A stretch of 64,000 nucleotides of DNA. Source: Aquanectria penicillioides (taxonomy: Eukaryota > Ascomycota > Sordariomycetes > Hypocreales > Nectriaceae). Below are positions 1 to 64,000 of the stretch, piece by piece. Positions within the stretch are counted from its first letter, which is position 1; the number at the start of each line of letters is the position of its first letter. Under the pieces are notes generated by a model. That model was not told the DNA's origin. It saw nothing but the letters and a program-made list of their open reading frames with translations, and ran no database searches. The position numbers and the translations under genes are program-made. Location: positions 3,410,001 through 3,474,000 of the forward strand of contig PYIU01000007.1 in the NCBI GenBank assembly GCA_003415625.1. The letters run 5' to 3'.

Positions 1-530
1 GAAAGTATGGGGATCGGTCCAGCAATCGAGACAGGGACAGCATGCCCCCAAAGGCGGACAGCGTTGAGCCTCAAGGGTCGTCAGGAAGCGGAGCCGGGTC
101 CTCTGTCAACAACAAGTCCAAAGTAGTCTTCTCCAAGGGCGACGCGGTCGCGTTCAAGCCCAAGGTAGTGAGCGGGGACCAGACGTCGGACTGGATACTA
201 GGCGAAGTGGCGCAAGTGCTGGGCGAGGGTAAGAGCCGACGGTACAAGGTGCTGGACATTGAGCCGGACGACCAGAGCAAGCAAAAGGAGTACCGAACGA
301 GCGCCAGCAGCATGATTCCGATTACGCCGGAGAGCCAGGCGAGCACCCTGAAGGATTGGGAGTCGGGCAAGGTGGTGCTGGCGCTCTACCCCAACACGAC
401 GACGTTTTACAAGGCAGAGGTGCACAGCATGGGCGACACCAAAAAGGTCAATCTCAAGTTTGAGGGGGAGAACGATTCGACGACGCTGCAGCAGGTGGAG
501 CGAAGATTCGTCATCGAGTACCGCGCTTGA
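1..530 (+). CDS. sgf29: SGF29 C-terminal tandem-Tudor part (SAGA-associated factor 29), 5' truncated by window edge
   Basis: SGF29 is a subunit of the SAGA histone acetyltransferase module; its C-terminal tandem Tudor (SGF29-C) domain reads methylated H3K4. The frame is open from the first base of the window (K-Y-G-D-R-S-S-N-R before the first Met at 42), so the gene starts upstream and only the last ~175 codons are present. The visible part has a Ser/Gly-rich linker, then the Tudor region with F-S-K-G-D-A-V-A-F, W-I-L-G-E-V-A-Q-V, R-R-Y-K-V-L-D-I-E-P and, in the second Tudor, V-L-A-L-Y-P-N-T-T-T-F-Y-K-A-E-V, which matches the SGF29 signature. Stop TGA is at 528-530. Family assignment is from recalled motifs; the missing N-terminus should hold the coiled coil. 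Confidence 0.88.
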   Translation, partial: KYGDRSSNRDRDSMPPKADSVEPQGSSGSGAGSSVNNKSKVVFSKGDAVAFKPKVVSGDQTSDWILGEVAQVLGEGKSRRYKVLDIEPDDQSKQKEYRTSASSMIPITPESQASTLKDWESGKVVLALYPNTTTFYKAEVHSMGDTKKVNLKFEGENDSTTLQQVERRFVIEYRA

Positions 531-2374
531 TGGTGAAGTGTGCGCAGCCAACAAGATGAGATGCAAGCCTACATGCCGGAAAGTTAGGCGCAGCAATATC
601 AGGCCAGACGCACACTGCAGCTTTCGATTATGAAGCATATAAAAGCATAGTCAACGAAGACACGACCATGTTGATGAAAGACAGACCAAGTCCAGAATCC
701 GGTTCTGGACGCAACGTTGCCCTCCTGAACGACGAGGTCTTGGGAGGATCTTGGGCGTGATACCCGGCAGATGGCCATGGCGAGAAGAACCAAGAATGAG
801 CAAACGGCAGGCGTTGTAGAGGAGGTGATGTGTAGCAGGCACGGAATATTTGTTTTGAATTCTTTTATTTTTAGCGAATAAAGATGAGACATGAAACGAA
901 GGATGAGAAGGTGTTCCCAGTAGACGACGATGGAGTTTGTGCAGAATCCCTCGCTTGCATCGGATTGTACTCTCGAGAATCCTCTGGCGTCAATACGGAG
1001 AGCGACTGGTGTGATGACCAACAGCCATGGCGTGCGTGATGACGGAAGGATCACGGGCCGTCGCTTGGAGGTCAGAACATCGGAAGGCAGTGCGTAAATG
1101 AGCCAGTCGAGCATTAGCAATAGGTGCCGGGGAAGGGATTGCCGGTACCTTGCATGCCGCGGAAGAGGTGCTGGTCACCCATGTACAGGGCCGAAGAACG
1201 GTAGGTGTCCAGGGGAGCTCAGGTAGAGGTAGGCCGGGAGATCTGGCGCGTGTGGCTGCACTTGCAACAGTGACGGTCGGTGTGAGGTTCGCGACCATGG
1301 GCCTGTGCCCGGGCCTGGGTCCGGAGCATTGTGGAGCGGCCGAGATGGGCGGGGAGGAACGGACCGAGCAGCTGTGTGTGCTGGAGGTACCTGAGAGCAG
1401 CAGCGAATTTCCGCAGACGACACAGGTACACACATCCATGGTGCCAGACATGGCACACATACATAGTAATAGTAGCACACGTCCCGGTGGTGGCGGACAC
1501 AGGGGCCTCAGAGCGACCCCCTTGAGAGAGCTTTCATCACCATGGTGTGTGTAGGTAGTTTGCCTGGTGGGGGCCAAAATGGGAAAGTGGGAAAATGGGA
1601 GACAGAGCCAAGGCTAAATAAGGTAAGGACCCAAGGTGGAGGGAAATGGAGTCTAATCTTTTTTCCCCCTGCAGCAGCTCTTCCCTCAGGGCAGTTTTAG
1701 CGCTGCAGGCACCTAAAGCAGGACCGTCTAACGATTGGGAGGGCCCCAGAGGGCTACTGTCCTGTGGTACACAGCAGAGGGCCCATGCCTACAGTAGTGC
1801 GCAGTTAGCAGAGGACCCTGGCCCCAGTGGCCCAGTGGCCCAGTGGCCCAGTGGCCCAGTGGCCCAGTGGCTCAGAGGCACAGAGGCACAGAGGCTCCAG
1901 ACGTCTGGAGGCGCTGCGACTGTCGCGTTCGCTGCAGCCCCGGCCGTTGCCCCGTGTTGCCGCTAGTCCCAAGCGGGCCTGGCCCAGGTCCAGGGGTGTG
2001 TGGGCATGTGGGCGAGTGGGCGCACAGGCAAGCGACCTGCGCGGACCCTCACTCAATCTTTCCCTTTTTCCCCTGACGGGGGCAACGCAGCGAACGCAGC
2101 ACAAGGCAACACAAGCCAACCGCCAGAAAATCCAACTTGGACGATAAAGAATCAGCGCATTTTCTTTTTTCTTTGGTGTTTGCGTTTCTGTCCCTTGGTG
2201 TTTGAGCAGCAATCCGCCCTCGCATCCGATTAACCGACCGACCGGGTAGATCCGATCCTGACGTCTGTCCGACTAAACCGTCTTGTCCATCCATTGTTGA
2301 TTGCGATATCTTGCGTCTCCATCGCATCTCCCAGGCTACCACCAAGACCATCCTCGCAAGGAGGGGGCCATTTC
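531..2374. other. intergenic region, no convincing gene
   Basis: Open frames occur on both strands but have biased, low-complexity composition (Pro/Ser/Arg) and no recognisable motif. The stretch probably contains the 3' UTR of the SGF29 gene and the promoter and leader of the ARF6-type gene. An 8-bp tandem repeat lies inside it. Long pyrimidine runs appear after about 2,580, just before the downstream start codon. Confidence 0.6.
1823..1894. repeat. 8-bp tandem repeat (unit cccagtgg)
   Basis: Six perfect head-to-tail copies of cccagtgg (1823-1870) are followed by three diverged copies (ctcagagg, cacagagg, cacagagg; 1871-1894). The unit is not a multiple of three, so the repeat cycles through all frames and produces spurious open frames on both strands. 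Confidence 0.95.
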
Positions 2375-2541
2375 GTGAGTTTCACATCCCCAACCCCGGG
2401 ACATGAGCAGGAAGCCCGTACCAAAGTCTGCTTCCGCAACGGAAACTCTGTTTCCCCTGGTGCCGAGTTTGCAATTGCTCCGTCTCTTTGTCTCCAACGG
2501 CGGACTCCCTGGCTGACCGTGAGGTGTGGCCTCTCTTGTAG
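2375..2541 (+). other. candidate 5' UTR intron of the ARF6-type gene
   Basis: A consensus donor GTGAGT at 2375, a branch-like CTGAC near 2514 and a pyrimidine-rich acceptor ending CTTGTAG at 2541 lie in the long leader before the start codon at 2835. Leader introns are common in fungal housekeeping genes. This is inference from splice signals only; a cDNA or RNA-seq junction would decide it. Confidence 0.4.
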
Positions 2542-2558
2542 GTCTCCGGACAACTTGA

Positions 2559-3533
<975 letters not shown>

Positions 3534-4691
3534 GAGCCCGACGGCATCTTACTCCCTTTCCCGCCCGCCCGCCGAATCCTTCCAACCCTGATCACACGAC
3601 GACACTCCTCTTTCTGGCACATAGCGAGGCCTCCCCCCCTCCCAACTTTTCGACCTCACAAAACCTGGATACCCCTCCCGATTCAGACTCTTCTTTCGCT
3701 TGCTCCGCCCCCGACACTTACGAACCCGCCGTCCCCTCGAATGCTAGCCTCCACGCGTCGAAACGACCTTGGCGCAACTTTCAAAAAGCTGGCGACGATA
3801 CCTATACACGGTGCATGAGAAATCATGCCAGGTAGAGGGACTCGACGACGACGGTACAGGATTCCATGACCTAGTTTCCCACCAACATCACCATCCTCCT
3901 CCTCACTGCCGGAAAGAGTTCTAATTCACTTCCTTTTCCCCGCCATGCCATGCCTTACGCCATAATTCTTCATCTTCTACAACCGATGCTGCTGCTTCTA
4001 CCGCTGTCGCTGCTATGAATTTGTTGAAATACCCTGTTTTATGTTTTGCTAGTTTGAGCGCGCGAGGTAGATAGAGCAAGAGGGGATTGCTTTTGCTAGA
4101 GACCAGCGGAGAGTGGAAGGCGGAGAGCGAAAGAGAGCATGGACAGAAAAGCAGGCAGACAGCTTGTGTAGAGGCGTGCGATTTTGGTACCCCCTTTTTA
4201 TTGTGTTGTTACTTAGTGTTTTCTTAATGAATATGTCTCCAATTTCTATTTCTCTAATGACCACTTACATTTACATTTACAGTCGTCTAGACGGGGTTCC
4301 AGCTAGATGGGCCCGGGGACTCAATACACATTTGGATTTAAGACTCTGACATGGTGGAAGTGAACCTCACGCACGCCAGCCCGTCCCTCTTGGAGATCCC
4401 CTCACTGCAGAACCCCAGGATTGGACGTCTCAAGAGGGGTAGGCTACGCCGTCGTTATCAACTCCGAGGTATCCATAACTCGGGTCAATACTAACCCTAC
4501 ATAACCGGCTCACGTCCACCACCTCCCCACAGTCGGTTGTCGAGATGGCGTCGCCCAAGATGTTAGGAGGTATTTTCGAAGATCTAGTCTGTAACTATGT
4601 AGCCGAAAACAGGGCAGTACATGGCAGAAAAGCAAAGTTGCAGAGGTCATAGTTCAGGTACAGCAACGTGTCCACGGTCAAGCAATCCAGG
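3534..4691. other. 3' UTR and spacer between the ARF6-type gene and the Cys-rich array
   Basis: The first several hundred bases after the stop are probably 3' UTR. Open frames here have no recognisable motif and no cysteine pattern like that of the array starting at 4692. I see no further gene. Confidence 0.6.
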
Positions 4692-4910
4692 CTATTCTTG
4701 ACGCGCGTTCTCCTCCTGAGCCCTCCATATACTATACATGCACACTGCGCATTCCAGATAAGACTTCCTTTGCACCCCTGCAATCGTCGGTTGGGGGCGG
4801 CATGCCCTGTAATCCCGGCGCGCAGGAGCACACTGGACTACTTGGTCGAAGCTGCCAAGGCCAGTGCCGCAGACCTCGCATTTCAGGATGGTTATTAGTC
4901 TAAGACACAT
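4692..4910 (-). CDS. seven-Cys mini-protein, array copy 1
   Basis: 72 residues. Cysteines fall at positions 2, 11, 14, 27, 37, 54 and 57, exactly as in the family pattern. The start at 4910 is chosen because Met-Cys is the common start of all copies; the frame stays open 42 codons further upstream but that extension is not conserved. The tail after the last Cys is M-Y-S-I-W-R-A-Q-E-E-N-A-R-Q-E, mixed charge. This is the copy closest to the ARF6-type gene and thus the 3'-most member of the array in transcription direction. A weak TATA-like element (minus-strand tctatatctt) lies near 5014-5022. Function unknown. Confidence 0.75.
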   Translation of the reverse strand: MCLRLITILKCEVCGTGLGSFDQVVQCAPARRDYRACRPQPTIAGVQRKSYLECAVCMYSIWRAQEENARQE

Positions 4911-5212
4911 GTTACCGGATCTTTTACGTTGGTGGAAGATTTCAAGATTGCCCAATGTCTTTGTAGTTGATGTACTATCAGTCTGCTGGACTTTACGGTG
5001 GAGTCTTGGGAGAAGATATAGAAGCAAAAGCGACACAAAGCACGACTGATGTCACGATTGCATTGGGAGATATGATTCTGTGAGTAGAAAGGGTTTTATT
5101 CACCATCTAGACAGAGTGATTCACACAATAGCCTTATATGCAAACTCTCCGCCTACGATACTTAGCCTATACACAAATTCATCCACTTACCTCACACGCA
5201 AAGATTGACAAC

Positions 5213-5452
5213 TTAGAACCCCAAAAGGCGACAAGCCGCATAGAGGATGTCTAGGACGCAATAAGGACAGCCAAGTTCAGGAGAAGTCTGCATCACTTCT
5301 GTGGGGACGTTCCCGATGTACCTTATCACATACATTTGGCCACAGGCTTGGTCCCGCTCGAGCGCCGTCGCGCACCACTTGATGACATCTCTACGAGAGA
5401 GTAGGGCATTGCAATAGGGGCATGTCCAGTGGAGTTCGTCTAAGAAGCACAT
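5213..5452 (-). CDS. seven-Cys mini-protein, array copy 2 (divergent last spacing)
   Basis: 79 residues. Cys 2, 11, 14, 27 and 37 follow the family, but the last knuckle (C-P-Y-C) lies 24 residues after Cys37 instead of 16, an 8-residue insertion. The first knuckle is also C-P-Y-C. The tail is hydrophobic (V-L-D-I-L-Y-A-A-C-R-L-L-G-F) with an extra Cys, unlike the charged tails of its neighbours. The frame is open upstream to 5581, but the Met-Cys at 5452 matches the family start. It is the most divergent intact member, so it may be an old copy or one with a changed role. A TATA-like box is at 5604-5613. Confidence 0.7.
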   Translation of the reverse strand: MCFLDELHWTCPYCNALLSRRDVIKWCATALERDQACGQMYVIRYIGNVPTEVMQTSPELGCPYCVLDILYAACRLLGF

Positions 5453-5603
5453 TTGGAACGATTCTACCAGATGCTTGGTAGATTGGCTGAGTTTGGTACG
5501 AGTTGCTTGGGTTCGTGGTTGGTAGAGTTTGCTAGAAGGAAAGGAAGAAGGGTCGAACAAGCAAGAAGAAGATATAGGCAAATTTCAAACGCTTAGTGAG
5601 AGG

Positions 5604-5613
5604 TTATAAATTA
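5604..5613 (-). promoter_or_regulatory. TATA-like box of array copy 2
   Basis: Minus-strand taatttataa about 155 bp upstream of the start codon at 5452. Confidence 0.35.
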
Positions 5614-6071
5614 TGTTCGTTTGATCGGTACATTGTTAGTTGGTATGAGCTGAACGCAAGCATTCGCCGTCCGGAACAACAAATACCGTACTTGGACCAT
5701 CTCTAGATTAGGCACCAGAACAGCCATAAGCAACACATGCACTGAGAAGTAGCAGCTTCATCTTCGCACCTCTCATAGTAGTTCCACGTTGAATTCTCGT
5801 TGAGTGATAACTGCATGTCCTAGGATGTTCTTTAACATGAGGCATCTTCGCCTGGCTGCAGATCTCTGGTATGCGATCAAGGATATTTACAACATCCAGA
5901 TAATGAAAATAATAATTCTATCCTCAATGTTGGTAGGCAAAAGAAATGACGCTAAATTGACTGCCTTTTTCTTTTATATTGTGCAACCAAGGCCAACGAG
6001 GCAAGGGCAGACATTTGGCAAGGAAGCACAAATGTTTCTACGACGCGGCTAGCATACAGCTATCTAGGGCC

Positions 6072-6290
6072 CTAGAATTGCCAATTCAAGTTTCGGCGAC
6101 GCCGAGCTCTCGCTTCCTTGCAATGCTCACAGTCGCTACTGGGCAACTCGTCATCCAGCCGCACCACGCCCGGTTCGGCACAGGGGCGGCCAGCTTGGAC
6201 GGCGGCGTGGCACCATTTGGTGCGTTCTGCCACGCCCAAGGTGCGCTCGCAGCGGTCGCATTTGAACTTGACAAGGTAAAAGGTACACAT
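6072..6290 (-). CDS. seven-Cys mini-protein, array copy 3
   Basis: 72 residues with all seven family cysteines in register (C-D-R-C first knuckle, C-E-H-C last knuckle). Trp at 26 precedes Cys27, as in copies 2 and 7 (K/E-W-C). The tail is strongly basic (K-E-A-R-A-R-R-R-R-N-L-N-W-Q-F), so nucleic acid or acidic partner binding is possible, but that is inference. The start at 6290 is the Met-Cys; a longer open frame to 6350 has no family support. A good TATA-like box is at 6433-6440. Confidence 0.75.
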   Translation of the reverse strand: MCTFYLVKFKCDRCERTLGVAERTKWCHAAVQAGRPCAEPGVVRLDDELPSSDCEHCKEARARRRRNLNWQF

Positions 6291-6432
6291 TTCTGTTGTT
6301 GATTGGTGACAGTATTGGTTGTGAAGAGAAGTCCTGGGAGTTGTGTCCAAGACTAGCGTTTCTGCTGGCTTGGCTCAATGTTAGGAGGCGTGTGTGGTTG
6401 GAAGACACAGAAGAAGAATAAACAGGAGATAG

Positions 6433-6440
6433 TTATATAC
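6433..6440 (-). promoter_or_regulatory. TATA-like box of array copy 3
   Basis: Minus-strand gtatataa about 145 bp upstream of the start codon at 6290. Confidence 0.4.
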
Positions 6441-6490
6441 CTATTCAATCACGTTCACCCGATATGAAGAAAGCATGATCATGTGATTAA

Positions 6491-6715
6491 CTACCTATCA
6501 CTTTGGCGATTGAGGCGTCTCCTCGCCAATGCTCGCTGTTCCTGACACCGGGGGCATCGATTCACGGCCAGTTTGACGTCGTCCTGAATCCGCGATTTGA
6601 GCTGGCAATCGCGGCCGGTTTCAAATGCCCTGTCGCACCTGTCAATGTCGCTGTGGTTACCTAGCTCATTGCCGCAGTTCTCGCAGGTCCATTTGGTGAA
6701 AACCCGAACGCACAT
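6491..6715 (-). CDS. seven-Cys mini-protein, array copy 4
   Basis: 74 residues beginning Met-Cys, cysteines exactly in family register (C-E-N-C and C-P-R-C knuckles). The tail is basic (Q-E-Q-R-A-L-A-R-R-R-L-N-R-Q-S-D-R). Only 200 bp separate its stop from copy 3, so its 3' UTR must be close to the promoter of copy 3. A TATA-like box is at 6859-6867. No signal peptide or hydrophobic segment is visible. Function unknown. Confidence 0.75.
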   Translation of the reverse strand: MCVRVFTKWTCENCGNELGNHSDIDRCDRAFETGRDCQLKSRIQDDVKLAVNRCPRCQEQRALARRRLNRQSDR

Positions 6716-6858
6716 ACTTTGATATGGGTTCCTTTTTCTATAGGTGAGTCTCTGAGGGAATTTGATGAGAAATTTCTGTTGTAACGCTAATCCAATGCCT
6801 ATGATTCTGTCGTTTATGATGGAAGATTCAGGGATGGGAGAACGGTGTGACTCCGCTT

Positions 6859-6867
6859 GATATATGA
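6859..6867 (-). promoter_or_regulatory. TATA-like box of array copy 4
   Basis: Minus-strand tcatatatc about 146 bp upstream of the start codon at 6715. Confidence 0.35.
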
Positions 6868-7097
6868 TGCTTGGTTTTTTCTTTTGTCACACAGCATGTT
6901 GTCCAGAACGCCTATCTCGCACCATTCCTTTGTCCAGTGAACCATGTCATTCGACAACAATTCACTTCAAAGACTTTCGAGTCATTTTGGATGAATTGTT
7001 CTGGAGCTCCATTGTAAGCGCTTGTCCTCACCTGACCTGAACATCGCTCTGGTCACCGAACATCATTCCTTCAATGGACTCAACCCAATCCCGACCC

Positions 7098-7286
7098 TCA
7101 CTGAGTTGCTATACAGCAAAAGTGACAGGTACCTTCGTCTACCAGCTTCGACTTCACAACATAGGCCATGTTCTCGCAAAGTTCCCTGGCCTTGTTTGCC
7201 CGCACGCAGTGCTCGACGTATTTGCCATAGCCGGCCAAGGCGCCGCACAGGACGCACCGCAGACGCATCTTTATGTGTGTGCACAT
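7098..7286 (-). CDS. seven-Cys mini-protein, array copy 5 (shortest, no tail)
   Basis: 62 residues: essentially the bare cysteine core, ending five residues after the last knuckle (C-H-F-C-C-I-A-T-Q) with one additional Cys. All seven family cysteines are in register. This copy shows that the tail is dispensable for maintaining the core, so the cysteine domain is probably the folded unit. A TATA-like element (minus gttataaag) lies near 7368-7376, closer than in other copies. Longer plus-strand frames overlapping it lack any motif and are judged shadows. Confidence 0.75.
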   Translation of the reverse strand: MCTHIKMRLRCVLCGALAGYGKYVEHCVRANKARELCENMAYVVKSKLVDEGTCHFCCIATQ

Positions 7287-7556
7287 TTCTTATATATCTG
7301 CATCGAGGATCGCGGTTGGATATAGATGAGAATACTGCAGATCTATTGAATCATAGGGATTCGATGCCTTTATAACACTTTCTCGATCTTACGCCGGCTC
7401 TCAAGCATAATATTTATGTACGGTCTGGATCCGATCCATGGTCACAAAACATGTTACTTGAGGTGTACATGGATGCAAAATTGAACCTTGTGATAGAGGG
7501 TGCTACGGCTATAGAGCTAGACTGTTTAAGCCCATCCCTTCGGTATCAACTTAACA

Positions 7557-7751
7557 TCACAATTGTGTCTGTGTTTGCCTTCTACAATAAAGACAATTCC
7601 GAGAGCTGACATATTTCGACCTTTGAACGTCATAGAGATTCGTGCAATTGTTGGATTGGATTGCCACAGTACACATCTCTACGTATCCATCGTAGCCGAT
7701 TACCCTCCGGCAACGGCGGCACTTGAGCGATTCTAAAACTCTGTAGCACAT
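7557..7751 (-). CDS. seven-Cys mini-protein, array copy 6
   Basis: 64 residues. First knuckle C-R-R-C, last knuckle C-L-Y-C. The fourth-to-fifth cysteine spacing is 8 instead of 9, the only other spacing deviation in the array besides copy 2; the following x16 spacing is kept. The short tail is R-R-Q-T-Q-T-Q-L. The core resembles copy 5 around V-I-G-Y-D-G-Y-V-E-M-C versus A-G-Y-G-K-Y-V-E-H-C, suggesting these neighbours are close relatives. A TATA-like box is at 7870-7879. Confidence 0.75.
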   Translation of the reverse strand: MCYRVLESLKCRRCRRVIGYDGYVEMCTVAIQSNNCTNLYDVQRSKYVSSRNCLYCRRQTQTQL

Positions 7752-7869
7752 TTTGAGGGGTTTGGAAGTTTACGTGAACGAGGTTAAGCTGGATTCTGCG
7801 ACGGGAAGGTCATGGGCTTGACGGTGTTGGTTTGTTAGAGATATGGGCTTCGTGTTAAGCGATTGGGTA

Positions 7870-7879
7870 GTATATATAG
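7870..7879 (-). promoter_or_regulatory. TATA-like box of array copy 6
   Basis: Minus-strand ctatatatac about 122 bp upstream of the start codon at 7751. Confidence 0.42.
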
Positions 7880-8121
7880 CCATCAAGGAGATGTGATTCA
7901 CTACGGAGTGAGGGCAATTCACCAACCGTTCAATCCTCATGTGACACTGACCAAACCAAAGCATCCATTCCCGTATAATCTTCAAGGAGCTTGGCATTAT
8001 CTGATCCACGGCTTTGGTCTGACCTTGATTGACGGAGCTTGGATCCAGGCCTCTTCACGGCGGATGAAAGCAAAGGCAGCACTAATACGAGGCCGACCCA
8101 TGTAGTGCAATCAACCACCAG

Positions 8122-8370
8122 TTACTCGGGTGTCTTCGATCCAACGTCCTCTCCCCGTTTACTTCCACTATTGTTCTGGGTAGCCCGTATCAACAGCTGG
8201 CACATGCCACAATTAATATTCTCGATCCCAATGCGATAACATATGTCTCTCATCGGGTTGCACAGAACCCCCGAGCTTTGTGAGTTGGCGCACCACTCGA
8301 TACTGGTGGTGGAACTCAGTGAAACGCGACACGCACCGCAGATTAGGCGCACCTCGCGATTTAGACACAT
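8122..8370 (-). CDS. seven-Cys mini-protein, array copy 7
   Basis: 82 residues with all seven cysteines in register and one additional Cys between Cys37 and Cys54. Knuckles are C-G-A-C and C-G-M-C. The tail is long, polar and Ser/Gly/Asn-rich (ends G-S-K-T-P-E), probably disordered. A TATA-like box is at 8492-8500, about 125 bp before the start. No other gene separates it from copy 6 (370 bp) or copy 8 (467 bp). Confidence 0.75.
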   Translation of the reverse strand: MCLNREVRLICGACRVSLSSTTSIEWCANSQSSGVLCNPMRDICYRIGIENINCGMCQLLIRATQNNSGSKRGEDVGSKTPE

Positions 8371-8491
8371 TGCAAATTAAAGAGGTTGAGCCATATGATA
8401 TTAGTCATGTGATGGTATGGATGTTAGTGAAGCCCTCGTCAATGCGCTCGGGCGGGTTATTCTGTAGTTGGATCGAGATCTGAAATGAGAT

Positions 8492-8500
8492 CTATATAAT
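8492..8500 (-). promoter_or_regulatory. TATA-like box of array copy 7
   Basis: Minus-strand attatatag about 125 bp upstream of the start codon at 8370. Confidence 0.38.
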
Positions 8501-8837
8501 TGAGTATAGGGCTAAATTTATAGTGGAATATTAATAGAATGATTCTAGAATTAGGGAGTTGAAAGCATCACACGCGCCAATCCGCCAGATATACCTTCTA
8601 TTACAAAGCCAGTGACATGGCTATTCACAGGGACACAGATTCAGCCTGAGACATTAACCTCTAGGATACCCCTTCACTCTCTATCGTGTTTCGATTTGGG
8701 GTCGTATAACCGGCGAAACCCGGATAGTATCTCACAATTGCACTGAGGGTACACATCTCATCACGACTTGGCAACGATTTTTCCATGTTACTTCATGGCT
8801 GAGTGTATTGTGAACCTTCTATTTCTTATTTCTGTCC

Positions 8838-9047
8838 TTATTCCTCTTCCATCTTGTCTTTTTCTGCATCCTGCTCACACAAAAAGCAGTCCTCGGAGCC
8901 TACGTATCGCATCGTCTCATTCAGCTCCAATTGTTTGCACGTCTTCCCCTTTTTCTTGGCGTTGGCGCATTTTACGGTCCATTTGGCGGTACCAATCATC
9001 GTATCGCAAACTTCACAGTTGGTATACTCTTTATTGAGCTGGCACAT
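8838..9047 (-). CDS. seven-Cys mini-protein, array copy 8
   Basis: 69 residues, all seven cysteines in register (C-E-V-C, C-F-L-C). The x9 loop is Lys-rich (A-N-A-K-K-K-G-K-T) while the tail is acidic (E-Q-D-A-E-K-D-K-M-E-E-E), opposite to copies 3, 4, 9 and 10. The start at 9047 is Met-Cys. A TATA-like element is at 9149-9158. Plus-strand frames over this interval are longer but low in complexity and lack motifs. Confidence 0.75.
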   Translation of the reverse strand: MCQLNKEYTNCEVCDTMIGTAKWTVKCANAKKKGKTCKQLELNETMRYVGSEDCFLCEQDAEKDKMEEE

Positions 9048-9249
9048 GCTGACCAGAGGGTGCGGGGTCTTGGCTGTGTGGATAACTTCGTGTTGGTTCC
9101 AGGTTCGGCAATGAATGCTAGGATAGATGAATGTTGTAGACGAGTAGGTTTTAAATATGAGAAATCTCGGTAGAAAGTCCTGTACTTTATAATACTTGAG
9201 CCAGCTTAATCACGGTACAAAGGATGCAATCACCGTCCATTATTCACCA

Positions 9250-9459
9250 TCACCTGCGTCTTCTCCGCCTTGCCTTCCTATTCCTCAAACACTCATCACA
9301 TTGCTCCTTTCCAATTCTAGTAGTGGTCTTGACGGTTTCCAGGTGGGGACATTGAAGATGGGGTCGGGTCCTTTGGTAGCATTCCACAAACCTTTGGTCA
9401 AATATGACGATGTAGCCGCAATCCTGGCAGACGGATCTGGTTTCATGCAAGATGCACAT
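9250..9459 (-). CDS. seven-Cys mini-protein, array copy 9 (poly-Arg tail)
   Basis: 69 residues with all cysteines in register (C-Q-D-C, C-D-E-C). It ends in a run of six Arg (L-R-N-R-K-A-R-R-R-R-R-R), a candidate nuclear-localisation or nucleic-acid-binding tail. The segment G-Y-I-V-I-F-D-Q-R-F-V-E-C is close to copy 10 (G-Y-V-I-E-H-G-Q-E-F-L-E-C), indicating recent common origin of the two adjacent genes. A TATA-like box is at 9578-9587. Confidence 0.78.
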   Translation of the reverse strand: MCILHETRSVCQDCGYIVIFDQRFVECYQRTRPHLQCPHLETVKTTTRIGKEQCDECLRNRKARRRRRR

Positions 9460-9577
9460 AATGGATTACTTTCGTGCAAGATGAAGACGATTGAGAGGAA
9501 TATCGCCGGCTTAGTTTCGATACTTTAATAGACACTTTGAGATACTTCGTCAAAGACCCGAAGAATGGTATGGTAAG

Positions 9578-9587
9578 TTTTATATTA
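9578..9587 (-). promoter_or_regulatory. TATA-like box of array copy 9
   Basis: Minus-strand taatataaaa about 122 bp upstream of the start codon at 9459. Confidence 0.4.
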
Positions 9588-9649
9588 ACGAAGGCAGCTT
9601 AATTGCAAGCGTATCTGGTTAACTGAGGCAACAACCTGCTGTCCATCAC

Positions 9650-9850
9650 TCATCTTCTCTGGTTTCTACGTCTCGCTCTGCACCTTTTGCAATTACTTTT
9701 GTCCACCTTGACCTCCTCAAACGTGCACCTCCATCGAGTGCACAGGATACCGTTTCGCCGCGCTGCAAGGCATTCGAGGAATTCCTGGCCATGCTCAATG
9801 ACGTATCCGCACTCCTCACACACGGTTTTTTTCTCGACCAATTCACACAT
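9650..9850 (-). CDS. seven-Cys mini-protein, array copy 10 (basic tail)
   Basis: 66 residues, cysteines at 2, 11, 14, 27, 37, 54 and 57 plus an extra Cys42. Knuckles C-E-E-C and C-K-R-C; tail R-A-R-R-R-N-Q-R-R. It is a close relative of copy 9. TATA-like sequences lie near 9935-9943 and closer at about 9888-9897. A second minus-strand frame over the same bases lacks the cysteine pattern and is rejected. Confidence 0.78.
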   Translation of the reverse strand: MCELVEKKTVCEECGYVIEHGQEFLECLAARRNGILCTRWRCTFEEVKVDKSNCKRCRARRRNQRR

Positions 9851-10030
9851 TTCTGTAAATTGCGTTGATACGATGTGTCAAGTCTGGATATATGGTGTGG
9901 ATATTACTTTGATGGGGTGGCATTGTCTGACGCTAAAATATAGGGCATGTGGTCCATTTATGTTATTTCTAAACGACTGAATAGCTGTCTCCATATACCC
10001 AACTCCCCAAATCACGTCCTTGTAATGAGA

Positions 10031-10246
10031 CTATTCATCGTGCCCCTCGTCCCTTCTTTCTCTCTGTGGTCTCAAACAGATCCTGCAGTTTTCCTTTGAT
10101 TTAAATATAGTGCTCTTGCATTCGCCCATTTCCGTGCACAGACTGTTTTCGCTAAACGCCTTGTCGCACTGTTGGTAATATGCCTCGACATCAAGTAGCC
10201 GGAGGCATTCCGCACAAGCCATGAACTTTGTCACCTCTACACACAT
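10031..10246 (-). CDS. seven-Cys mini-protein, array copy 11
   Basis: 71 residues with all seven cysteines in register (C-A-E-C, C-R-I-C) and an extra Cys in the x16 loop (G-E-C-K). The K-S-K-E-N-C before the last knuckle matches copies 14 and 15 (K-E-N-C). The tail is mixed charge (L-R-P-Q-R-E-R-R-D-E-G-H-D-E). This is the one copy for which I see no clear TATA-like box in the expected 85-155 bp window. Confidence 0.76.
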   Translation of the reverse strand: MCVEVTKFMACAECLRLLDVEAYYQQCDKAFSENSLCTEMGECKSTIFKSKENCRICLRPQRERRDEGHDE

Positions 10247-10424
10247 TTTGTATTACGTCAAGGCGGAATATTTGACAAATATTTCAGCATGTCTTTGATA
10301 GCGGGATGACTATTCGCTTTGTTGGTACAACTCGCATCTGAGGGAGTACGATGGTTCTGTTATGGAAGGTTCATTTTGATTCACCTCAATGTCATTCTCC
10401 CATTCAAGGAACAATCTGCCAAAC

Positions 10425-10778
10425 TTATTTGAACTTTCTTAACCAATCTCGTTCTTTTACTATGAATCTTTCCTCTTCTTCTTTCTCCTCCTCCTCGTCA
10501 TCCTCCTCCTCGTCATCGTCTTCATCTTCATCTTCATCTTCATCTTCATCTTCCTCCTCCTCACGCTCACTTTTCTTCTCATCATTCTCCGATTCTTCCC
10601 TTTCGATACAAGCACGACATTGGTCCTCGTCCGTCAAGCTTGTCCCACCAACTCGGATCATGAACGGGCAGTGTACGTTGGTCTTTTCGACGTCCTCGCA
10701 TGGTTTGATGTCTTGTTTAACGTTGACCAAGGAGCCACATTTTCTGCAGTGCACAGATGTCTCAATGAGCTTGCACAT
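10425..10778 (-). CDS. seven-Cys mini-protein, array copy 12 with long acidic tail
   Basis: 117 residues, the longest member. The first 57 residues carry the seven cysteines in register (C-R-K-C, C-R-A-C). Then follows a tail of roughly 40 nearly continuous Glu/Asp, encoded by a TTC/ATC/CTC trinucleotide repeat (plus strand about 10,480-10,565), and a basic-aromatic end (E-R-D-W-L-R-K-F-K). The start at 10778 is Met-Cys; the upstream frame to 10835 encodes a hydrophobic stretch that is probably untranslated. Replication slippage in the repeat is the likely source of the tail. A TATA-like box is at 10906-10915. Confidence 0.75.
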   Translation of the reverse strand: MCKLIETSVHCRKCGSLVNVKQDIKPCEDVEKTNVHCPFMIRVGGTSLTDEDQCRACIEREESENDEKKSEREEEEDEDEDEDEDEDDDEEEDDEEEEKEEEERFIVKERDWLRKFK

Positions 10779-10905
10779 TCTTAGCTGAAAGAAGATGAAT
10801 ATTGCTAGGAAGGGAAATTTGAAATAGTAGATCACCGCGCATTAGGTCCCCAGGTCTTTCCTGGTTTGTTTAGATTTCAAACCTGGACTTCCCCTGAGAG
10901 TCATC

Positions 10906-10915
10906 ATTTTATATC
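10906..10915 (-). promoter_or_regulatory. TATA-like box of array copy 12
   Basis: Minus-strand gatataaaat about 130 bp upstream of the start codon at 10778; best match to a canonical TATA box in the array. Confidence 0.45.
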
Positions 10916-11096
10916 CCTGCTAGTCATGCTCTCTTCACAGTTACCCAGCGCATCGAGTACTATGTCAACACCGTATCTAATTCATAGGCGCTCTTGACTA
11001 TTGCCAATATCCCGGCCAGGAAGACCATCCTATTCGACATCCTCACCTGCTTGACGGTGTTCATGCCAAAACAAGGTTGGCCCAGTCATCCTCGTC

Positions 11097-11249
11097 TCAC
11101 AGAGGGTAATCTCGTTTACAATGTTTGTCGTGAAGCCGTCGCTTTTTGTATACGTAGATGGTGACCGTTCTGGAGCATTCTGATTGGTCTTGAAGGATTG
11201 GATGTTTGGGTGTTGGTGGTTCTGTTACAAGATGTTCAATGTTCGACAT
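11097..11249 (-). pseudogene. decayed copy of the seven-Cys mini-protein family
   Basis: A 50-codon minus-strand frame in the 755-bp gap between copies 12 and 13 starts M-S-N-I-E-H-L-V, comparable to M-C-V-I-D-H-V-R of copy 13. It ends with Cys, an 18-residue gap, then H-C-K-R, comparable to N-C-K-R-C of copy 10. Cys2, the first knuckle and the last Cys are lost and the middle is shortened. The position at the regular spacing and the same strand support a dead copy. The similarity is weak, so a chance frame is possible. Confidence 0.4.
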
Positions 11250-11533
11250 TGTTGAGCGAGCTGACCCCATGGCTTGTGTGGAAATAAGAAACAAGGGCAA
11301 ATAGTGGAAATAAATGCGAGAAAATTATCCATTACATGCTGCGCCCATTATTCATACCCGTTCAATAACCCAGAGTTTGGCTTCGATCACGGCTTTTCGT
11401 CACAACCACTACCATTCACTCCACAACCGTTGTCTTGAAAAGTCAAGGCAAGTTCCATATTCAAAGACTTCATAAACAGTGTATTACTATTTACTCGTCA
11501 TTACCTTTCTATTCACTTGCCTCCTTTACCAAA

Positions 11534-11734
11534 TCACTTCGTAGGCACCTTCTTCTTCGGCGTACACTTGGGACAATCCACTTTGGACACAAAGTTCCTG
11601 TATGGATTGTGTGTCACCTGTCCGCAGGGAGTTTTGGTCTTCTGCACGTGCTCGCACGGGAACTTCTTCCTCTGATATGACAACTCGGCTCCGCACTGAG
11701 CGCAGATGCTGCGTACGTGGTCAATCACACACAT
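11534..11734 (-). CDS. seven-Cys mini-protein, array copy 13
   Basis: 66 residues, seven cysteines in register (C-A-Q-C, C-P-K-C). The x9 loop E-H-V-Q-K-T-K-T-P is close to that of copy 12 (E-D-V-E-K-T-N-V-H), again pairing neighbours. The tail is short and basic (T-P-K-K-K-V-P-T-K). Only a weak A/T-rich TATA-like stretch (11812-11824) is seen upstream. Function unknown. Confidence 0.76.
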   Translation of the reverse strand: MCVIDHVRSICAQCGAELSYQRKKFPCEHVQKTKTPCGQVTHNPYRNFVSKVDCPKCTPKKKVPTK

Positions 11735-12063
11735 GTTTCCTATGGGGTAAATGCCGAGGGTGTAGGTTGGTGACGTTATTGGGCAATTTAGGCCGTGTGT
11801 ACTGTCTGGTGACTATTTTTATTCGGGTGGTCGAGTTTTGGGATGTTCACGAGGTCCTATTTGTAGAGATGGGCTCGACGCAGGTCACTCATTTGAGCCA
11901 GGCGTTCTTTAAATTGACAGTTATTCACCATCTGGGCCAAGCCGAAGCTTGCCAGAACGGCCAGGTTTTCACAACTGCGGAATTTATCCCATATCCTTAG
12001 CCAGTGAAACCCGCCCGAACTTGTGGTCTCATTCGCTGCCGGCTTGAGGCAACGGTCAGCCAG

Positions 12064-12306
12064 CTACGTGTTTGGGGCTCTCCTTATCACCGATGGAATT
12101 TCACCGTTATCCCTACGCTTGCTCCAGCTTGGGTTACATTTCCAGCAATTCTCTTTGACATCGAACTTATCATCCCTGATGGCTGGGATGTCCTGGCATA
12201 CGGTGGCCTTCTTGCGAGCCTTGTCACACTGTCTGAATTCGCTATACCCGCCTAGCTTGGTGTGACACACCTCGCATACAATACCGTCTTCAAGGATGTA
12301 ACACAT
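12064..12306 (-). CDS. seven-Cys mini-protein, array copy 14
   Basis: 80 residues from the Met-Cys at 12306; the frame is open to 12414 but only the core is family-conserved. All seven cysteines are in register (C-E-V-C, C-W-K-C). The stretch K-E-N-C-W-K-C-N-P resembles K-E-N-C-P-L-C-N-P of copy 15, the best pair in the array. The tail is basic and polar (S-K-R-R-D-N-G, then I-R-R-A-P-N-T). A strong TATA-like box is at 12432-12441. Confidence 0.77.
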   Translation of the reverse strand: MCYILEDGIVCEVCHTKLGGYSEFRQCDKARKKATVCQDIPAIRDDKFDVKENCWKCNPSWSKRRDNGEIPSVIRRAPNT

Positions 12307-12431
12307 CTGGGCAGAAAAGGACAGGGCTTTGAGGGAAATGGAGTAAAGACGCTTTTCCGACGGTTTGTCGCTTGTTAAATAGAATATTCGGAACCCCTCG
12401 GATATTACTCGCACATGTGGACAGGGCGGCC

Positions 12432-12441
12432 AATATATATG
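12432..12441 (-). promoter_or_regulatory. TATA-like box of array copy 14
   Basis: Minus-strand catatatatt about 130 bp upstream of the start codon at 12306. Confidence 0.42.
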
Positions 12442-12515
12442 CAGATTGCTCTGATTTCGTCAATCTCTAAAGATTATCCCTAGTATTCACATTCCCTAAC
12501 AAGCCATGGCACTAC

Positions 12516-12758
12516 TCATGCTGTCTTCTCCCCCAGCTCAATCTGAAATATGTCATCATCATCCTGGTCCTCCTGTTTCGGTGGATTACAAAGAGGGCAG
12601 TTTTCCTTGGGTTCAAAAATATCCCTTCTCACAGTCCTCCTGTTGTTACAGAACTGGCCCAGCTCCTTTGCGGCGGAACAACTAATAAATCGATTATTCC
12701 AGCTCAGGATACCGCGGCACTCTTCACATTTGGACGGGGACATGATGAAATAGCACAT
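12516..12758 (-). CDS. seven-Cys mini-protein, array copy 15
   Basis: 80 residues from Met-Cys at 12758; the upstream frame to 12926 is open but not conserved. Cysteines are in register (C-E-E-C, C-P-L-C). The tail is acidic (Q-E-D-Q-D-D-D-D-I-F) with a final I-E-L-G-E-K-T-A. It is the first array member on the side of the SSN3 kinase gene, which is transcribed in the same direction 560 bp upstream. A good TATA-like box (minus ttttatatattg) lies at 12872-12883. Confidence 0.77.
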   Translation of the reverse strand: MCYFIMSPSKCEECRGILSWNNRFISCSAAKELGQFCNNRRTVRRDIFEPKENCPLCNPPKQEDQDDDDIFQIELGEKTA

Positions 12759-12871
12759 TGTGTTGTCAGGAAGACCCAAGTTTGCTGGGGTCTTGATGTC
12801 GATCTTGATCAATGTTTGTAGGATATTGTTTTTGGACACGATGGGTAACTGTGTTGGGTGTTTCTGTAGGT

Positions 12872-12883
12872 CAATATATAAAA
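12872..12883 (-). promoter_or_regulatory. TATA-like box of array copy 15
   Basis: Minus-strand ttttatatattg about 118 bp upstream of the start codon at 12758. Confidence 0.45.
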
Positions 12884-13050
12884 ACGGATTGGGCGTTAAG
12901 AGCTGCACTCTTCTGCTCCAAATCAATGATCACGATTGAGGATGCAAGGCAGCCCTCGGATTTGATTTTGGTCATGCCCAATATTCGGTTCATGTCCGTG
13001 ATGCACTGTAGAATCTGCTTCTCATTAAGCGCGTTCTGTTCTAAGTCCAG

Positions 13051-13077
13051 ATATACATATATATATATATATATATT
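13051..13077. repeat. (AT)n microsatellite
   Basis: An almost perfect AT dinucleotide tract between the array and the SSN3 gene. Confidence 0.9.
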
Positions 13078-13316
13078 TTGTCAGTATGCCGTTGCCCTTG
13101 TTCATTATACATCCATACCGCCGTCTTGTGCACCGGGTATCCATTCAACTGTCGTGTAGCCGTTTCCTCCTATGCAACACCACTAGTGAAACCATGACCG
13201 TCCGTAACGCCGTGAAATGCAGTTCTGATCATCCGTGTTCCTCGTCAACCAACGTGACCCTTCTGTAATATCGGTAGGTCTGAAACTCAATCACGATCTT
13301 CCATTAGACAGGTCCC

Positions 13317-14651
13317 TCATTCCTTGACTCGCTTAGATGGCCGTATCAGCGAATCGTCAGGCAGTCCACTTCGCTTCGTGCCCGGCAAACTGCTCGTGCG
13401 AATGTCGTTGTCGTCCTGGCTCACGCGGCGGTGTGGATACTCGTTCTTGCAACCCTCGAAGCAGTTGGCGCTGACACGATCGCCAGTGCTGAAGAAGGGC
13501 GACTGCAGCGCCTGGGCTGCCGTCAGACGTTTCGCGGGGTCGTACTCCAGCAGACCGGCAAGGAGCTTGTATCCCTCGGAGCCGAGGGATTGGAGAGGGG
13601 CACTACCGTTGGGCCCGCCCGAGTGGGAGATGGTGCCGTAGTACCACTTTTCAAGATTGGAGGTCGTCGGGGGTTGCTGGGAACGTCCGCCGTAATGGCC
13701 GTGGTGGTGGTTATGGTGGTGGTGGTGCGAAGCCATGGAGTTGGCCAAGGTGTTGAGTTGGTTGTACTCGGGCATGGTCGGCAGCAAGGGCCAGCGCTCC
13801 TTGGTTGGCAGGCCCATGATCTCGACAATCTTCTGCATCTGGTTGCGCTGAAAGGGAACCGTCTTCTTGCTGTCCATCTTAGCTTCCTCCCCCTTGAAAA
13901 TCGGTCGCAGGGACAGCAGTTCGGCGAAAATGCAGCCGATGGCCCACATGTCAATGGCGGGTGTGTAGTGATAGGACCCAAGAATGAGTTCTGGAGCACG
14001 GTACCAAATCGTCACGACTACCTTATCGCCGCTGAAGAGAGAGTGCAGGGGTTTGTCGAACCGACGGGCCAAGCCGAGGTCGCCGATCTTGACCTCGCCA
14101 GCGGATGTAACCATGATGTTGGCGGGCTTCAAGTCACGGTGCAGGACCCAGTTGGTGTGCAAGTACTGGCAGCCGTTGAGGAGTTGAAACATGATGCTCT
14201 TGACCGTGGCGGGCGGGATGGGATGTCGGGGTTGTTGTGTGTGATGGTGAATGATTTGAAGCAGGTCGTGTTCGGCATACTCAAAGACCATGTAGATGCA
14301 TTTATCCTCCAGCATGATTTCGCAGAGCCTGATGACGTTGCCGTGGCCCAGTTCACTACATAAGCTCATCTCACGGACGGCACTCTGAGAAATTCCGGTG
14401 TAGCTGATCTGCTCGCCTTCCTTGTCGGGCTTGAACTTCTTGATGGCAAACTCGCCAGGTGGCTTGCCGCCGCGGCCGACGGCCTTGTAGACGCGGCCAT
14501 AGGTACCGGAGCTGATGAAGCCAACGATGCGATACCTGTCGGTGATGCGAACCTTTGGTTGGTAGCCGGGAGAGCGGTCATGAGAGTCTAGATGACGGTG
14601 TTGGTAAGCGTGAGCTGGGAAAGCAACGCCATGACGGGGGCGGAGAGGCAT
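13317..14651 (-). CDS. ssn3: serine/threonine protein kinase SSN3 (CDK8/SRB10 of Mediator)
   Basis: 444 residues in one exon. SSN3/CDK8 is the cyclin-C-dependent kinase of the Mediator kinase module, acting in the nucleus on RNA polymerase II transcription. Kinase domain from about residue 38: Gly loop S-S-G-T-Y-G-R-V, catalytic Lys at ~71 (F-A-I-K-K-F-K), helix C S-Q-S-A-V-R-E-M (the CDK8 form of PSTAIRE), H-R-D-L-K-P-A-N at ~171-178, D-L-G at ~191 in place of DFG, and V-V-V-T-I-W-Y-R-A-P-E without a T-loop Thr, as expected for CDK8. A His-rich insert (~310-320) and a basic C-terminal tail (P-S-K-R-V-K-E) follow. Length fits fungal SSN3. Long frames on the opposite strand are its shadows. 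Confidence 0.95.
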   Translation of the reverse strand: MPLRPRHGVAFPAHAYQHRHLDSHDRSPGYQPKVRITDRYRIVGFISSGTYGRVYKAVGRGGKPPGEFAIKKFKPDKEGEQISYTGISQSAVREMSLCSELGHGNVIRLCEIMLEDKCIYMVFEYAEHDLLQIIHHHTQQPRHPIPPATVKSIMFQLLNGCQYLHTNWVLHRDLKPANIMVTSAGEVKIGDLGLARRFDKPLHSLFSGDKVVVTIWYRAPELILGSYHYTPAIDMWAIGCIFAELLSLRPIFKGEEAKMDSKKTVPFQRNQMQKIVEIMGLPTKERWPLLPTMPEYNQLNTLANSMASHHHHHNHHHGHYGGRSQQPPTTSNLEKWYYGTISHSGGPNGSAPLQSLGSEGYKLLAGLLEYDPAKRLTAAQALQSPFFSTGDRVSANCFEGCKNEYPHRRVSQDDNDIRTSSLPGTKRSGLPDDSLIRPSKRVKE

Positions 14652-17628
14652 GGCCGGAAGGTTGGCCTGTTGACTTGAGGACTCTCAATGTCTCTCGTGA
14701 CGATTACGGGGTCTGCCTCATTAGCCACTTGGCATTGAGACGGCGTATATCGGAAAACCGGGAGGAGTGATGGAAACGAGTCAAAACGGGGTCAAGAGTG
14801 GGCGATGCAAGAGGCCAGATTGAGTCTGGGCGGCGACGAAAGGCGGAAATCAGAGCAAGAGAATAAGGTTGAACGGCAAAAGAGAAGCAAAGAAAGAAAG
14901 AAAGAAAGAAAGAAAGAGAATGAGGGCTTTTGATGATGACGATGACGATGACGACGAGGATGATCCAACGCCAACCCAACCAACTCAGTGAGGAGGCAAA
15001 ATGAGCCAGCGATCGAGTCAGATAGGTAGGATATGGAGCCCTCGGAAGTGAGAGAAGAGCATCCGCCGACCGGCCACCGAACACGCCACACAACAAGACT
15101 AGCCGTTGACACCTCAGGTCGGAAAAGCACAGCCAAAAAAGCCAGAGCCAGGACCAGGGCCAGATGCCGCCAGATCGAACAAGGCCAGGCCAGCAAAGCA
15201 AAGCAAATCGAGGCCGACAAAGCAAGCTGAGGGCAAAATAATCGACGGCCGGGCTGCGGAAAGCAAGCCGAACCGAAGGCCAACGCAGTTGAGTTACAGT
15301 GGTAGCGGCCGCAGATGCAGTGCAAGCAAGCAGCAATGCAGTGCAGAGCAAAGCAAAGCAACGGGGAGTATGTAGGGGTGATGGGGCGAGGGAAAAAGGA
15401 AAAGATGGGGCCCAGGGAAAGAAAAAAAAAGACGGTCTGGCGGGCAGGGTCCATCGGCCTGTATCTGTATCTATCCGCCGCCTATTACCAGGGCATCAAA
15501 GACACCCAACGACAGGACACACAAAAGCCAGTTTGGGGGAGGAGGGGGTGGGTGTCGGGACGGGGGATATGATAGGTCTCTTGGGCATACCAAAGAGACA
15601 TGGAAATGACCAGGGAGAACTCTCAGGTACCAGATACAGAGGGCAATGCACACAAAGTGATTCGAACCAAAGCAAAGTCACGTACGTACCATCAAAAGCT
15701 GCTTGGACGCTGCGCTTCAGCGATGACGGCCCCCTGGCGCCTCCACCTCCGCCGCCGCTTCTCACGGACCCAGGCGCCGACGCGCCCGACGCTGAGGGCG
15801 GATTTGTCAAGCTCATAACTAATGAGAGACGTTCTAAATATTGCCCGAGTGGTGGTTGATCGACCCCGCGACGCCCTGCTGGGAGGTCCGGGCTGACGGG
15901 GTGGACAGCCGACGCTGCTGAGTGGACTGGTTTGGGTCAACGGGTGGAGGGTTGGGTTGGGTTGGGGGTGAGAGACTGGTGATCAAATGGCAGTCCAATG
16001 GATAAAATCAGTCGTTTGTTTCCCTTTTTTTCCCCGCAGACACGCGCGCGCCGCCAATGCAAGGCCAACAGCAAGCTCCGAGGCTGCTGCTGCACGGCAC
16101 TGCGCTGCAGTGCACCGCACCACAACCAGTAAATCAGTCCAGCGATGCCGGGATAGTCGTCACTGGAGAGTGCAACTGGATGCCCGCGTGGCCCGACACG
16201 CCGCCGGCGAGTCAACACTAGTCGCTCCGGTTGAATCGGGTTCAAGCGCCTTGGTTCCGCGGCTGCGTCAGTGAGCAATGTATCTGCGTCTTCTTCCTTT
16301 GCTTCGAAATCCTATCCAGACCAGCAGGCGGCCTGTACGTAAAATAGGGGCGCTCTTCTTGAGCTGACAATCACTGGCAAGAGGCTCAAAGCCTGGAGGG
16401 ACCCCCAAAATAAAGCACGGCAATGTCGCTTGCCGGGTTTGCGATGCGACTAGTGAGGCCAATCCGCCGTCGTGGAGCCCAGACTAGTCCTGGAACTGGT
16501 TTGCCCCCTTTCCCTCTCCGTGGTGTCAAGGCGCGCGGCGGCGGCTGTGGGTTGTGGCGAGACGAGACAGGAAGGTCGAGGGAGTAATAGTTGGAGCCAA
16601 GGTTGACCACAAGCCGACCGAGGCGACGCAAGGCGAGGCGAATGCGGCTGATGGAGGGGGCTTCCTTGAGAGTCAAAGTGCGGAGACAAAAAGAGGATCG
16701 GAGAATGTGGAGTGGAAGTTAGCCGCTAATAACGTGCTCGAGCGAGCGACCGGGCGGGCGATGGATGATGGGGATGCTGATGATACGGCGCCCCCAGTCG
16801 TCGTGCCGTTATCGCTCGTCCTTGGAGTTGCTGTTATGCCAGATACGACGAACCCTGAGAGAGAGAAATGCCGAGCAACGAGCGCATCCGCACAAGCGAA
16901 GACGGGGAATGGAATTGCGCACGGCAGATACGGCGCGCGCCGAAGATAAATTGGTTGTTGTTTTGGTGAAATTCCTTAGTCGCGGCCGCTGTGAAGGGTT
17001 ACAACATTTCAGTCTGCCTCTGGTGTGTGCCTGCCAAAACCAAGGCGTCCACCGCCGCCTACGCCTACGCCTATGGACGGACGGACGCGCGCCTTCCTCA
17101 ACCCAACGTGTGCCAGCCCATGATGCCACGGAGGCGTCGGTGATGACTAAGCTCAGGAACTGAGCTCAGGTACCATGCAAGGGTGACAAGGTAGGTACTT
17201 CAGGTATGGTAGGTAGGTGGTAGTTATCCGTAGATGGAGGCGCTTTTAAGACAACCATTTATTAGACCCTCCAGGAAAAAGAAAGTACAGGCGCCATGGT
17301 TCGCTTGGTCACAAGTTTGTCGGGTGTTGTCATATTTAACTCAACTTGGCACCCCAATGCTGCCAACTAGGTAGCTAGGTAGCTAGGCTATTTCCTCTCC
17401 ACAGGCCAAAGGGTGACATCACCTCCGATACAACCCACAACCAACCATGACACTATGCAGCCTTGACATTACACTCAACACTCAGCAGCCAACTATAATC
17501 GTGAACCTCTTTTTCTTGTTTGGCTACTTGTTCCTAAACTCAAATCACAATTCCCCTTTCCTTCCTTCTCCAAGCTGCTGTCTCTCTTCGTCTTCCTCTT
17601 CTTCTTCTGCTTCTTCTACGCTCTTCGT
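14652..17628. other. long intergenic region between SSN3 and ARP2, low complexity, no supported gene
   Basis: It should hold the promoter and leader of SSN3 (reading leftwards) and the 3' UTR of ARP2 (last few hundred bases). It contains an (AAAG)7 microsatellite at 14889-14916, GAT/GAC repeats at about 14931-14964 and purine-rich, A/G-biased stretches. Open frames up to 186 codons have Arg/Pro/Ser/Gly-biased translations without motifs and overlap on both strands. Short ggtaggt/gctaggta repeats occur at about 17,190-17,385. Confidence 0.55.
14889..14916. repeat. (AAAG)7 microsatellite
   Basis: Seven head-to-tail aaag units upstream of SSN3. Confidence 0.9.
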
Positions 17629-18966
17629 CTATCGAGGTCCCAACTTCTCCAGCACTCGAGCGCCCTGCTCCTCCCACTCCGCCTTGGTGACCCACATGCT
17701 CTCCTTGTCGGCCATGATGTTGGCCAACACGGCACCACCCAGGAACACCATGTGCCTTCGCCTGGGAGGATCCTCTATCCGCACCTTGAACTTGCTCAGT
17801 CGCTCCGGGTCGCCCTGCAGGGCTCGGGTGAGCCACAGCTGCTTCAGCTCCTTCTCAAGTCTCGATGGCAGACCCGGGTACATGCTGCTACCACCAGACA
17901 GCACAATCGCTTTGAATAGTGAAGCGCGAATGTCAACATCGGCCGACTGGATCGTGTTGAAGAGAAACTCGCCGAGGCCGGGCGATTCGTTGTCCACGAG
18001 GTGAGGCTGGAACAGGCACTCGGGTGCCTCGAATCGCTCGCTGCCCACCCGAATCACACGACCGTCCGGCAGCGTGTAGTTCTCGACCAGCACCGTAGTA
18101 TCCTCGCTCAGACGCTTGTCCAGCTCCAGGTCGTACGAGACGTAGCAGAGCTTCTCCTTGATCTGGCGGACCGTCTCGAAATCGGCGGTTCGGTTTAGGG
18201 CGTAGCCGCGGCGGAGGAGCAGCTTAATCAGGTTGCGGGTGACGTCGCGGCCAGCAACATCCAATCGCTTCGTGAGATGGTTGAGGACCACGGATTCGTA
18301 AACGGGAACAATGTGGGTGACACCATCGCCAGAGTCGACAACGACACCGGAGCTCAGACCTGCGCGCATTCTAAGCGTTAGCCTACGTCATTGTGACCAG
18401 ATGACGGATTCGAGCTCAACGAAGCTTGCAGCACAACTCACCCTGGGCATACAGAGCCAAAACGGCCTGGATCGCGACGTAGACGCCGCCAAACTCGTAT
18501 CGGTCAAACATAACCTCGCACATCTTCTCGCGGTTCCTGAGCGGGTTCATCGGAGGCTCGGTCAGGAGAATCTTGCGGCCCGAGGGGTTGACCTTGAGCT
18601 TCTCGAAAAAGGTGTAGTCCCAGAGGTGCTCCATGTCGTCCCATTTCTTGACGATGCCGTTCTCCATGGGGTAGCTGATCTGGAGCATGGTTCGGGCAGC
18701 GGCGGCCTCGTCACCGCACATGATGTCCTTGATGACAATGTCGCTGTCGGCCTGCTCCTCTGATCGCAGGATCGGCCGGCCGACGATGGACGGGAACTGG
18801 TGCTCGGGGAAGTTTTGGGCGGCATATCCGACCTTGAGGAAGCCGGTACCGCCGTCGAGGACTAGGTAGCAGCATAGGGTCAGCTTAAGCTTCAGGGGCT
18901 GGCGGTCGGGCTGCGGAAGCACGGGGGAAAGCTGCGAAGCTTACCAATGGGGGGAGGGTTGGCCAT
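17629..18966 (-). CDS. arp2: actin-related protein 2 (ARP2)
   Basis: Three exons on the minus strand, 18966-18945, 18861-18442 and 18359-17629, give 390 residues, the usual ARP2 length. Introns of 83 and 82 nt have GTAAGC and GTGAGT donors. The tiny first exon encodes M-A-N-P-P-P-I followed across the junction by [14 protein letters not shown], the ARP2 nucleotide-binding start. Further landmarks are [28 protein letters not shown] and [14 protein letters not shown]2 is part of the Arp2/3 complex that nucleates branched actin at endocytic patches. It is divergent from the downstream racemase gene across 389 bp. Confidence 0.95.
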
Positions 18967-19355
18967 GATTGCGGCAGGTCAGGGCGCAGGCCTGTAACTG
19001 GGAGCGTGGTGACGGTGGGAGAAGACGAAGCGTTGCTGTCGTCGAGGAGCTCGGGGGTTGAGGTGTTCGTCAGTGGTGGGGTTGGCGTTGGCGTGGCCGG
19101 CCGTCGTCCGTGGACCGTCCTCAGAGGTGGCTGAGGCCGAGCGATCACGTGGCGCCCCGCGATGGCCTCGTCCACCGTCATCCGGACCCGTAGCATATCG
19201 GACCCCGCACGAGCTAGTTGCGGAACTTATGAGTGAGTAATAGAGGCTGTAAATCGTAATAGTCTCGCCTCCTAAAACTCGGTCTGTTCTCATCCGTGAC
19301 CGTCCTTGACCGACCGGAGAGTTGCTGCTGCTGTTCCATCCGTCTACCACCCATC
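18967..19355. promoter_or_regulatory. divergent intergenic promoter region of ARP2 and the DCG1-like gene
   Basis: The start codons at 18966 (minus) and 19356 (plus) face away from each other, so both promoters must lie here. No distinct TATA box is seen. Confidence 0.55.
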
Positions 19356-20232
19356 ATGGCTGAGTCTCTGCCTCCTAAGCGGTCCCTCCGCGTCCTGGTC
19401 TTGAATCCCAACTCGTCCACCGCCATGACCAATGGCATGGCAACTGCCATCCGAAAACTTTCTCTCCCAGAAGTATGAATGCACCATTGGACCATTTTCC
19501 TTCTTTATTTCCTCGCTCGGTTTTTCCTTTTTTTTTTTTCTTGTCTCCCTTCAGACTAACACCACCAAGCCCATCGAATTCGAAACCTACACTGCCCATC
19601 CTTCTGCCCCCGCAAGCATCAACAACCAACAAGACATTGATGACAGCACAGAGGCTGTTTTGAATGATGAGGCACTTTCCAGAGATCTAGAGTCGGAAAA
19701 ATACGACGCCGTGCTCGTGGCATGCTTCAGCGTCCATCCCCTTGTCCCCAAACTCAGCAAATACAAGCATCTGGCCGTCACTGGCATCTTTGAAGCCAGC
19801 ATCCTGACGGCTCTGTCATTGAACCCGGCCCCTCTCCAGAATGAGAAATGGGGAATCGTAACTACAGGGAAATTCTGGGAAGATCATCTAGGGGATGGAG
19901 TCAAAGCCTTCCTCGGCCAGGACAACAGAGGAGGGAATAGTAGGTTCGCGGGTGTCTTTTCGACCGGACTCACTGCAGGCGATTTTCACACTATCTCTCC
20001 CCAAGAGGTTAATGCCAAGCTGGAGCAAACAACGAAGCAACTTTTTGCATCGGGCAACGTGTATTGCGTAGTCATGGGTTGTGGAGGAATGGCCGGTCTG
20101 GAAAAAGTCATTCGTAATACGGCTCTCGAAGTCTACGGAAAGGCTGGCGAGCAAGTTTACATCGTCGACGGAGTCAAGGCAGGCATATTCCAATTGGAGC
20201 AGACGATCAAAAGTCAAGATGCATTTCGATGA
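19356..20232 (+). CDS. Asp/Glu/hydantoin racemase family protein, DCG1-like
   Basis: Two exons, 19356-19472 and 19555-20232, give 264 residues. The 82-nt intron has a GTATGA donor and a very long pyrimidine tract before CAG. The N-terminus R-V-L-V-L-N-P-N-S-S-T-A-M-T is the first strand and phosphate loop of this superfamily. The two expected catalytic cysteines lie in L-V-A-C-F-S-V-H-P-L and V-V-M-G-C-G-G-M-A-G. The family includes yeast Dcg1, linked to nitrogen/allantoin metabolism by regulation, and bacterial hydantoin racemases; the exact substrate cannot be told. The start at 19356 is preferred to an in-frame one at 19296 because family members start near this motif. Confidence 0.88.
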
Positions 20233-20314
20233 ATCAAAAGCATAACAATCATACACTTGTGTTCAGACTAAACCTGTAACGCCACCGTTCCATCCGTCCC
20301 TTGTCCCGCCCACA

Positions 20315-21967
20315 TCAGTCTACCCGTCGAGTTCTACCCCAGACCTCATCAGCGTCCCGCTTTCCCTTGGTTTCAGGCACGTTCGCAGAGATGAAGACAG
20401 CCGACCCAGCCGCCAGACCTGCAAAGACGAGATACACCCAACCCTGGCCACCGAGCATCTTGTTCAAAGCCTTGTTAATGATGGGGAAAAACTGGGCAAC
20501 CAAAAAAGTGGCAACGTAGTTTGCACCCAGGCACCAACTCTGAGTGGCGCCGACTGCCTCTTGGCCAACCAGTTCAGACGCTATCATGAACGGCACGGGG
20601 CCCAAACCTACGGCAAAGAATGCGACGAAGACCAGAACCGCAAGGGCCGAAAGAATCTTGATTTCAAAAACAATAGAGAGTCCAAGTGCCAGTGCACTGC
20701 TTCCCTGACCAAGGATGGAGATGAGGAGGCAGGTCTTGCGTCCAAGTCGGTCCGGAAGGGGGGAGCAGGCAACGGTGGTAAAAAGGTTGACGACGGAAAT
20801 CAACGGGGTCAGGAGAGCTGAGGAGATTGGAAGAAGGTCATCGAGCAAGGACACAGAGTACATGATGACAGAATTGATGCCGCAAAGCTGCTGAGCAAAC
20901 ATGATGCTGACAACAGCGATGATGGCTGGTCGATACAAAGGATCCTTGACTACGTCGACGAATCCAAGGTGGGTAGCAGTCTTGGCAGCACTCGTCGCAT
21001 GAGTAGGCTCAGCCATTGAATCAGACTGGAGAAGCGATTCTTCTTCCGAATAACCCTGGTGGGCAGAGTGCCAGGCCTCGGTCTCTTCGCTAATGTCGCA
21101 CCCAATGCCGCGAATTCTCTGGAGAGTCCACTTGGCTCCAGCAATGTCGCCGTGGGCAGCGGACCATGAGGGACTTTCAGGCACCAAAAGCAGACAGATA
21201 GCCTGGGCCGTTGCGATGCAGGCACCGATACCAAGGATCCACCGCCAAGCGTTCCCGTGACTAAGGAAATACCCAAGAACTTGGACACCAAGAATGCCAA
21301 TGTTGATGGAGATTTGCGTCATGGCACCAAACAGGCCGCGGGCATTCGGAGGAGCAATCTCGCTGATGTAAAGCGGGACAATGACAGTAGAGGCGCCGGC
21401 TCCGATACCAGAAACCAAACGGCCCAGCGCCAGGATGAAGACGCTGGAAGCAATCGTCTCGACGGCGGCACCTAGAATGTAGAGCAGCGCAGTAGCACGC
21501 ATCGCGAGGAGTCGACCACGGCTAGAGGACAGAGGACCTGCGCCCAAGGCGCCCAAGAGGCCACCAATTGTAAAGGTCGATGAGACGGTCGCGAAGGCGG
21601 CCTCGTCCATGGGGATACAGTCTGGGAGGAAGCCGGAGGCGGCATCGTCGTTGGGGTTTGAGGAGCTGACATAGTCTCGAATGCGGAGGGCGGACGAGAT
21701 GGACTTCTTGTGGCAGGTAATCACATCCTGAGGGGCGTTGAGCTCCGACTGTGAAGCGTTAGCAGGGTCATCGACAGGGCCGGTCGCATCTCAGGGATGC
21801 CCAAGGGAGAGGAGCCAGGATGCTGCTGGGGAAGGTGAAGAGCGGAATCAAGGACAACGCACCAGATGGTAGCCGAACTGCAGCGATCCCAGCGTCGAGA
21901 CGACGATGAGAAGAATCAGGTAAGGGTTGGCCTGGTTCAGGCTCTGTCGGATGCCTTCGCCCGCCAT
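20315..21967 (-). CDS. MFS sugar transporter, GLUT/yeast Vps73-like
   Basis: Two exons on the minus strand, 21967-21863 and 21748-20315, encode 512 residues. The 114-nt intron has a GTGCGT donor and CACAG acceptor. Exon 1 carries the first membrane segment and ends G-Y-H-L, continued by S-E-L-N-A-P-Q-D-V-I, a typical start of this subfamily. Sugar-porter signatures are G-R-L-V-S-G-I-G-A-G-A, P-L-Y-I-S-E-I-A-P, V-P-E-S-P-S-W, Q-Q-L-C-G-I-N-S-V, D-R-L-G-R-K and N-V-P-E-T-K-G-K. About 12 membrane segments are expected. Substrate and membrane (plasma or vacuolar) cannot be assigned. It converges on the DCG1-like gene, with only 82 bp between stop codons. Confidence 0.9.
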
Positions 21968-22406
21968 TGTGTCGACGTTGGTGATGAAGCTGATGGAGTG
22001 AAGGAGACGTCAGGAAGAAGCTGGGGTCTGTCTAGCTTTGGAGTTGGAGGGTTGGAGAAGCTGGGGGTGGGGGGGCGAGGTACCGATGTGGCTGCATGAG
22101 GAAGGCCACCCCCTGCGTCATTCCAGTCTGCGAACTGCGATACCGGTACCGGTACCCGCCACAAGATATGCAGGTTGGCTACCCTACACCGTTGCTGCTT
22201 GCGGCCATGCAGCGTGGACTGGAGTTTGGTACAGATTGGAGATTGGAATGCAAGGGGATACCAGATTCTTGGTTTTTGCGTGCGGCACAGAAATATGATG
22301 CAAGGCGGCTCACTCCTTTGGGTAGTTTAATAAATGTAGTCTGCGTTACCCTTCGGTTGAGTTGCTGGCGCTTTGGAACAACGCATGTCTCCTCCAAGCG
22401 ATCATC
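21968..22406. other. intergenic, transporter promoter and GST 3' flank
   Basis: Nothing beyond short low-complexity G-rich stretches and an overlapping ggtacc/accggt palindromic cluster near 22,138-22,160 is seen. No gene. Confidence 0.5.
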
Positions 22407-23111
22407 TCACCTCTGGGCAGCCTCTGCCGACAAGTCTGCAATCAGTTTTCCACTGGCAAGGCACTCATCCTCGTGTAAAGGCTCTCTAGCTGTCTCCTTA
22501 ATCCCATCGCGAATCCATTCCTGAACAGTTGGGTGCTCAAACAGCCTCTCTAAATACTCCTTGGCCGGTCCCTCGAGTTCCAATCCGTACGTCTTACACC
22601 GCGAGGCAATGGGCGCAAACATGGCGTCCACAATGGTAAACTCGCTGCCCGCTAGCCAAGGGCCCCCGAACTTGTCCAGCCCCTCCTTGAAGAGCTCATT
22701 GAAGCGGCTAATGTCCAGCTCGAGCCCCTCACTCCGCTTGTGCAGCTCGATGCGCAAGCCCACGTTCATCGAGCACTCATTCCGGATAGCGGGGAAGCCA
22801 GAGTGCATTTCCGCCGCCGCAGATCGGGCAAAGGCGCGGGCGCTGGAGTCGGCGGGCCATGCCTTGGGATGCTTTTCCGCCACGTACTCGCAGATGGCCA
22901 GAGAGTCCCAGACCACGGTCGAGGTTTCGCCGTCGTGCAGACAGGGGACCTTGCCCGTGGGGGAAAAGGCCTTGAACTCGGGCTGGCGGAGGCCCGGCTT
23001 GAATAGGTTGACCTGCTCGTCGAATGGGATGTCGAGGGCTTTGAAGAGGACCCATGGCCGCATGGACCACGAGGAATACCGCTTGTTGCCGATGAAGAGG
23101 GTGTAGGTCAT
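22407..23111 (-). CDS. glutathione S-transferase-like protein
   Basis: 234 residues, single exon. The start at 23111 (M-T-Y-T-L-F-I-G-N-K-R-Y) is chosen because the thioredoxin-fold strand begins there; an upstream in-frame Met at 23153 adds 14 unlikely residues. The N-terminal half has S-S-W-S-M-R-P-W (candidate catalytic Ser/glutathione contact), K-V-P-C-L (cis-Pro), and W-D-S-L-A-I-C-E-Y-V-A-E (gamma-glutamyl-binding Ser). The C-terminal half is helical with D-A-M-F-A-P-I-A-S-R. The pattern resembles bacterial YfcF-type and fungal GstA-like enzymes. Role in conjugation or thiol repair is inferred from family only. Confidence 0.85.
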   Translation of the reverse strand: MTYTLFIGNKRYSSWSMRPWVLFKALDIPFDEQVNLFKPGLRQPEFKAFSPTGKVPCLHDGETSTVVWDSLAICEYVAEKHPKAWPADSSARAFARSAAAEMHSGFPAIRNECSMNVGLRIELHKRSEGLELDISRFNELFKEGLDKFGGPWLAGSEFTIVDAMFAPIASRCKTYGLELEGPAKEYLERLFEHPTVQEWIRDGIKETAREPLHEDECLASGKLIADLSAEAAQR

Positions 23112-24248
23112 GGTGCCAATAGTGGACCGAGCCAAAGAAAAATTAAAGATCAAGTATGAAGGTTTTTAAAGTTGAGAATTTGTATTTATATGACTTTGTG
23201 GGGTTTCCGGTCAAAAGGTTGACTCATCGACACTTTCCAGATACCGACAGTTCGCCATTCATATGCCCCGCCAAACCACGCCCTATTCTCGACACCCGCA
23301 CCTCATTGCTTCATCATCGGTGGTGCTGTGCTGTGCTGTGCTGTACTTATCATCTATGGTGTCCTTGTCTACATCGTACAATGCCCAGCCGCACGTTATC
23401 TCTCTTGCTTGAATTCGCTCATGAAGCGGCATAATTCCTGACGTGATTCCGCTGCGGGTCAACATGCATCGTTATAGACTAATATATCAAGCTCACGAGG
23501 TCTGCGGCCATCACGCGAATTGGGCGGGGACTCTCCTCGCCTTATACGAACCCGTGCTCTTGGACCACTGCAACCAAGCTGCCAATGCTAGCCAGCGTCG
23601 TAATGTCGTCCGCTTTGTCTGCTGATCTCGGGCGAGCAATACCCGATACAAGCTCAACCTCCGAACTCTAATTGCTCGTCATCATCATCGTTCCCCTCAC
23701 TCTTCTCACCTCACATGGCGCCCCGCAAGACCCAAGGCCCAAGACCCGCCCCGGATGCTGGCCAACCTCGGCCAGCACAGCCAGGGTAGCTTCTTGTCAA
23801 ACCTCTGCCAAAGCCCCTGCTCGCCCTCCCCGGTACGCATCCCGAACCCAGCCAACGGCTCCGATCGGCGGCTGTGACGCCGTGACCACCGCTTGAACGC
23901 CAGCGCCCGGCACTCACCTTGGCCCACGGCCGATTGGTGCGCGTCAACCCGGCATTTTGCGCGCCAATCATGCCCTCCCGCCCCCAGATTCCCCAGACTC
24001 GCCGGCCGTGACCGTCGAGTTTCTCCGCGCGTTAGGGTCGGGCCTTGGCCGGTTCTGGTTCCGCGAGCTCCATGATGGAGGCATGCTACGAGAAGCGGAG
24101 TAGAGGGTTGATGGGAGCATTGTGGAAAACGGGTATAAATGGAGGCTAGAACCGACTGCTTGGGACTGCGCTCAGCAGCTTCAGAGCGGTCGCCAACCCT
24201 CAGAGTCATTGAACAAGCAAAAAAAAGTGTGCTGCCTGCTTCCTCATC
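23112..24248. other. intergenic region between GST and the GH93-like gene
   Basis: Divergent promoters must lie here. Open frames around 23,700-24,200 on both strands are Arg/Pro/Ala-biased and lack motifs. A TATA box precedes the plus-strand gene at 24134. Confidence 0.55.
24134..24139 (+). promoter_or_regulatory. TATA box of the GH93-like gene
   Basis: A perfect tataaa lies 110 bp upstream of the start codon at 24249, in a GC-rich surrounding (gggtataaatgg). Confidence 0.65.
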
Positions 24249-25443
24249 ATGCGCTTCGTCGCCGCCTTGTTGTCGCTGGTGCTGCCCCTCGCGGCAGCCC
24301 GGCCTTCCCAGGGAATCGTCACCTTTGGCAACAGATCCATCTATGATCCTCCGTCGAACTACACCGACCCACAGGTCCTGTATGCTCGACCCCTTGAGCT
24401 CTCCGATGGCACCCTACTAGCTACTTGGGAGAACTACTCTCCCGAGCCTCCGCTGGTGTGGTTCCCCATCTGGAAGAGCACCGATCACGGACAGACTTGG
24501 AAGGAGATCTCCAAGGTGACCGATCAGGTCAACAACTGGGGCATGCGATACCAGCCATTCCTGTACGAACTTCCCCAGAAGTTTGGCAAGTACCCCAAGG
24601 GCACCATTCTCTGCTCTGGTAATAGCATCCCCACCGACCTCAGCCAGACTCGAATCGACGTCTACGCCAGTCTTGACAAGGGATACACCTGGGAGTTTGT
24701 CAGCCATGTTGCTCTTGGCGGCGAAGCTGTTCCCAACAACGGCCTCACTCCTGTCTGGGAGCCATTCCTGATGTAAGCCGCTTGCCCGTGCCAATACCCG
24801 ACGAGGAGAGCCTCGACTAACAAAGCGCAGGACCTACAAGAACCAGCTTGTCCTCTACTATTCTGACCAGCGAGACAACGCCACCTATGGCCAGAAGCTC
24901 GTCCACCAGACCACCAAGAACCTCAAGACTTGGTCCAGCGTCGTCGATGATGTCCACTACAGCGACTACTATGACCGCCCTGGAATGCCCACCGTCGCCC
25001 TGCTGCCCAATGGCGAGTACATCTACGTCTACGAGTACGGCGGAGAGGACTCCCAGAGCAGCTACTGGTTCCCCGTCTACTACCGCATGGCCAAGAACCC
25101 CCTGAAGTTCCTTGACGCGACTCACCACCGCCTCGACCCCATCGGCAGCAGCACCCCCTACGGTTCCCCGTACGTCGTCTGGAGCAAGTACGGTGGCAAG
25201 AACGGTACCATCGTCGTCAGTGCCAGCAGCGGTGGCGAGATCTTCACCAACCAGATGCTTGGCCACCCCGACTACTGGAAGAAGTGGTCGACTCCCCAGC
25301 CCAGCGCCTACACCCGGGCTCTGATGGTGTACAACGAGGACCCCGATGCTCTCATGATCATGGGTGGTGGTTATCTTCCCCCAGGCACGACTAATGAGAT
25401 CAGCCTGAGCGTTGTCCGACTTTCGCAAATCATGAAGGAGTAA
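24249..25443 (+). CDS. secreted beta-propeller hydrolase, GH93 exo-arabinanase-like
   Basis: Two exons, 24249-24772 and 24831-25443, encode 378 residues; the 58-nt intron has GTAAGC, branch CTAAC and GCAG. A signal peptide is clear (M-R-F-V-A-A-L-L-S-L-V-L-P-L-A-A-A-R-P). The body shows propeller strands with Asp-box-like S-T-D-H-G-Q-T-W and S-L-D-K-G-Y-T-W, plus R-P-G-M-P-T-V-A-L-L-P-N-G-E. These features and the length fit fungal GH93 exo-alpha-1,5-arabinofuranosidases (Fusarium Arb93A, Penicillium Abnx), which release arabinobiose from plant arabinan. An unrelated sialidase-like BNR hydrolase is the alternative. N-glycosylation sequons are present. A TATA box is at 24134. Confidence 0.72.
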
Positions 25444-26348
25444 ACGAATGTGTTGGGATGGAGCTATTGCTTCAAAGACCGGTTGCTTATTTGTACATAC
25501 AGTCTTAAAAGCAGAGATGAAATATGATGATGTTAATGACTGGAGAAATGGCTTCCAATGAACGTCTTTGTGTAGTGATGCAATAACGACTGAGTATATA
25601 CCAATGTGGCGTCGTTACTTTCGACCAGAACCTATGGGTCCAGTTTGAGCCATTCAGGTACGCTTGCCTCTGTTTTACTTGTTCAATGGCTGCATTTGAC
25701 GTGTCTAGACGCTGCGGCTCGCATGCCGCGCCGCAGTTGCCGAAACCCTGGGATAACATGCCGCAGTCGCCGCACCCGGTCTAAGAAACCGCTTGAAACA
25801 TATGAACAATTGAGGGGAAATGGGTTGGTTTGACCGAGCCGAGATTCCTAGAAGCTAATAAAATCCATCATAAAGTAGTTTGAATGCCATCATCCATGAC
25901 TTCAAGTTGGACATCCGTCCGCCCTTTCTACAGCTTTTCTCACACAGCCAAGTCTCCAACGCATCTATCATCGATTTTTTATAAATCAAGTGTACGCAAG
26001 AACTTATCAAGACTATACGTGTCACAAAATTTGTTGGTCTGACAAATACCCAAGCTGCTCCTCGGCACGAAGCTCCGGATGAGAGGAACTTGAGTCTTTG
26101 TCCGCCGGCAGCTCGCCCAATCACTAATGAATCAAGCTCGTCACGCGCTCCCCGCGTCCAAGCCCAACCACCACCATCTCCATACAGGCTCGATGATGAT
26201 TCGGCCGAGTTCCGATGCCGGGTTGATCTTTATTAGTTCTGTCTAAGCGGGTCGCCGTTGTATAAGCAAAAGGTTGCGCTCGGAGGTGGAACCCCGCTTG
26301 TCGATGACTAGGCTAGCTTCTTGAAGGGCGCGATTCGGTGACTCGTGA
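25444..26348. other. intergenic, no gene seen
   Basis: Probable 3' UTR of the GH93-like gene followed by the promoter of the MFS gene; short open frames have no motif. Confidence 0.55.
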
Positions 26349-27849
26349 ATGCTACTTGAACGAGACAGTTCGCAAACGCTGAAATTTTTGGATGATGAAG
26401 CTTCGAATCACCTCGAGGGCAAAATAGAAATGGCATTGGCAGAGAGTCAGAGCCCGGACGCCGTTGGCGGCGTCTCGTCAGTTAACGAAAAGAAGAATGC
26501 CATTGACACAAAAGCCATGACTCCGACTCAAGGAGACGAAGAGACAGCTTCCACAATCGGCCAGGGCGATGACGTCGAAGTAAGCCCTGGTCAAGAAAAC
26601 CCGCCAATGGAAGAACCGCCAGATGGCGGGTTGCGAGCATGGTTACAAATTGTTGCAGGCCATCTTGTAGTTTTCAACACTTGGGGTTATACAATCAGTT
26701 TTGGAATCTTCCAACCATACTATGAGTCGGAGATGAACCTTCCGCCATCGACAGTCTCATGGGTTGGAAGTATACAAATTTGCCTCATCTTCTTGGTCGG
26801 GGCGTTTTCTGGGCGAGCCTTTGATGCAGGATACTTCAGATTGGCCCTGTTCGTGGGCTTGTTCCTGCAGGTTCTGGGCATCTTCATGACGAGCATAGCC
26901 AAGGAGTACTGGCAGCTCCTGCTCGCACAAGGAATTTGCCAGGGGGTCGGAAACGGAATCGTGTTTGCCCCGACGATAGCGAACATGTCGACGTACTTTT
27001 CGAGAAAGAGGGTGCTGGCCATCTCGTCGGCTGCATGCGGCGGCACCACCGGAGGCATGGTGTTTCCATTGATCGCGCAGCAACTTCTCCCCAAGATTGG
27101 ATTCCATTGGACTGTGAGAGTAATGGGGTTGGTAGTATTGGTGGCTTCTGTTATTATTCTCTGCCTTGCGAGGACGAGATTACCCCCTCGAAAGGCTGGA
27201 CCAATTGTCGAGTTTGCTGCTTTCAAAGAGACAGCATATGTCCTCTTTGCGATCAGCATGTTCTTTACACTTTGGGCTACATATTATGCCTATTACTATG
27301 TGAGGATATCCTTGAGGATTGATGAAAGAGGGTTGCTAATGACTATAGGCCCGTACATATGCACTCACCGAATTGGATGCTTCGTCCTCATCGTCATTCA
27401 CTATCCTACTCGTCATCAACGCCGTGGGAATTCCAGGCAGACTGGTGCCGGCTTTCCTGGCAGATCGATACTTTGGGGCCATCAATGTCTTCATCCCTAC
27501 GATCATATCTGCAGCCCTGTGCATTTTCCTCTGGTCCAAGGTCCAGGATCTCACTGGGGATTACATCTGGGTCATTTTCTTCGGCTACTTTGGCGCTGGC
27601 ATCCAGGGACTGTTCCCGTCGACGACGGCGAGCCTAACCAAAGATCTGAGCAAAAATGGGACTCGAATAGGAATGATTTTTTCCATCATTAGTGTTGCAG
27701 CTTTGACAGGGCCCCCGCTGGCCGGAAAGCTGATGGAGGTGACGAACGGGAACTACTTGGCGGCGCAGATGTGGGGAGGAGCTTGTCTTTTGGTAGGAAC
27801 TGGGTTGCTAACTGCAGCAAAAGTGGCAAAATCTCGAGAAAAGGTGTAA
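26349..27849 (+). CDS. MFS transporter, monocarboxylate (MCT/SLC16-like) family
   Basis: Two exons, 26349-27299 and 27349-27849, encode 483 residues; the 49-nt intron (GTGAGG...CTATAG) lies in phase 0 after Y-A-Y-Y-Y. A ~90-residue hydrophilic N-terminus precedes the family hallmark P-P-D-G-G-L-R-A-W and the first membrane segment (W-G-Y-T-I-S-F-G-I-F-Q-P-Y-Y). Twelve segments are expected, with G-I-C-Q-G-V-G-N-G and Y-F-S-R-K-R-V-L-A between halves. Fungal members transport monocarboxylates, riboflavin or secondary metabolites; the substrate is unknown. An alternative start at 26430 is possible. Retaining the intron shifts the frame and breaks the second half. Confidence 0.87.
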
Positions 27850-28239
27850 AGCTGATGGTATTAGATATAGATCATTCTTGATTGGACTTGAGTGTGCTGG
27901 GAAGCTAGCTATGTACATCCCAGAGGAGTCGGCCTGACGAGGGAATTTGATGGATATGGTGGAGCAAGAAGAAAATAGTGAATTAATAGAGCATTAAAAT
28001 AGAGAAACAATAACATACGAGAATAATGACAAGGGTTTTTCAATTTATGCCAAGCGAAGCATTTGATTGCCAGTGGCTGAATTCAGCTATGTCTTGGCTT
28101 GCGAGCTGCCGGGGAGCCCCACCACCCCCAGATTTTATCGCCAACCCTGGCATGATGATGGCTTCTGAAAATTCCACGTCGGATCGTCAACGGTCAACAC
28201 AACATCGCGCCTGCGATACCTTAGTCGCCCGCCTTCGCA
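27850..28239. other. intergenic, MRF1 promoter
   Basis: No gene seen; contains the 3' flank of the MFS gene and the promoter of the release factor gene. Confidence 0.55.
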
Positions 28240-29585
28240 ATGTCGCCGGCCCCGTGGATATGCCGGAGCTGCACCCGAGCGCTGGCTCGCTCTAGCGTGC
28301 GTCAATTCGTCCGCTACGTCTCCAATGGTTCGTCCTCGCAGCCCCATGACAGGCAAACCCCCAAAACGCTGACTGACTATGATGCTATGTAGACGCCTCG
28401 CTCCTCGCCCCCGCTCTCCTCCAGCGCGCCCAATCCATGACCTCCGAATTCGACGACCTTCAGAAATCACTCAACGACTCTTTTGACTCCTCCAAGGCCA
28501 AGCGTGTCGGCGAGCTGTCCCGCGTCGCTTCTGCCCTCAAGGCTTGGGAGGAGGCCCAGGCTTCTGTCAAGGAGCTCCAGACCATGCTGGACGACCCGGA
28601 GCAGGACCCCGACCTGGCATCCATTGCGCGAGACGAACTTGAGGCGGAGTCCGGCAAGCTCCAGTCGCTGTCTCGGAACCTGTCCGCCAGCTTGACGCCT
28701 CGACACCCGTTCGCCGACTTCCCGTGCATGCTCGAGTTCCGGCCCGGGCCCGGTGGCCTCGAGGGCAGATACTTCACCGACTCGCTCTTCAAGATGTACA
28801 AGGCGCTCTGCATGCGCAAGGGCTACCGTCACAACGTCATGAAGTACGAGTTCGCCGATACGGCGGGCGACAGCTCATCCTCGGCTGGCGAGAACCCCCT
28901 GCAGGAAGCCGTCCTCGAGATCCAGGACGCCGGCGCCTTCGACATCTTCCGCAGCGAGGCCGGCATGCACCGCGTGCAGCGCATCCCCAGCACCGAGAGC
29001 AAGGGCCGGGTGCACACCAGCGCCGTCGCCGTGTGGGTGCTGCCGTCGTTCCCCGAGAACACGGCCGACATGGGCGACTTTGACAACCCGGAAAGCGACT
29101 TCTACGTCGACCCGCAGGAGGTCAAGATCGAGACGATGCGTGCGCGCGGTGCGGGCGGCCAGCACGTCAACAAGACCGAGTCTGCGATCCGCATGACGCA
29201 TATCCCCACCGGCACCACGGTTTCAATGCAGGACCACCGCTCGCAGCAGCGCAACCGCGAGGATGCGTGGAAGATGATGCGGTCCCGCCTCGCCGACCAG
29301 CGGAGAGAGCAGCGCGAGGCCGAGGCGGCGCAGCTCCGAAACAGCGTGCTGAGCCAGCACCAGATTACGCGAGGCGACAAGATCCGCACGTACAACTACA
29401 ACCAGGACCGATGTACGGATCACCGCGCGGGACTGGACGTGCATAACCTGCCCAACGTCTTGGAGGGCGGCGAGACGCTGGACCGTATCATGGACGGCGC
29501 TAAGGAGTGGCTTGTGAACAAGGACATTTCACTGCTGGTTGTGGAGGAGGAGTCCAAGGAAAAGGCCGGAAAGAGAAAGAAGTGA
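28240..29585 (+). CDS. mrf1: mitochondrial peptide chain release factor 1 (MRF1)
   Basis: Two exons, 28240-28327 and 28393-29585, encode 426 residues. The first exon gives a basic presequence (M-S-P-A-P-W-I-C-R-S-C-T-R-A-L-A-R) typical of mitochondrial import, which is why the start at 28240 is preferred to the internal Met at 28437. The codon-recognition motif P-S-T is followed by E-S-K-G-R-V-H-T-S, as in RF1, and the catalytic G-G-Q stands in R-G-A-G-G-Q-H-V-N-K-T-E-S. The C-terminus is Lys-rich (K-A-G-K-R-K-K). The protein hydrolyses peptidyl-tRNA at UAA/UAG in mitochondrial ribosomes. Confidence 0.93.
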
Positions 29586-29951
29586 TTTTTGACGAAGATG
29601 ATGAATCATGTGTACGTATTGATACCGGTGTCTACATTGCGCTGCTCATGTACTGTATTGTAAAAGCAAAAACGTGTGTGTAAAAAAAGCCATGTAAGAT
29701 ATGAATAGAGTCCGAAAGAGATACTCCTTGATGAAACCATGTAAGATATGAATAGGGCCCGGAAGAGACGCTCCCTTATGATGCCGCCTACAAGAATCCC
29801 AAACTGACAGACGCCGGCTACCCAAACTCCCGGCAAGATCACCACTAGGATATCTGTGTCTTGCGTCCCAAGCCCCTTAAACTCCGATGCTGCATGCGGC
29901 ATGAAACCTTAGCCTTGGGAAAAATTATCACTCTTGCTGTGTCATGACTTT
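29586..29951. other. 3' flanks of two convergent genes, with a 47-bp duplication
   Basis: The MRF1 gene and the minus-strand gene at 29952 converge here. A tandem duplication lies at about 29690-29779. No gene. Confidence 0.6.
29690..29779. repeat. imperfect 47-bp tandem duplication
   Basis: Two units starting ccatgtaagatatgaatag at 29690 and 29737; the second copy carries several transitions (ag to gg, tccga to cccgg). Confidence 0.8.
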
Positions 29952-31334
29952 TCACATCAAACCACCCAGAACAACCTTGCCAATGTTTGCCACCTCGGCC
30001 TTGAGATGGCTGCGGCTGTGGTCCTCGAATTCTCGGACGAGCCCCTGGACGATGAGCTTGCGCACTCGAGAGTCGGCCTTCCCAAACAACTCAGCGACGG
30101 GAGCGGTGCATTCGCGCGGCGAGGGGACAAGCGCGAGGAACCGTTGATAGCAGTCAATCAGGACGTCGCACAGCGTCGCAAACGTCTCAAAGTAGTCCGG
30201 GTCAAAGGGCAACGAGGGCGTGAGCAGATAGGTGTACTCCTCTCCTGGGAGCAGGTCCGTTTCTGAGGCGGCAAAGTTCATTACCGCTGGGGTCGGGGTT
30301 CCAGCTGAGGGCAAGGGGGCGGATTCGTCGAGCATGGGATGCATGTCGGCAGCTGAAGTGGAGCGGCGAGACTTGCCGCCTTGCCGACGAAACATGCTGG
30401 GGAGACGAGCGCGGGTCAGCGAAGCGGCGGTGGAAGACTCGCCGTGGAGCTGCTGAAAGGAGTCGAACTCGGAGAGGAGCGAGTTGAGGCTTCGGAGGAA
30501 TTCGAGAGGGGTTGACGAGTACAGGTCGACAATGGTGGGGAGGGACAGGCCTAGCAGGAGGTAGTTTGTGGCTTTGCGACCAATCTTGGAAGGATTGAAG
30601 TAAGGCATGCGGTTGAAGTCGGGCTTGTCGAAGAGGTATGTGTTGAACCAGTATATTCGGCCTTCGTGTCTGTAGACAGAGTGGATGAGGTTAGCATTTG
30701 GACTTTTGTTCTTGGGGGTTGACGATGGTTGCGCGCGTGCCTCGCGACAGCGCCACAGGGGGTGGGGTTCAACGTACCCTTTGCGCAGATACTCGAGGGT
30801 CGATATGCGCTTGTGAGCAACCTCTGTAATCTGCTGATGGGCGAGGCCAGCCTCGGACTGCTGCCAGAGGCCACCAGATCCCACCGCACCACTCGGACCG
30901 CTCACGGAGGAGTTGGTCGGCATAGTGGTGAGGTGGGAGGTAGAACTGGTTGCGCTGCGGCTCAACATGTGGGAGCCTGCGTCAGAGTTTGAGGGGATAT
31001 GGTGAGAGGAGGTAGGATGGGCGGAAGCGTCAAACTCTCGGGCAATGTCTGGTCGGGGCACGATCTTTGCGGCGGCGGCGAGGGCGTAATCGGGGAGGGC
31101 AGGCGGAGCAGCGGCATCGGTTACGTAGGCATTGGGGCCGTTGCCAAAGGAGCTGCCTCGGCGGCGCGAGCCGGACAGGGAGGACTTGCGGGAGAAGGAG
31201 GGCTTGCGATCCTTGACGAGGGGATCGACGCTGCCGCCGTCGCGAGTGGTCGGACGCGAGATGGCAGAGGAGGACGAGGAGAAGATGGACGTTGAGAACA
31301 TGGGAGTGGACGGGTTTGGTGTTTTGGGAGCCAT
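29952..31334 (-). CDS. conserved fungal protein of unknown function
   Basis: Two exons on the minus strand, 31334-30778 and 30669-29952, encode 424 residues. The 108-nt intron has a GTACGT donor, GCTAACC branch and CTACAG acceptor. It is a multiple of three without stops, so intron retention would still give a full-length frame. The N-terminal ~180 residues are Ser/Pro-rich and probably disordered. Conserved-looking blocks follow: Y-L-R-K-G-H-E-G-R-I-Y-W-F-N-T-Y-L-F, F-N-P-S-K-I-G-R-K-A and L-S-L-P-T-I-V-D-L-Y. I do not recognise the family. The start M-A-P-K-T-P at 31334 is preferred to an open extension to 31469, which is encoded by an accag repeat. Confidence 0.8.
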   Translation of the reverse strand: MAPKTPNPSTPMFSTSIFSSSSSAISRPTTRDGGSVDPLVKDRKPSFSRKSSLSGSRRRGSSFGNGPNAYVTDAAAPPALPDYALAAAAKIVPRPDIAREFDASAHPTSSHHIPSNSDAGSHMLSRSATSSTSHLTTMPTNSSVSGPSGAVGSGGLWQQSEAGLAHQQITEVAHKRISTLEYLRKGYVEPHPLWRCREARAQPSSTPKNKSPNANLIHSVYRHEGRIYWFNTYLFDKPDFNRMPYFNPSKIGRKATNYLLLGLSLPTIVDLYSSTPLEFLRSLNSLLSEFDSFQQLHGESSTAASLTRARLPSMFRRQGGKSRRSTSAADMHPMLDESAPLPSAGTPTPAVMNFAASETDLLPGEEYTYLLTPSLPFDPDYFETFATLCDVLIDCYQRFLALVPSPRECTAPVAELFGKADSRVRKLIVQGLVREFEDHSRSHLKAEVANIGKVVLGGLM

Positions 31335-31430
31335 GATGAGCCGGCGGATCGCCGTGGACTGGCCACGCGCACGCACGCGATGGATCGAAGACCCTGACTG
31401 AGACGCCGAGGCCAGACCGAGGCGGACCGG

Positions 31431-31450
31431 ACCAGACCAGACCAGACCAG
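31431..31450. repeat. (ACCAG)4 tandem repeat
   Basis: Four perfect accag units just upstream of the gene at 29952-31334, with diverged units on both sides. Confidence 0.85.
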
Positions 31451-32832
31451 ACCGGACAGGATCAGACACAGAGGCAAACGGGGACCGTTGCGGGCAGGCG
31501 AGAGGAGGCTGTCCGCTGGGGGGAGGCGTCTGGTTGCGGTGCTGTGCTGCGAGGTGCCGTGGGTGGTGCGGTGTGAGGCACAGGTACGAACGAGGTACGT
31601 ATGTCGGGACGGCGTCTCAAGAGGTGTGTGTGGGCTTGAGTGGGCGTGCTGGAGAGGCCCTGATTGCCTGCAGCAGGGGATGGGATGGAAGGATGGAAGG
31701 ATGTGACGTAGGGAGCCTGGAACATGGGGTGTGTTTCTGATTAGCGTCGCAGCCGTTGCGGGTTAGGCCGGAAGCTTGCTTGCGCGGAGAGGCTGGATCC
31801 GGCGCACGAAGGCGAGTTTCAACGTGAAGCCATTCGAAGTCAAAAATAGGGGACGCTGGTTGCGCTGTGGCGAGTGGTTTGAGATGCCAGAACTCAAAAA
31901 AAAGTCAACGGAGGTAGATGGCACGTGGGCTTAGAGGTTCAAGATAGAATCAATTTACGGCGCGGTAGGCGTAGGTGGACACGACGCGGAGGAAAGAATA
32001 GCGCTGACTGATTAACTCGACGCCTCGGAAAAAATCATGGCTCGATAACGAGAGAACACTTCTTGGTGGAGGGGAAAACTCTTTCTTAGCCCTGTTGGCG
32101 CATCGTCTCTGACATGAACGTTGTTCTCATCGCCACAAGGCTGCCAGCCAGAAAAAAAATAAAAAACCCCCTCCCCAAAAAGAAGAAGAAAAAAAACCCC
32201 TTTTGGCCGTGCCCCTGTCACCCTTGCGGCCCTGTGGCGGGGTGGCTCTCAGACCCGCAGCAGACCCCCCTTCCACAGTAAGGGTTCAGTCGACTTTTTC
32301 AGGGAGGGAGTCAATTAGTTAAAGCCCGCTAATTACCATGAACCCACAGCGCTGGTTACAGGGTTGCATCTGCTGCTGCTTACAGGGGAAGGGCCTGCAT
32401 GTTGGTGGAGGTCAGCTGAATTGAGATGAACTTCACATCAGCCTGAAGATGGCCATGATAGACTCTCGAGTCCTGACCGACTTACTGTTGACTGGGTGTC
32501 CGCGTCAACGCAAACCTCTAGTGCAACGTCGCTTACGAAGTTCGATCTTCTACGGGGGCCTGCGTGTGTACGACGCTGCTTGCCCTCAAAATTCAGTCCG
32601 AGAGACCTGATGCTTGTCGACGAAGCCGTCAGGAAGCACGCGAGCTAACATTCAGCCGCAGCCGGGTTGCAAGCTGGCCCGTTTGGAGTCTGCCAGGAAA
32701 CGAACAGGACCTCTGTGAACAGTAAAACACCTCGCGGTTGATATCATACATAACCTGACCCAAATCCATCACAGGAGCCGAGAAATAGCAACTGCGCCAG
32801 TATATATGTATTCACGCCCCGTGTTTCCACTC

Positions 32833-32882
32833 CATGTCTGGATCTTGTGGTTTCGTTCATGTTCGGATCCTGTGGTTCTGTT
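32833..32882. repeat. 25-bp imperfect direct repeat
   Basis: Units 32833-32857 and 32858-32882 (catgt..ggatc.tgtggtt..gtt), directly adjacent, with a third partial start after. Confidence 0.75.
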
Positions 32883-34563
32883 CATGTTCTCTCCCGGGCT
32901 GAATCTTTATCCCAGGGATAGTTCTACCAGTTCAGGTTACCTTAAGCTGTCCTGAAGCCAATACGACTGGAGCGGTTACGACTATCCTATCCTCCCCCAA
33001 TCTTGGTCAGCATCTACCCAGAACACCTGATAAAGCATCCTGCATCCCTGCTGGCACCACCCTGAACCTTGATGAGATATTTGGATTCGATACTGAGAAA
33101 GAAGATAAAACATATAGAAACTAGGTATCGATTTTGAAGCTTGGCGACCCGCCCTTTGTGTTGTTTCTGTTCAAGCTACGGCCGCCAGTGTTGACCTTTC
33201 TCTGCGTTTATTCTTCCCTTGAAAAATCTCCGCAGCCCTAGAATGATCCATTTTTGTTTTCTTACCCGAGTCTTATCGGAAAATTTGTGCGTGATAACAT
33301 GGGCTGGGGTACCCTGATTCGCATTAATTACACTCGTTCGGCTCGGAAGCCTCATCGCGCACCGTACCATAGACTACCCTGACCGCTACAGCACCCCGGA
33401 CTTAGGAAATGACGTATGCGATTTCGCAATAGATTCGCGCTTTGGCATGTGATGCCATTGTATTCTCTGCAGAAAGAAACCACGGTTTGAGGCCCTGGTT
33501 ATTCATAGATAGCTTTTGGCCTTGAGGGCATGATCTGATGCTAGATGGGTCTGACAGTTTGTTTCCTCTCGACGACTATTCCAACTAGCATGGAAAATGT
33601 GCTGATGATTTTGTGAATCAAAGATATTTCTCCCATTAAGATGTAAATTGTCCGTGGCACAGCCAGTGTATTCGGTTCATCGCTTGGGAAATGTCTTTGT
33701 CGGTGGCTGAGTTTGAATAACTTATGCAGGGGTAGGGGGAAAGCGGGAAGCGAGCGGCGAACGGGGTCAATATCAGATGAATAGGATAGCGATGTGTTTT
33801 TCTCAATAAACGAGGAAGACCTTTATATCAAGCCCCAATGCGTGTCTTTGAGTCTCGCTTACGATGACGGATACGAACGCGATGTCTGCTCAAGCAAGGT
33901 CAATGCTATGGACCTGTATTCATAGCCGACTTCCCATCATGAGTATACTTTCTCATTTGATTATTTCAACCAGTTTTTTCTGGGCCTCTCATTGTCATAC
34001 TCATGATCCAGAAAAATCTCAAAGCGCATCGAATTAGCAATTTTTAATTCACCTAATTTGATCGAGAAGGAGGGGTTATGGGGCCTTGTATTTTCCATCT
34101 CACAATCCCGTAGTTATTCAAATGCTAAACTGCTATCCATACAACCACAACAGAGGAGGTTTGGCATTCCTTCCCTTGGTATGCTCTCACAGAGCCCTCC
34201 GATAGACTTTGGTTTCCATACGATGAGGGGCATTAAAGGTCAATTGATATATGGGGAAGCCATCCTGAGTTGGCCGGAGACGCGCTAGAAGCGCGAGGTC
34301 CCTAGATGTAAACCTCCAGACCCAACTCTTACGAATGATATCCTGCTCTAGTTCCTTGAGCATAAAGTTTGCTATGTTTTGGACTTGTTCAATAAGCTCA
34401 AACGTGTATTCGCACGTGTTTTGACTCAAAGGGGTCCTCTGTATGTGAGACGCTGACAACAAGCAAGAGTGACTACAGGCGCATGGACTTTTCTGGAAGA
34501 ACCAATATGTATCATTGTCTTGTACCTTTATTTTTTTTTTCATTGGCTTCTCTGAAATTTTAG

Positions 34564-36543
34564 GGCTATCCGACCAGAGCTTGGAATTGAAATCATTTTG
34601 TGAAGCCGGCACCCTGGACACACTAGAAGCAGGACTGGACGATTGTGTCACCCAACCTCTCGCACTTTTAGATGACAGATCCCGCCTGGGGAACAACCCC
34701 CTCCAAGTTGACGGGAACAAGCACAAGCGTACCAGTGTCGGCCCATTAAATGCAGCCGGACTACTGCAGGAGTTGCGAAAGAAGGTATGCCTAAGGCTAG
34801 ATAAACTGCAAGGGAATTGTTTCGTTGTGTTGAATCCAGCTTACCACTGTTTAACTCAGCGATACGGGCTTGAAAACGAGCCTGATGCTGCTAGGAGATT
34901 ATTGTGAGAACATTCCACTCCTTGTTGGATGGGGAGATAGTTTTGCTGATAATTTGTAGATATGTCACAAATCCAAACCGCTGGGTTATCTTGGCCCTGG
35001 CATCCACTGCATCACGCGACCAAGCACAATTTCTTGCGAGCTTTTTCTACAAGTATCTGGGATTCAAGATATCCCTTGGAATACACCAGGCTGTTTGTTG
35101 ACATGTTCAAAATACCAAGAAATTTTGCTGATCTTCTCCTAGCTCCGCGGTGCCCGTTCGTTTGCCCTCGAGTTTCATTTACAGTTCTACGTTTGGAGCG
35201 ATGAAGGTGACTTGCGCGAAGATTCACGAAAAAAGCGCAGTGGAAAACCTTGGAGAAGATCTCACCAACTTAATTGTCTTGACATTGAAGATGATGAAGA
35301 AAATGCACGCAACTCCTACATTTATGAAGCACAAATATCATGCCTCATCACAGGCCTGGATCACGATTGCTGGGTTGCATATCTCTTCATCGATACATAC
35401 TATCAAGGGGAGGTGGCTTATGAAAAGGTTGAACACTATTATTCCCAGAAAATGCCTCCGTTGGACCCCCTTTGTGCTGGGTCACTTAATTCTACATTCA
35501 CTATCTGGTCCCCAAGGGAATATTTCCTTGTTGTGTATGAGTCTCGACTGAAACAAGTGAATCACGCATTTCAAAATTTTGTGGCAAGGCTGCTACTGAA
35601 GCTAGAGCCATATGTGAGTATAGAGGCCAGTGAGATTCATCCTTGAACCTAATCAAAAGAAAATAGATACAGGATTCAATGATTCTGGAGCCCTTTCCTG
35701 CTGATTATGGTCCTCTCTCGTTCTCTCGCAAGAAGCGGATTCAACAAATGCTCAACCAATCAATTAGACTGTTTCGACAGGCTGGACACTCTATTTGCAA
35801 GACCATTGAGGTTTGGGACAGGTTTAGCGGTCGAGACGCATCATATTTGTCGGATATCCTCAAACCAAAAGGAAACCGGACAGAAGCCAACCCTCCATTC
35901 AGAGTGGTAGCAGTAATCGGAGATCACATCAATGACCTGAGAGACCTTCAACGGAAGACAGAAGAACAGCAAGAACTCTGCGCTGGCCTTGCCCGTGAGG
36001 TAAGTCACTGGGGGAGGGGGATGGATTGAGGTGGCTCTGCTTAGACTCACGACAATAGCTGGAAATGCAACTCATTATGGAAGACAATGAAATCACTGCA
36101 CAACAGCACGAAAATACAGAACTTGTCAAGATCTTGACTGCAATAGGCTTGGTAAGCTGTGGTGTCTTTGAAAATGGTTCCTCCCTAAAATCTCGCAGGT
36201 ATTTTTGCCATTCACAGCGACCGCTGCTTTGTTCAGTGTCCAGCCTGGAATTCTGCCCCGCGAAGCTTACTCTGGCAAAGTATTCGTTGTTTGCTGGCTC
36301 TCAATCACGTTTGTCATCGTGCTGATAGGGGCATTGCTCAAATGGTGGCCGTTCTTGGATAGTGCGAAAACTAAGGGGGTTGGTGGAGATCGTTTTCACA
36401 CGCGGTTTTTTCGATTGCGCCAGCGACGATCTGGCGTTTCCATTGCCCATTTGGCCTCGGCTGGATCGTTGAGGGAAGATGGTTATGAGGGTGACGGCAT
36501 TGAGCTTGGGCCGGTACAAACAACGAATGATTTCCTCGACTGA
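34564..36543 (+). CDS. CorA-like two-helix membrane protein (fungal Mg2+-transporter-like), 5' end unresolved
   Basis: Seven exons can be joined in phase: 34564-34784, 34860-34903, 34960-35092, 35143-35613, 35667-35999, 36059-36151 and 36199-36543. The six introns are 47-75 nt. They yield about 545 residues. Junctions restore family-like blocks: L-L-Q-E-L-R-K-K to R-Y-G-L-E-N, R-R-L-L to Y-V-T-N-P-N-R-W, and A-I-G-L to V-F-L-P-F-T. The C-terminus has a coiled-coil-like stretch and two membrane helices (L-F-S-V-Q-P-G-I-L-P between them), as in fungal CorA-like proteins; the CorA G-M-N motif is absent. Exon 1 lacks an ATG, so at least one upstream exon is missing from this model. Function is uncertain; many relatives are accessory. 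Confidence 0.72.
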
Positions 36544-37319
36544 AGTGAGAGTGCTGGATGAAGGTTACTGCGAAAGCAACTTGGTTCGCGAATTTCTTTT
36601 TCGATGGTCGCCGAACTATTTTGACGATGCCGCGTGTTGTGAAGCGCTGATGGGATTATGCTGTACAGAGTACAAGTGATTCACTGCACTTTTATTTATT
36701 CTATCGAAAATACATATGACTATTTTGCAATTCTTGACTTATTTAGCTTGGAAATGGCATCTGTAAAGGCTTATGAGGGCGATGCGTTGCCAATGATGTC
36801 TCTCAATGAGCTAAACAGTCCCATCCACTGCATGAATAACCACGGGCAGGTTGGCTTGCGCTAGCCACCAGCCACTTGTGCTGCCCAAATTAATTTGATC
36901 CGCTTAATCCTCCGGCCAACGGGTTGACTCACCGGCCGAGCTGGGACTATTGCATCTCAATGCGACATGGATCCGTTCTCGTTTTCACGGTCGAAGGATT
37001 CAAGGTACCTCATGGTTCCTTCGGCAGTGGCTTGAGAGCGGAAAAGGCGGCAGCTTCAGCCACCTCTTCCAATTAGAAGGCTCTGTTTCATCGCGCAAAC
37101 ATTCCGTCTAAGTCATCCGGCGTACTTTTTTGGGAGCCAGAGTGCAACCCTGAATCTTGATCAGAGCGGGGGGGCTTTTTCAGCTCTACCGTATTTCAAT
37201 ACATATAGACAACAACCTCGGCATTTCCTCAGGCATCATCATCGCCCACCACCACCAACAGTAACAACATCCAGCTGATTCAGCTGATCGCACCGCCTTA
37301 CAATCACAAATCCCCCATC
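36544..37319. other. intergenic, no gene seen
   Basis: 3' flank of the CorA-like gene and promoter of the dienelactone hydrolase gene. CAT/CACC-rich leader before 37320. Confidence 0.55.
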
Positions 37320-38253
37320 ATGTCTTGTGCTGCTTGTTTTCAGGGCAGTGTCCACGAGGGCGACCCTCGGGGAAAGAACATCAAGCTTCATGGTTTGGAC
37401 AGCTACGTGACTGAGCCCGCCGACGGAAGAAAGATCAAGGCCATCATTGTCATCATCCCAGATGCCTTTGGCTGGGAATTCAAGAACATCAGGCTTCTTG
37501 CCGACACCTATGCTGACAAGGGCGACTACAAGGTCTACGTTCCCGACTTTATGAACGGTAAGCGATGCGATTGACGTGGGCGCACTTCTCAATTTCTCAC
37601 ATTCCTCGTAGGTCATGCTGCCGCCGTCTGGATGCTCGATAGCATGTTCCTCGCCATGGAGTCGAGCAATCCCTTCGTGAAAGTGTAAGTATTTCCGCCC
37701 ATTGAGTAGCGACATCCTGCTGACAAGCTGCAAGCTGGAACTTTATTAAGGCCATTGGTGGCTTCCTCCCATTCTTATTCCACAACACCGTCGGGAAGAC
37801 CTACCCCGTTGTCCAGGGTTTCTTCGAGCAGCTTCGCAAGGAAGAGGGAGCTACTTTGCCCATCGGTGCCGCCGGATTCTGCTGGGGAGGTAAGCATACC
37901 CTCCTGCTCGCACATGGTGCCAAAATTGATGGCAAGAATCTCATCGATGCTGCCTTTACTGGGCACCCGAGTTTCTTGGACATTCCTGGAGATTTCGAAA
38001 AGGTCACTGTGCCTCTCTCCGTTGCCGTAGGCGATAAGGATAACCAGTTGCCCCGAAGCACCTTGACACCGTCAAGAAGATCCTCGAGGAGAAGCCAGAG
38101 CCCTACAAGTGCGCCTTTAAAGTGTATGAGAATGCTACCCACGGTTTCACTGTCCGCGCCGCAACTGGCATGACGGAAATTGCCCAGAAGGCCACTGCAG
38201 CCGAGGACCAATGCATTGAGTGGTTCGACGCCCATCTGACGACCAACTCATGA
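37320..38253 (+). pseudogene. dienelactone hydrolase family gene with an apparent 1-nt frameshift
   Basis: Exons 37320-37557, 37612-37684 and 37735-38253 give a typical fungal DLH: start M-S-C-A-A-C-F-Q-G, strand I-I-V-I-I-P-D-A-F-G-W, nucleophile elbow G-F-C-W-G-G (catalytic Cys) and G-D-K-D-N-Q (catalytic Asp). At about 38046-38056 (ttgccccgaagc) the frame changes by one base. Downstream, a different frame carries the expected end, including A-T-H-G-F (catalytic His) and the stop at 38251-38253. As written, the product leaves frame before the His and stops at 38173. A missing base in the gene or a sequencing error are both possible. The family hydrolyses cyclic ester intermediates of aromatic degradation. 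Confidence 0.75.
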
Positions 38254-38781
38254 AGATCCATTATCGGATTGCCGTATTTTGGAATTTACATACCTGGAGA
38301 TGAATTCATGGCGTGTTGTGTGGATGACTGTTCAGCCGGCGTAATGAGGGTTTCTATGGGTAGAGAGCTTTGTCTCGATCAGCGCTGTACTTGATCTTAC
38401 TTAATAACATCAGATAATGCATCTCAATTATTTCCAAGGCAACTTTTAAGTGACTTTTACATGCTAACGCGAGGCTCGCCTGTCTAATGGTTGAGTCGAG
38501 AAAATGCGACCGAGGCAACAGTTGAGCGGTAGAGGATCCAACAAGTCAATGCAAATGGCGCCGCATCACATTGCTGCTCCGCAAATTTCGGCGGATGCAA
38601 CAGAGAACTCCACAAAGCCTATTATTTGTAATTATATCTATAAAGATATGTGTGACTGAAGCCGGTTGGCGTCCAGAATGCAAGTATTAATCGTCAATGC
38701 TATCCTCCATCAATCGTCCGCTATCACTTGGACGAATGTCTCTCAATCGTTCAGACCTCATCATCGTAGCATCGTCATCCC
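38254..38781. other. intergenic between convergent genes, no gene seen
   Basis: 3' flanks of the DLH gene and of the NLP gene; no motif-bearing frame. Confidence 0.55.
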
Positions 38782-39549
38782 TTAGCTAGATGCCTTGTCA
38801 AGGTTGCCGACAAAGGTGGAATCCTTGAAGGGAACAGTTGCTTTCCCGAAGTCGGCGGTGTTGAGCGCGTTCTTCATGGCCGGGGTCATGGTGTCCCAGT
38901 CGATCATGGGAAGATCCCGGCCAAGGGTGTTTGTGAATTGGAGCTCATGGTTGGTTGGGAAGGTGGTGAAGTACTCAACCTTGGGACGAGTGCCCTGGAG
39001 CTGTGGAGAAGTAGTCTTCTTGTAATTGCCATGGCCGGAAGCCGCAGCTGCAACAAGATTGGCGCTTGCAGCACTGTCGACAAAGATGACCACGTTCTCC
39101 CAGTCGTGCCTGTGGGCTCCAGCAGAGACTCCGCTGGTGGGCTGGTCCTTGGGCATGTACCAAGCGTACATGATGGCCAATCGGCCATTGTGGACGGTAG
39201 CTCTGGTGTAGGTCTGACCCTTGGACTGGTCATTGCAACCACCCGAAGAGCTGCCACTGGGGCTCAATCCGCCGCTATAGAGTGTAAGCAAAAGTTCAAG
39301 CACAAGCTGCAGTCAGGGGCGATAGTACCCAATGTTTCCGTTGGCGTCAACGGCGGGATAAGATTGGCATCCATGAGCGATGTGGAGGTACGGCTCGAAC
39401 TTCTTGATGGCGTTTCCAACAGCACCCGACTGGACGCTCTCGGACACGGGGCTGATGGTATCGTGGCCGACAATGGCGCGGGAGCTAATGGCAGCCGCAT
39501 GGACGGCCTCGAGGCCAGCAAGAGACAGGAGGAGTGATTTGATCTGCAT
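38782..39549 (-). CDS. NEP1-like protein (NLP, NPP1 family), secreted
   Basis: Two exons on the minus strand, 39549-39329 and 39274-38782, separated by a 54-nt intron (GTACTA...TATAG), encode 237 residues, the usual NLP length. A signal peptide (M-Q-I-K-S-L-L-L-S-L-A-G) is present. The start at 39549 is chosen for this reason rather than the in-frame 39612. The central heptapeptide reads A-H-R-H-D-W-E where the family norm is G-H-R-H-D-W-E, so the metal-binding Asp and Glu and both His remain but the first Gly is changed. NLPs act outside the cell on plant membranes; some members are non-cytolytic. Whether this one is active cannot be read from sequence. Confidence 0.92.
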
Positions 39550-40423
39550 GATGAAATGTTGGTGATTTTTTGACAACTTGCAATCTAGAGGGATGCGAAA
39601 ACTTGCCGCCACATCTCAGGAATCTGATTTGAAGCGGAAATTCAGGCTTTATTATATGTTATAGGCTTTTTTGGTTAAGACCCTCTAAATGATAGCACGT
39701 GTCATTCTCGGTGATGAGGACTGGACATCTCATCTCGTATGGGAGAGGAGCCAAGGGATACAAGCTGCTGTTTAGGGACAAGAGCTTCGGTGTTGAAGTC
39801 AGATGAGACCTTAAGCGACGGCATCACTATGTCGAAACAGGCTCTCCTCCGTGATAGGCGAGACCGGCAAACTCTAAATGGCCACATGGGGGGACAAGAC
39901 TATAAACGCCCCACACCACCACCCCCCCCAGGATATGGAATAAGCTTACACATTGATCTCTTGGACAAGGGCTTCGAGACAGTATTTGCATTAGCTCGTT
40001 TTGAGTCGATTGCTTCTCGTATATGTTTCTTGCGGTTTGGCCCATTTTTCGCATGATGGAGTAAGAAACCTAGGTAATTGGTATTCTCGTACAAAAGATT
40101 CCACCATGTTCGCGAATCGGAAGCGTCGGAAACCCGGATCGCCTATGTTTCAGGGCAAAGGCGTATGGCTTGTTGTATTCGGTCCTTCCAGTTTCGAAAT
40201 GTCCTTGATGGGCGCATTCCGTCTAAATCGTCTGTTAAAATATTCGAGCTTTTTGACATCTAGACGAGGTTGCCCCCCGAAAAAAAAAAAAAAATAGGCC
40301 TCTTGGGACCCACGTACGATTCTCAGGACATGCCTTGCAGGAATACTACAGCGTCGTACTTTGCTAACGTGATTCGTCCGAGAGGTAACCAGAGGGGAGT
40401 TGGTCGCATTATTAATCTCAAGC
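39550..40423. other. intergenic, NLP promoter and amidase 3' flank
   Basis: Contains a C-rich run near 39,915-39,930 and a poly-A run near 40,280. No supported gene. Confidence 0.55.
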
Positions 40424-42477
40424 CTATCGAGCACTCTCTGCCTCTTCAAGAGCGGCAAGCACCACCTTTGAGATAGCCAGCACCTTTTCTTCCTCAAACT
40501 TTCTTCCAACAATTTGAATACCCACGGGTGCTCCATCATAAATTTCTGGGTCATCTATCAGATGAGCATTAGAATGTGAAGCCTCACAAGAAAGCTTTGG
40601 GAGCGATGGACTCACAGGCCGCCCAATTTAGTCGGTCTTTTTCATTCAATGGTTCATATGTGTTGTCAACCAAATCGACAGTCTTATCAGCTTTAGTAAC
40701 TGGGATGACAACAACTGAGTAGTTCATGAGGTTTATTGCCTCGGTATATGCTGGGAAAATTTAACGTTAGGATATCACTTGTTGGATATCATTGGAGAGA
40801 CGAACCGCTATGATAGTACTTTCCGGGAATCACTGCGGCATGAGGTGCTACTGGCATAATTACTGCATCAACAATTTGACCTATGGTACTGTTAGTCTGC
40901 CAATGCCCTGAAATTCTGGTAAAACTTGCCGTCATCTTTAGAAGTAGAATTCCAGTAATCAGAGTATTCCCGTTCATAGGCAAGGCCCTGTAGAGTGAGG
41001 TTCTGGTATTCCAGCAAGTCTATGGGCGGCCGGAGTGGAAACTTGTTCTCCAAGTCTGGGATCAGTGGCTCGCCAGACAGTGCCAGGTTTTGGTGAATTT
41101 CATTCGCCCCATCAGCTTTTAGGAACGAAACCTATAGCAACTTCAGCAGGGGAAACTTTAGGGAGACTGACAACTTACATGCACGCGTTTCGCGGTGGTT
41201 TGAGAAGGAGGGTCCCAATCCACAACCTATTGGCGCTGGTTAATTAGGTCTCAAGGGATATAGAAACCCCAAGATTTCGTTTATTATGTACCTTGTGCCC
41301 ACAAATCTGTAGAGCTTCGGAAACAAGACGCAGGCCTCGGGTGATGGGCGGGTGAGGCCCGACAACTCCATCCGTCCAGAAGACACCAAACTTCAATGCC
41401 GGAACGGAGGGCATAGATTGACCATTTGCATCTGCTCGGCAGAGATAGGAATCAAAGACGGCCTCGCGAAAAGGCATTGGAACTACAGCTGGGTCGCGTA
41501 GCCAAGGTTCCGTCTCTAGCACGGATTTAAAGACGAGCTCTAAGACCTCGATCGACGTTCCCATGAAGCCGATTGTGGAACGATAAGTATTCTGCCCTGG
41601 GTTAGTGTTGGCCACATCGCGATATGACAACCGCTCCGGGGTAGGCTTGATAGAAAAAGTGCCACAGAAGGCAGCAGGAATGCGAACAGACCCGCCAATG
41701 TCACTTCCAACTCCCATGGTGCTCCCTCGTAATGCTTGTATTGCACCTTCACCACCCGATGACCCGCCACAAGAGAGGTTCTGATTGTTTGGATTCAAGG
41801 TTTGACCAATGATGTTGTTCTTCGTCTCGCCAAAAAGAAGCGTTTGGGGTAAACTCGTCTTGCAGAACAGGACTGCTCCCAATGAAAGCAGCTCAGTGAC
41901 GATCTGGCTCTCGATCTGGTGAACTTGACTTGGATCATCGATTCCGAGATTGCTGCCAATCCAACCGACATATCCCATGGTAGTATCGATTCCTTTCACG
42001 TGAAACTGGTCCTTCAGGCTGATTGGAAGACCATGTAGAGGACCTACGGTTTGGTGATTCTTGGTGAAGTAATCGTCCAGGTATTTTGCTCGTTCGAGTG
42101 CTTGGTCAAAGAAAATTTCATGGAGGCAATTGTTCTTTCATTCAACGGTTAGATGGAGACTTGGTCATGCAGTAGTATTAAGATGTGCTAACAATCTGAT
42201 GAGCGATTGCGGCTCGCTTGCAAAAGGCCGCCGTGACCTTGAGTGCGGATAGCTCGCCATCCTTGATGGCATCGACAATCGGTAGGCTGTCCATGGACGT
42301 GATGAACAATTCTTCGTCGTTGAGAAACTGCTCGATGAAGGTGCCTGTGAGATTGCGCTGTCGGTTGGCGCGGACGATGTCGTTCGGCGCGAGTCGCCAC
42401 TGCGGTCCGATCTTGGCCAAAGTGGCAGCGCGCTTGGCGGCTGCCCTGGCCTCCCACGGCATTCGGCATATTCTCAT
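40424..42477 (-). CDS. acetamidase-type amidase (amidase signature family)
   Basis: Seven exons on the minus strand: 42477-42193, 42134-41292, 41226-41179, 41131-40930, 40880-40806, 40750-40616 and 40554-40424, giving 572 residues in one frame. The intron 40929-40881 starts GCAAGT, a GC-AG intron; without it the V-D-A-V-I-M-P-V-A-P block cannot be joined. The amidase triad is visible: Lys in P-I-S-L-K-D-Q-F-H-V-K-G, cis-Ser in G-G-S-S-G-G-E-G-A and nucleophile Ser in G-S-D-I-G-G-S-V-R-I-P. Family members such as Aspergillus AmdS hydrolyse small amides for nitrogen. An internal Met four codons in (M-P-W-E-A-R) could also be the start. Confidence 0.9.
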
Positions 42478-43214
42478 CGCTTGCGAGAGCCCGGCCGATT
42501 GTTTTCTTGGTAATTAGTGATTACGTGGATAGCAGCGATATCTTTAACGAGGAAGATGATCTGATGAAGCGGGGGAGAATTGACGAGATCATGAGGTTGG
42601 CCAAATAGGCTGGCCTAGGTACCTGCTTGATGTGACTCTGCACCCAACAATTCATAGTGGGCATGTGTTCATGCCATCACTAACATTGGAAAGCTTAGGT
42701 TGGACACACCGGGTCGATTGGATGGTGGCGAGTGGCCGAGATAGAATTTTAAACGATTACGATGAAGTAATAGTGACGTCGTGCTATAATTACGGTGCAC
42801 AATCAAGATTAGAATGCGAAATGAATGTGCAAGGGATTTCACAAGCCAAACGCATAATCCAACCTAGAAGTGTTGCAATAGAGCTTGTAAAATGGTACTT
42901 CCCCAACGCCGAGCCATTCTGGTTTTGGAAATGGAGCAATCATAGGCATCTAAGTCGAGTCAATCTAGCATGCCAGACTCATAGAAAGCCCAACTGCAGA
43001 TAGATACACTCAACCGGAACCACATCATGGAAACTTGCACTACATGACAACCTTTATCAAAGTAACCTGGAGATAGGGTAGTCTTTCCAATTTGACCCAC
43101 CTTGACACCTAGTGATCCCTGAGTGCTCGCGGTGACGGCATGGCTTCTCTGAGGCAATTGTGAGAGCTACTCAGTGAATAATAACGACGGCCTCCGTCAA
43201 CCAATAAGAGCCAC
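42478..43214. other. intergenic, no gene seen
   Basis: Amidase promoter and upstream flank of the tRNA gene. One 123-codon frame has no motif. Confidence 0.55.
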
Positions 43215-43297
43215 GCCCGGTTAGCTCAATCGGTAGAGCGTGAGACTCTTACGAGTACGCGATCTCAAGGTTGCGGGTTCGACCCCCGCATCGGGCT
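43215..43297 (+). tRNA. tRNA-Lys(CTT) with a 10-nt intron
   Basis: The cloverleaf is complete. Acceptor stem GCCCGGT pairs with ATCGGGC (43290-43296). D arm is TAGCTCAATCGGTAGAGCG, anticodon stem TGAGA/TCTCA, and anticodon CTT lies at 43248-43250. T arm is TGCGGGTTCGACCCCCGCA, discriminator T. Bases 43252-43261 (cgagtacgcg) interrupt the anticodon loop one base 3' of the anticodon, the canonical position of nuclear tRNA introns. A and B boxes of the internal Pol III promoter are intact. Confidence 0.93.
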
Positions 43298-44060
43298 GTT
43301 CCTATAATACGATTGCGAGCATACGCGAGGCTTTCTTTTTGCCTATGTTGCTATCATGGCACAATCCTTGTTGAGCCCAGGCGACAAGGAGGAGAATATG
43401 AGACACATGTCCCAGTAGATCGATCGATTTCCTGACTTGACATGTCTCTGGTCCCGACTCTCAATTGGTGCACCATGAGCACTGATACCCTCGGTCATTC
43501 GCGCTTCTTCAAATCCGCCGTCCTTTATGGCACCAATTTTTATTTCCGGGCGCGAGACCGCGAGATGAACTAGCCTTGTAGCCTTGCTTACTCTCTCTAA
43601 TTGTGCTATTTTCGCTTATGTGTTATCTTTTACCCCGGAAAAGTCGTTTGAGCTCGCCTTTCAGGTTCTCTTATTTCCAGCGATCTAGCTTTACACAGGG
43701 CCTTGTCGGACGTCGGTAAACCGTCTGAGCCCGACCAAACATACTAACCGAGTTGGTTTACTACAGGCTGAGCAAGAGCCAAGCCATTACCACTCATCCC
43801 ACTTGAAGCCGAATGAATAATTGTTTCGGATTTGTAATACTCTCATGTATCACAGCCTTCAAAATATCTCCACAAAGCTGTGGAAGTTGATATATATATT
43901 GTTGAGCCTCCCCACGAAGATCAGATCTTGGCAAACCCCACTCACACAAATCTACCTCCACGACCAAGGTACAAGATCAAATCCACACATATATACCATT
44001 GTCAGAAAGTGTCATTGCTCTTCACTTTGAATAAATTAAACCCCCATTTCCTTGCATAAG
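43298..44060. other. intergenic, no gene seen
   Basis: No T-run terminator of good quality directly after the tRNA was found, only short T stretches near 43,335. The rest is presumably the promoter of the esterase gene. Confidence 0.5.
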
Positions 44061-45035
44061 ATGACCCACTCTAGCACTGACAGCGCCTCTCGCTTTTCTA
44101 ACTTCGACATCACTCGAACAACATATAAAACTATTTCGGATCATGAGATAGCTGCTTATGTGCTAGTCCCCAAAAATGCAGATAAATCAAAAAGCAGTCC
44201 AGTGATCCTTCGATTTCACGGGGGTGGCTTCACAACTGCTTCCGGCTTGTTCGCGGACTGGTTCGCTCCATGGCTCCTTGAGCTTGCAACACGACACTCG
44301 GCGGTCATCGTAAGCCCTGATTACCGCCTTCTACCGGAGGCTAAAATCGGCGATGCCCTCGAGGACGTGGAAGATTTCTGGAAGTGGGTTCATGATAAAC
44401 TGCCCGCACTGGTCAGCGAAAAATCCGAGGGAGCAGTTCATGTCGACACATCTCGCATCCTGACTGCTGGCGACAGCGCTGGTGGCTATTTTAGTCTTCA
44501 ACTGGGCCTAGACCACGCCGATGAGATCAAGGCTGTCACAGCTTCTTATCCCGTGGTTGACTCAAAGGGAAGCCATTTTACCGAGGCGCATACTAAGTCG
44601 CTGCTTGGAACCCCACACCATCCTGCTGCGCCGTACGATGAGCATCTGGAGAAGATTAAAAAAGGCGAAGTGCCCTCTATCATTTCTGCGGACGAAAAGA
44701 TGGAGCGGATTCCACTGATGTTTAGTATTATTCAAAATGGAAAATGCAAGGAATTGATGCCTTATGACCAGAGAGAGGTTCACATCCTGGACAGGATCGA
44801 CGATGGTGCAAGATTTCCACGCGGAGGTGTCCTGGTTCTGCATGGCAAGGGAGACAGCATTGTTCCCGTCGATGGAAGCGTTAAGCTGTTGGAAAAGATG
44901 AAGGAGCTTGACCCAGAAGCGAATTTCCGACTTGAAATTCAAGAGGGTGATCATGGGTTTGACGGAAATGCAAAGCTCGACGATGAATGGTTGGCTGCAG
45001 GATTGAAGGATTTGGTAACTAGCTGGCTTGGTTAA
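44061..45035 (+). CDS. alpha/beta hydrolase, HSL-type (fold-3) esterase/lipase
   Basis: 324 residues, single exon; the ATG at 44061 (M-T-H-S-S-T-D) is used. The oxyanion motif L-R-F-H-G-G-G-F, nucleophile elbow A-G-D-S-A-G-G, acidic residue in H-G-K-G-D-S-I-V-P and catalytic His in E-G-D-H-G-F are all in order, so the enzyme looks complete. No signal peptide, so it is probably cytosolic. Family members hydrolyse short acyl esters; in fungi some act in detoxification or secondary metabolism. Substrate unknown. It is isolated from other catabolic genes here. Confidence 0.88.
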   Translation: MTHSSTDSASRFSNFDITRTTYKTISDHEIAAYVLVPKNADKSKSSPVILRFHGGGFTTASGLFADWFAPWLLELATRHSAVIVSPDYRLLPEAKIGDALEDVEDFWKWVHDKLPALVSEKSEGAVHVDTSRILTAGDSAGGYFSLQLGLDHADEIKAVTASYPVVDSKGSHFTEAHTKSLLGTPHHPAAPYDEHLEKIKKGEVPSIISADEKMERIPLMFSIIQNGKCKELMPYDQREVHILDRIDDGARFPRGGVLVLHGKGDSIVPVDGSVKLLEKMKELDPEANFRLEIQEGDHGFDGNAKLDDEWLAAGLKDLVTSWLG

Positions 45036-45524
45036 TCTGAGCATCACAAGGCATGCAAATGGATCCAATAAATTATTAAACGGAAGAATTTCTAAATATT
45101 GTCGCATGATACGAAACTTTCTGTGCCTCACAGAATGACCACGCAGTGTCTTGCCAACGTTCTGAACTTACACTGAAAACCCTGAGCGGTTGTGGCTGTG
45201 ATGAAAACGCGGAGACCATGACTCAAAGCGAAAATTGCGACACTAATAAAACCATACAAATCCGGATGCGACTAACCCAAGAAGATGCAGGTGTGAGGCA
45301 CGATGTCGTATTAATCACCCTGTGTGAGGCACCATACGAGTGCCAAGAATCAGTTACCAGGGGCGCGAAGTTCAAATGCTGCGCCACAACGACATGGGTG
45401 AATTCAAGGGATAAAGGGAAAAAGGCGAGTGCGCGCCGTAGCTTGAGAAGGAAGAGAAACAAGAATGAAATCCCCCAACCGATATTCAGTGCCCCTTTGG
45501 CGTGGAAAGCAACCCGCTTGAGAA
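45036..45524. other. intergenic, no supported gene
   Basis: A 141-codon plus-strand frame (45146-45571) overlaps the next gene and has no motif; it is not called. Confidence 0.5.
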
Positions 45525-46309
45525 ATGAACCCGCCGCAACCCGAAACACCACAGGCCGGCCAACAGGCTGATGCCCCAAATGCCACGGGATATGCGATGC
45601 CAGTGTACGGAGTGCCGGTGTATCTGACGCCGGTATACGCAGTGCCAGCACTGGGCCCGGAACAGCTGAACCCCAAACGGTCTCGCGCCCCTAAAGCGTA
45701 CGGTTTCGTGCACGGAATCAACCGACTAATTGGCCTTGGGGTCGACATTGCAACGCTTGTTACCTCTGCTATGCTCACTAGATGGAGTAGAAAAGCTGGG
45801 TATGGTGCTGGTGGAATTGCTTCGGTATGTTTTCAAGTATCATGAGGTTGAAGCCTGGAGAGCTAAAGAGCGCTTGCTATTTCAGGCCTTTGTGCTCCTT
45901 TGCAACGACGCCTCGGAATGTGCCGCCGCACTCGATGCGAGTGGGAAAATCCGAAGACCAGTGTCAGGACTAATCGGCACCCTTGACTTCATTGGCCTCC
46001 TGGCTTGCGCTCTTGTAGCAACTTTCCTGGGCTTGTCGGACTGGAACTATTTTGAAGGTGGCCCACGTGCGGCGCCGTGGCAAGACAACATGTCTCTGTG
46101 CGCTGCTATACTTGGTGCGAATGCGTAAGATTGAAGTTTCCAATGCCAGAAGCTTTCTAATATTGTTTTCTAGAGGGTTGCGACTCATCTTTCTGGTCTG
46201 GAACTGTGTTGATTGCTGTGTGAGAAGCAACAGGAGGAAGAGGGTGCGTGAAATTACCGAAGCTTACGAGAGAGAGGCGAGAAGACAGCAAAGGGCTTCA
46301 AAGCCGTGA
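45525..46309 (+). CDS. small multi-span membrane protein of unknown function
   Basis: Three exons, 45525-45824, 45886-46124 and 46174-46309, join in phase to 224 residues. Introns are 61 and 49 nt with GTATGT and GTAAGA donors. The N-terminus is Pro/Gln-rich with a repeated Y-G-V-P-V-Y/Y-A-V-P motif. Hydrophobic segments follow: L-I-G-L-G-V-D-I-A-T-L-V, L-D-F-I-G-L-L-A-C-A-L-V and L-R-L-I-F-L-V-W-N-C-V. A basic helical tail (R-E-I-T-E-A-Y-E-R-E-A-R-R) ends it. I do not recognise the family. Its stop lies only about 150 bp from the retrotransposon, so its 3' UTR may be affected. Confidence 0.7.
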
Positions 46310-46457
46310 TATCTTGATATATTTCAGCTGAGGGCGAACATTGAAGAAGAAGTGATTTGGAAGCGATTGCCGAGTGCTAATGGAACGACTTACGTTAATG
46401 AGAGTATGACTGAGACATGTGGATTCAATGGAAATATTTCGAGGTCAGGGGGGGTTA

Positions 46458-46462
46458 ATCTT
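46458..46462. repeat. target site duplication (ATCTT), left
   Basis: atctt directly before the left LTR; the same five bases follow the right LTR at 51969-51973. Confidence 0.8.
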
Positions 46463-46721
46463 TATAAACAATATACAGGCACGCGCAGGGACGGTCACAG
46501 CGGGCGACATGCGCAACGGGTCGGTCCAGATCAATTGGGATTCGTAAGGAGCAGCTAGATAGTAGTCGCAGAATGCAGTCACCTATTTACAGTGCAGGGA
46601 TTCCCTTATGAGGATACATAGCCTCAAGACCTAGGCCCATAAGGCCCCTAAGGTCGGCTTGTGGCCGGCCGCTATATTTATAGCAGCAACTACCTTTACC
46701 TGGCCGCTATATCTATTAATA
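46463..46721 (-). repeat. left LTR (3' LTR of the minus-strand element), 259 bp
   Basis: Aligns without gaps to 51710-51968; differences are nearly all C/T or G/A transitions. Its outer (left) part keeps GC-rich sequence (acgcgcagggacgg) while its inner end is mutated (tatatctattaata versus tatatccgtcaaca). Confidence 0.88.
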
Positions 46722-46729
46722 CTCCCTTT
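46722..46729 (-). other. polypurine tract
   Basis: Minus strand AAAGGGAG directly abuts the left LTR, where the plus-strand primer of an LTR element on the minus strand should be. It has survived in an otherwise A/T interior. Confidence 0.65.
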
Positions 46730-47875
46730 AAGCCTAACTAAAGGCTTGTCTTTAGGTGCTATTGTAAGGCTATTCTAACCTTCTTTATATATATATTCTT
46801 TATATAATTATAGAGTTATTCTTTTTTTATTGCTAGGGCGATTATTTGCTTAAATAGGACTTTTTTACTATAGTTAAGGGCATTACTATAAGCTCTTATA
46901 GGCACTATTTGCATTTACTTTAGTGTTTTTAGTATAGTATTTTTTTTAATTTTAGCCTTAATTTTAAGGTATTAATAAAAAAGTAATGCAATAGGCCTAT
47001 TAATAGCTTTATAAATATATTAATAATATTTTTAATAAAAGGGATATATTATAGTTTAACTATATTATTTTTAATAGCCTTTTTTATAAAGTAATATTGC
47101 ATTTAAATATACTTTATATAAGTATAGAATTTAAGATTATATATTAGCTTTATAGTGCTTTAGTTATTTATAAAGATTATTATTAAAGCAATTAATAGGC
47201 TATTAAATTCCTTTATAAAGCTTTTTATTTATATAATTTATAATATTGCTTTTATTAATATATAGTATTTAGCTTCTATTAAGGACTTTATTATAGTCTT
47301 TTAATACTTATTAAACTATATAATTAGGCCTTTATTTATAAGGAATATATATCCTTTAGTTAATTATACTATCTTTAGGCAGCTAGTATAGTTAAAGTTA
47401 TAATAGCTATAAAGATTAAATGGATTGCTATATAACTTTTCCTTAAGGCAGTAATAATAGATAGAGTAATTAAGGCTCCCTTTAATGTATTGCAATATCC
47501 TTTTTATAGCCTTAAGTTATTACTTACTTAAGCTATTTAAGAAGTATGCCTAAAGACTATATATAAAAGCTAAATTAGGCTAGCTTTACTATAAAAAATA
47601 GTTAATTTTTCCTACTATTAATATATATTCTTTATTAATAGCCTTTATGCTAAAGATATTAATTGCCTTAATTAAGTAATAGATTTCTATTTCTATTAAT
47701 ATATTTATAGCTTTATAGTTAAAGTATTTAAATTACTTAAGGATACTTATTATATAGTCTCTTTATAATAGTATAAGCAATCTATCTTTTTTTACTATAA
47801 TAGCTATACTTAAAAAAAGCTTAGGAAATTTAAGTAACTTTATCTTTACTTTTTATATAAGTTTATTAATAAAGG

Positions 47876-47950
47876 TATTTATATTTTTATTATTATTAGT
47901 AACTATAAGTATATTATTTATATATATAGCTATAATAATCTTCTTTACTT
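47876..47950 (-). pseudogene. reverse transcriptase relic with YVDD changed to YINN
   Basis: The minus strand reads V-K-K-I-I-I-A-I-Y-I-N-N-I-L-I-V-T-N, the copia RT catalytic block with V to I and both Asp to Asn. Each change is the G-to-A result expected from RIP. The Y-I-N-N codons are at 47913-47924. Loss of both catalytic Asp makes it inactive. Confidence 0.75.
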
Positions 47951-49673
47951 AATCTATATAGATTGCAGTATTGCTCTATAGCCTCTTAAGGCCTAATTTA
48001 TTAAGTATTTTCCTTAATTTTTTCTATTACTATTAGGCACTTTACTTAAGGCTATATAGGGCTATAAATAACTATATAATATACTTAATGCCTTATTTAT
48101 AGCCTACTTTTTTAGCTAAGTGTTTATACTTTAGATCCTTAAAGAACTTATTAAGTAAAGAGAAGATTATAATATAAATATCTTTTTTTAGCTCTTTATT
48201 TAAATATACTATAATTATATTATTCTATAATAGCTTCTTTTTAGTCTATATAGTATAAATAAATAGCATTCTTTAGAAGTTAGCTCTTATAGTTAAAAAG
48301 AAGGTTTTTTAATAATTAATGCCTTCTTTTTGCATAAAGCTATATACTATAAGTTAAGCTTTATATATAACTATTATACTATTTTTATCTCTTTTATATT
48401 AATTTACTTACTTTACTATAAGTAGTCTCTTGCCTTTTAGTAACTCCCTCTTTAGGATAAATTTAAGTATACCTTTATTAATAAAGGTATAAATCTCCTT
48501 AAAGAATGCCTCTTTTTAAAGGTTAGTATTTAGCCAATTAAAAGCATTATAAACTATAGCTAAATTGGCATTAATATAGGCAGCTAGAATTTACTTCTTT
48601 ATAGCTATTACTAGTATTATAAGGTATCTCTTAAAGTTATTAAATGCTCCTTTTAGCTATAATTAAATAATCTTTTTACCTTTTACTATAGGCAGTAAAA
48701 TAGGCTTATAGAATACTATATATATTATTATAATAACTTTCTTTATTTTAGCGTTTTAAATTCTATATGCTTTAGTTCCTTAAAATCCTATAAAGATTTC
48801 TTTTTAACTATAAGGCAGTATCTTTTTAAATTTATTGCACTTTTTCTATTTAATATAAATAAATGCCTTTAATCCTAGAATCTATAGATACTTAATATTT
48901 AATATATATTCCTTTTTTAGGATTAAATCTATAAAGTAAACCTTATAAAGGGTCTTTTAGTTTAGTAATCTTATTGCTATAATATTAGCAATATATATAA
49001 CTATAAGGATAATCTCTTTTTATAGCCTAAAAGGGATATTTATTGCTATTATTATACTTTTTGCCTTTTTTTAAATTATATAGTTTGCCTATTTAATAAA
49101 GCCATTCTATTTATAGCTATATAATAGTATAATAATTATAGAGATCTCTATCTTTAAAAGGAGTTTATTAACCTTTCTATTAATAAATTTATAGCTGCTA
49201 TTAAACTATATCTTTTAGGGTAAATTATAGGCTATAATAGTTCTAAATACTAAAAGATCTTTTTTTATTAAGATAGTAGTATTGCTTTTTTTCTTAAGTA
49301 AATTACTATAAAAGTAATAGCTTTTATTATTAATTATAAGCTTAAAATACCTTTTTCTATTATATATATATAGATTTAGCTTTATAAGATCTATATAAAA
49401 GAAATTAAGTATATAGTCTACTCTTTTTTATAGTATTTTTAGTAAGAACCTTATGCTTTTAGCAAGCTTATAGTCTTTATAGGGTATATTAAGTAACTTA
49501 TAATTATTAAGCCTACCTTTTATAACCTTAAAGGTATAGTTAAGGGCTTTTTAATCTATATAAGTAAGTCTTTAGTACTATATTCTTGCCTTAAACTATT
49601 CTATCTATATTAGCATTATCTTAAGAGTAAAGTAATAGCTTATTGTACTTTCTATTGCTTTAAGTAAAAACCC

Positions 49674-49916
49674 TTAATTAAGGACATTAAAGATTATAAA
49701 GATCTTATTATTACTATTAAAAATCTTATTTTTAATTATATAACTATTAAAAAGATAGACTTTTTTATTAAAGATTACATTTAGTAGGAAATCTTTAATA
49801 AGGACTATATCTTTAAGTATTATAGTTCTTATTCTCTCTCCCTTTATAAATAGTATAACTATTGCTATTCCTATAGCTATAGGGTATATAGTGCCTTTAT
49901 CTATAAAAATTGGCAT
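49674..49916 (-). pseudogene. copia protease relic
   Basis: An 80-codon frame on the minus strand keeps the shape of the copia protease/pre-integrase junction: A-I-G-I-A-I-V-I-L-F, then I-I-L-K-D-I-V-L-I-K-D-F-L-L-N-V, comparable to the usual L-x-D-V-L-Y-V-P-x-x-x-x-N-L. The catalytic Asp-Ser-Gly is not inside this frame. It fixes the element's orientation and order. Confidence 0.55.
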
Positions 49917-51709
49917 TATTTTATTGAGTTTATACTATTTATTTTCTTTAAACTATTTAAAGTTATTAATAGTATATATATTAACTTTTAAGTCCTAAAG
50001 CTAGCAGTTTTTTTAATTAATAAGGCCTAATTCTATAGATATTAAAATAGTAATAAAGTTACTATTTCCTTTAGCCTTTAGTGCAATATTATTATTAATA
50101 TTAGGGGGATTATATAATTGCTATTTTAGTAGGCTAGAAATTATTACTATAGCTGCCTTTTCTATTAATAACCTTATAAAAGTATTACTAAAAAACTTCC
50201 TTGCTTTTAAGCCTTTATAGTATATAAAAATAGTATTATTATTATTATTAAAGTTATTTTTAGCTTTCTTTATATTTTTAGCACTTTACTTACTTAATTC
50301 TATATATAGAGCAGTCTTTTTAGTCTTTTTAATAGTTTTATTATTATTATCTTTTTTCTTTAACTTTTTATTTTTATTGCCTTTACTTTCCTTTTATAGA
50401 GATAGATAGTTCTTTATAATATAACCTTTTTAATTATAGTTAAAGTATTTATTGCTTTTAGGATCTCTTTTATAATTATTCTTTTTATTTAATTAAATAT
50501 TTATTTATATACCTTTTTTATTACTAAAGTCTTTACTTTTCTTTTAGAAAGTCTATAGACTTTTAGCTTTATTAATAAAGTCTTTTTGCATCTTATAGAT
50601 AGATTAATATTTCCCTTTTTACTTATAATTGCATTAAAGTGCATTTTACTTAAAAAAGACCTTTTTAATACTATTTATAAACCTTATCTTTTCTTAATAC
50701 TTAAAGAGCTTACTGCTAGCTTTAATAATGCTATTTATAATATAGCAAAAGTTATTAATATAACTTTAAACCCTTTATAGTTTCTTTAGAGTTAAAGACT
50801 TTAATTTTTAATAAAGGTTAGCTAGACTTTATTAAAACCTTATATTATTATACCTTTTTATTAATAGCTTAATAGCCTTTATATTAATCTTTATTAAAAA
50901 TAATAATAGCTTTAGTTTCTATAAAACTACTATTTTTATAGTAATAATTAAATATATTTCTTTTAAATATAAGATTTTAATCTCTTTATACTATTTAATA
51001 GCAATTATAGTATAAAAAAGATATCTTTTTTAAGCAGCTTAATTCTTTAATCCCTTAAGTATATTATCTCCTTTTATCTTAAAGTTAAAACTAATAAAAT
51101 CTTTAATTTTAATTAATTATAAGTTTATAATCTTCTTTTTGCTTAAAGTAGGCTCTATTAATATCTCTTTATTTCTTAAGAAACTAAATATTTTATTTAA
51201 AGCTCTTAAGGGCTCCTTTAAGATATAAAAAAGTTAGCTTTTTTAATACTTAAAGCTTTTATCTTTATTATTTTCTACTTTAAATTTTAATTTATCTTTA
51301 GGCTATATTTTATACTTAATCTTTAATTTATTTTTAATTTTTTAATTAAAATGCTTTTATAGCTTTTATATTTATTATATTATCTCTATTATTTATTGCA
51401 TTATAATACTTAAATTTAATTAAGTCTTTTATAAGTCCCCTTTAGTAGACTTTATTAACCTTTTAAAAAGAAATAAAAGATCCTTAAGATTATCTTCTCT
51501 TTTAGTAAGATCTTTTTTATTATTAATCTATTTAATTGCTTTAATAATAAAGATTAACTTTAGGGCTAGCTTTAAAGCTATTGCTTAAGTTTTAGGACTT
51601 TAACTAATTAATATTATAAGCGCTAACTTTAAGGGATAAACTTTAGGTTAATTTAAACCTTTTAAATAGCTATAATTTCTTCTTAAATTAAAGCTTTAGG
51701 CTTATAACC

Positions 51710-51968
51710 TATAAATAATATATAGGCATATATAGAAATGGTTATAGCAGGCAATATATGCAATAGGTTAGTCTAGATTAATTGGGATTTATAAGAAGCA
51801 GCTAGATAGTAGTTGCAGAATGCAATTACCTATTTATAGTGCAGGGATTCCCTTATGAGGATATATGGCCTTAAGACTTAGGCCCACAAGGCCCCTAAGG
51901 TCGGCTTGTGGCCGGCCGCTATGTCTGTAGCGGCGACTACCTTCGCCCGGCCGCTATATCCGTCAACA
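51710..51968 (-). repeat. right LTR (5' LTR of the minus-strand element), 259 bp
   Basis: Direct repeat of 46463-46721. Its outer (right) part is GC-rich and unmutated (gtagcggcgactaccttcgc), its inner (left) part is converted to A/T, the mirror image of the left LTR. Confidence 0.88.
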
Positions 51969-51973
51969 ATCTT
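51969..51973. repeat. target site duplication (ATCTT), right
   Basis: Matches 46458-46462. Confidence 0.8.
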
Positions 51974-52294
51974 AATATTTACCAACGAAAAAAATCAATC
52001 TATTTAAGTAGCATATATATATACTCAACCAACTGAAGTGTAGTTTATTTGATCTTAAGATGCTCTGATTTGTATTCATCATGCCGTTGTTTTGTTCGAC
52101 AATCATTAAAATCCTCATTTCTATCCACTGTCTGCATGTCACAATCTTTAAGCGAGCAGTTCGTCATAGTTAGACTGGGGAGAGTTGAGGGTACTATAGA
52201 CAAGTAAATTCTTAAAACTTGCATTAAAATGTGAGTAAAACCCTATGAGGACATAAGTATCTCATATCTAGTACTAGTAGGAAGGAAAGAAAGT
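51974..52294. other. spacer between retrotransposon and HET pseudogene
   Basis: Moderately A/T-rich, no gene. Confidence 0.55.
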
Positions 52295-54787
52295 CTATAC
52301 TAGGTTGAATATCTGCTCTTCATCTTCGAAAGCCTCCAACTCTCCATACATGATGCTGTCAACGTAACATTCGCCGACTAATTCGAACTTGTTCTGATCG
52401 CCTTCGCCCTCTGATTCAACAGGGCGTAGCAAGTAGGGGACATTGCCACCGGCCATGAGCACAATTACATCACCCTCCTTGCCACGCCACGGACATAGGC
52501 CGTATTTGCCGTCAGATGCCACAAAGAAGCACTCGTCGAGGCATGTAGTGACACTCTCGGTTTCATACCACTCGGTTTCAGGGCCGGTAGGGGGCAGCAA
52601 TGCTTTCAGACCTGGACGCTTAAAGTATCCCCAGTGGGCTCGTAAATGGTCGAAGTACTCGGAATGAGATTTATCAACCTGGATTTCTGCGCTCTTCGCT
52701 ATCCACCAACCGGACAGAGCACATGGGTCGAAAATCTTGTCAAAGACATTCATGACATCTTCTCGTACGTCTGGTTTCTTGTCATATGGATACATAGTAT
52801 CCATGGGAAAATGCCCTATTGAGGCAATGGTGGCCACCTTTTGTCCCAAAAGGCGCAGGGTGAAGGGGTCCGAATCTTTGAGAAGTGATAGGTCTGGCCC
52901 TCTACCACATGATGCAAAGAAACTGAACTGTTTATCAAGGGTAGCATGGGCCCATTTTGAGCTTCCGCTTCCACTGACAGCCCAGGTTGGTTTGATGCAC
53001 GGTAATGTTTCCTTGTCGGCGTACCTGGCTCTTCTCTATGCCCGACCAGGTTGTGCATGGATTGTTGAAAGTATTGAAAGGGAATTGTGCTCTCGGATCC
53101 ACCATCTAGTGAAGTCGGCAAAGACCTGCTCGGCGGGTTTGCGGTAGTTGGGTCGGATCATGTCGTCAAGTGCTCCAGCTTCACATGTCTCGGATCCAAA
53201 AGTTAGCAGGGCAAATAGTTTATCCCTCGAATCTGTGGCTTTGAGGTCGAGACCCTCAAGGAACACATCTAGAATACCTGCCAACCCCGTGGATTCGCCT
53301 CCCTCTCCTGTTTGAACCCTGTTACGGGGTTTGATAGATTTCCAGATGGATGGCATCAGATTTTCGGAGTGCAGGTGCGGTTGCTGTCGGAGGTGTTCTG
53401 GGCTTTCCAGAAGCTCGCCAACTACCACCAACTCCTCCCATGGAATCGTTTCTCTTGAGTAGTGAACGAGCGCTTTTCGTGACAGCAACGCTTCTTGAAT
53501 GACCCAAACACGCCTAAACCAAGGGTTCATAAAAAACGCCCCCATAAACTTGGAAACGTGGGTTGCGCCAAAACCCCCGGCAAATTCGATGACTTCGCGA
53601 GTGAAGTCCTTTTCGCAGGCATTAAAGATCTCGTAGATGCCCTTGAATGATTTATGGCCAATCTTTCCTAAGAGCTCCCTGTCGACTTCAACTTCTTTAG
53701 GCCGTAATTTGTGAGGCGTCCCAGAACACTGACAGTCGGCGGCTCCTGGACACTGTCTGTTGTTGAAGTTGTAGATTTCGCGGATGACCCTCAGGCATGC
53801 TTCTTCGCCTGGATTTCCCTCTCCGAGCCAAATATCTACAACTTTTGCCAAGGAGAAGATTTCGCTCATCAAACCGACCTGTTGTGACCTCTCTGGGAGA
53901 TCGGCTTGATTGATACAAACAGCATCGATCCAAATGTTTAAGGCCGTTTGCGGATGCCGAAGTCGTCGTATGGCTGTGAATAACGAGCTCGTTACGCTAA
54001 AGACCGGGTAAGTTGTCGAATCAGCCGCAAGGCCTTCTGATGGCTTGATAAATATGTCTGCCCGATCGGACGGATCTCCCCAGCAATATGATAAGGCGTG
54101 AAAGTCCAAGGATTGTGATACAACTTCAGGGAGCGTGGTTCTGTTGAAGAATGCTTTAATTGTATCTTCAAAGTTTCCAGGCTCTATGGTAAGAAGTCGG
54201 ATTTCCTGGGAAGTCGAGTCTAGACGTGTGGGGTAGTGAGAGGCATTCGAAACGAAAGACGTTAGGGCTGCATCATCCGACGCCTCCTTGACTTCGTATT
54301 CGATTTTGATCTCACACTCTTTGATGATGTTAACCCATCCGTAATACGTGGCCTTGGGGATGAGCTGAACAATGTCGCCGGCTCTGATGTCCTTGACCAC
54401 GGTGCCGCTTAGCACTGGGGGTTGTTTATCCATTGACAGTGGTGGCGAAAGAACTCAGGGTTCCCGCAACGGTTGTGAGCAACGGTCAGGGTGCGGAGAT
54501 CAGAACGACCGTCTGAGCCCTGGACGGCCACATCGAACCAGGTGTATGAGAGGGTTTTGTCATCCGACCAGCCTGTAACGTGGTGTTAGAACTAAGTCGG
54601 TGGTTGAAAGACGCTCGGGAGGAAAGTAAGGACCTTGGTCGCGAGACAGAATGCTGAAGTTAACTGCGACGATTGATTTTGCTTCGCTCGGCACCTTGAG
54701 TTCGACATACGGCCGGCGGGGACAGTGATGATGGACCTGGATGAGCTCACTGCGCTTTGCGAAGCATTCTTTAATGGTGGGTGCCAT
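52295..54787 (-). pseudogene. HET-domain (heterokaryon incompatibility) gene, broken by a stop and a frameshift
   Basis: Exon 1 (54787-54634, M-A-P-T-I-K-E-C) and exon 2 (from 54572) encode an N-terminal domain (Y-T-W-F-D-V-A-V-Q). At a C run near 54412-54418 the frame slips by one base into the frame holding the rest. The HET domain follows, with F-H-A-L-S-Y-C-W-G-D, I-W-I-D-A-V-C-I-N-Q, R-S-Q-Q-V-G-L-M and R-R-V-W-V-I-Q-E-A. A TAG at 53036-53038 stands where Trp is expected, and the same frame stays open beyond it to 52295, carrying the usual C-terminal G-D-V-I-V-L-M-A-G-G block. On the other strand the stop is CCA to CTA, a CpA-to-TpA change. A start at 54433 would allow a shorter protein, so residual function is not excluded. 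Confidence 0.82.
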
Positions 54788-56601
54788 GATTACGAAAAAA
54801 AATCCTCTCCTTGAAGTTTGGATTCAATATCGAGAGATGTCGGGATCAAGGTTTCCATTGATTGAACGACATTGCAGAAGCGCTGTGCTTTTGTGTCTCG
54901 ATCGAGTGTCCCCCGGCCCTGACCCCATGGCTAGTGCTGACGCCCTCCCTCTGGAGGTTGCATTTCCAGCCCCTTCGTGGCTCAGTTCTGTGCCGCATCC
55001 TTGAGCCAGGTGATGCAGTGTGCACGATTGATGGGGCATCTGGCGATGGGGCTGCAGGCATAGCCTCATGGAGTCGCAATCGCTGGACACCAGAGTGTCT
55101 GAGCCTTAAATCTGCCAACTTCTCTGCAATCTACCAGTCGTATTATGGTCTGAGTGCAAACTGGCTCGAGTTCAAGAGATGGGATACTCTGCCATGACGC
55201 CTCAAGAATGAAAGGGTGAATAGATGGCGGTTACACCAAACATGCCGCATCACTGTTGAATAGGCACAGATCCCCAGGTCTCGGGTCTGCCTTTCAGGGT
55301 TTCATCGGGCAGTGCTGTGAGAGGAAGCCTGCAACCGAGGATTTAGATTTAACATTCAGCAGGGGCTGTGCGACTATTTCCGGCGCCTCTTTGGCCCCCA
55401 ACTGCACCAGGGCAGGGCCTTCAATTAGCGCACCCGGCCCGCACCGACAGTAGCTTCTCCACGTTGGTTCCCTCTCATGCGTTGCCGTTGAAGCCGTACT
55501 GCCCCTGTCAGCCTTGTTTGCGTCATTTGTGGTTTGCAATATCTACCACATGCCGGGTCGAGCTGGAGTTCTCAAAGTGTACATAAAAGTTGCAACAAAA
55601 AAGTAGGAACCTGCTGTAAGCTGTCATAGCGTTGACGTTTCTTGCGACATTTGTTTGACGTGTTGGCACGAGCTCCGACCAAATTGAATCATCGGGCAAC
55701 TTATATTGGCCAAGCAGAATTTTATGTAGGGATGAACTCACGAATTTGGAACATAGCAGATACTCGAAATCTGATATCGCATAGAAAATAGGTCAAGGGA
55801 CCGTTTACCCAGCACACGCAGCTTCACCAGCACCGTCAAAGTACTCAATTACTTCATTACATGAAGTATCATACAAGACATCAAATAGCCAGTGAAATTC
55901 AGATAGCATACTGAAAAGAAAGGAAATATTTAGAGATATACAAATATTTTGTTATCTTATTATTCTCTTTATTTTAATTTTCGAATGCACCTTGCTTCTT
56001 ACTTGTACCACACGCATGTGCTGAATTAGTTTTAGATTCTGCAGTTGTCGCACAACTCTGTTGTAGATTACATGTCCTATCGTGATGGCCAACATAATAG
56101 TCGGCCCCGACCTCAGAGAAACATGGAAGATTGATAATATGATTCCAGCTGATGGGGTCCCTACGGAACATGACCACAAAATATTGTTAAACACTCAGCG
56201 ACGTGAAACCCACGATGCCGAAGTGTTCCCAGGTCCGGACTTCACAGTTGCCAAGAGAGCATATGAGAGTGGGCTCTGATCAAAGTATACAGATGACCAA
56301 TGAAATCGAATATACTAGAGAGAGAGAGGAGAAGCGTCACCTAAAATCTCAAAACCAACTCAATCATACCATCAACTTGGATGAGCAGGTATTGGAATGA
56401 AGATGCCGAGCTATGCTTGCCGGAATACCGAAGCCCCACGCTGCCTCGGAATCCCCACCCGGAATCTAGAGGCACCGCAATATTTCGGCAACTTGATTCA
56501 TCAAAGATGCCGGACCGTGGAGTACGAAGTCCGCGGTTGTTGGAGCCGATGATCCTGGTAATTCAGTTGGCCACATTTCATGACTACTGTAAAAATTGAC
56601 C
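54788..56601. other. 1.8-kb region without supported gene
   Basis: Several 60-110 codon frames on both strands lack motifs. The A/T content rises near 55,900-56,100. It separates the HET pseudogene from the cyclase pseudogene. Confidence 0.5.
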
Positions 56602-57749
56602 ATGGCATACTTGTCACCTCTCAATTCTGATTCGACATCCCGTCCGACATTTGCCAACCTACCAATTCATGCTGCGGATCCTCCTTTTTCAGCTTGGGGT
56701 CTGTGGGGTGATGGAGATGAGCTTGGAACCTTGAACCTTCTCACCCACGACGTGGTAAAGAAGGCTGCATCTGAGAGTATTAGCGGACAGCCGGTTCCCC
56801 TAAAGTTGTTTCGACCTTGCTGCCTTGGTTTAAACTTGCCACTGATTGTTTTCCTTGTAGTCTCCCGCTTGATGCCTTTATACAGCCGATGAATCCGGTT
56901 CGTAAGCCGTGCTCTCACCATATCATCGCAAAAGGGCACGCCAATGATGACGAAGTTAGTTATCTGCTCCAAATGAGACGGGACTATGACTAACATTGGT
57001 GTCGTAGTTGAATATCAACACCTAAGGCTCAAGCTACTGGGATGGCCCTCGTCATTATCCTTGTCAAGAGAGCCTCTAGTATTACAATGGAGTCACACAG
57101 GATGACATATCTGGGCCAAAATCAAACCACAAATTTGGCATTCACAGTCGGTCTATATTCTCCACCGATATGGATCGCCCGCTGACATGAATTGCAGATG
57201 TCGCCAAGAAAACGAAAACGGGACGGGGCGTCTTGTTAGAATGGTCTGCCTGGGCCCAAGAAAAAGGGAATTGAGATTGATCCATTTTCCGAACATGCGA
57301 TTCCACTTGACTAGCTATTAGAAGTAGCACGCTCCTAAAACGTTCAGTTCCACCCCGGCGACATTCTCCTCATTCGGACAGGTTGGCTGTCGGCGTACCT
57401 GGGCCTTTCCTGCGAATCCCAGGCTTCTCTGCCACGGCGAGCCGTGCGTTCATCTTGCGGAGTAGAAGCTAGCGAAGAAGCTATCCGCTGGCATTGGGAA
57501 TGTGCGTTTGCCGCAGTCGCTAGCGACGCCGTTGCCTATGAAGCATGGCCCAGCCCGAAGCCATGCGGTGTGAGCATGCATGAAGTGTTCCTTAGTGGAT
57601 GGGGTATGCCGATTGGGGAAAGTTTTGACCTCGAAGCACTGGTGTACAAATGCCGAGATAGAGGGAGATGGACGTTTATCTCTATAAGCACCCCGTTGAA
57701 TGTTCCAGGCGGAGTTGCAGCTCCTCCAGCCGCAGTGGCCATTTTGTAA
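56602..57749 (+). pseudogene. cyclase family (PF04199-like) gene, decayed
   Basis: From M-A-Y-L-S-P-L-N the line reads F-S-A-W-G-L-W-G-D-G-D-E-L-G-T-L-N-L-L, hallmark of fungal cyclases related to kynurenine formamidase. Across an intron (about 56813-56871) it gives L-P-L-D-A-F-I-Q-P-M-N-P and H-H-I-I-A-K-G-H-A-N-D-D. After a second intron, stops stand where Gln is expected: N-T-stop-G-S-S-Y-W-D-G, S-L-stop-Y-Y-N-G, L-D-stop-L-L-E and R-S-stop-N-V-Q-F. There is also a TGA and a frame shift near 57,190-57,275. CAA/CAG to TAA/TAG are C-to-T changes. The end (57444-57749) is intact with S-M-H-E-V-F-L-S-G-W-G-M-P-I-G-E. Confidence 0.8.
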
Positions 57750-57934
57750 CATAGGCATTGCATGGGCAGGTACTTGAATTATCAAAATACATTGAGTTTC
57801 CAGTCCATATTTGATGATCGATCTGCCAACAAGGGGTTCGATTACTGCACAACCAAATTCTTGATCGCTTGATTCATCTGAGGACTTATCATGGGCTGAA
57901 CCATCCCAAACCGTGCCGCGATCTCCTTTGACCC

Positions 57935-58270
57935 CTACATTTCAAAGTATAAATCATAGTGCATTGCACAACCTGGATTGAACTTGGCAGTGCATCTAGG
58001 ACAACAGCTTCCACATTCAAGATATTGAGCTACGGTCAGCTCAAGCTTGCAGTTACCGCATAAGACTGCCTTGTGGTTCCTCTCTGCCTTGGGCCACACT
58101 GCTGGTGGGTGGTCTGCCAGCGCCTCATGACAGCTGATGCAAGCGTAGTACTGCTCACAACATTTGTGTCGGATGGCAATAATGTCAAGTTCTGAGTGCC
58201 AATGTGAGCACCGAGTTTGCGGCGTCACGTTGAGCCCGTGGACAACGGGCAAGGTTGGTGGATCCGACAT
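57935..58270 (-). CDS. CHY-type zinc-finger protein (Hot13-like)
   Basis: 111 residues from the Met at 58270 (M-S-D-P-P-T-L-P); an in-frame Met at 58324 would add 18. The CHY finger is complete: T-R-C-S-H-W-H, then K-C-C-x-x-Y-Y-A-C-I-S-C-H, H-K-A-V-L-C-G-N-C-K, and C-C-P-R-C with a final G-C-A-M-H-Y-D-L-Y-F. This Cys/His series binds three zinc ions in the family. Yeast Hot13 acts in the mitochondrial intermembrane space; other small fungal CHY proteins are uncharacterised. It is intact although both neighbours are broken. Confidence 0.88.
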   Translation of the reverse strand: MSDPPTLPVVHGLNVTPQTRCSHWHSELDIIAIRHKCCEQYYACISCHEALADHPPAVWPKAERNHKAVLCGNCKLELTVAQYLECGSCCPRCTAKFNPGCAMHYDLYFEM

Positions 58271-58740
58271 CGGCAGCGAGCAGTGTGTGAATCGTTGGAA
58301 GCGGCGTGGACCAGATGAAAACAAGTGAAAGAAATGATTAAGGCCTTAGGGATTCAGCATCAATTGGAGGTAAGACCGCGGCAAGCTATGAGGGTTGGCT
58401 AATGCGTCGTCGGGAGCCAGAAGAGAGTTGAGATGCAGGTGAGAAAACACTTGCTGAGGCTGCCCCACAATGAAGCCGCATGGAAGGTAGGGTTGGGACG
58501 CTAGAGTCTAGACAACCTGAGTGACATACACTCCAACCAATGCCGCAAGTAATCCGTGAAATAAGGATGGTATGGTATGATGGACATCCCCAATGTCGGA
58601 ATTCAAAGTATTTCGGGTGGATACTTACGTGACAGTATGGTCCATGTTGAAATCAAGCTTTGCATCGTGATTACCATTTAGTTATATCACTGTTCAAATA
58701 CGATACATTAGGCATGCGGGAGGGACACTCATTGCATCCC
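58271..58740. other. spacer, no gene seen
   Basis: CHY gene promoter and the truncated end of the CoA-transferase relic; no motif. Confidence 0.5.
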
Positions 58741-59149
58741 TCAAACCATCCAGTTCAATTTCCCATCTGCATTGCCGTTTGGTCCGTCTATTGGTACTCC
58801 ATTTATTGTAGCCACTCTGCCGTGTCCGACCCTAGTGGCTTCGACATCACCTCCCTTGTGAATGTTCAGCTGCACAGTTCGCTTACCACGACCGAAATCC
58901 CTATCCATGGTAGGCAGGTCGGGAAGATTTGGGGATGTCACTCAAATGACATTCGCACCATGGGCAGCCAGAGTCTTACCGCACAGTGGCGTAGCGATAA
59001 CACGGCTCATTGCGACTACCCGAAGCCCGCGTAGACATTTAGCATTGCCGCCCATCATTCGCTCTGGAAGACCTTTGGCACCCTTGGGAGATAGCTGTTC
59101 CACACTAATCGGGAAGTTACTGATGGCCTTGGATTGAGGCACGAGATGG
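58741..59149 (-). pseudogene. CaiB/BaiF (family III) CoA-transferase fragment
   Basis: The minus strand reads G-G-N-A-K-C-L-R-G-L-R-V-V-A-M-S-R-V-I-A-T-P, then C-G-K-T-L-A-A-H-G-A-N-V-I, a TGA where Trp is expected, and V-T-S-P-N-L-P-D-L-P-T-M-D-R-D, R-G-K-R-T-V-Q-L. This is the N-terminal nucleotide-binding part of a family III CoA-transferase domain. The line ends near 58741 and the rest of the enzyme is missing, so the gene is both stopped and truncated. It is in line with the AtuA-like domain upstream (see that entry), possibly one fused protein. Confidence 0.75.
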
Positions 59150-60274
59150 TACAGACTAAACTTGAAAACCGCCCCTGCATCTTGTTCATGGGTGACAAAG
59201 GGCTAGCAAAGTTACCGGTGGTAGCCATTTGTCCTGGGTACGCGAAGTGGAGAATGGATGCTCGCACATTATTGGCAATGGTATGAGACATCTTAGACGT
59301 AGGCGCAACAACCTCTCCAAGGACTGCAATCTCGTGTGGGTTCGACTCTGATGGTTCTAATGGACCCATGACTCCATTCTTGCCGTACACGTGGTAAAGG
59401 AGCCGACACTGCTCTGATTGATCAAGCTCAGGAAATAAATTTTGAGAGTACTTGCGGACTCTCTCCAATCTGACTGATGAGGATTGGGTCTCTGATGCCT
59501 CCGATGAAAATACCGGTAGTTCGGTATCCAAGGTGAGTAACTACATCCAGTTTGACCTGCATAGGAGTCTGGATGAACTTTGCACCCGACACGCGACATG
59601 TCTTCTCAGTAATTTGCTCGTATTTGGCATCGTCCAGGTTTAGGATGCCACCAGGGCCTGGAAGTCGATCAGGGCGAGTCTTCTCATGCAAGGTATGAGC
59701 CGCGACCGATAGTGGTGTGCATCTTTCATTCGGGGCCAATGGAGTAAGATCGAATGATTCTTTCCTCATTGTAGCAATCATAGATCGACCCTTGGGAACA
59801 GCACAGATGCCTCCGCATTCTATAAATTTACCTATGTGCTAGGCAACATCTAGGTGCACGCCTTTGGACATGGAGAACGCAGCGAACGGTGCGGGATCAT
59901 AGCTTCGACCACCTAGAATAATGTCCGGATCTTGTTTAAGAGCCTCTAAGAATCTGCACTAAATAGATAGGAAAAATCCCGGGGGAGCATTGGATTGACT
60001 CACGGTTCGGCGCCCATCTGTGCTACAACATCGACGGCAGAATCCACTGCTTCGGGGACCAGGAGCTCCACTGGGCCGCAAGGACTGACTCGGCCTTTGT
60101 CAATTCTCGACTTGTAAAGTCCTTGCCAATGCCTACTTCGACCGTGGCAACCTTGAACGAGTAGCCATTGCGATCGGCAATCTCAGTGACGATACCCAGC
60201 ATCTCCGCCACATGCTTGTTGCTTCCATCTCCACCCACTGATCCAATGAGGACCTTGCTTTGTGATGGAAACAT
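59150..60274 (-). pseudogene. AtuA-like (acyclic terpene utilisation family) gene, decayed
   Basis: From the Met at 60274 the minus strand reads V-L-I-G-S-V-G-G-D-G-S-N-K-H-V-A-E-M-L, then after a 1-nt shift near R-E-L-T-K it gives C-G-P-V-E-L-L-V-P-E-A-V-D-S. After an intron, L-K-Q-D-P-D-I-I-L-G-G-R-S-Y-D-P-A-P-F-A leads to a TAG replacing Trp before H-I-G-K-F-I-E-C-G-G. Later parts are Q-T-P-M-Q-V-K-L-D-V-V-T-H-L-G-Y and V-L-G-E-V-V-A-P-T-S-K-M-S-H-T-I-A-N, with two more frame changes. The relatives belong to the AtuA family (PF07287 type), linked in bacteria to degradation of branched terpenoid acids. The fungal role is unknown. Confidence 0.78.
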
Positions 60275-61173
60275 GCAGCCAAAATGGGCTCTATTTCTCG
60301 GACATATGATCCGCGGCCGCAAGTCACTTTGTTCATGCCAAGCTTGTAGGGGCCACCATCCGTTGAGCCGCTGTCCAGATGATGCCTGCTGGCTGATACT
60401 TGGTAATCCCATACTAGAAATGGCCCGAGTTGTACCCATATCCGAGCATAGCGTTCGATGTTAAGATTGTGAACTCGTTGACATTATCGACGCCATTGTG
60501 ATTAGTTGCCATCTTCGTGACTCTTGGACTTGTGCCTTCATAAGACGCAAGTTTTGAGAAATGGCAGGGTAGATGATGGAGGTCGGGATCTTATACGGTG
60601 CGACAGGGAGAGAATCAGGCTCAGGAGATGCTGCTGCGATGATTGCTATCCAGCTCGGTATTATAAAACCTAGAATCGAGTCTCCATATCACCAAACTGT
60701 CTTCCTTTCAAAGTTCCCGTGCTGGTTGCTGCATAATGTGAAAGCAAGGATGTGTCGGAATGTTTTGTTTTAAACAAGGAGCATTGACGACTCATATCGT
60801 CATCAAAATTCTATGGCTACGCAGAAGCCGGAGAATGGGCCTCGACCAAACTCGAGGTAATCATATGACGGGCGTTGTGTCGAAATACCGAGATACCGAG
60901 TCCCGATCCATGTGTTACCCCGTGTTACCCCGTGGGAAACAAAGTTTAGCCTTCACATGCTCTTTCCCTAGCTTCCCTAGGTTTGATTCGACTGGCTGAT
61001 TTGTACACCTCAGAGAACCCAAACGCACCCTTCATATCATTCATGTTGTGGTCTTCTTAAACCCAAGATGCCCGGACACATTCTCAGATCTACAGGATAA
61101 CCTGCCAAGATTTCCTTGCTACCTATCTGCTCGAACAGCCATGGCCGTCTAGGCTTCGGACTCCAATACCGAA
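60275..61173. other. divergent intergenic region between AtuA-like and MFS relics
   Basis: Former shared promoter region of the two divergent relics. Short frames without motifs. Confidence 0.5.
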
Positions 61174-62770
61174 ATGGTCCAACAGATCGACACGTCACAC
61201 GTTGAGAACCATCCCGTTTCGATGGGTTTGATAGACATAGAGGATGAACTGAAGGAGGACCAGATTCAATCTATCACCTGGACTCCTAAAGATGAACGAA
61301 AAGCCGTCCGCAAGCTTGATTGGTGCTTGATTCCAATGCGAGTCGCTTCCTCAACCCTAATTCATCATCTTGGCATCTGGAGACTGATACAAGCTCTCAA
61401 ATCAGGCTTGGAATGCTCTACCTAGTATCTTACATCGATCGAGGAAACATTGGAAACGCATACACAGCGGGCATGGGCGAAGATTGGGGTATTACCTCGG
61501 AGCAATATTCTTGGATTATGACAATCTACTACATTGCATAACTTCTTTTCCACTGGGTAAGCATCCATGAAAGCATGGAATTGTTCTCCTGAAAAAAAGC
61601 TAATTATCCTTCCAGCTAATCCTGCTGTGGAAGTTTGTTCCATTTCGCATCTGGACTGCAGCCATGGCCTTTGGATGTGGGTCGATGAGCATCATCCAGG
61701 CTGCGACAAAGAGCTTTGGTGGAATCATGGCAACTCGATTCCTCATTGGAGTTTTAGAGGCTGGCTTTGTGCCTGCTGTGGCTCTGTACATGACTTTCTT
61801 TTACCATCGATGAGAGATGGGTCTTCGATATGGCCTCTTCATCTCCTTCTCGCCGCTGGCCAACTATTTCGCATCTGCTCTTGCGTATGGTATTGTACAC
61901 GCCAAGACCAGCATCGCCAACTAGCAACTCCTTTTCATAGTTGATAAGTGAAGAAAATCCCGAGATCACGATGCTAGTGACTCATCGAATATAACTCTAT
62001 AGAGGGTATTCCGACTTTGATCCTGGCTGCCCTAGCGTATGTCTACTTGCCGGCATCTCCTAGTCAATGCAATCTTCCTTGGTGCTCACCAAAACCAACT
62101 CATAGCTGCTCGAGTCATCAAGGGTCGTGGCCAGGATCGCCAAGGAAAACTCAACTTCAAGCAGGTCTTTGCAGCATTTTTCGATTACAAGAATTATAAC
62201 CAGGCAGCAATCATCTTTTGCCTCAACACTGCTTTTGGTTCTCTACCAGCATACCTGTTAACAATCCTTACAGCCATGGGCCTCGCGTCTCTGAGAGCAC
62301 AGGGTCTCTCTGCGTGCCCTTATCTGTCCGCGCATGCTGTCTGTGTTCTCATCAGCTTCTTGTCTGATCGGGTTCAAAAACGAGGGATCTTTGCCATGGT
62401 CTTTAGCGCTATCGGCACGGTGGTGTACATTCTGCTGGCCACCGTTCGCGCGACTGGTGTGCGATATTTTGCAACCTTTCTTGTATGTACTGGCGTTTTC
62501 CCGGCTGTCGCGTTGAAATTTACCTGGGTCACGGACAACCAAGGTTCGCCTTCGAAGAGAGGTGCCGGACTCACCATCTTTGGTATGGTTGGCCAATGTG
62601 GCCCAATTCTGGGAGCCAGAATTTTCCCCAAGACGGATGGACCATACTACGCCAAGGGAATGTGAGTTTGCAGCGGTGTCGTGTTGTTGGGTGTAAATTA
62701 CGGGCGGCGAGGCTGGATTCACTGCTCTACAGCAGGGGTAAGACAGCATTCCGGGAGAAACAGTAAGCAG
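61174..62770 (+). pseudogene. MFS transporter, anion:cation symporter (allantoate permease/TNA1-like) family, decayed
   Basis: M-V-Q-Q-I-D-T-S-H starts a hydrophilic N-terminus ending D-W-C-L-I-P-M. The first membrane segment L-G-M-L-Y-L-V-S-Y-I-D-R-G-N-I-G-N-A is a clear family signature. Stops then appear in line: TAA after Y-Y-I-A, TGA after F-Y-H-R before E-M-G-L-R-Y-G, TAG for Trp before Q-L-L-F, and TGA after Y-Y-A-K-G-M. An intact stretch, 62039-62665, carries the last six-segment half (F-D-Y-K-N-Y-N-Q-A-A to W-V-T-D-N-Q-G-S). Most stops are explained by C-to-T or G-to-A. It was probably the importer for the neighbouring catabolic genes. Confidence 0.8.
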
Positions 62771-64000
62771 GTGGTTACCAGCAACATATATCAGGTCGGT
62801 CTCATGCACTGTATTTGACCTCAATCGATATCATAACCAAGTCAAGTCGATTCATGCAGAACAAGCAATACATTACCCTCCATAGTACCCTCAATGTGCT
62901 GACTGCTGTCAAGACTATTTTCTCAATTTTCAAGACCGTGATAGCTACTAGCCAGAGCTGCACTATCAATTTTTTTTCCATCAGAAGGAAGGTCAGAACA
63001 ACAAAAAGCCTGCCTAAAACAACCATTATATTCCCATATGTCTTGGAAACCATTGCTCTTGGGTGAGTTGAGAATTATAACCGAAATGACAAGATCATAC
63101 GACCTAGATGACGTCATTACCATTTGCTATGGGAAGATCTGACTTATTTCTACTAGTAAAAGTGCGGTTATGATTGGTTTATTTGAGAGAGAGGCGTCCG
63201 TTGAAACTCTTTCTGAAATAATAGTTGAGCCTGTCTATAAAAACCACGCCCAAATCATATCCTCTACTAACTAGAATGTAGGGTTCAGGTTCAAAGCCCC
63301 AAAATAGGGCAAGTTTCAAGAATGGAACTGTAGACTTGAAGATGTCTGAATAGTCACGTAGCGACAAGTGTAACGATCAACAAGTCAAGCATTAAATCTG
63401 GATCCCGATAAGAAGAAGGACGATAGCACGATCACGCCACATTAATCACTTGGAAATATACTGTAAGGTCGCATCGAGCATGGGGCGAAATACAAAATGG
63501 ATAGATAATGATTAGTGGTTTATTATCCCCCTAGCTCAAAACTTTGTAAAATAATTGCACGAATAGTCTCTCATGTGGCCTATCCTGGCCCCCCTGGTCG
63601 TGTGATTGGTCACACCTATGGAGCTGATGAGTTTTTTTAGGGAGCTCCGGTGGGCAGTTAATTTCACATGACGATCACACTCAATCCCACCAGATCATCC
63701 TGTTTTTTTTTTGGTCATTCGTCGTCAAGGATTTGAGTTGTTCTTCCGAATGGCATGACAATGCGGGGTACCCCTCACGCTAGATGATTTGCCTAGGATC
63801 CCCAAAATGAGCTGTGTGTGGGGAAGTTGAACGAGGCAGTCCAGCCATTATTTCCTGGAATATCCTTAAGTTCTGTGAGAAAGCGAGGGAAAAAAGTATC
63901 ATCTAGAAAGTTATTTTGCATCTATTCCCGTGGGTCGCTAATGCCTTGGCGAAACGTCTTACAAGCTGCAAATGAGTTATCTCCTTTCAAAATAGTCCTC
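62771..64000. other. right end of window, no supported gene
   Basis: Short open frames only (at most 83 codons), moderately A/T-rich, no motifs and no RNA gene recognised. Confidence 0.5.

Follow-up and report, generated by a model that had tools for sequence, protein, structure and literature searches.

Several described systems can be set beside the present family. In bacterial PerR, residues 96/99 and 136/139 are the zinc ligands. The fungal Zn2Cys6 transcription factors carry the pattern C-x2-C-x6-C-x5-12-C-x2-C-x6-8-C, and unnamed fungal small proteins begin with MC and have further conserved cysteines or CG[HC]. Many secreted cysteine-rich proteins of fungi are small, cysteine-patterned and divergent, and their genes are tandem and dispersed.

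The locus compared with these systems is an array of 15 same-strand, single-frame genes in Aquanectria penicillioides (contig PYIU01000007.1), contained in a window, i.e., the whole analysed stretch of 64,000 nucleotides. The array sits between an SSN3 gene, which has 92% identity with Neonectria ditissima SSN3 in a protein database search, and a gene that we take to be ARF from its sequence (Table 1). With a probability of about 0.6, we read it as the main cluster of an unnamed family of intracellular mini-proteins held by zinc, with the zinc knot as scaffold and with an origin by old tandem duplication and dispersal.

Table 1. Family genes and flanking genes; positions are those of the window unless given in kb or Mb.
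Feature	Position	Strand	Description
Array	4692..12758	-	15 genes
W01	12516..12758	-	80 aa, strict motif, acidic tail
W02	12064..12306	-	80 aa, strict motif; closest relative of W01 (36.5 bits)
W03	11534..11734	-	66 aa, strict motif, basic tail
W04	10425..10778	-	117 aa, strict motif, tail of 60 residues with 39 D/E
W05	10031..10246	-	71 aa, strict motif
W06	9650..9850	-	66 aa, strict motif, basic tail
W07	9250..9459	-	69 aa, strict motif, Arg-rich tail
W08	8838..9047	-	69 aa, strict motif, acidic tail
W09	8122..8370	-	82 aa, strict motif
W10	7557..7751	-	64 aa, one spacing short (x8 for x9)
W11	7098..7286	-	62 aa, strict motif, 5-residue tail
W12	6491..6715	-	74 aa, strict motif, basic tail
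W13	6072..6290	-	72 aa, strict motif, basic tail
W14	5213..5452	-	79 aa, one spacing long (x24 for x16, before last CxxC)
W15	4692..4910	-	72 aa, strict motif
Left flank, outside family	2835..3339	+	ORFs taken to be exons of ARF (ADP-ribosylation factor) gene
Right flank, outside family	13317..14651	-	SSN3 (CDK8) kinase gene
Other intact copies	C7:479-484 kb		4 genes
Other intact copies	C1:6.52 Mb		3 genes
Other intact copy	C7:3.49 Mb		1 gene
Other intact copy	C10:1.88 Mb		1 gene

Motif, cysteine constraint and gene starts

Scanned in all six frames with a regular expression, the window gave 13 strict matches to MC-x8-C-x2-C-x12-C-x9-C-x16-C-x2-C, all on the minus strand at 4740-12758, and none elsewhere in the window. 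The remaining two copies are off in one spacing each, W10 being picked up by a looser pattern only and W14 deviating by its x24, and the array of 15 with fixed spacing, as an earlier note on this DNA had described it, is confirmed for every copy. Chance open frames were ruled out, since 60 shuffles that preserved the dinucleotides of the window gave no strict match; the expectation for this motif from residue frequencies is 8e-9, and the half motif C-x8-C-x2-C-x12-C was observed 15 times vs a shuffle mean of 0.03 and maximum of 1.

The only invariant columns in the 15 window copies are M1, C2, C11, C14, C27, C37, C54 and C57, and mean column identity is 23%. When eight copies from elsewhere in the genome are added (23 cores), pairwise phmmer scores average 10.2 bits vs 3.2 bits with the non-Cys residues of the targets shuffled, and residue 18 is hydrophobic in all 23; judged by these scores, the likeness among members extends past the cysteines. 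Both cysteine codons are used (TGT 64 and TGC 105, of 169 in 23 genes), which supports constraint on each core cysteine; the earlier claim of a true gene family is upheld as well.

All 24 intact genes (15 in the array and nine elsewhere) start with Met-Cys. The family queries began with MC, and one genome scan with a pattern that did not require M found no M-less intact copy. The start contexts look genuine, 21 of 23 genes having a purine at -3 (p=3e-5 vs even odds), and the core GC content by codon position is 0.47/0.44/0.63 vs 0.40-0.51 in 14 spacers. Because an in-frame stop lies at most nine codons upstream in 6 of the 15 window genes, the ATG should be the start unless these genes are spliced; an upstream or spliced start was dismissed on this ground and on the lack of a consistent AG before the ATG. 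No common promoter word was found in the 15 upstream regions, the best 6-mer being present in seven of them vs a shuffle maximum averaging 5.9 and reaching 8.

Family elsewhere in the genome and its history

The family occupies five places in the genome, the array being its main cluster known so far. The earlier note, which had the window only, described the array alone; the family is not confined to it, and at least nine more intact genes lie at four other places. The C10 copy, which was left out of profile building, matches the family profile with E=3e-9 over all 57 positions within an 801-base stretch. A candidate copy at C11:143 kb, which lacks a start Met and carries a TGA, is a probable relic to judge from its sequence. 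Weak genome matches at C13:768 kb, C6:2669 kb and C7:5575 kb were read and excluded from the member count, and a further one at C2:720 kb, carrying two stops, is also outside it.

In self-blastn of the array, no two copies resembled each other at the DNA level at E<=0.01, and protein identity is 28-33% in four core pairs, among them the three with the highest scores. In the dN/dS comparison between copies that the earlier note had proposed, dS was undefined in all four of these pairs (a fifth was left out owing to a gap), and dN/dS is thus unmeasurable. Neighbours in the array score 17.9 bits on average vs 13.1 expected (permutation p=0.0046), so that tandem duplication did take place, but long ago; of the "expanding" family proposed earlier, the tandem duplication stands, and recent growth is not supported, given the lack of DNA similarity. 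The tree of 23 cores is poorly supported (none of its 20 inner branches is starred and 13 are open), so the order of duplication is not readable from it; the array label is clustered on this tree, with four changes, a number equally low in 10 of 500 shuffles. The best reading is that the family is old and fast-diverging and that its copies would stem from old tandem duplication plus dispersal.

The missing DNA similarity between array copies, together with the relic, might also be taken as a sign of non-functional open frames or decaying copies. This is barely credible, since 24 frames are intact and each has the full seven cysteines, and since both Cys codons are used, the start contexts are good and the third positions are GC-rich in the genes measured.

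Predicted fold and possible roles

In agreement with the earlier note, which knew of no named family with this pattern, none was found in scans of Pfam, NCBIfam and PHROG, in which the 15 members gave single-member matches only at E<=0.1 (25 of 26 Pfam families; best E 0.0009); no listed Pfam model matched more than one member. In the ten members scored against curated Pfam cut-offs, no listed model reached its cut-off. A PDB profile search gave eL37 as its best match (E=0.06). In a protein database search with all 15 members, none of 7993 scored candidates reached E<=1; this search was of limited sensitivity, and its candidate list may have been crowded by acidic and Arg tails. A second search, also of limited sensitivity, found no candidate having three words in common with three cores. 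The SSN3 control confirmed that fungal proteins are present in the searched database.

The AlphaFold2 model of W01 has a pLDDT of 86 overall and of 91-97 per ten-residue block for residues 1-60, and that of W12 (residues 1-61) has 83.5. The order strand 1, strand 2, helix, strand 3 is common to both, and two divergent members (25% identical) are predicted to take similar compact folds. In the predicted fold, strand 1 (2-11) leads through a C11-x2-C14 knuckle to strand 2 (17-25) and C27, and a short helix (28-33), C37 and strand 3 precede C54-x2-C57; the two CxxC pairs would hold one zinc in a Zn(Cys)4 knot. Among the Foldseek matches listed, both models have as their first, weak match the Zn(Cys)4 site in PerR, 2fe3 (E=0.55/prob 0.18 and E=0.065/prob 0.85). 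The aligned ranges are 5-60 on 90-142 in one model and 3-61 on 88-143 in the other, and in the register read from the range ends C11/C14 would fall on PerR 96/99 and C54/C57 on 136/139. The intracellular zinc-binding protein favoured in the earlier note is kept as the best reading on the compact models and this first structural match, and its lack of a signal peptide agrees with inspection by eye, in which no hydrophobic N-terminal signal was seen in 24 N-termini.

We infer that C2, C27 and C37 meet at the opposite end of the hairpin, where they would make up a second metal or thiol site. A Met that precedes Cys is usually cleaved off, and the N-terminal amine thus freed on Cys2 could serve as the fourth ligand of this site, which would account for the constant Cys at residue 2. 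Each protein consists of a core of 55-65 residues and a variable tail. With the knot as a rigid scaffold, loops and charged tails would be free to vary, so that different paralogues would bind different proteins or nucleic acids inside the cell.

An alternative is that these are small disulfide-stabilised proteins, effectors or antimicrobial peptides, exported without a classical signal. The family resembles secreted cysteine-rich proteins in being small, cysteine-patterned, divergent, tandem and dispersed; an eighth cysteine in 8 of 23 members (C1 seam gene included) makes disulfide pairing possible in those eight, and a profile match to centipede toxins (scoloptoxins) is weak (E=0.1). However, seven cysteines are invariant and 15 of 23 members carry no others, a signal-like N-terminus was seen by eye in none of 24, two CxxC pairs are a usual arrangement for zinc, and the first structural match is a zinc site, so that we consider export quite improbable. 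It is very unlikely that the putative C2/C27/C37 site is a switch, reacting with metal, an oxidant or oxygen and changing stability or binding. Cys directly follows the start in all 24 genes and the PerR zinc site is termed a redox switch in the 2fe3 entry title, but no homologue or enzyme linkage was found, the N-terminal cysteine is itself putative, and a plain structural site accounts for the data equally well.

In line with the arms-race or self/non-self resemblance suggested in the earlier note, the paralogues could each recognise another partner and form a diversified intracellular set for allorecognition or genome conflict. The extreme divergence round a fixed scaffold, the variable tails and a HET-domain gene elsewhere in the window fit such a set, which nevertheless seems unlikely: the HET gene is 40 kb off, HET genes are common in such fungi, undefined dS makes selection unmeasurable, and the Pfam scans gave no match to a known allorecognition domain (the HET domain, PF06985, is absent from the matches of the 15 members in 25 of 26 families and of ten members in full). 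A new fungal fold with two metal sites, one built on a bare N-terminal cysteine (thiol and amine), that scaffolds a self/non-self or genome-conflict recognition set would be rather improbable.

If the zinc-held reading is true, a sizeable unnamed family in which nearly all residues are changeable save seven cysteines would be a natural test of the minimal sequence needed by a metal-held fold, and its N-terminal cysteine provides a concrete and cheap prediction on metal binding. Should the paralogues vary from strain to strain, the array, flanked by two housekeeping genes, would become a candidate locus of conflict that is easily compared across species.

Comparison with known systems

The putative likeness to the C-terminal domain of PerR/Fur (2fe3, 2rgv), from the first Foldseek match of both models, would consist in the alignment of all four CxxC cysteines with the ligands of the structural zinc. 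The N-terminal winged-helix DNA-binding domain is missing here, since the proteins have 62-117 aa and the first CxxC begins at residue 11, and the array family has three extra invariant cysteines, one of them at residue 2. The match is weak (best E 0.065) and to a bacterial system, and the resemblance is likely to be convergent. The resemblance to the zinc domain of Sobemovirus P1 (RYMV P1, 6ty0/6xv2; Foldseek E 0.29-3.5), from another organism and with another role, is likewise probably a convergence.

Two CxxC knuckles are shared with zinc ribbons (e.g., Zn_ribbon_6 and Zn_Ribbon_TF) by 15 of 15 copies, and several Pfam zinc-ribbon models are sub-threshold matches of array members (best E 0.005, one member per model among the 15; none above its curated cut-off in the ten members scored). 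The array family has three cysteines more, and a helix is predicted to separate the knuckles. The fungal small proteins with an MC start would be alike in that start, small size and cysteine pattern. The spacings of fungal Zn2Cys6 transcription factors are unlike the motif in all 15 copies. Metallothioneins have very high Cys and are foldless, in contrast to the seven invariant Cys per 57 core residues and the confidently folded model found here.

Members and neighbours of the family

A six-frame scan of the window found thirteen copies of the strict pattern MC-x8-C-x2-C-x12-C-x9-C-x16-C-x2-C, on the minus strand only and confined to the array, together with two deviants (the array genes W10, with x8 in place of x9, and W14, with x24 in place of x16), all placed as in an earlier note made from the sequence alone. 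Strict matches occurred in none of 60 dinucleotide shuffles of the window. The observation of a seven-cysteine array is confirmed, and the following members, found by searching the genome (53.76 Mb, 13 contigs) with single-protein queries and then reading fetched stretches, extend it; the member counts are lower bounds by the search tool's own statement. The window itself occupies C11:3410001-3474000.

Family members and other features (C1, C7, C10 and C11, contigs of the same genome; L032, L036 and L053, stretches fetched from it)
Feature	Location	Strand	Basis
Array of fifteen genes	window 4692-12758	-	six-frame scan
Four genes	C7:479,716-484,214		reading of fetched stretch
Three genes	C1:6,522,984-6,527,743		reading of fetched stretch
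One gene	C7:3,489,431-3,489,622		reading of fetched stretch
One gene	C10:1.875 Mb		reading of fetched stretch
Probable relic, without start Met, with TGA	C11:143477-143596 (L053)		
Open frame	C1:6524435-6525487 (L032:7435-8487)		DUF7600 match (PF24539)
MED1	L036:942-3035		
SSN3 (CDK8)	window 13317-14651		
Acidic W04 tail	window 10425-10607	-	
Poly-Ser frame	window 10351-10788	+	
tRNA	window 43215-43297	+	
AT-rich block	window 47001-52000		
HET (heterokaryon incompatibility) domain gene	window 53036-54433	-	PF06985, E=5e-26

The C10 gene, left out of profile building, matched positions 1 to 57 of the family profile within an 801-base stretch (E=3e-9). Spacings are more variable outside the array, where the other eight genes have core lengths of 55-59 residues and one of them, at C1:6,527,507, keeps the strict pattern. 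All 24 intact genes start with MC, as did the genome-search queries themselves; one scan pattern that left out the Met requirement gave no intact copy lacking it.

The DUF7600 frame lies between members one and two of the C1 cluster, which is flanked by an acyltransferase and an eIF3 zeta gene. MED1 lies about 6 kb from the lone C7 copy at 3.49 Mb and SSN3 adjoins the array; these Mediator-linked neighbours are perhaps a coincidence. The tRNA has an anticodon call of two bases, and it perhaps contains an intron.

Coding evidence and a possible zinc core

The 23 genes of the window (15) and elsewhere (8, without the C10 gene) have mixed Cys codons (105 TGC and 64 TGT among all 169, including eighth cysteines of 8 genes), and a purine is present at -3 in 21 of them (A in 13, G in 8, and C in the other 2 genes; p=3e-5 if purine and pyrimidine were equally likely). 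In the window copies, core GC at the three codon positions is 0.47, 0.44, and 0.63, respectively, and that of the 14 array spacers (178-755 bases each) is 0.40-0.51. An in-frame stop lies 1-9 codons upstream of ATG in 6 of the 15 window genes. The mean pairwise score of the 23 cores is 10.2 bits, against 3.2 bits with the targets' non-Cys residues shuffled, showing likeness beyond the cysteines.

We favour a zinc reading. For intracellular proteins whose CxxC pairs never vary, structural Zn(Cys)4 would be the simplest chemistry; outside these pairs three further cysteines are invariant. Met before Cys is normally cleaved by methionine aminopeptidase; its removal would make Cys2 the N-terminus, and this residue could then complete a second site through its thiol and its amine. 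The proteins may be partner-binding scaffolds with variable loops. Tails past the last CxxC have 5-60 residues and a net charge of at least +2 in 14 members, 0 or +1 in 4, and negative in 5; since some tails are basic and others strongly acidic, no single shared nucleic-acid role is indicated. The 60-residue W04 tail has 39 Asp/Glu, encoded by a GAA/GAT/GAG codon run, and the poly-Ser frame is its shadow.

Duplication and repeat-induced point mutation

The earlier note called the family expanding. Adjacent array genes score 17.9 bits, against 13.1 for random order (p=0.0046; 20,000 permutations). Array members also cluster on the core tree, with as few label changes in 10 of 500 shuffles. Both results point to tandem duplication; recent growth is unproven. 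Comparison of the array with itself by blastn gave no between-copy similarity at E<=0.01, and in the four core pairs for which the proposed dN/dS was computed (the three top-scoring and one further) protein identity is 28-33% and dS is undefined. The core tree lacks any well-supported inner branch. The expansion is therefore old. Neither three pairs of 25-base repeats nor a set of repeats headed by the W04 tail are duplication tracts.

The 5-kb AT-rich block, which the HET gene adjoins, has GC of 19-26%, TpA/ApT of 1.4-1.5, and (CpA+TpG)/(ApC+GpT) of 0.32-0.74. Such values are the mark of repeat-induced point mutation, here a strong one, and the genome mutates repeats, or once did. The array does not carry the mark (ratios of 0.68 and 1.28, respectively). 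A genome mutating close repeats would be expected to retain chiefly divergent duplicates. An arms race is unproven.

Relation to known families

The earlier note knew of no named family with the seven-cysteine pattern, and the libraries searched yielded none. When the 15 window copies were compared with Pfam, NCBIfam, and PHROG, each match listed at E<=0.1 was confined to one member (best E 0.0009); among the Pfam scores listed, which covered 10 members, none exceeded the model's cut-off. A PDB profile search gave nothing significant (best E 0.06). Two protein-database searches found no homologue; since their word filter passes over proteins so divergent, restriction to a single lineage is unproven. 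The same database contains close fungal relatives of the neighbouring SSN3 kinase, which is 92% identical to SSN3 of Neonectria ditissima and Thelonectria olida. On the basis of this single protein, the host was placed among the nectriaceous fungi. Many unnamed fungal proteins start with MC and have further patterned cysteines, and the seven-cysteine family might possibly be akin to these.
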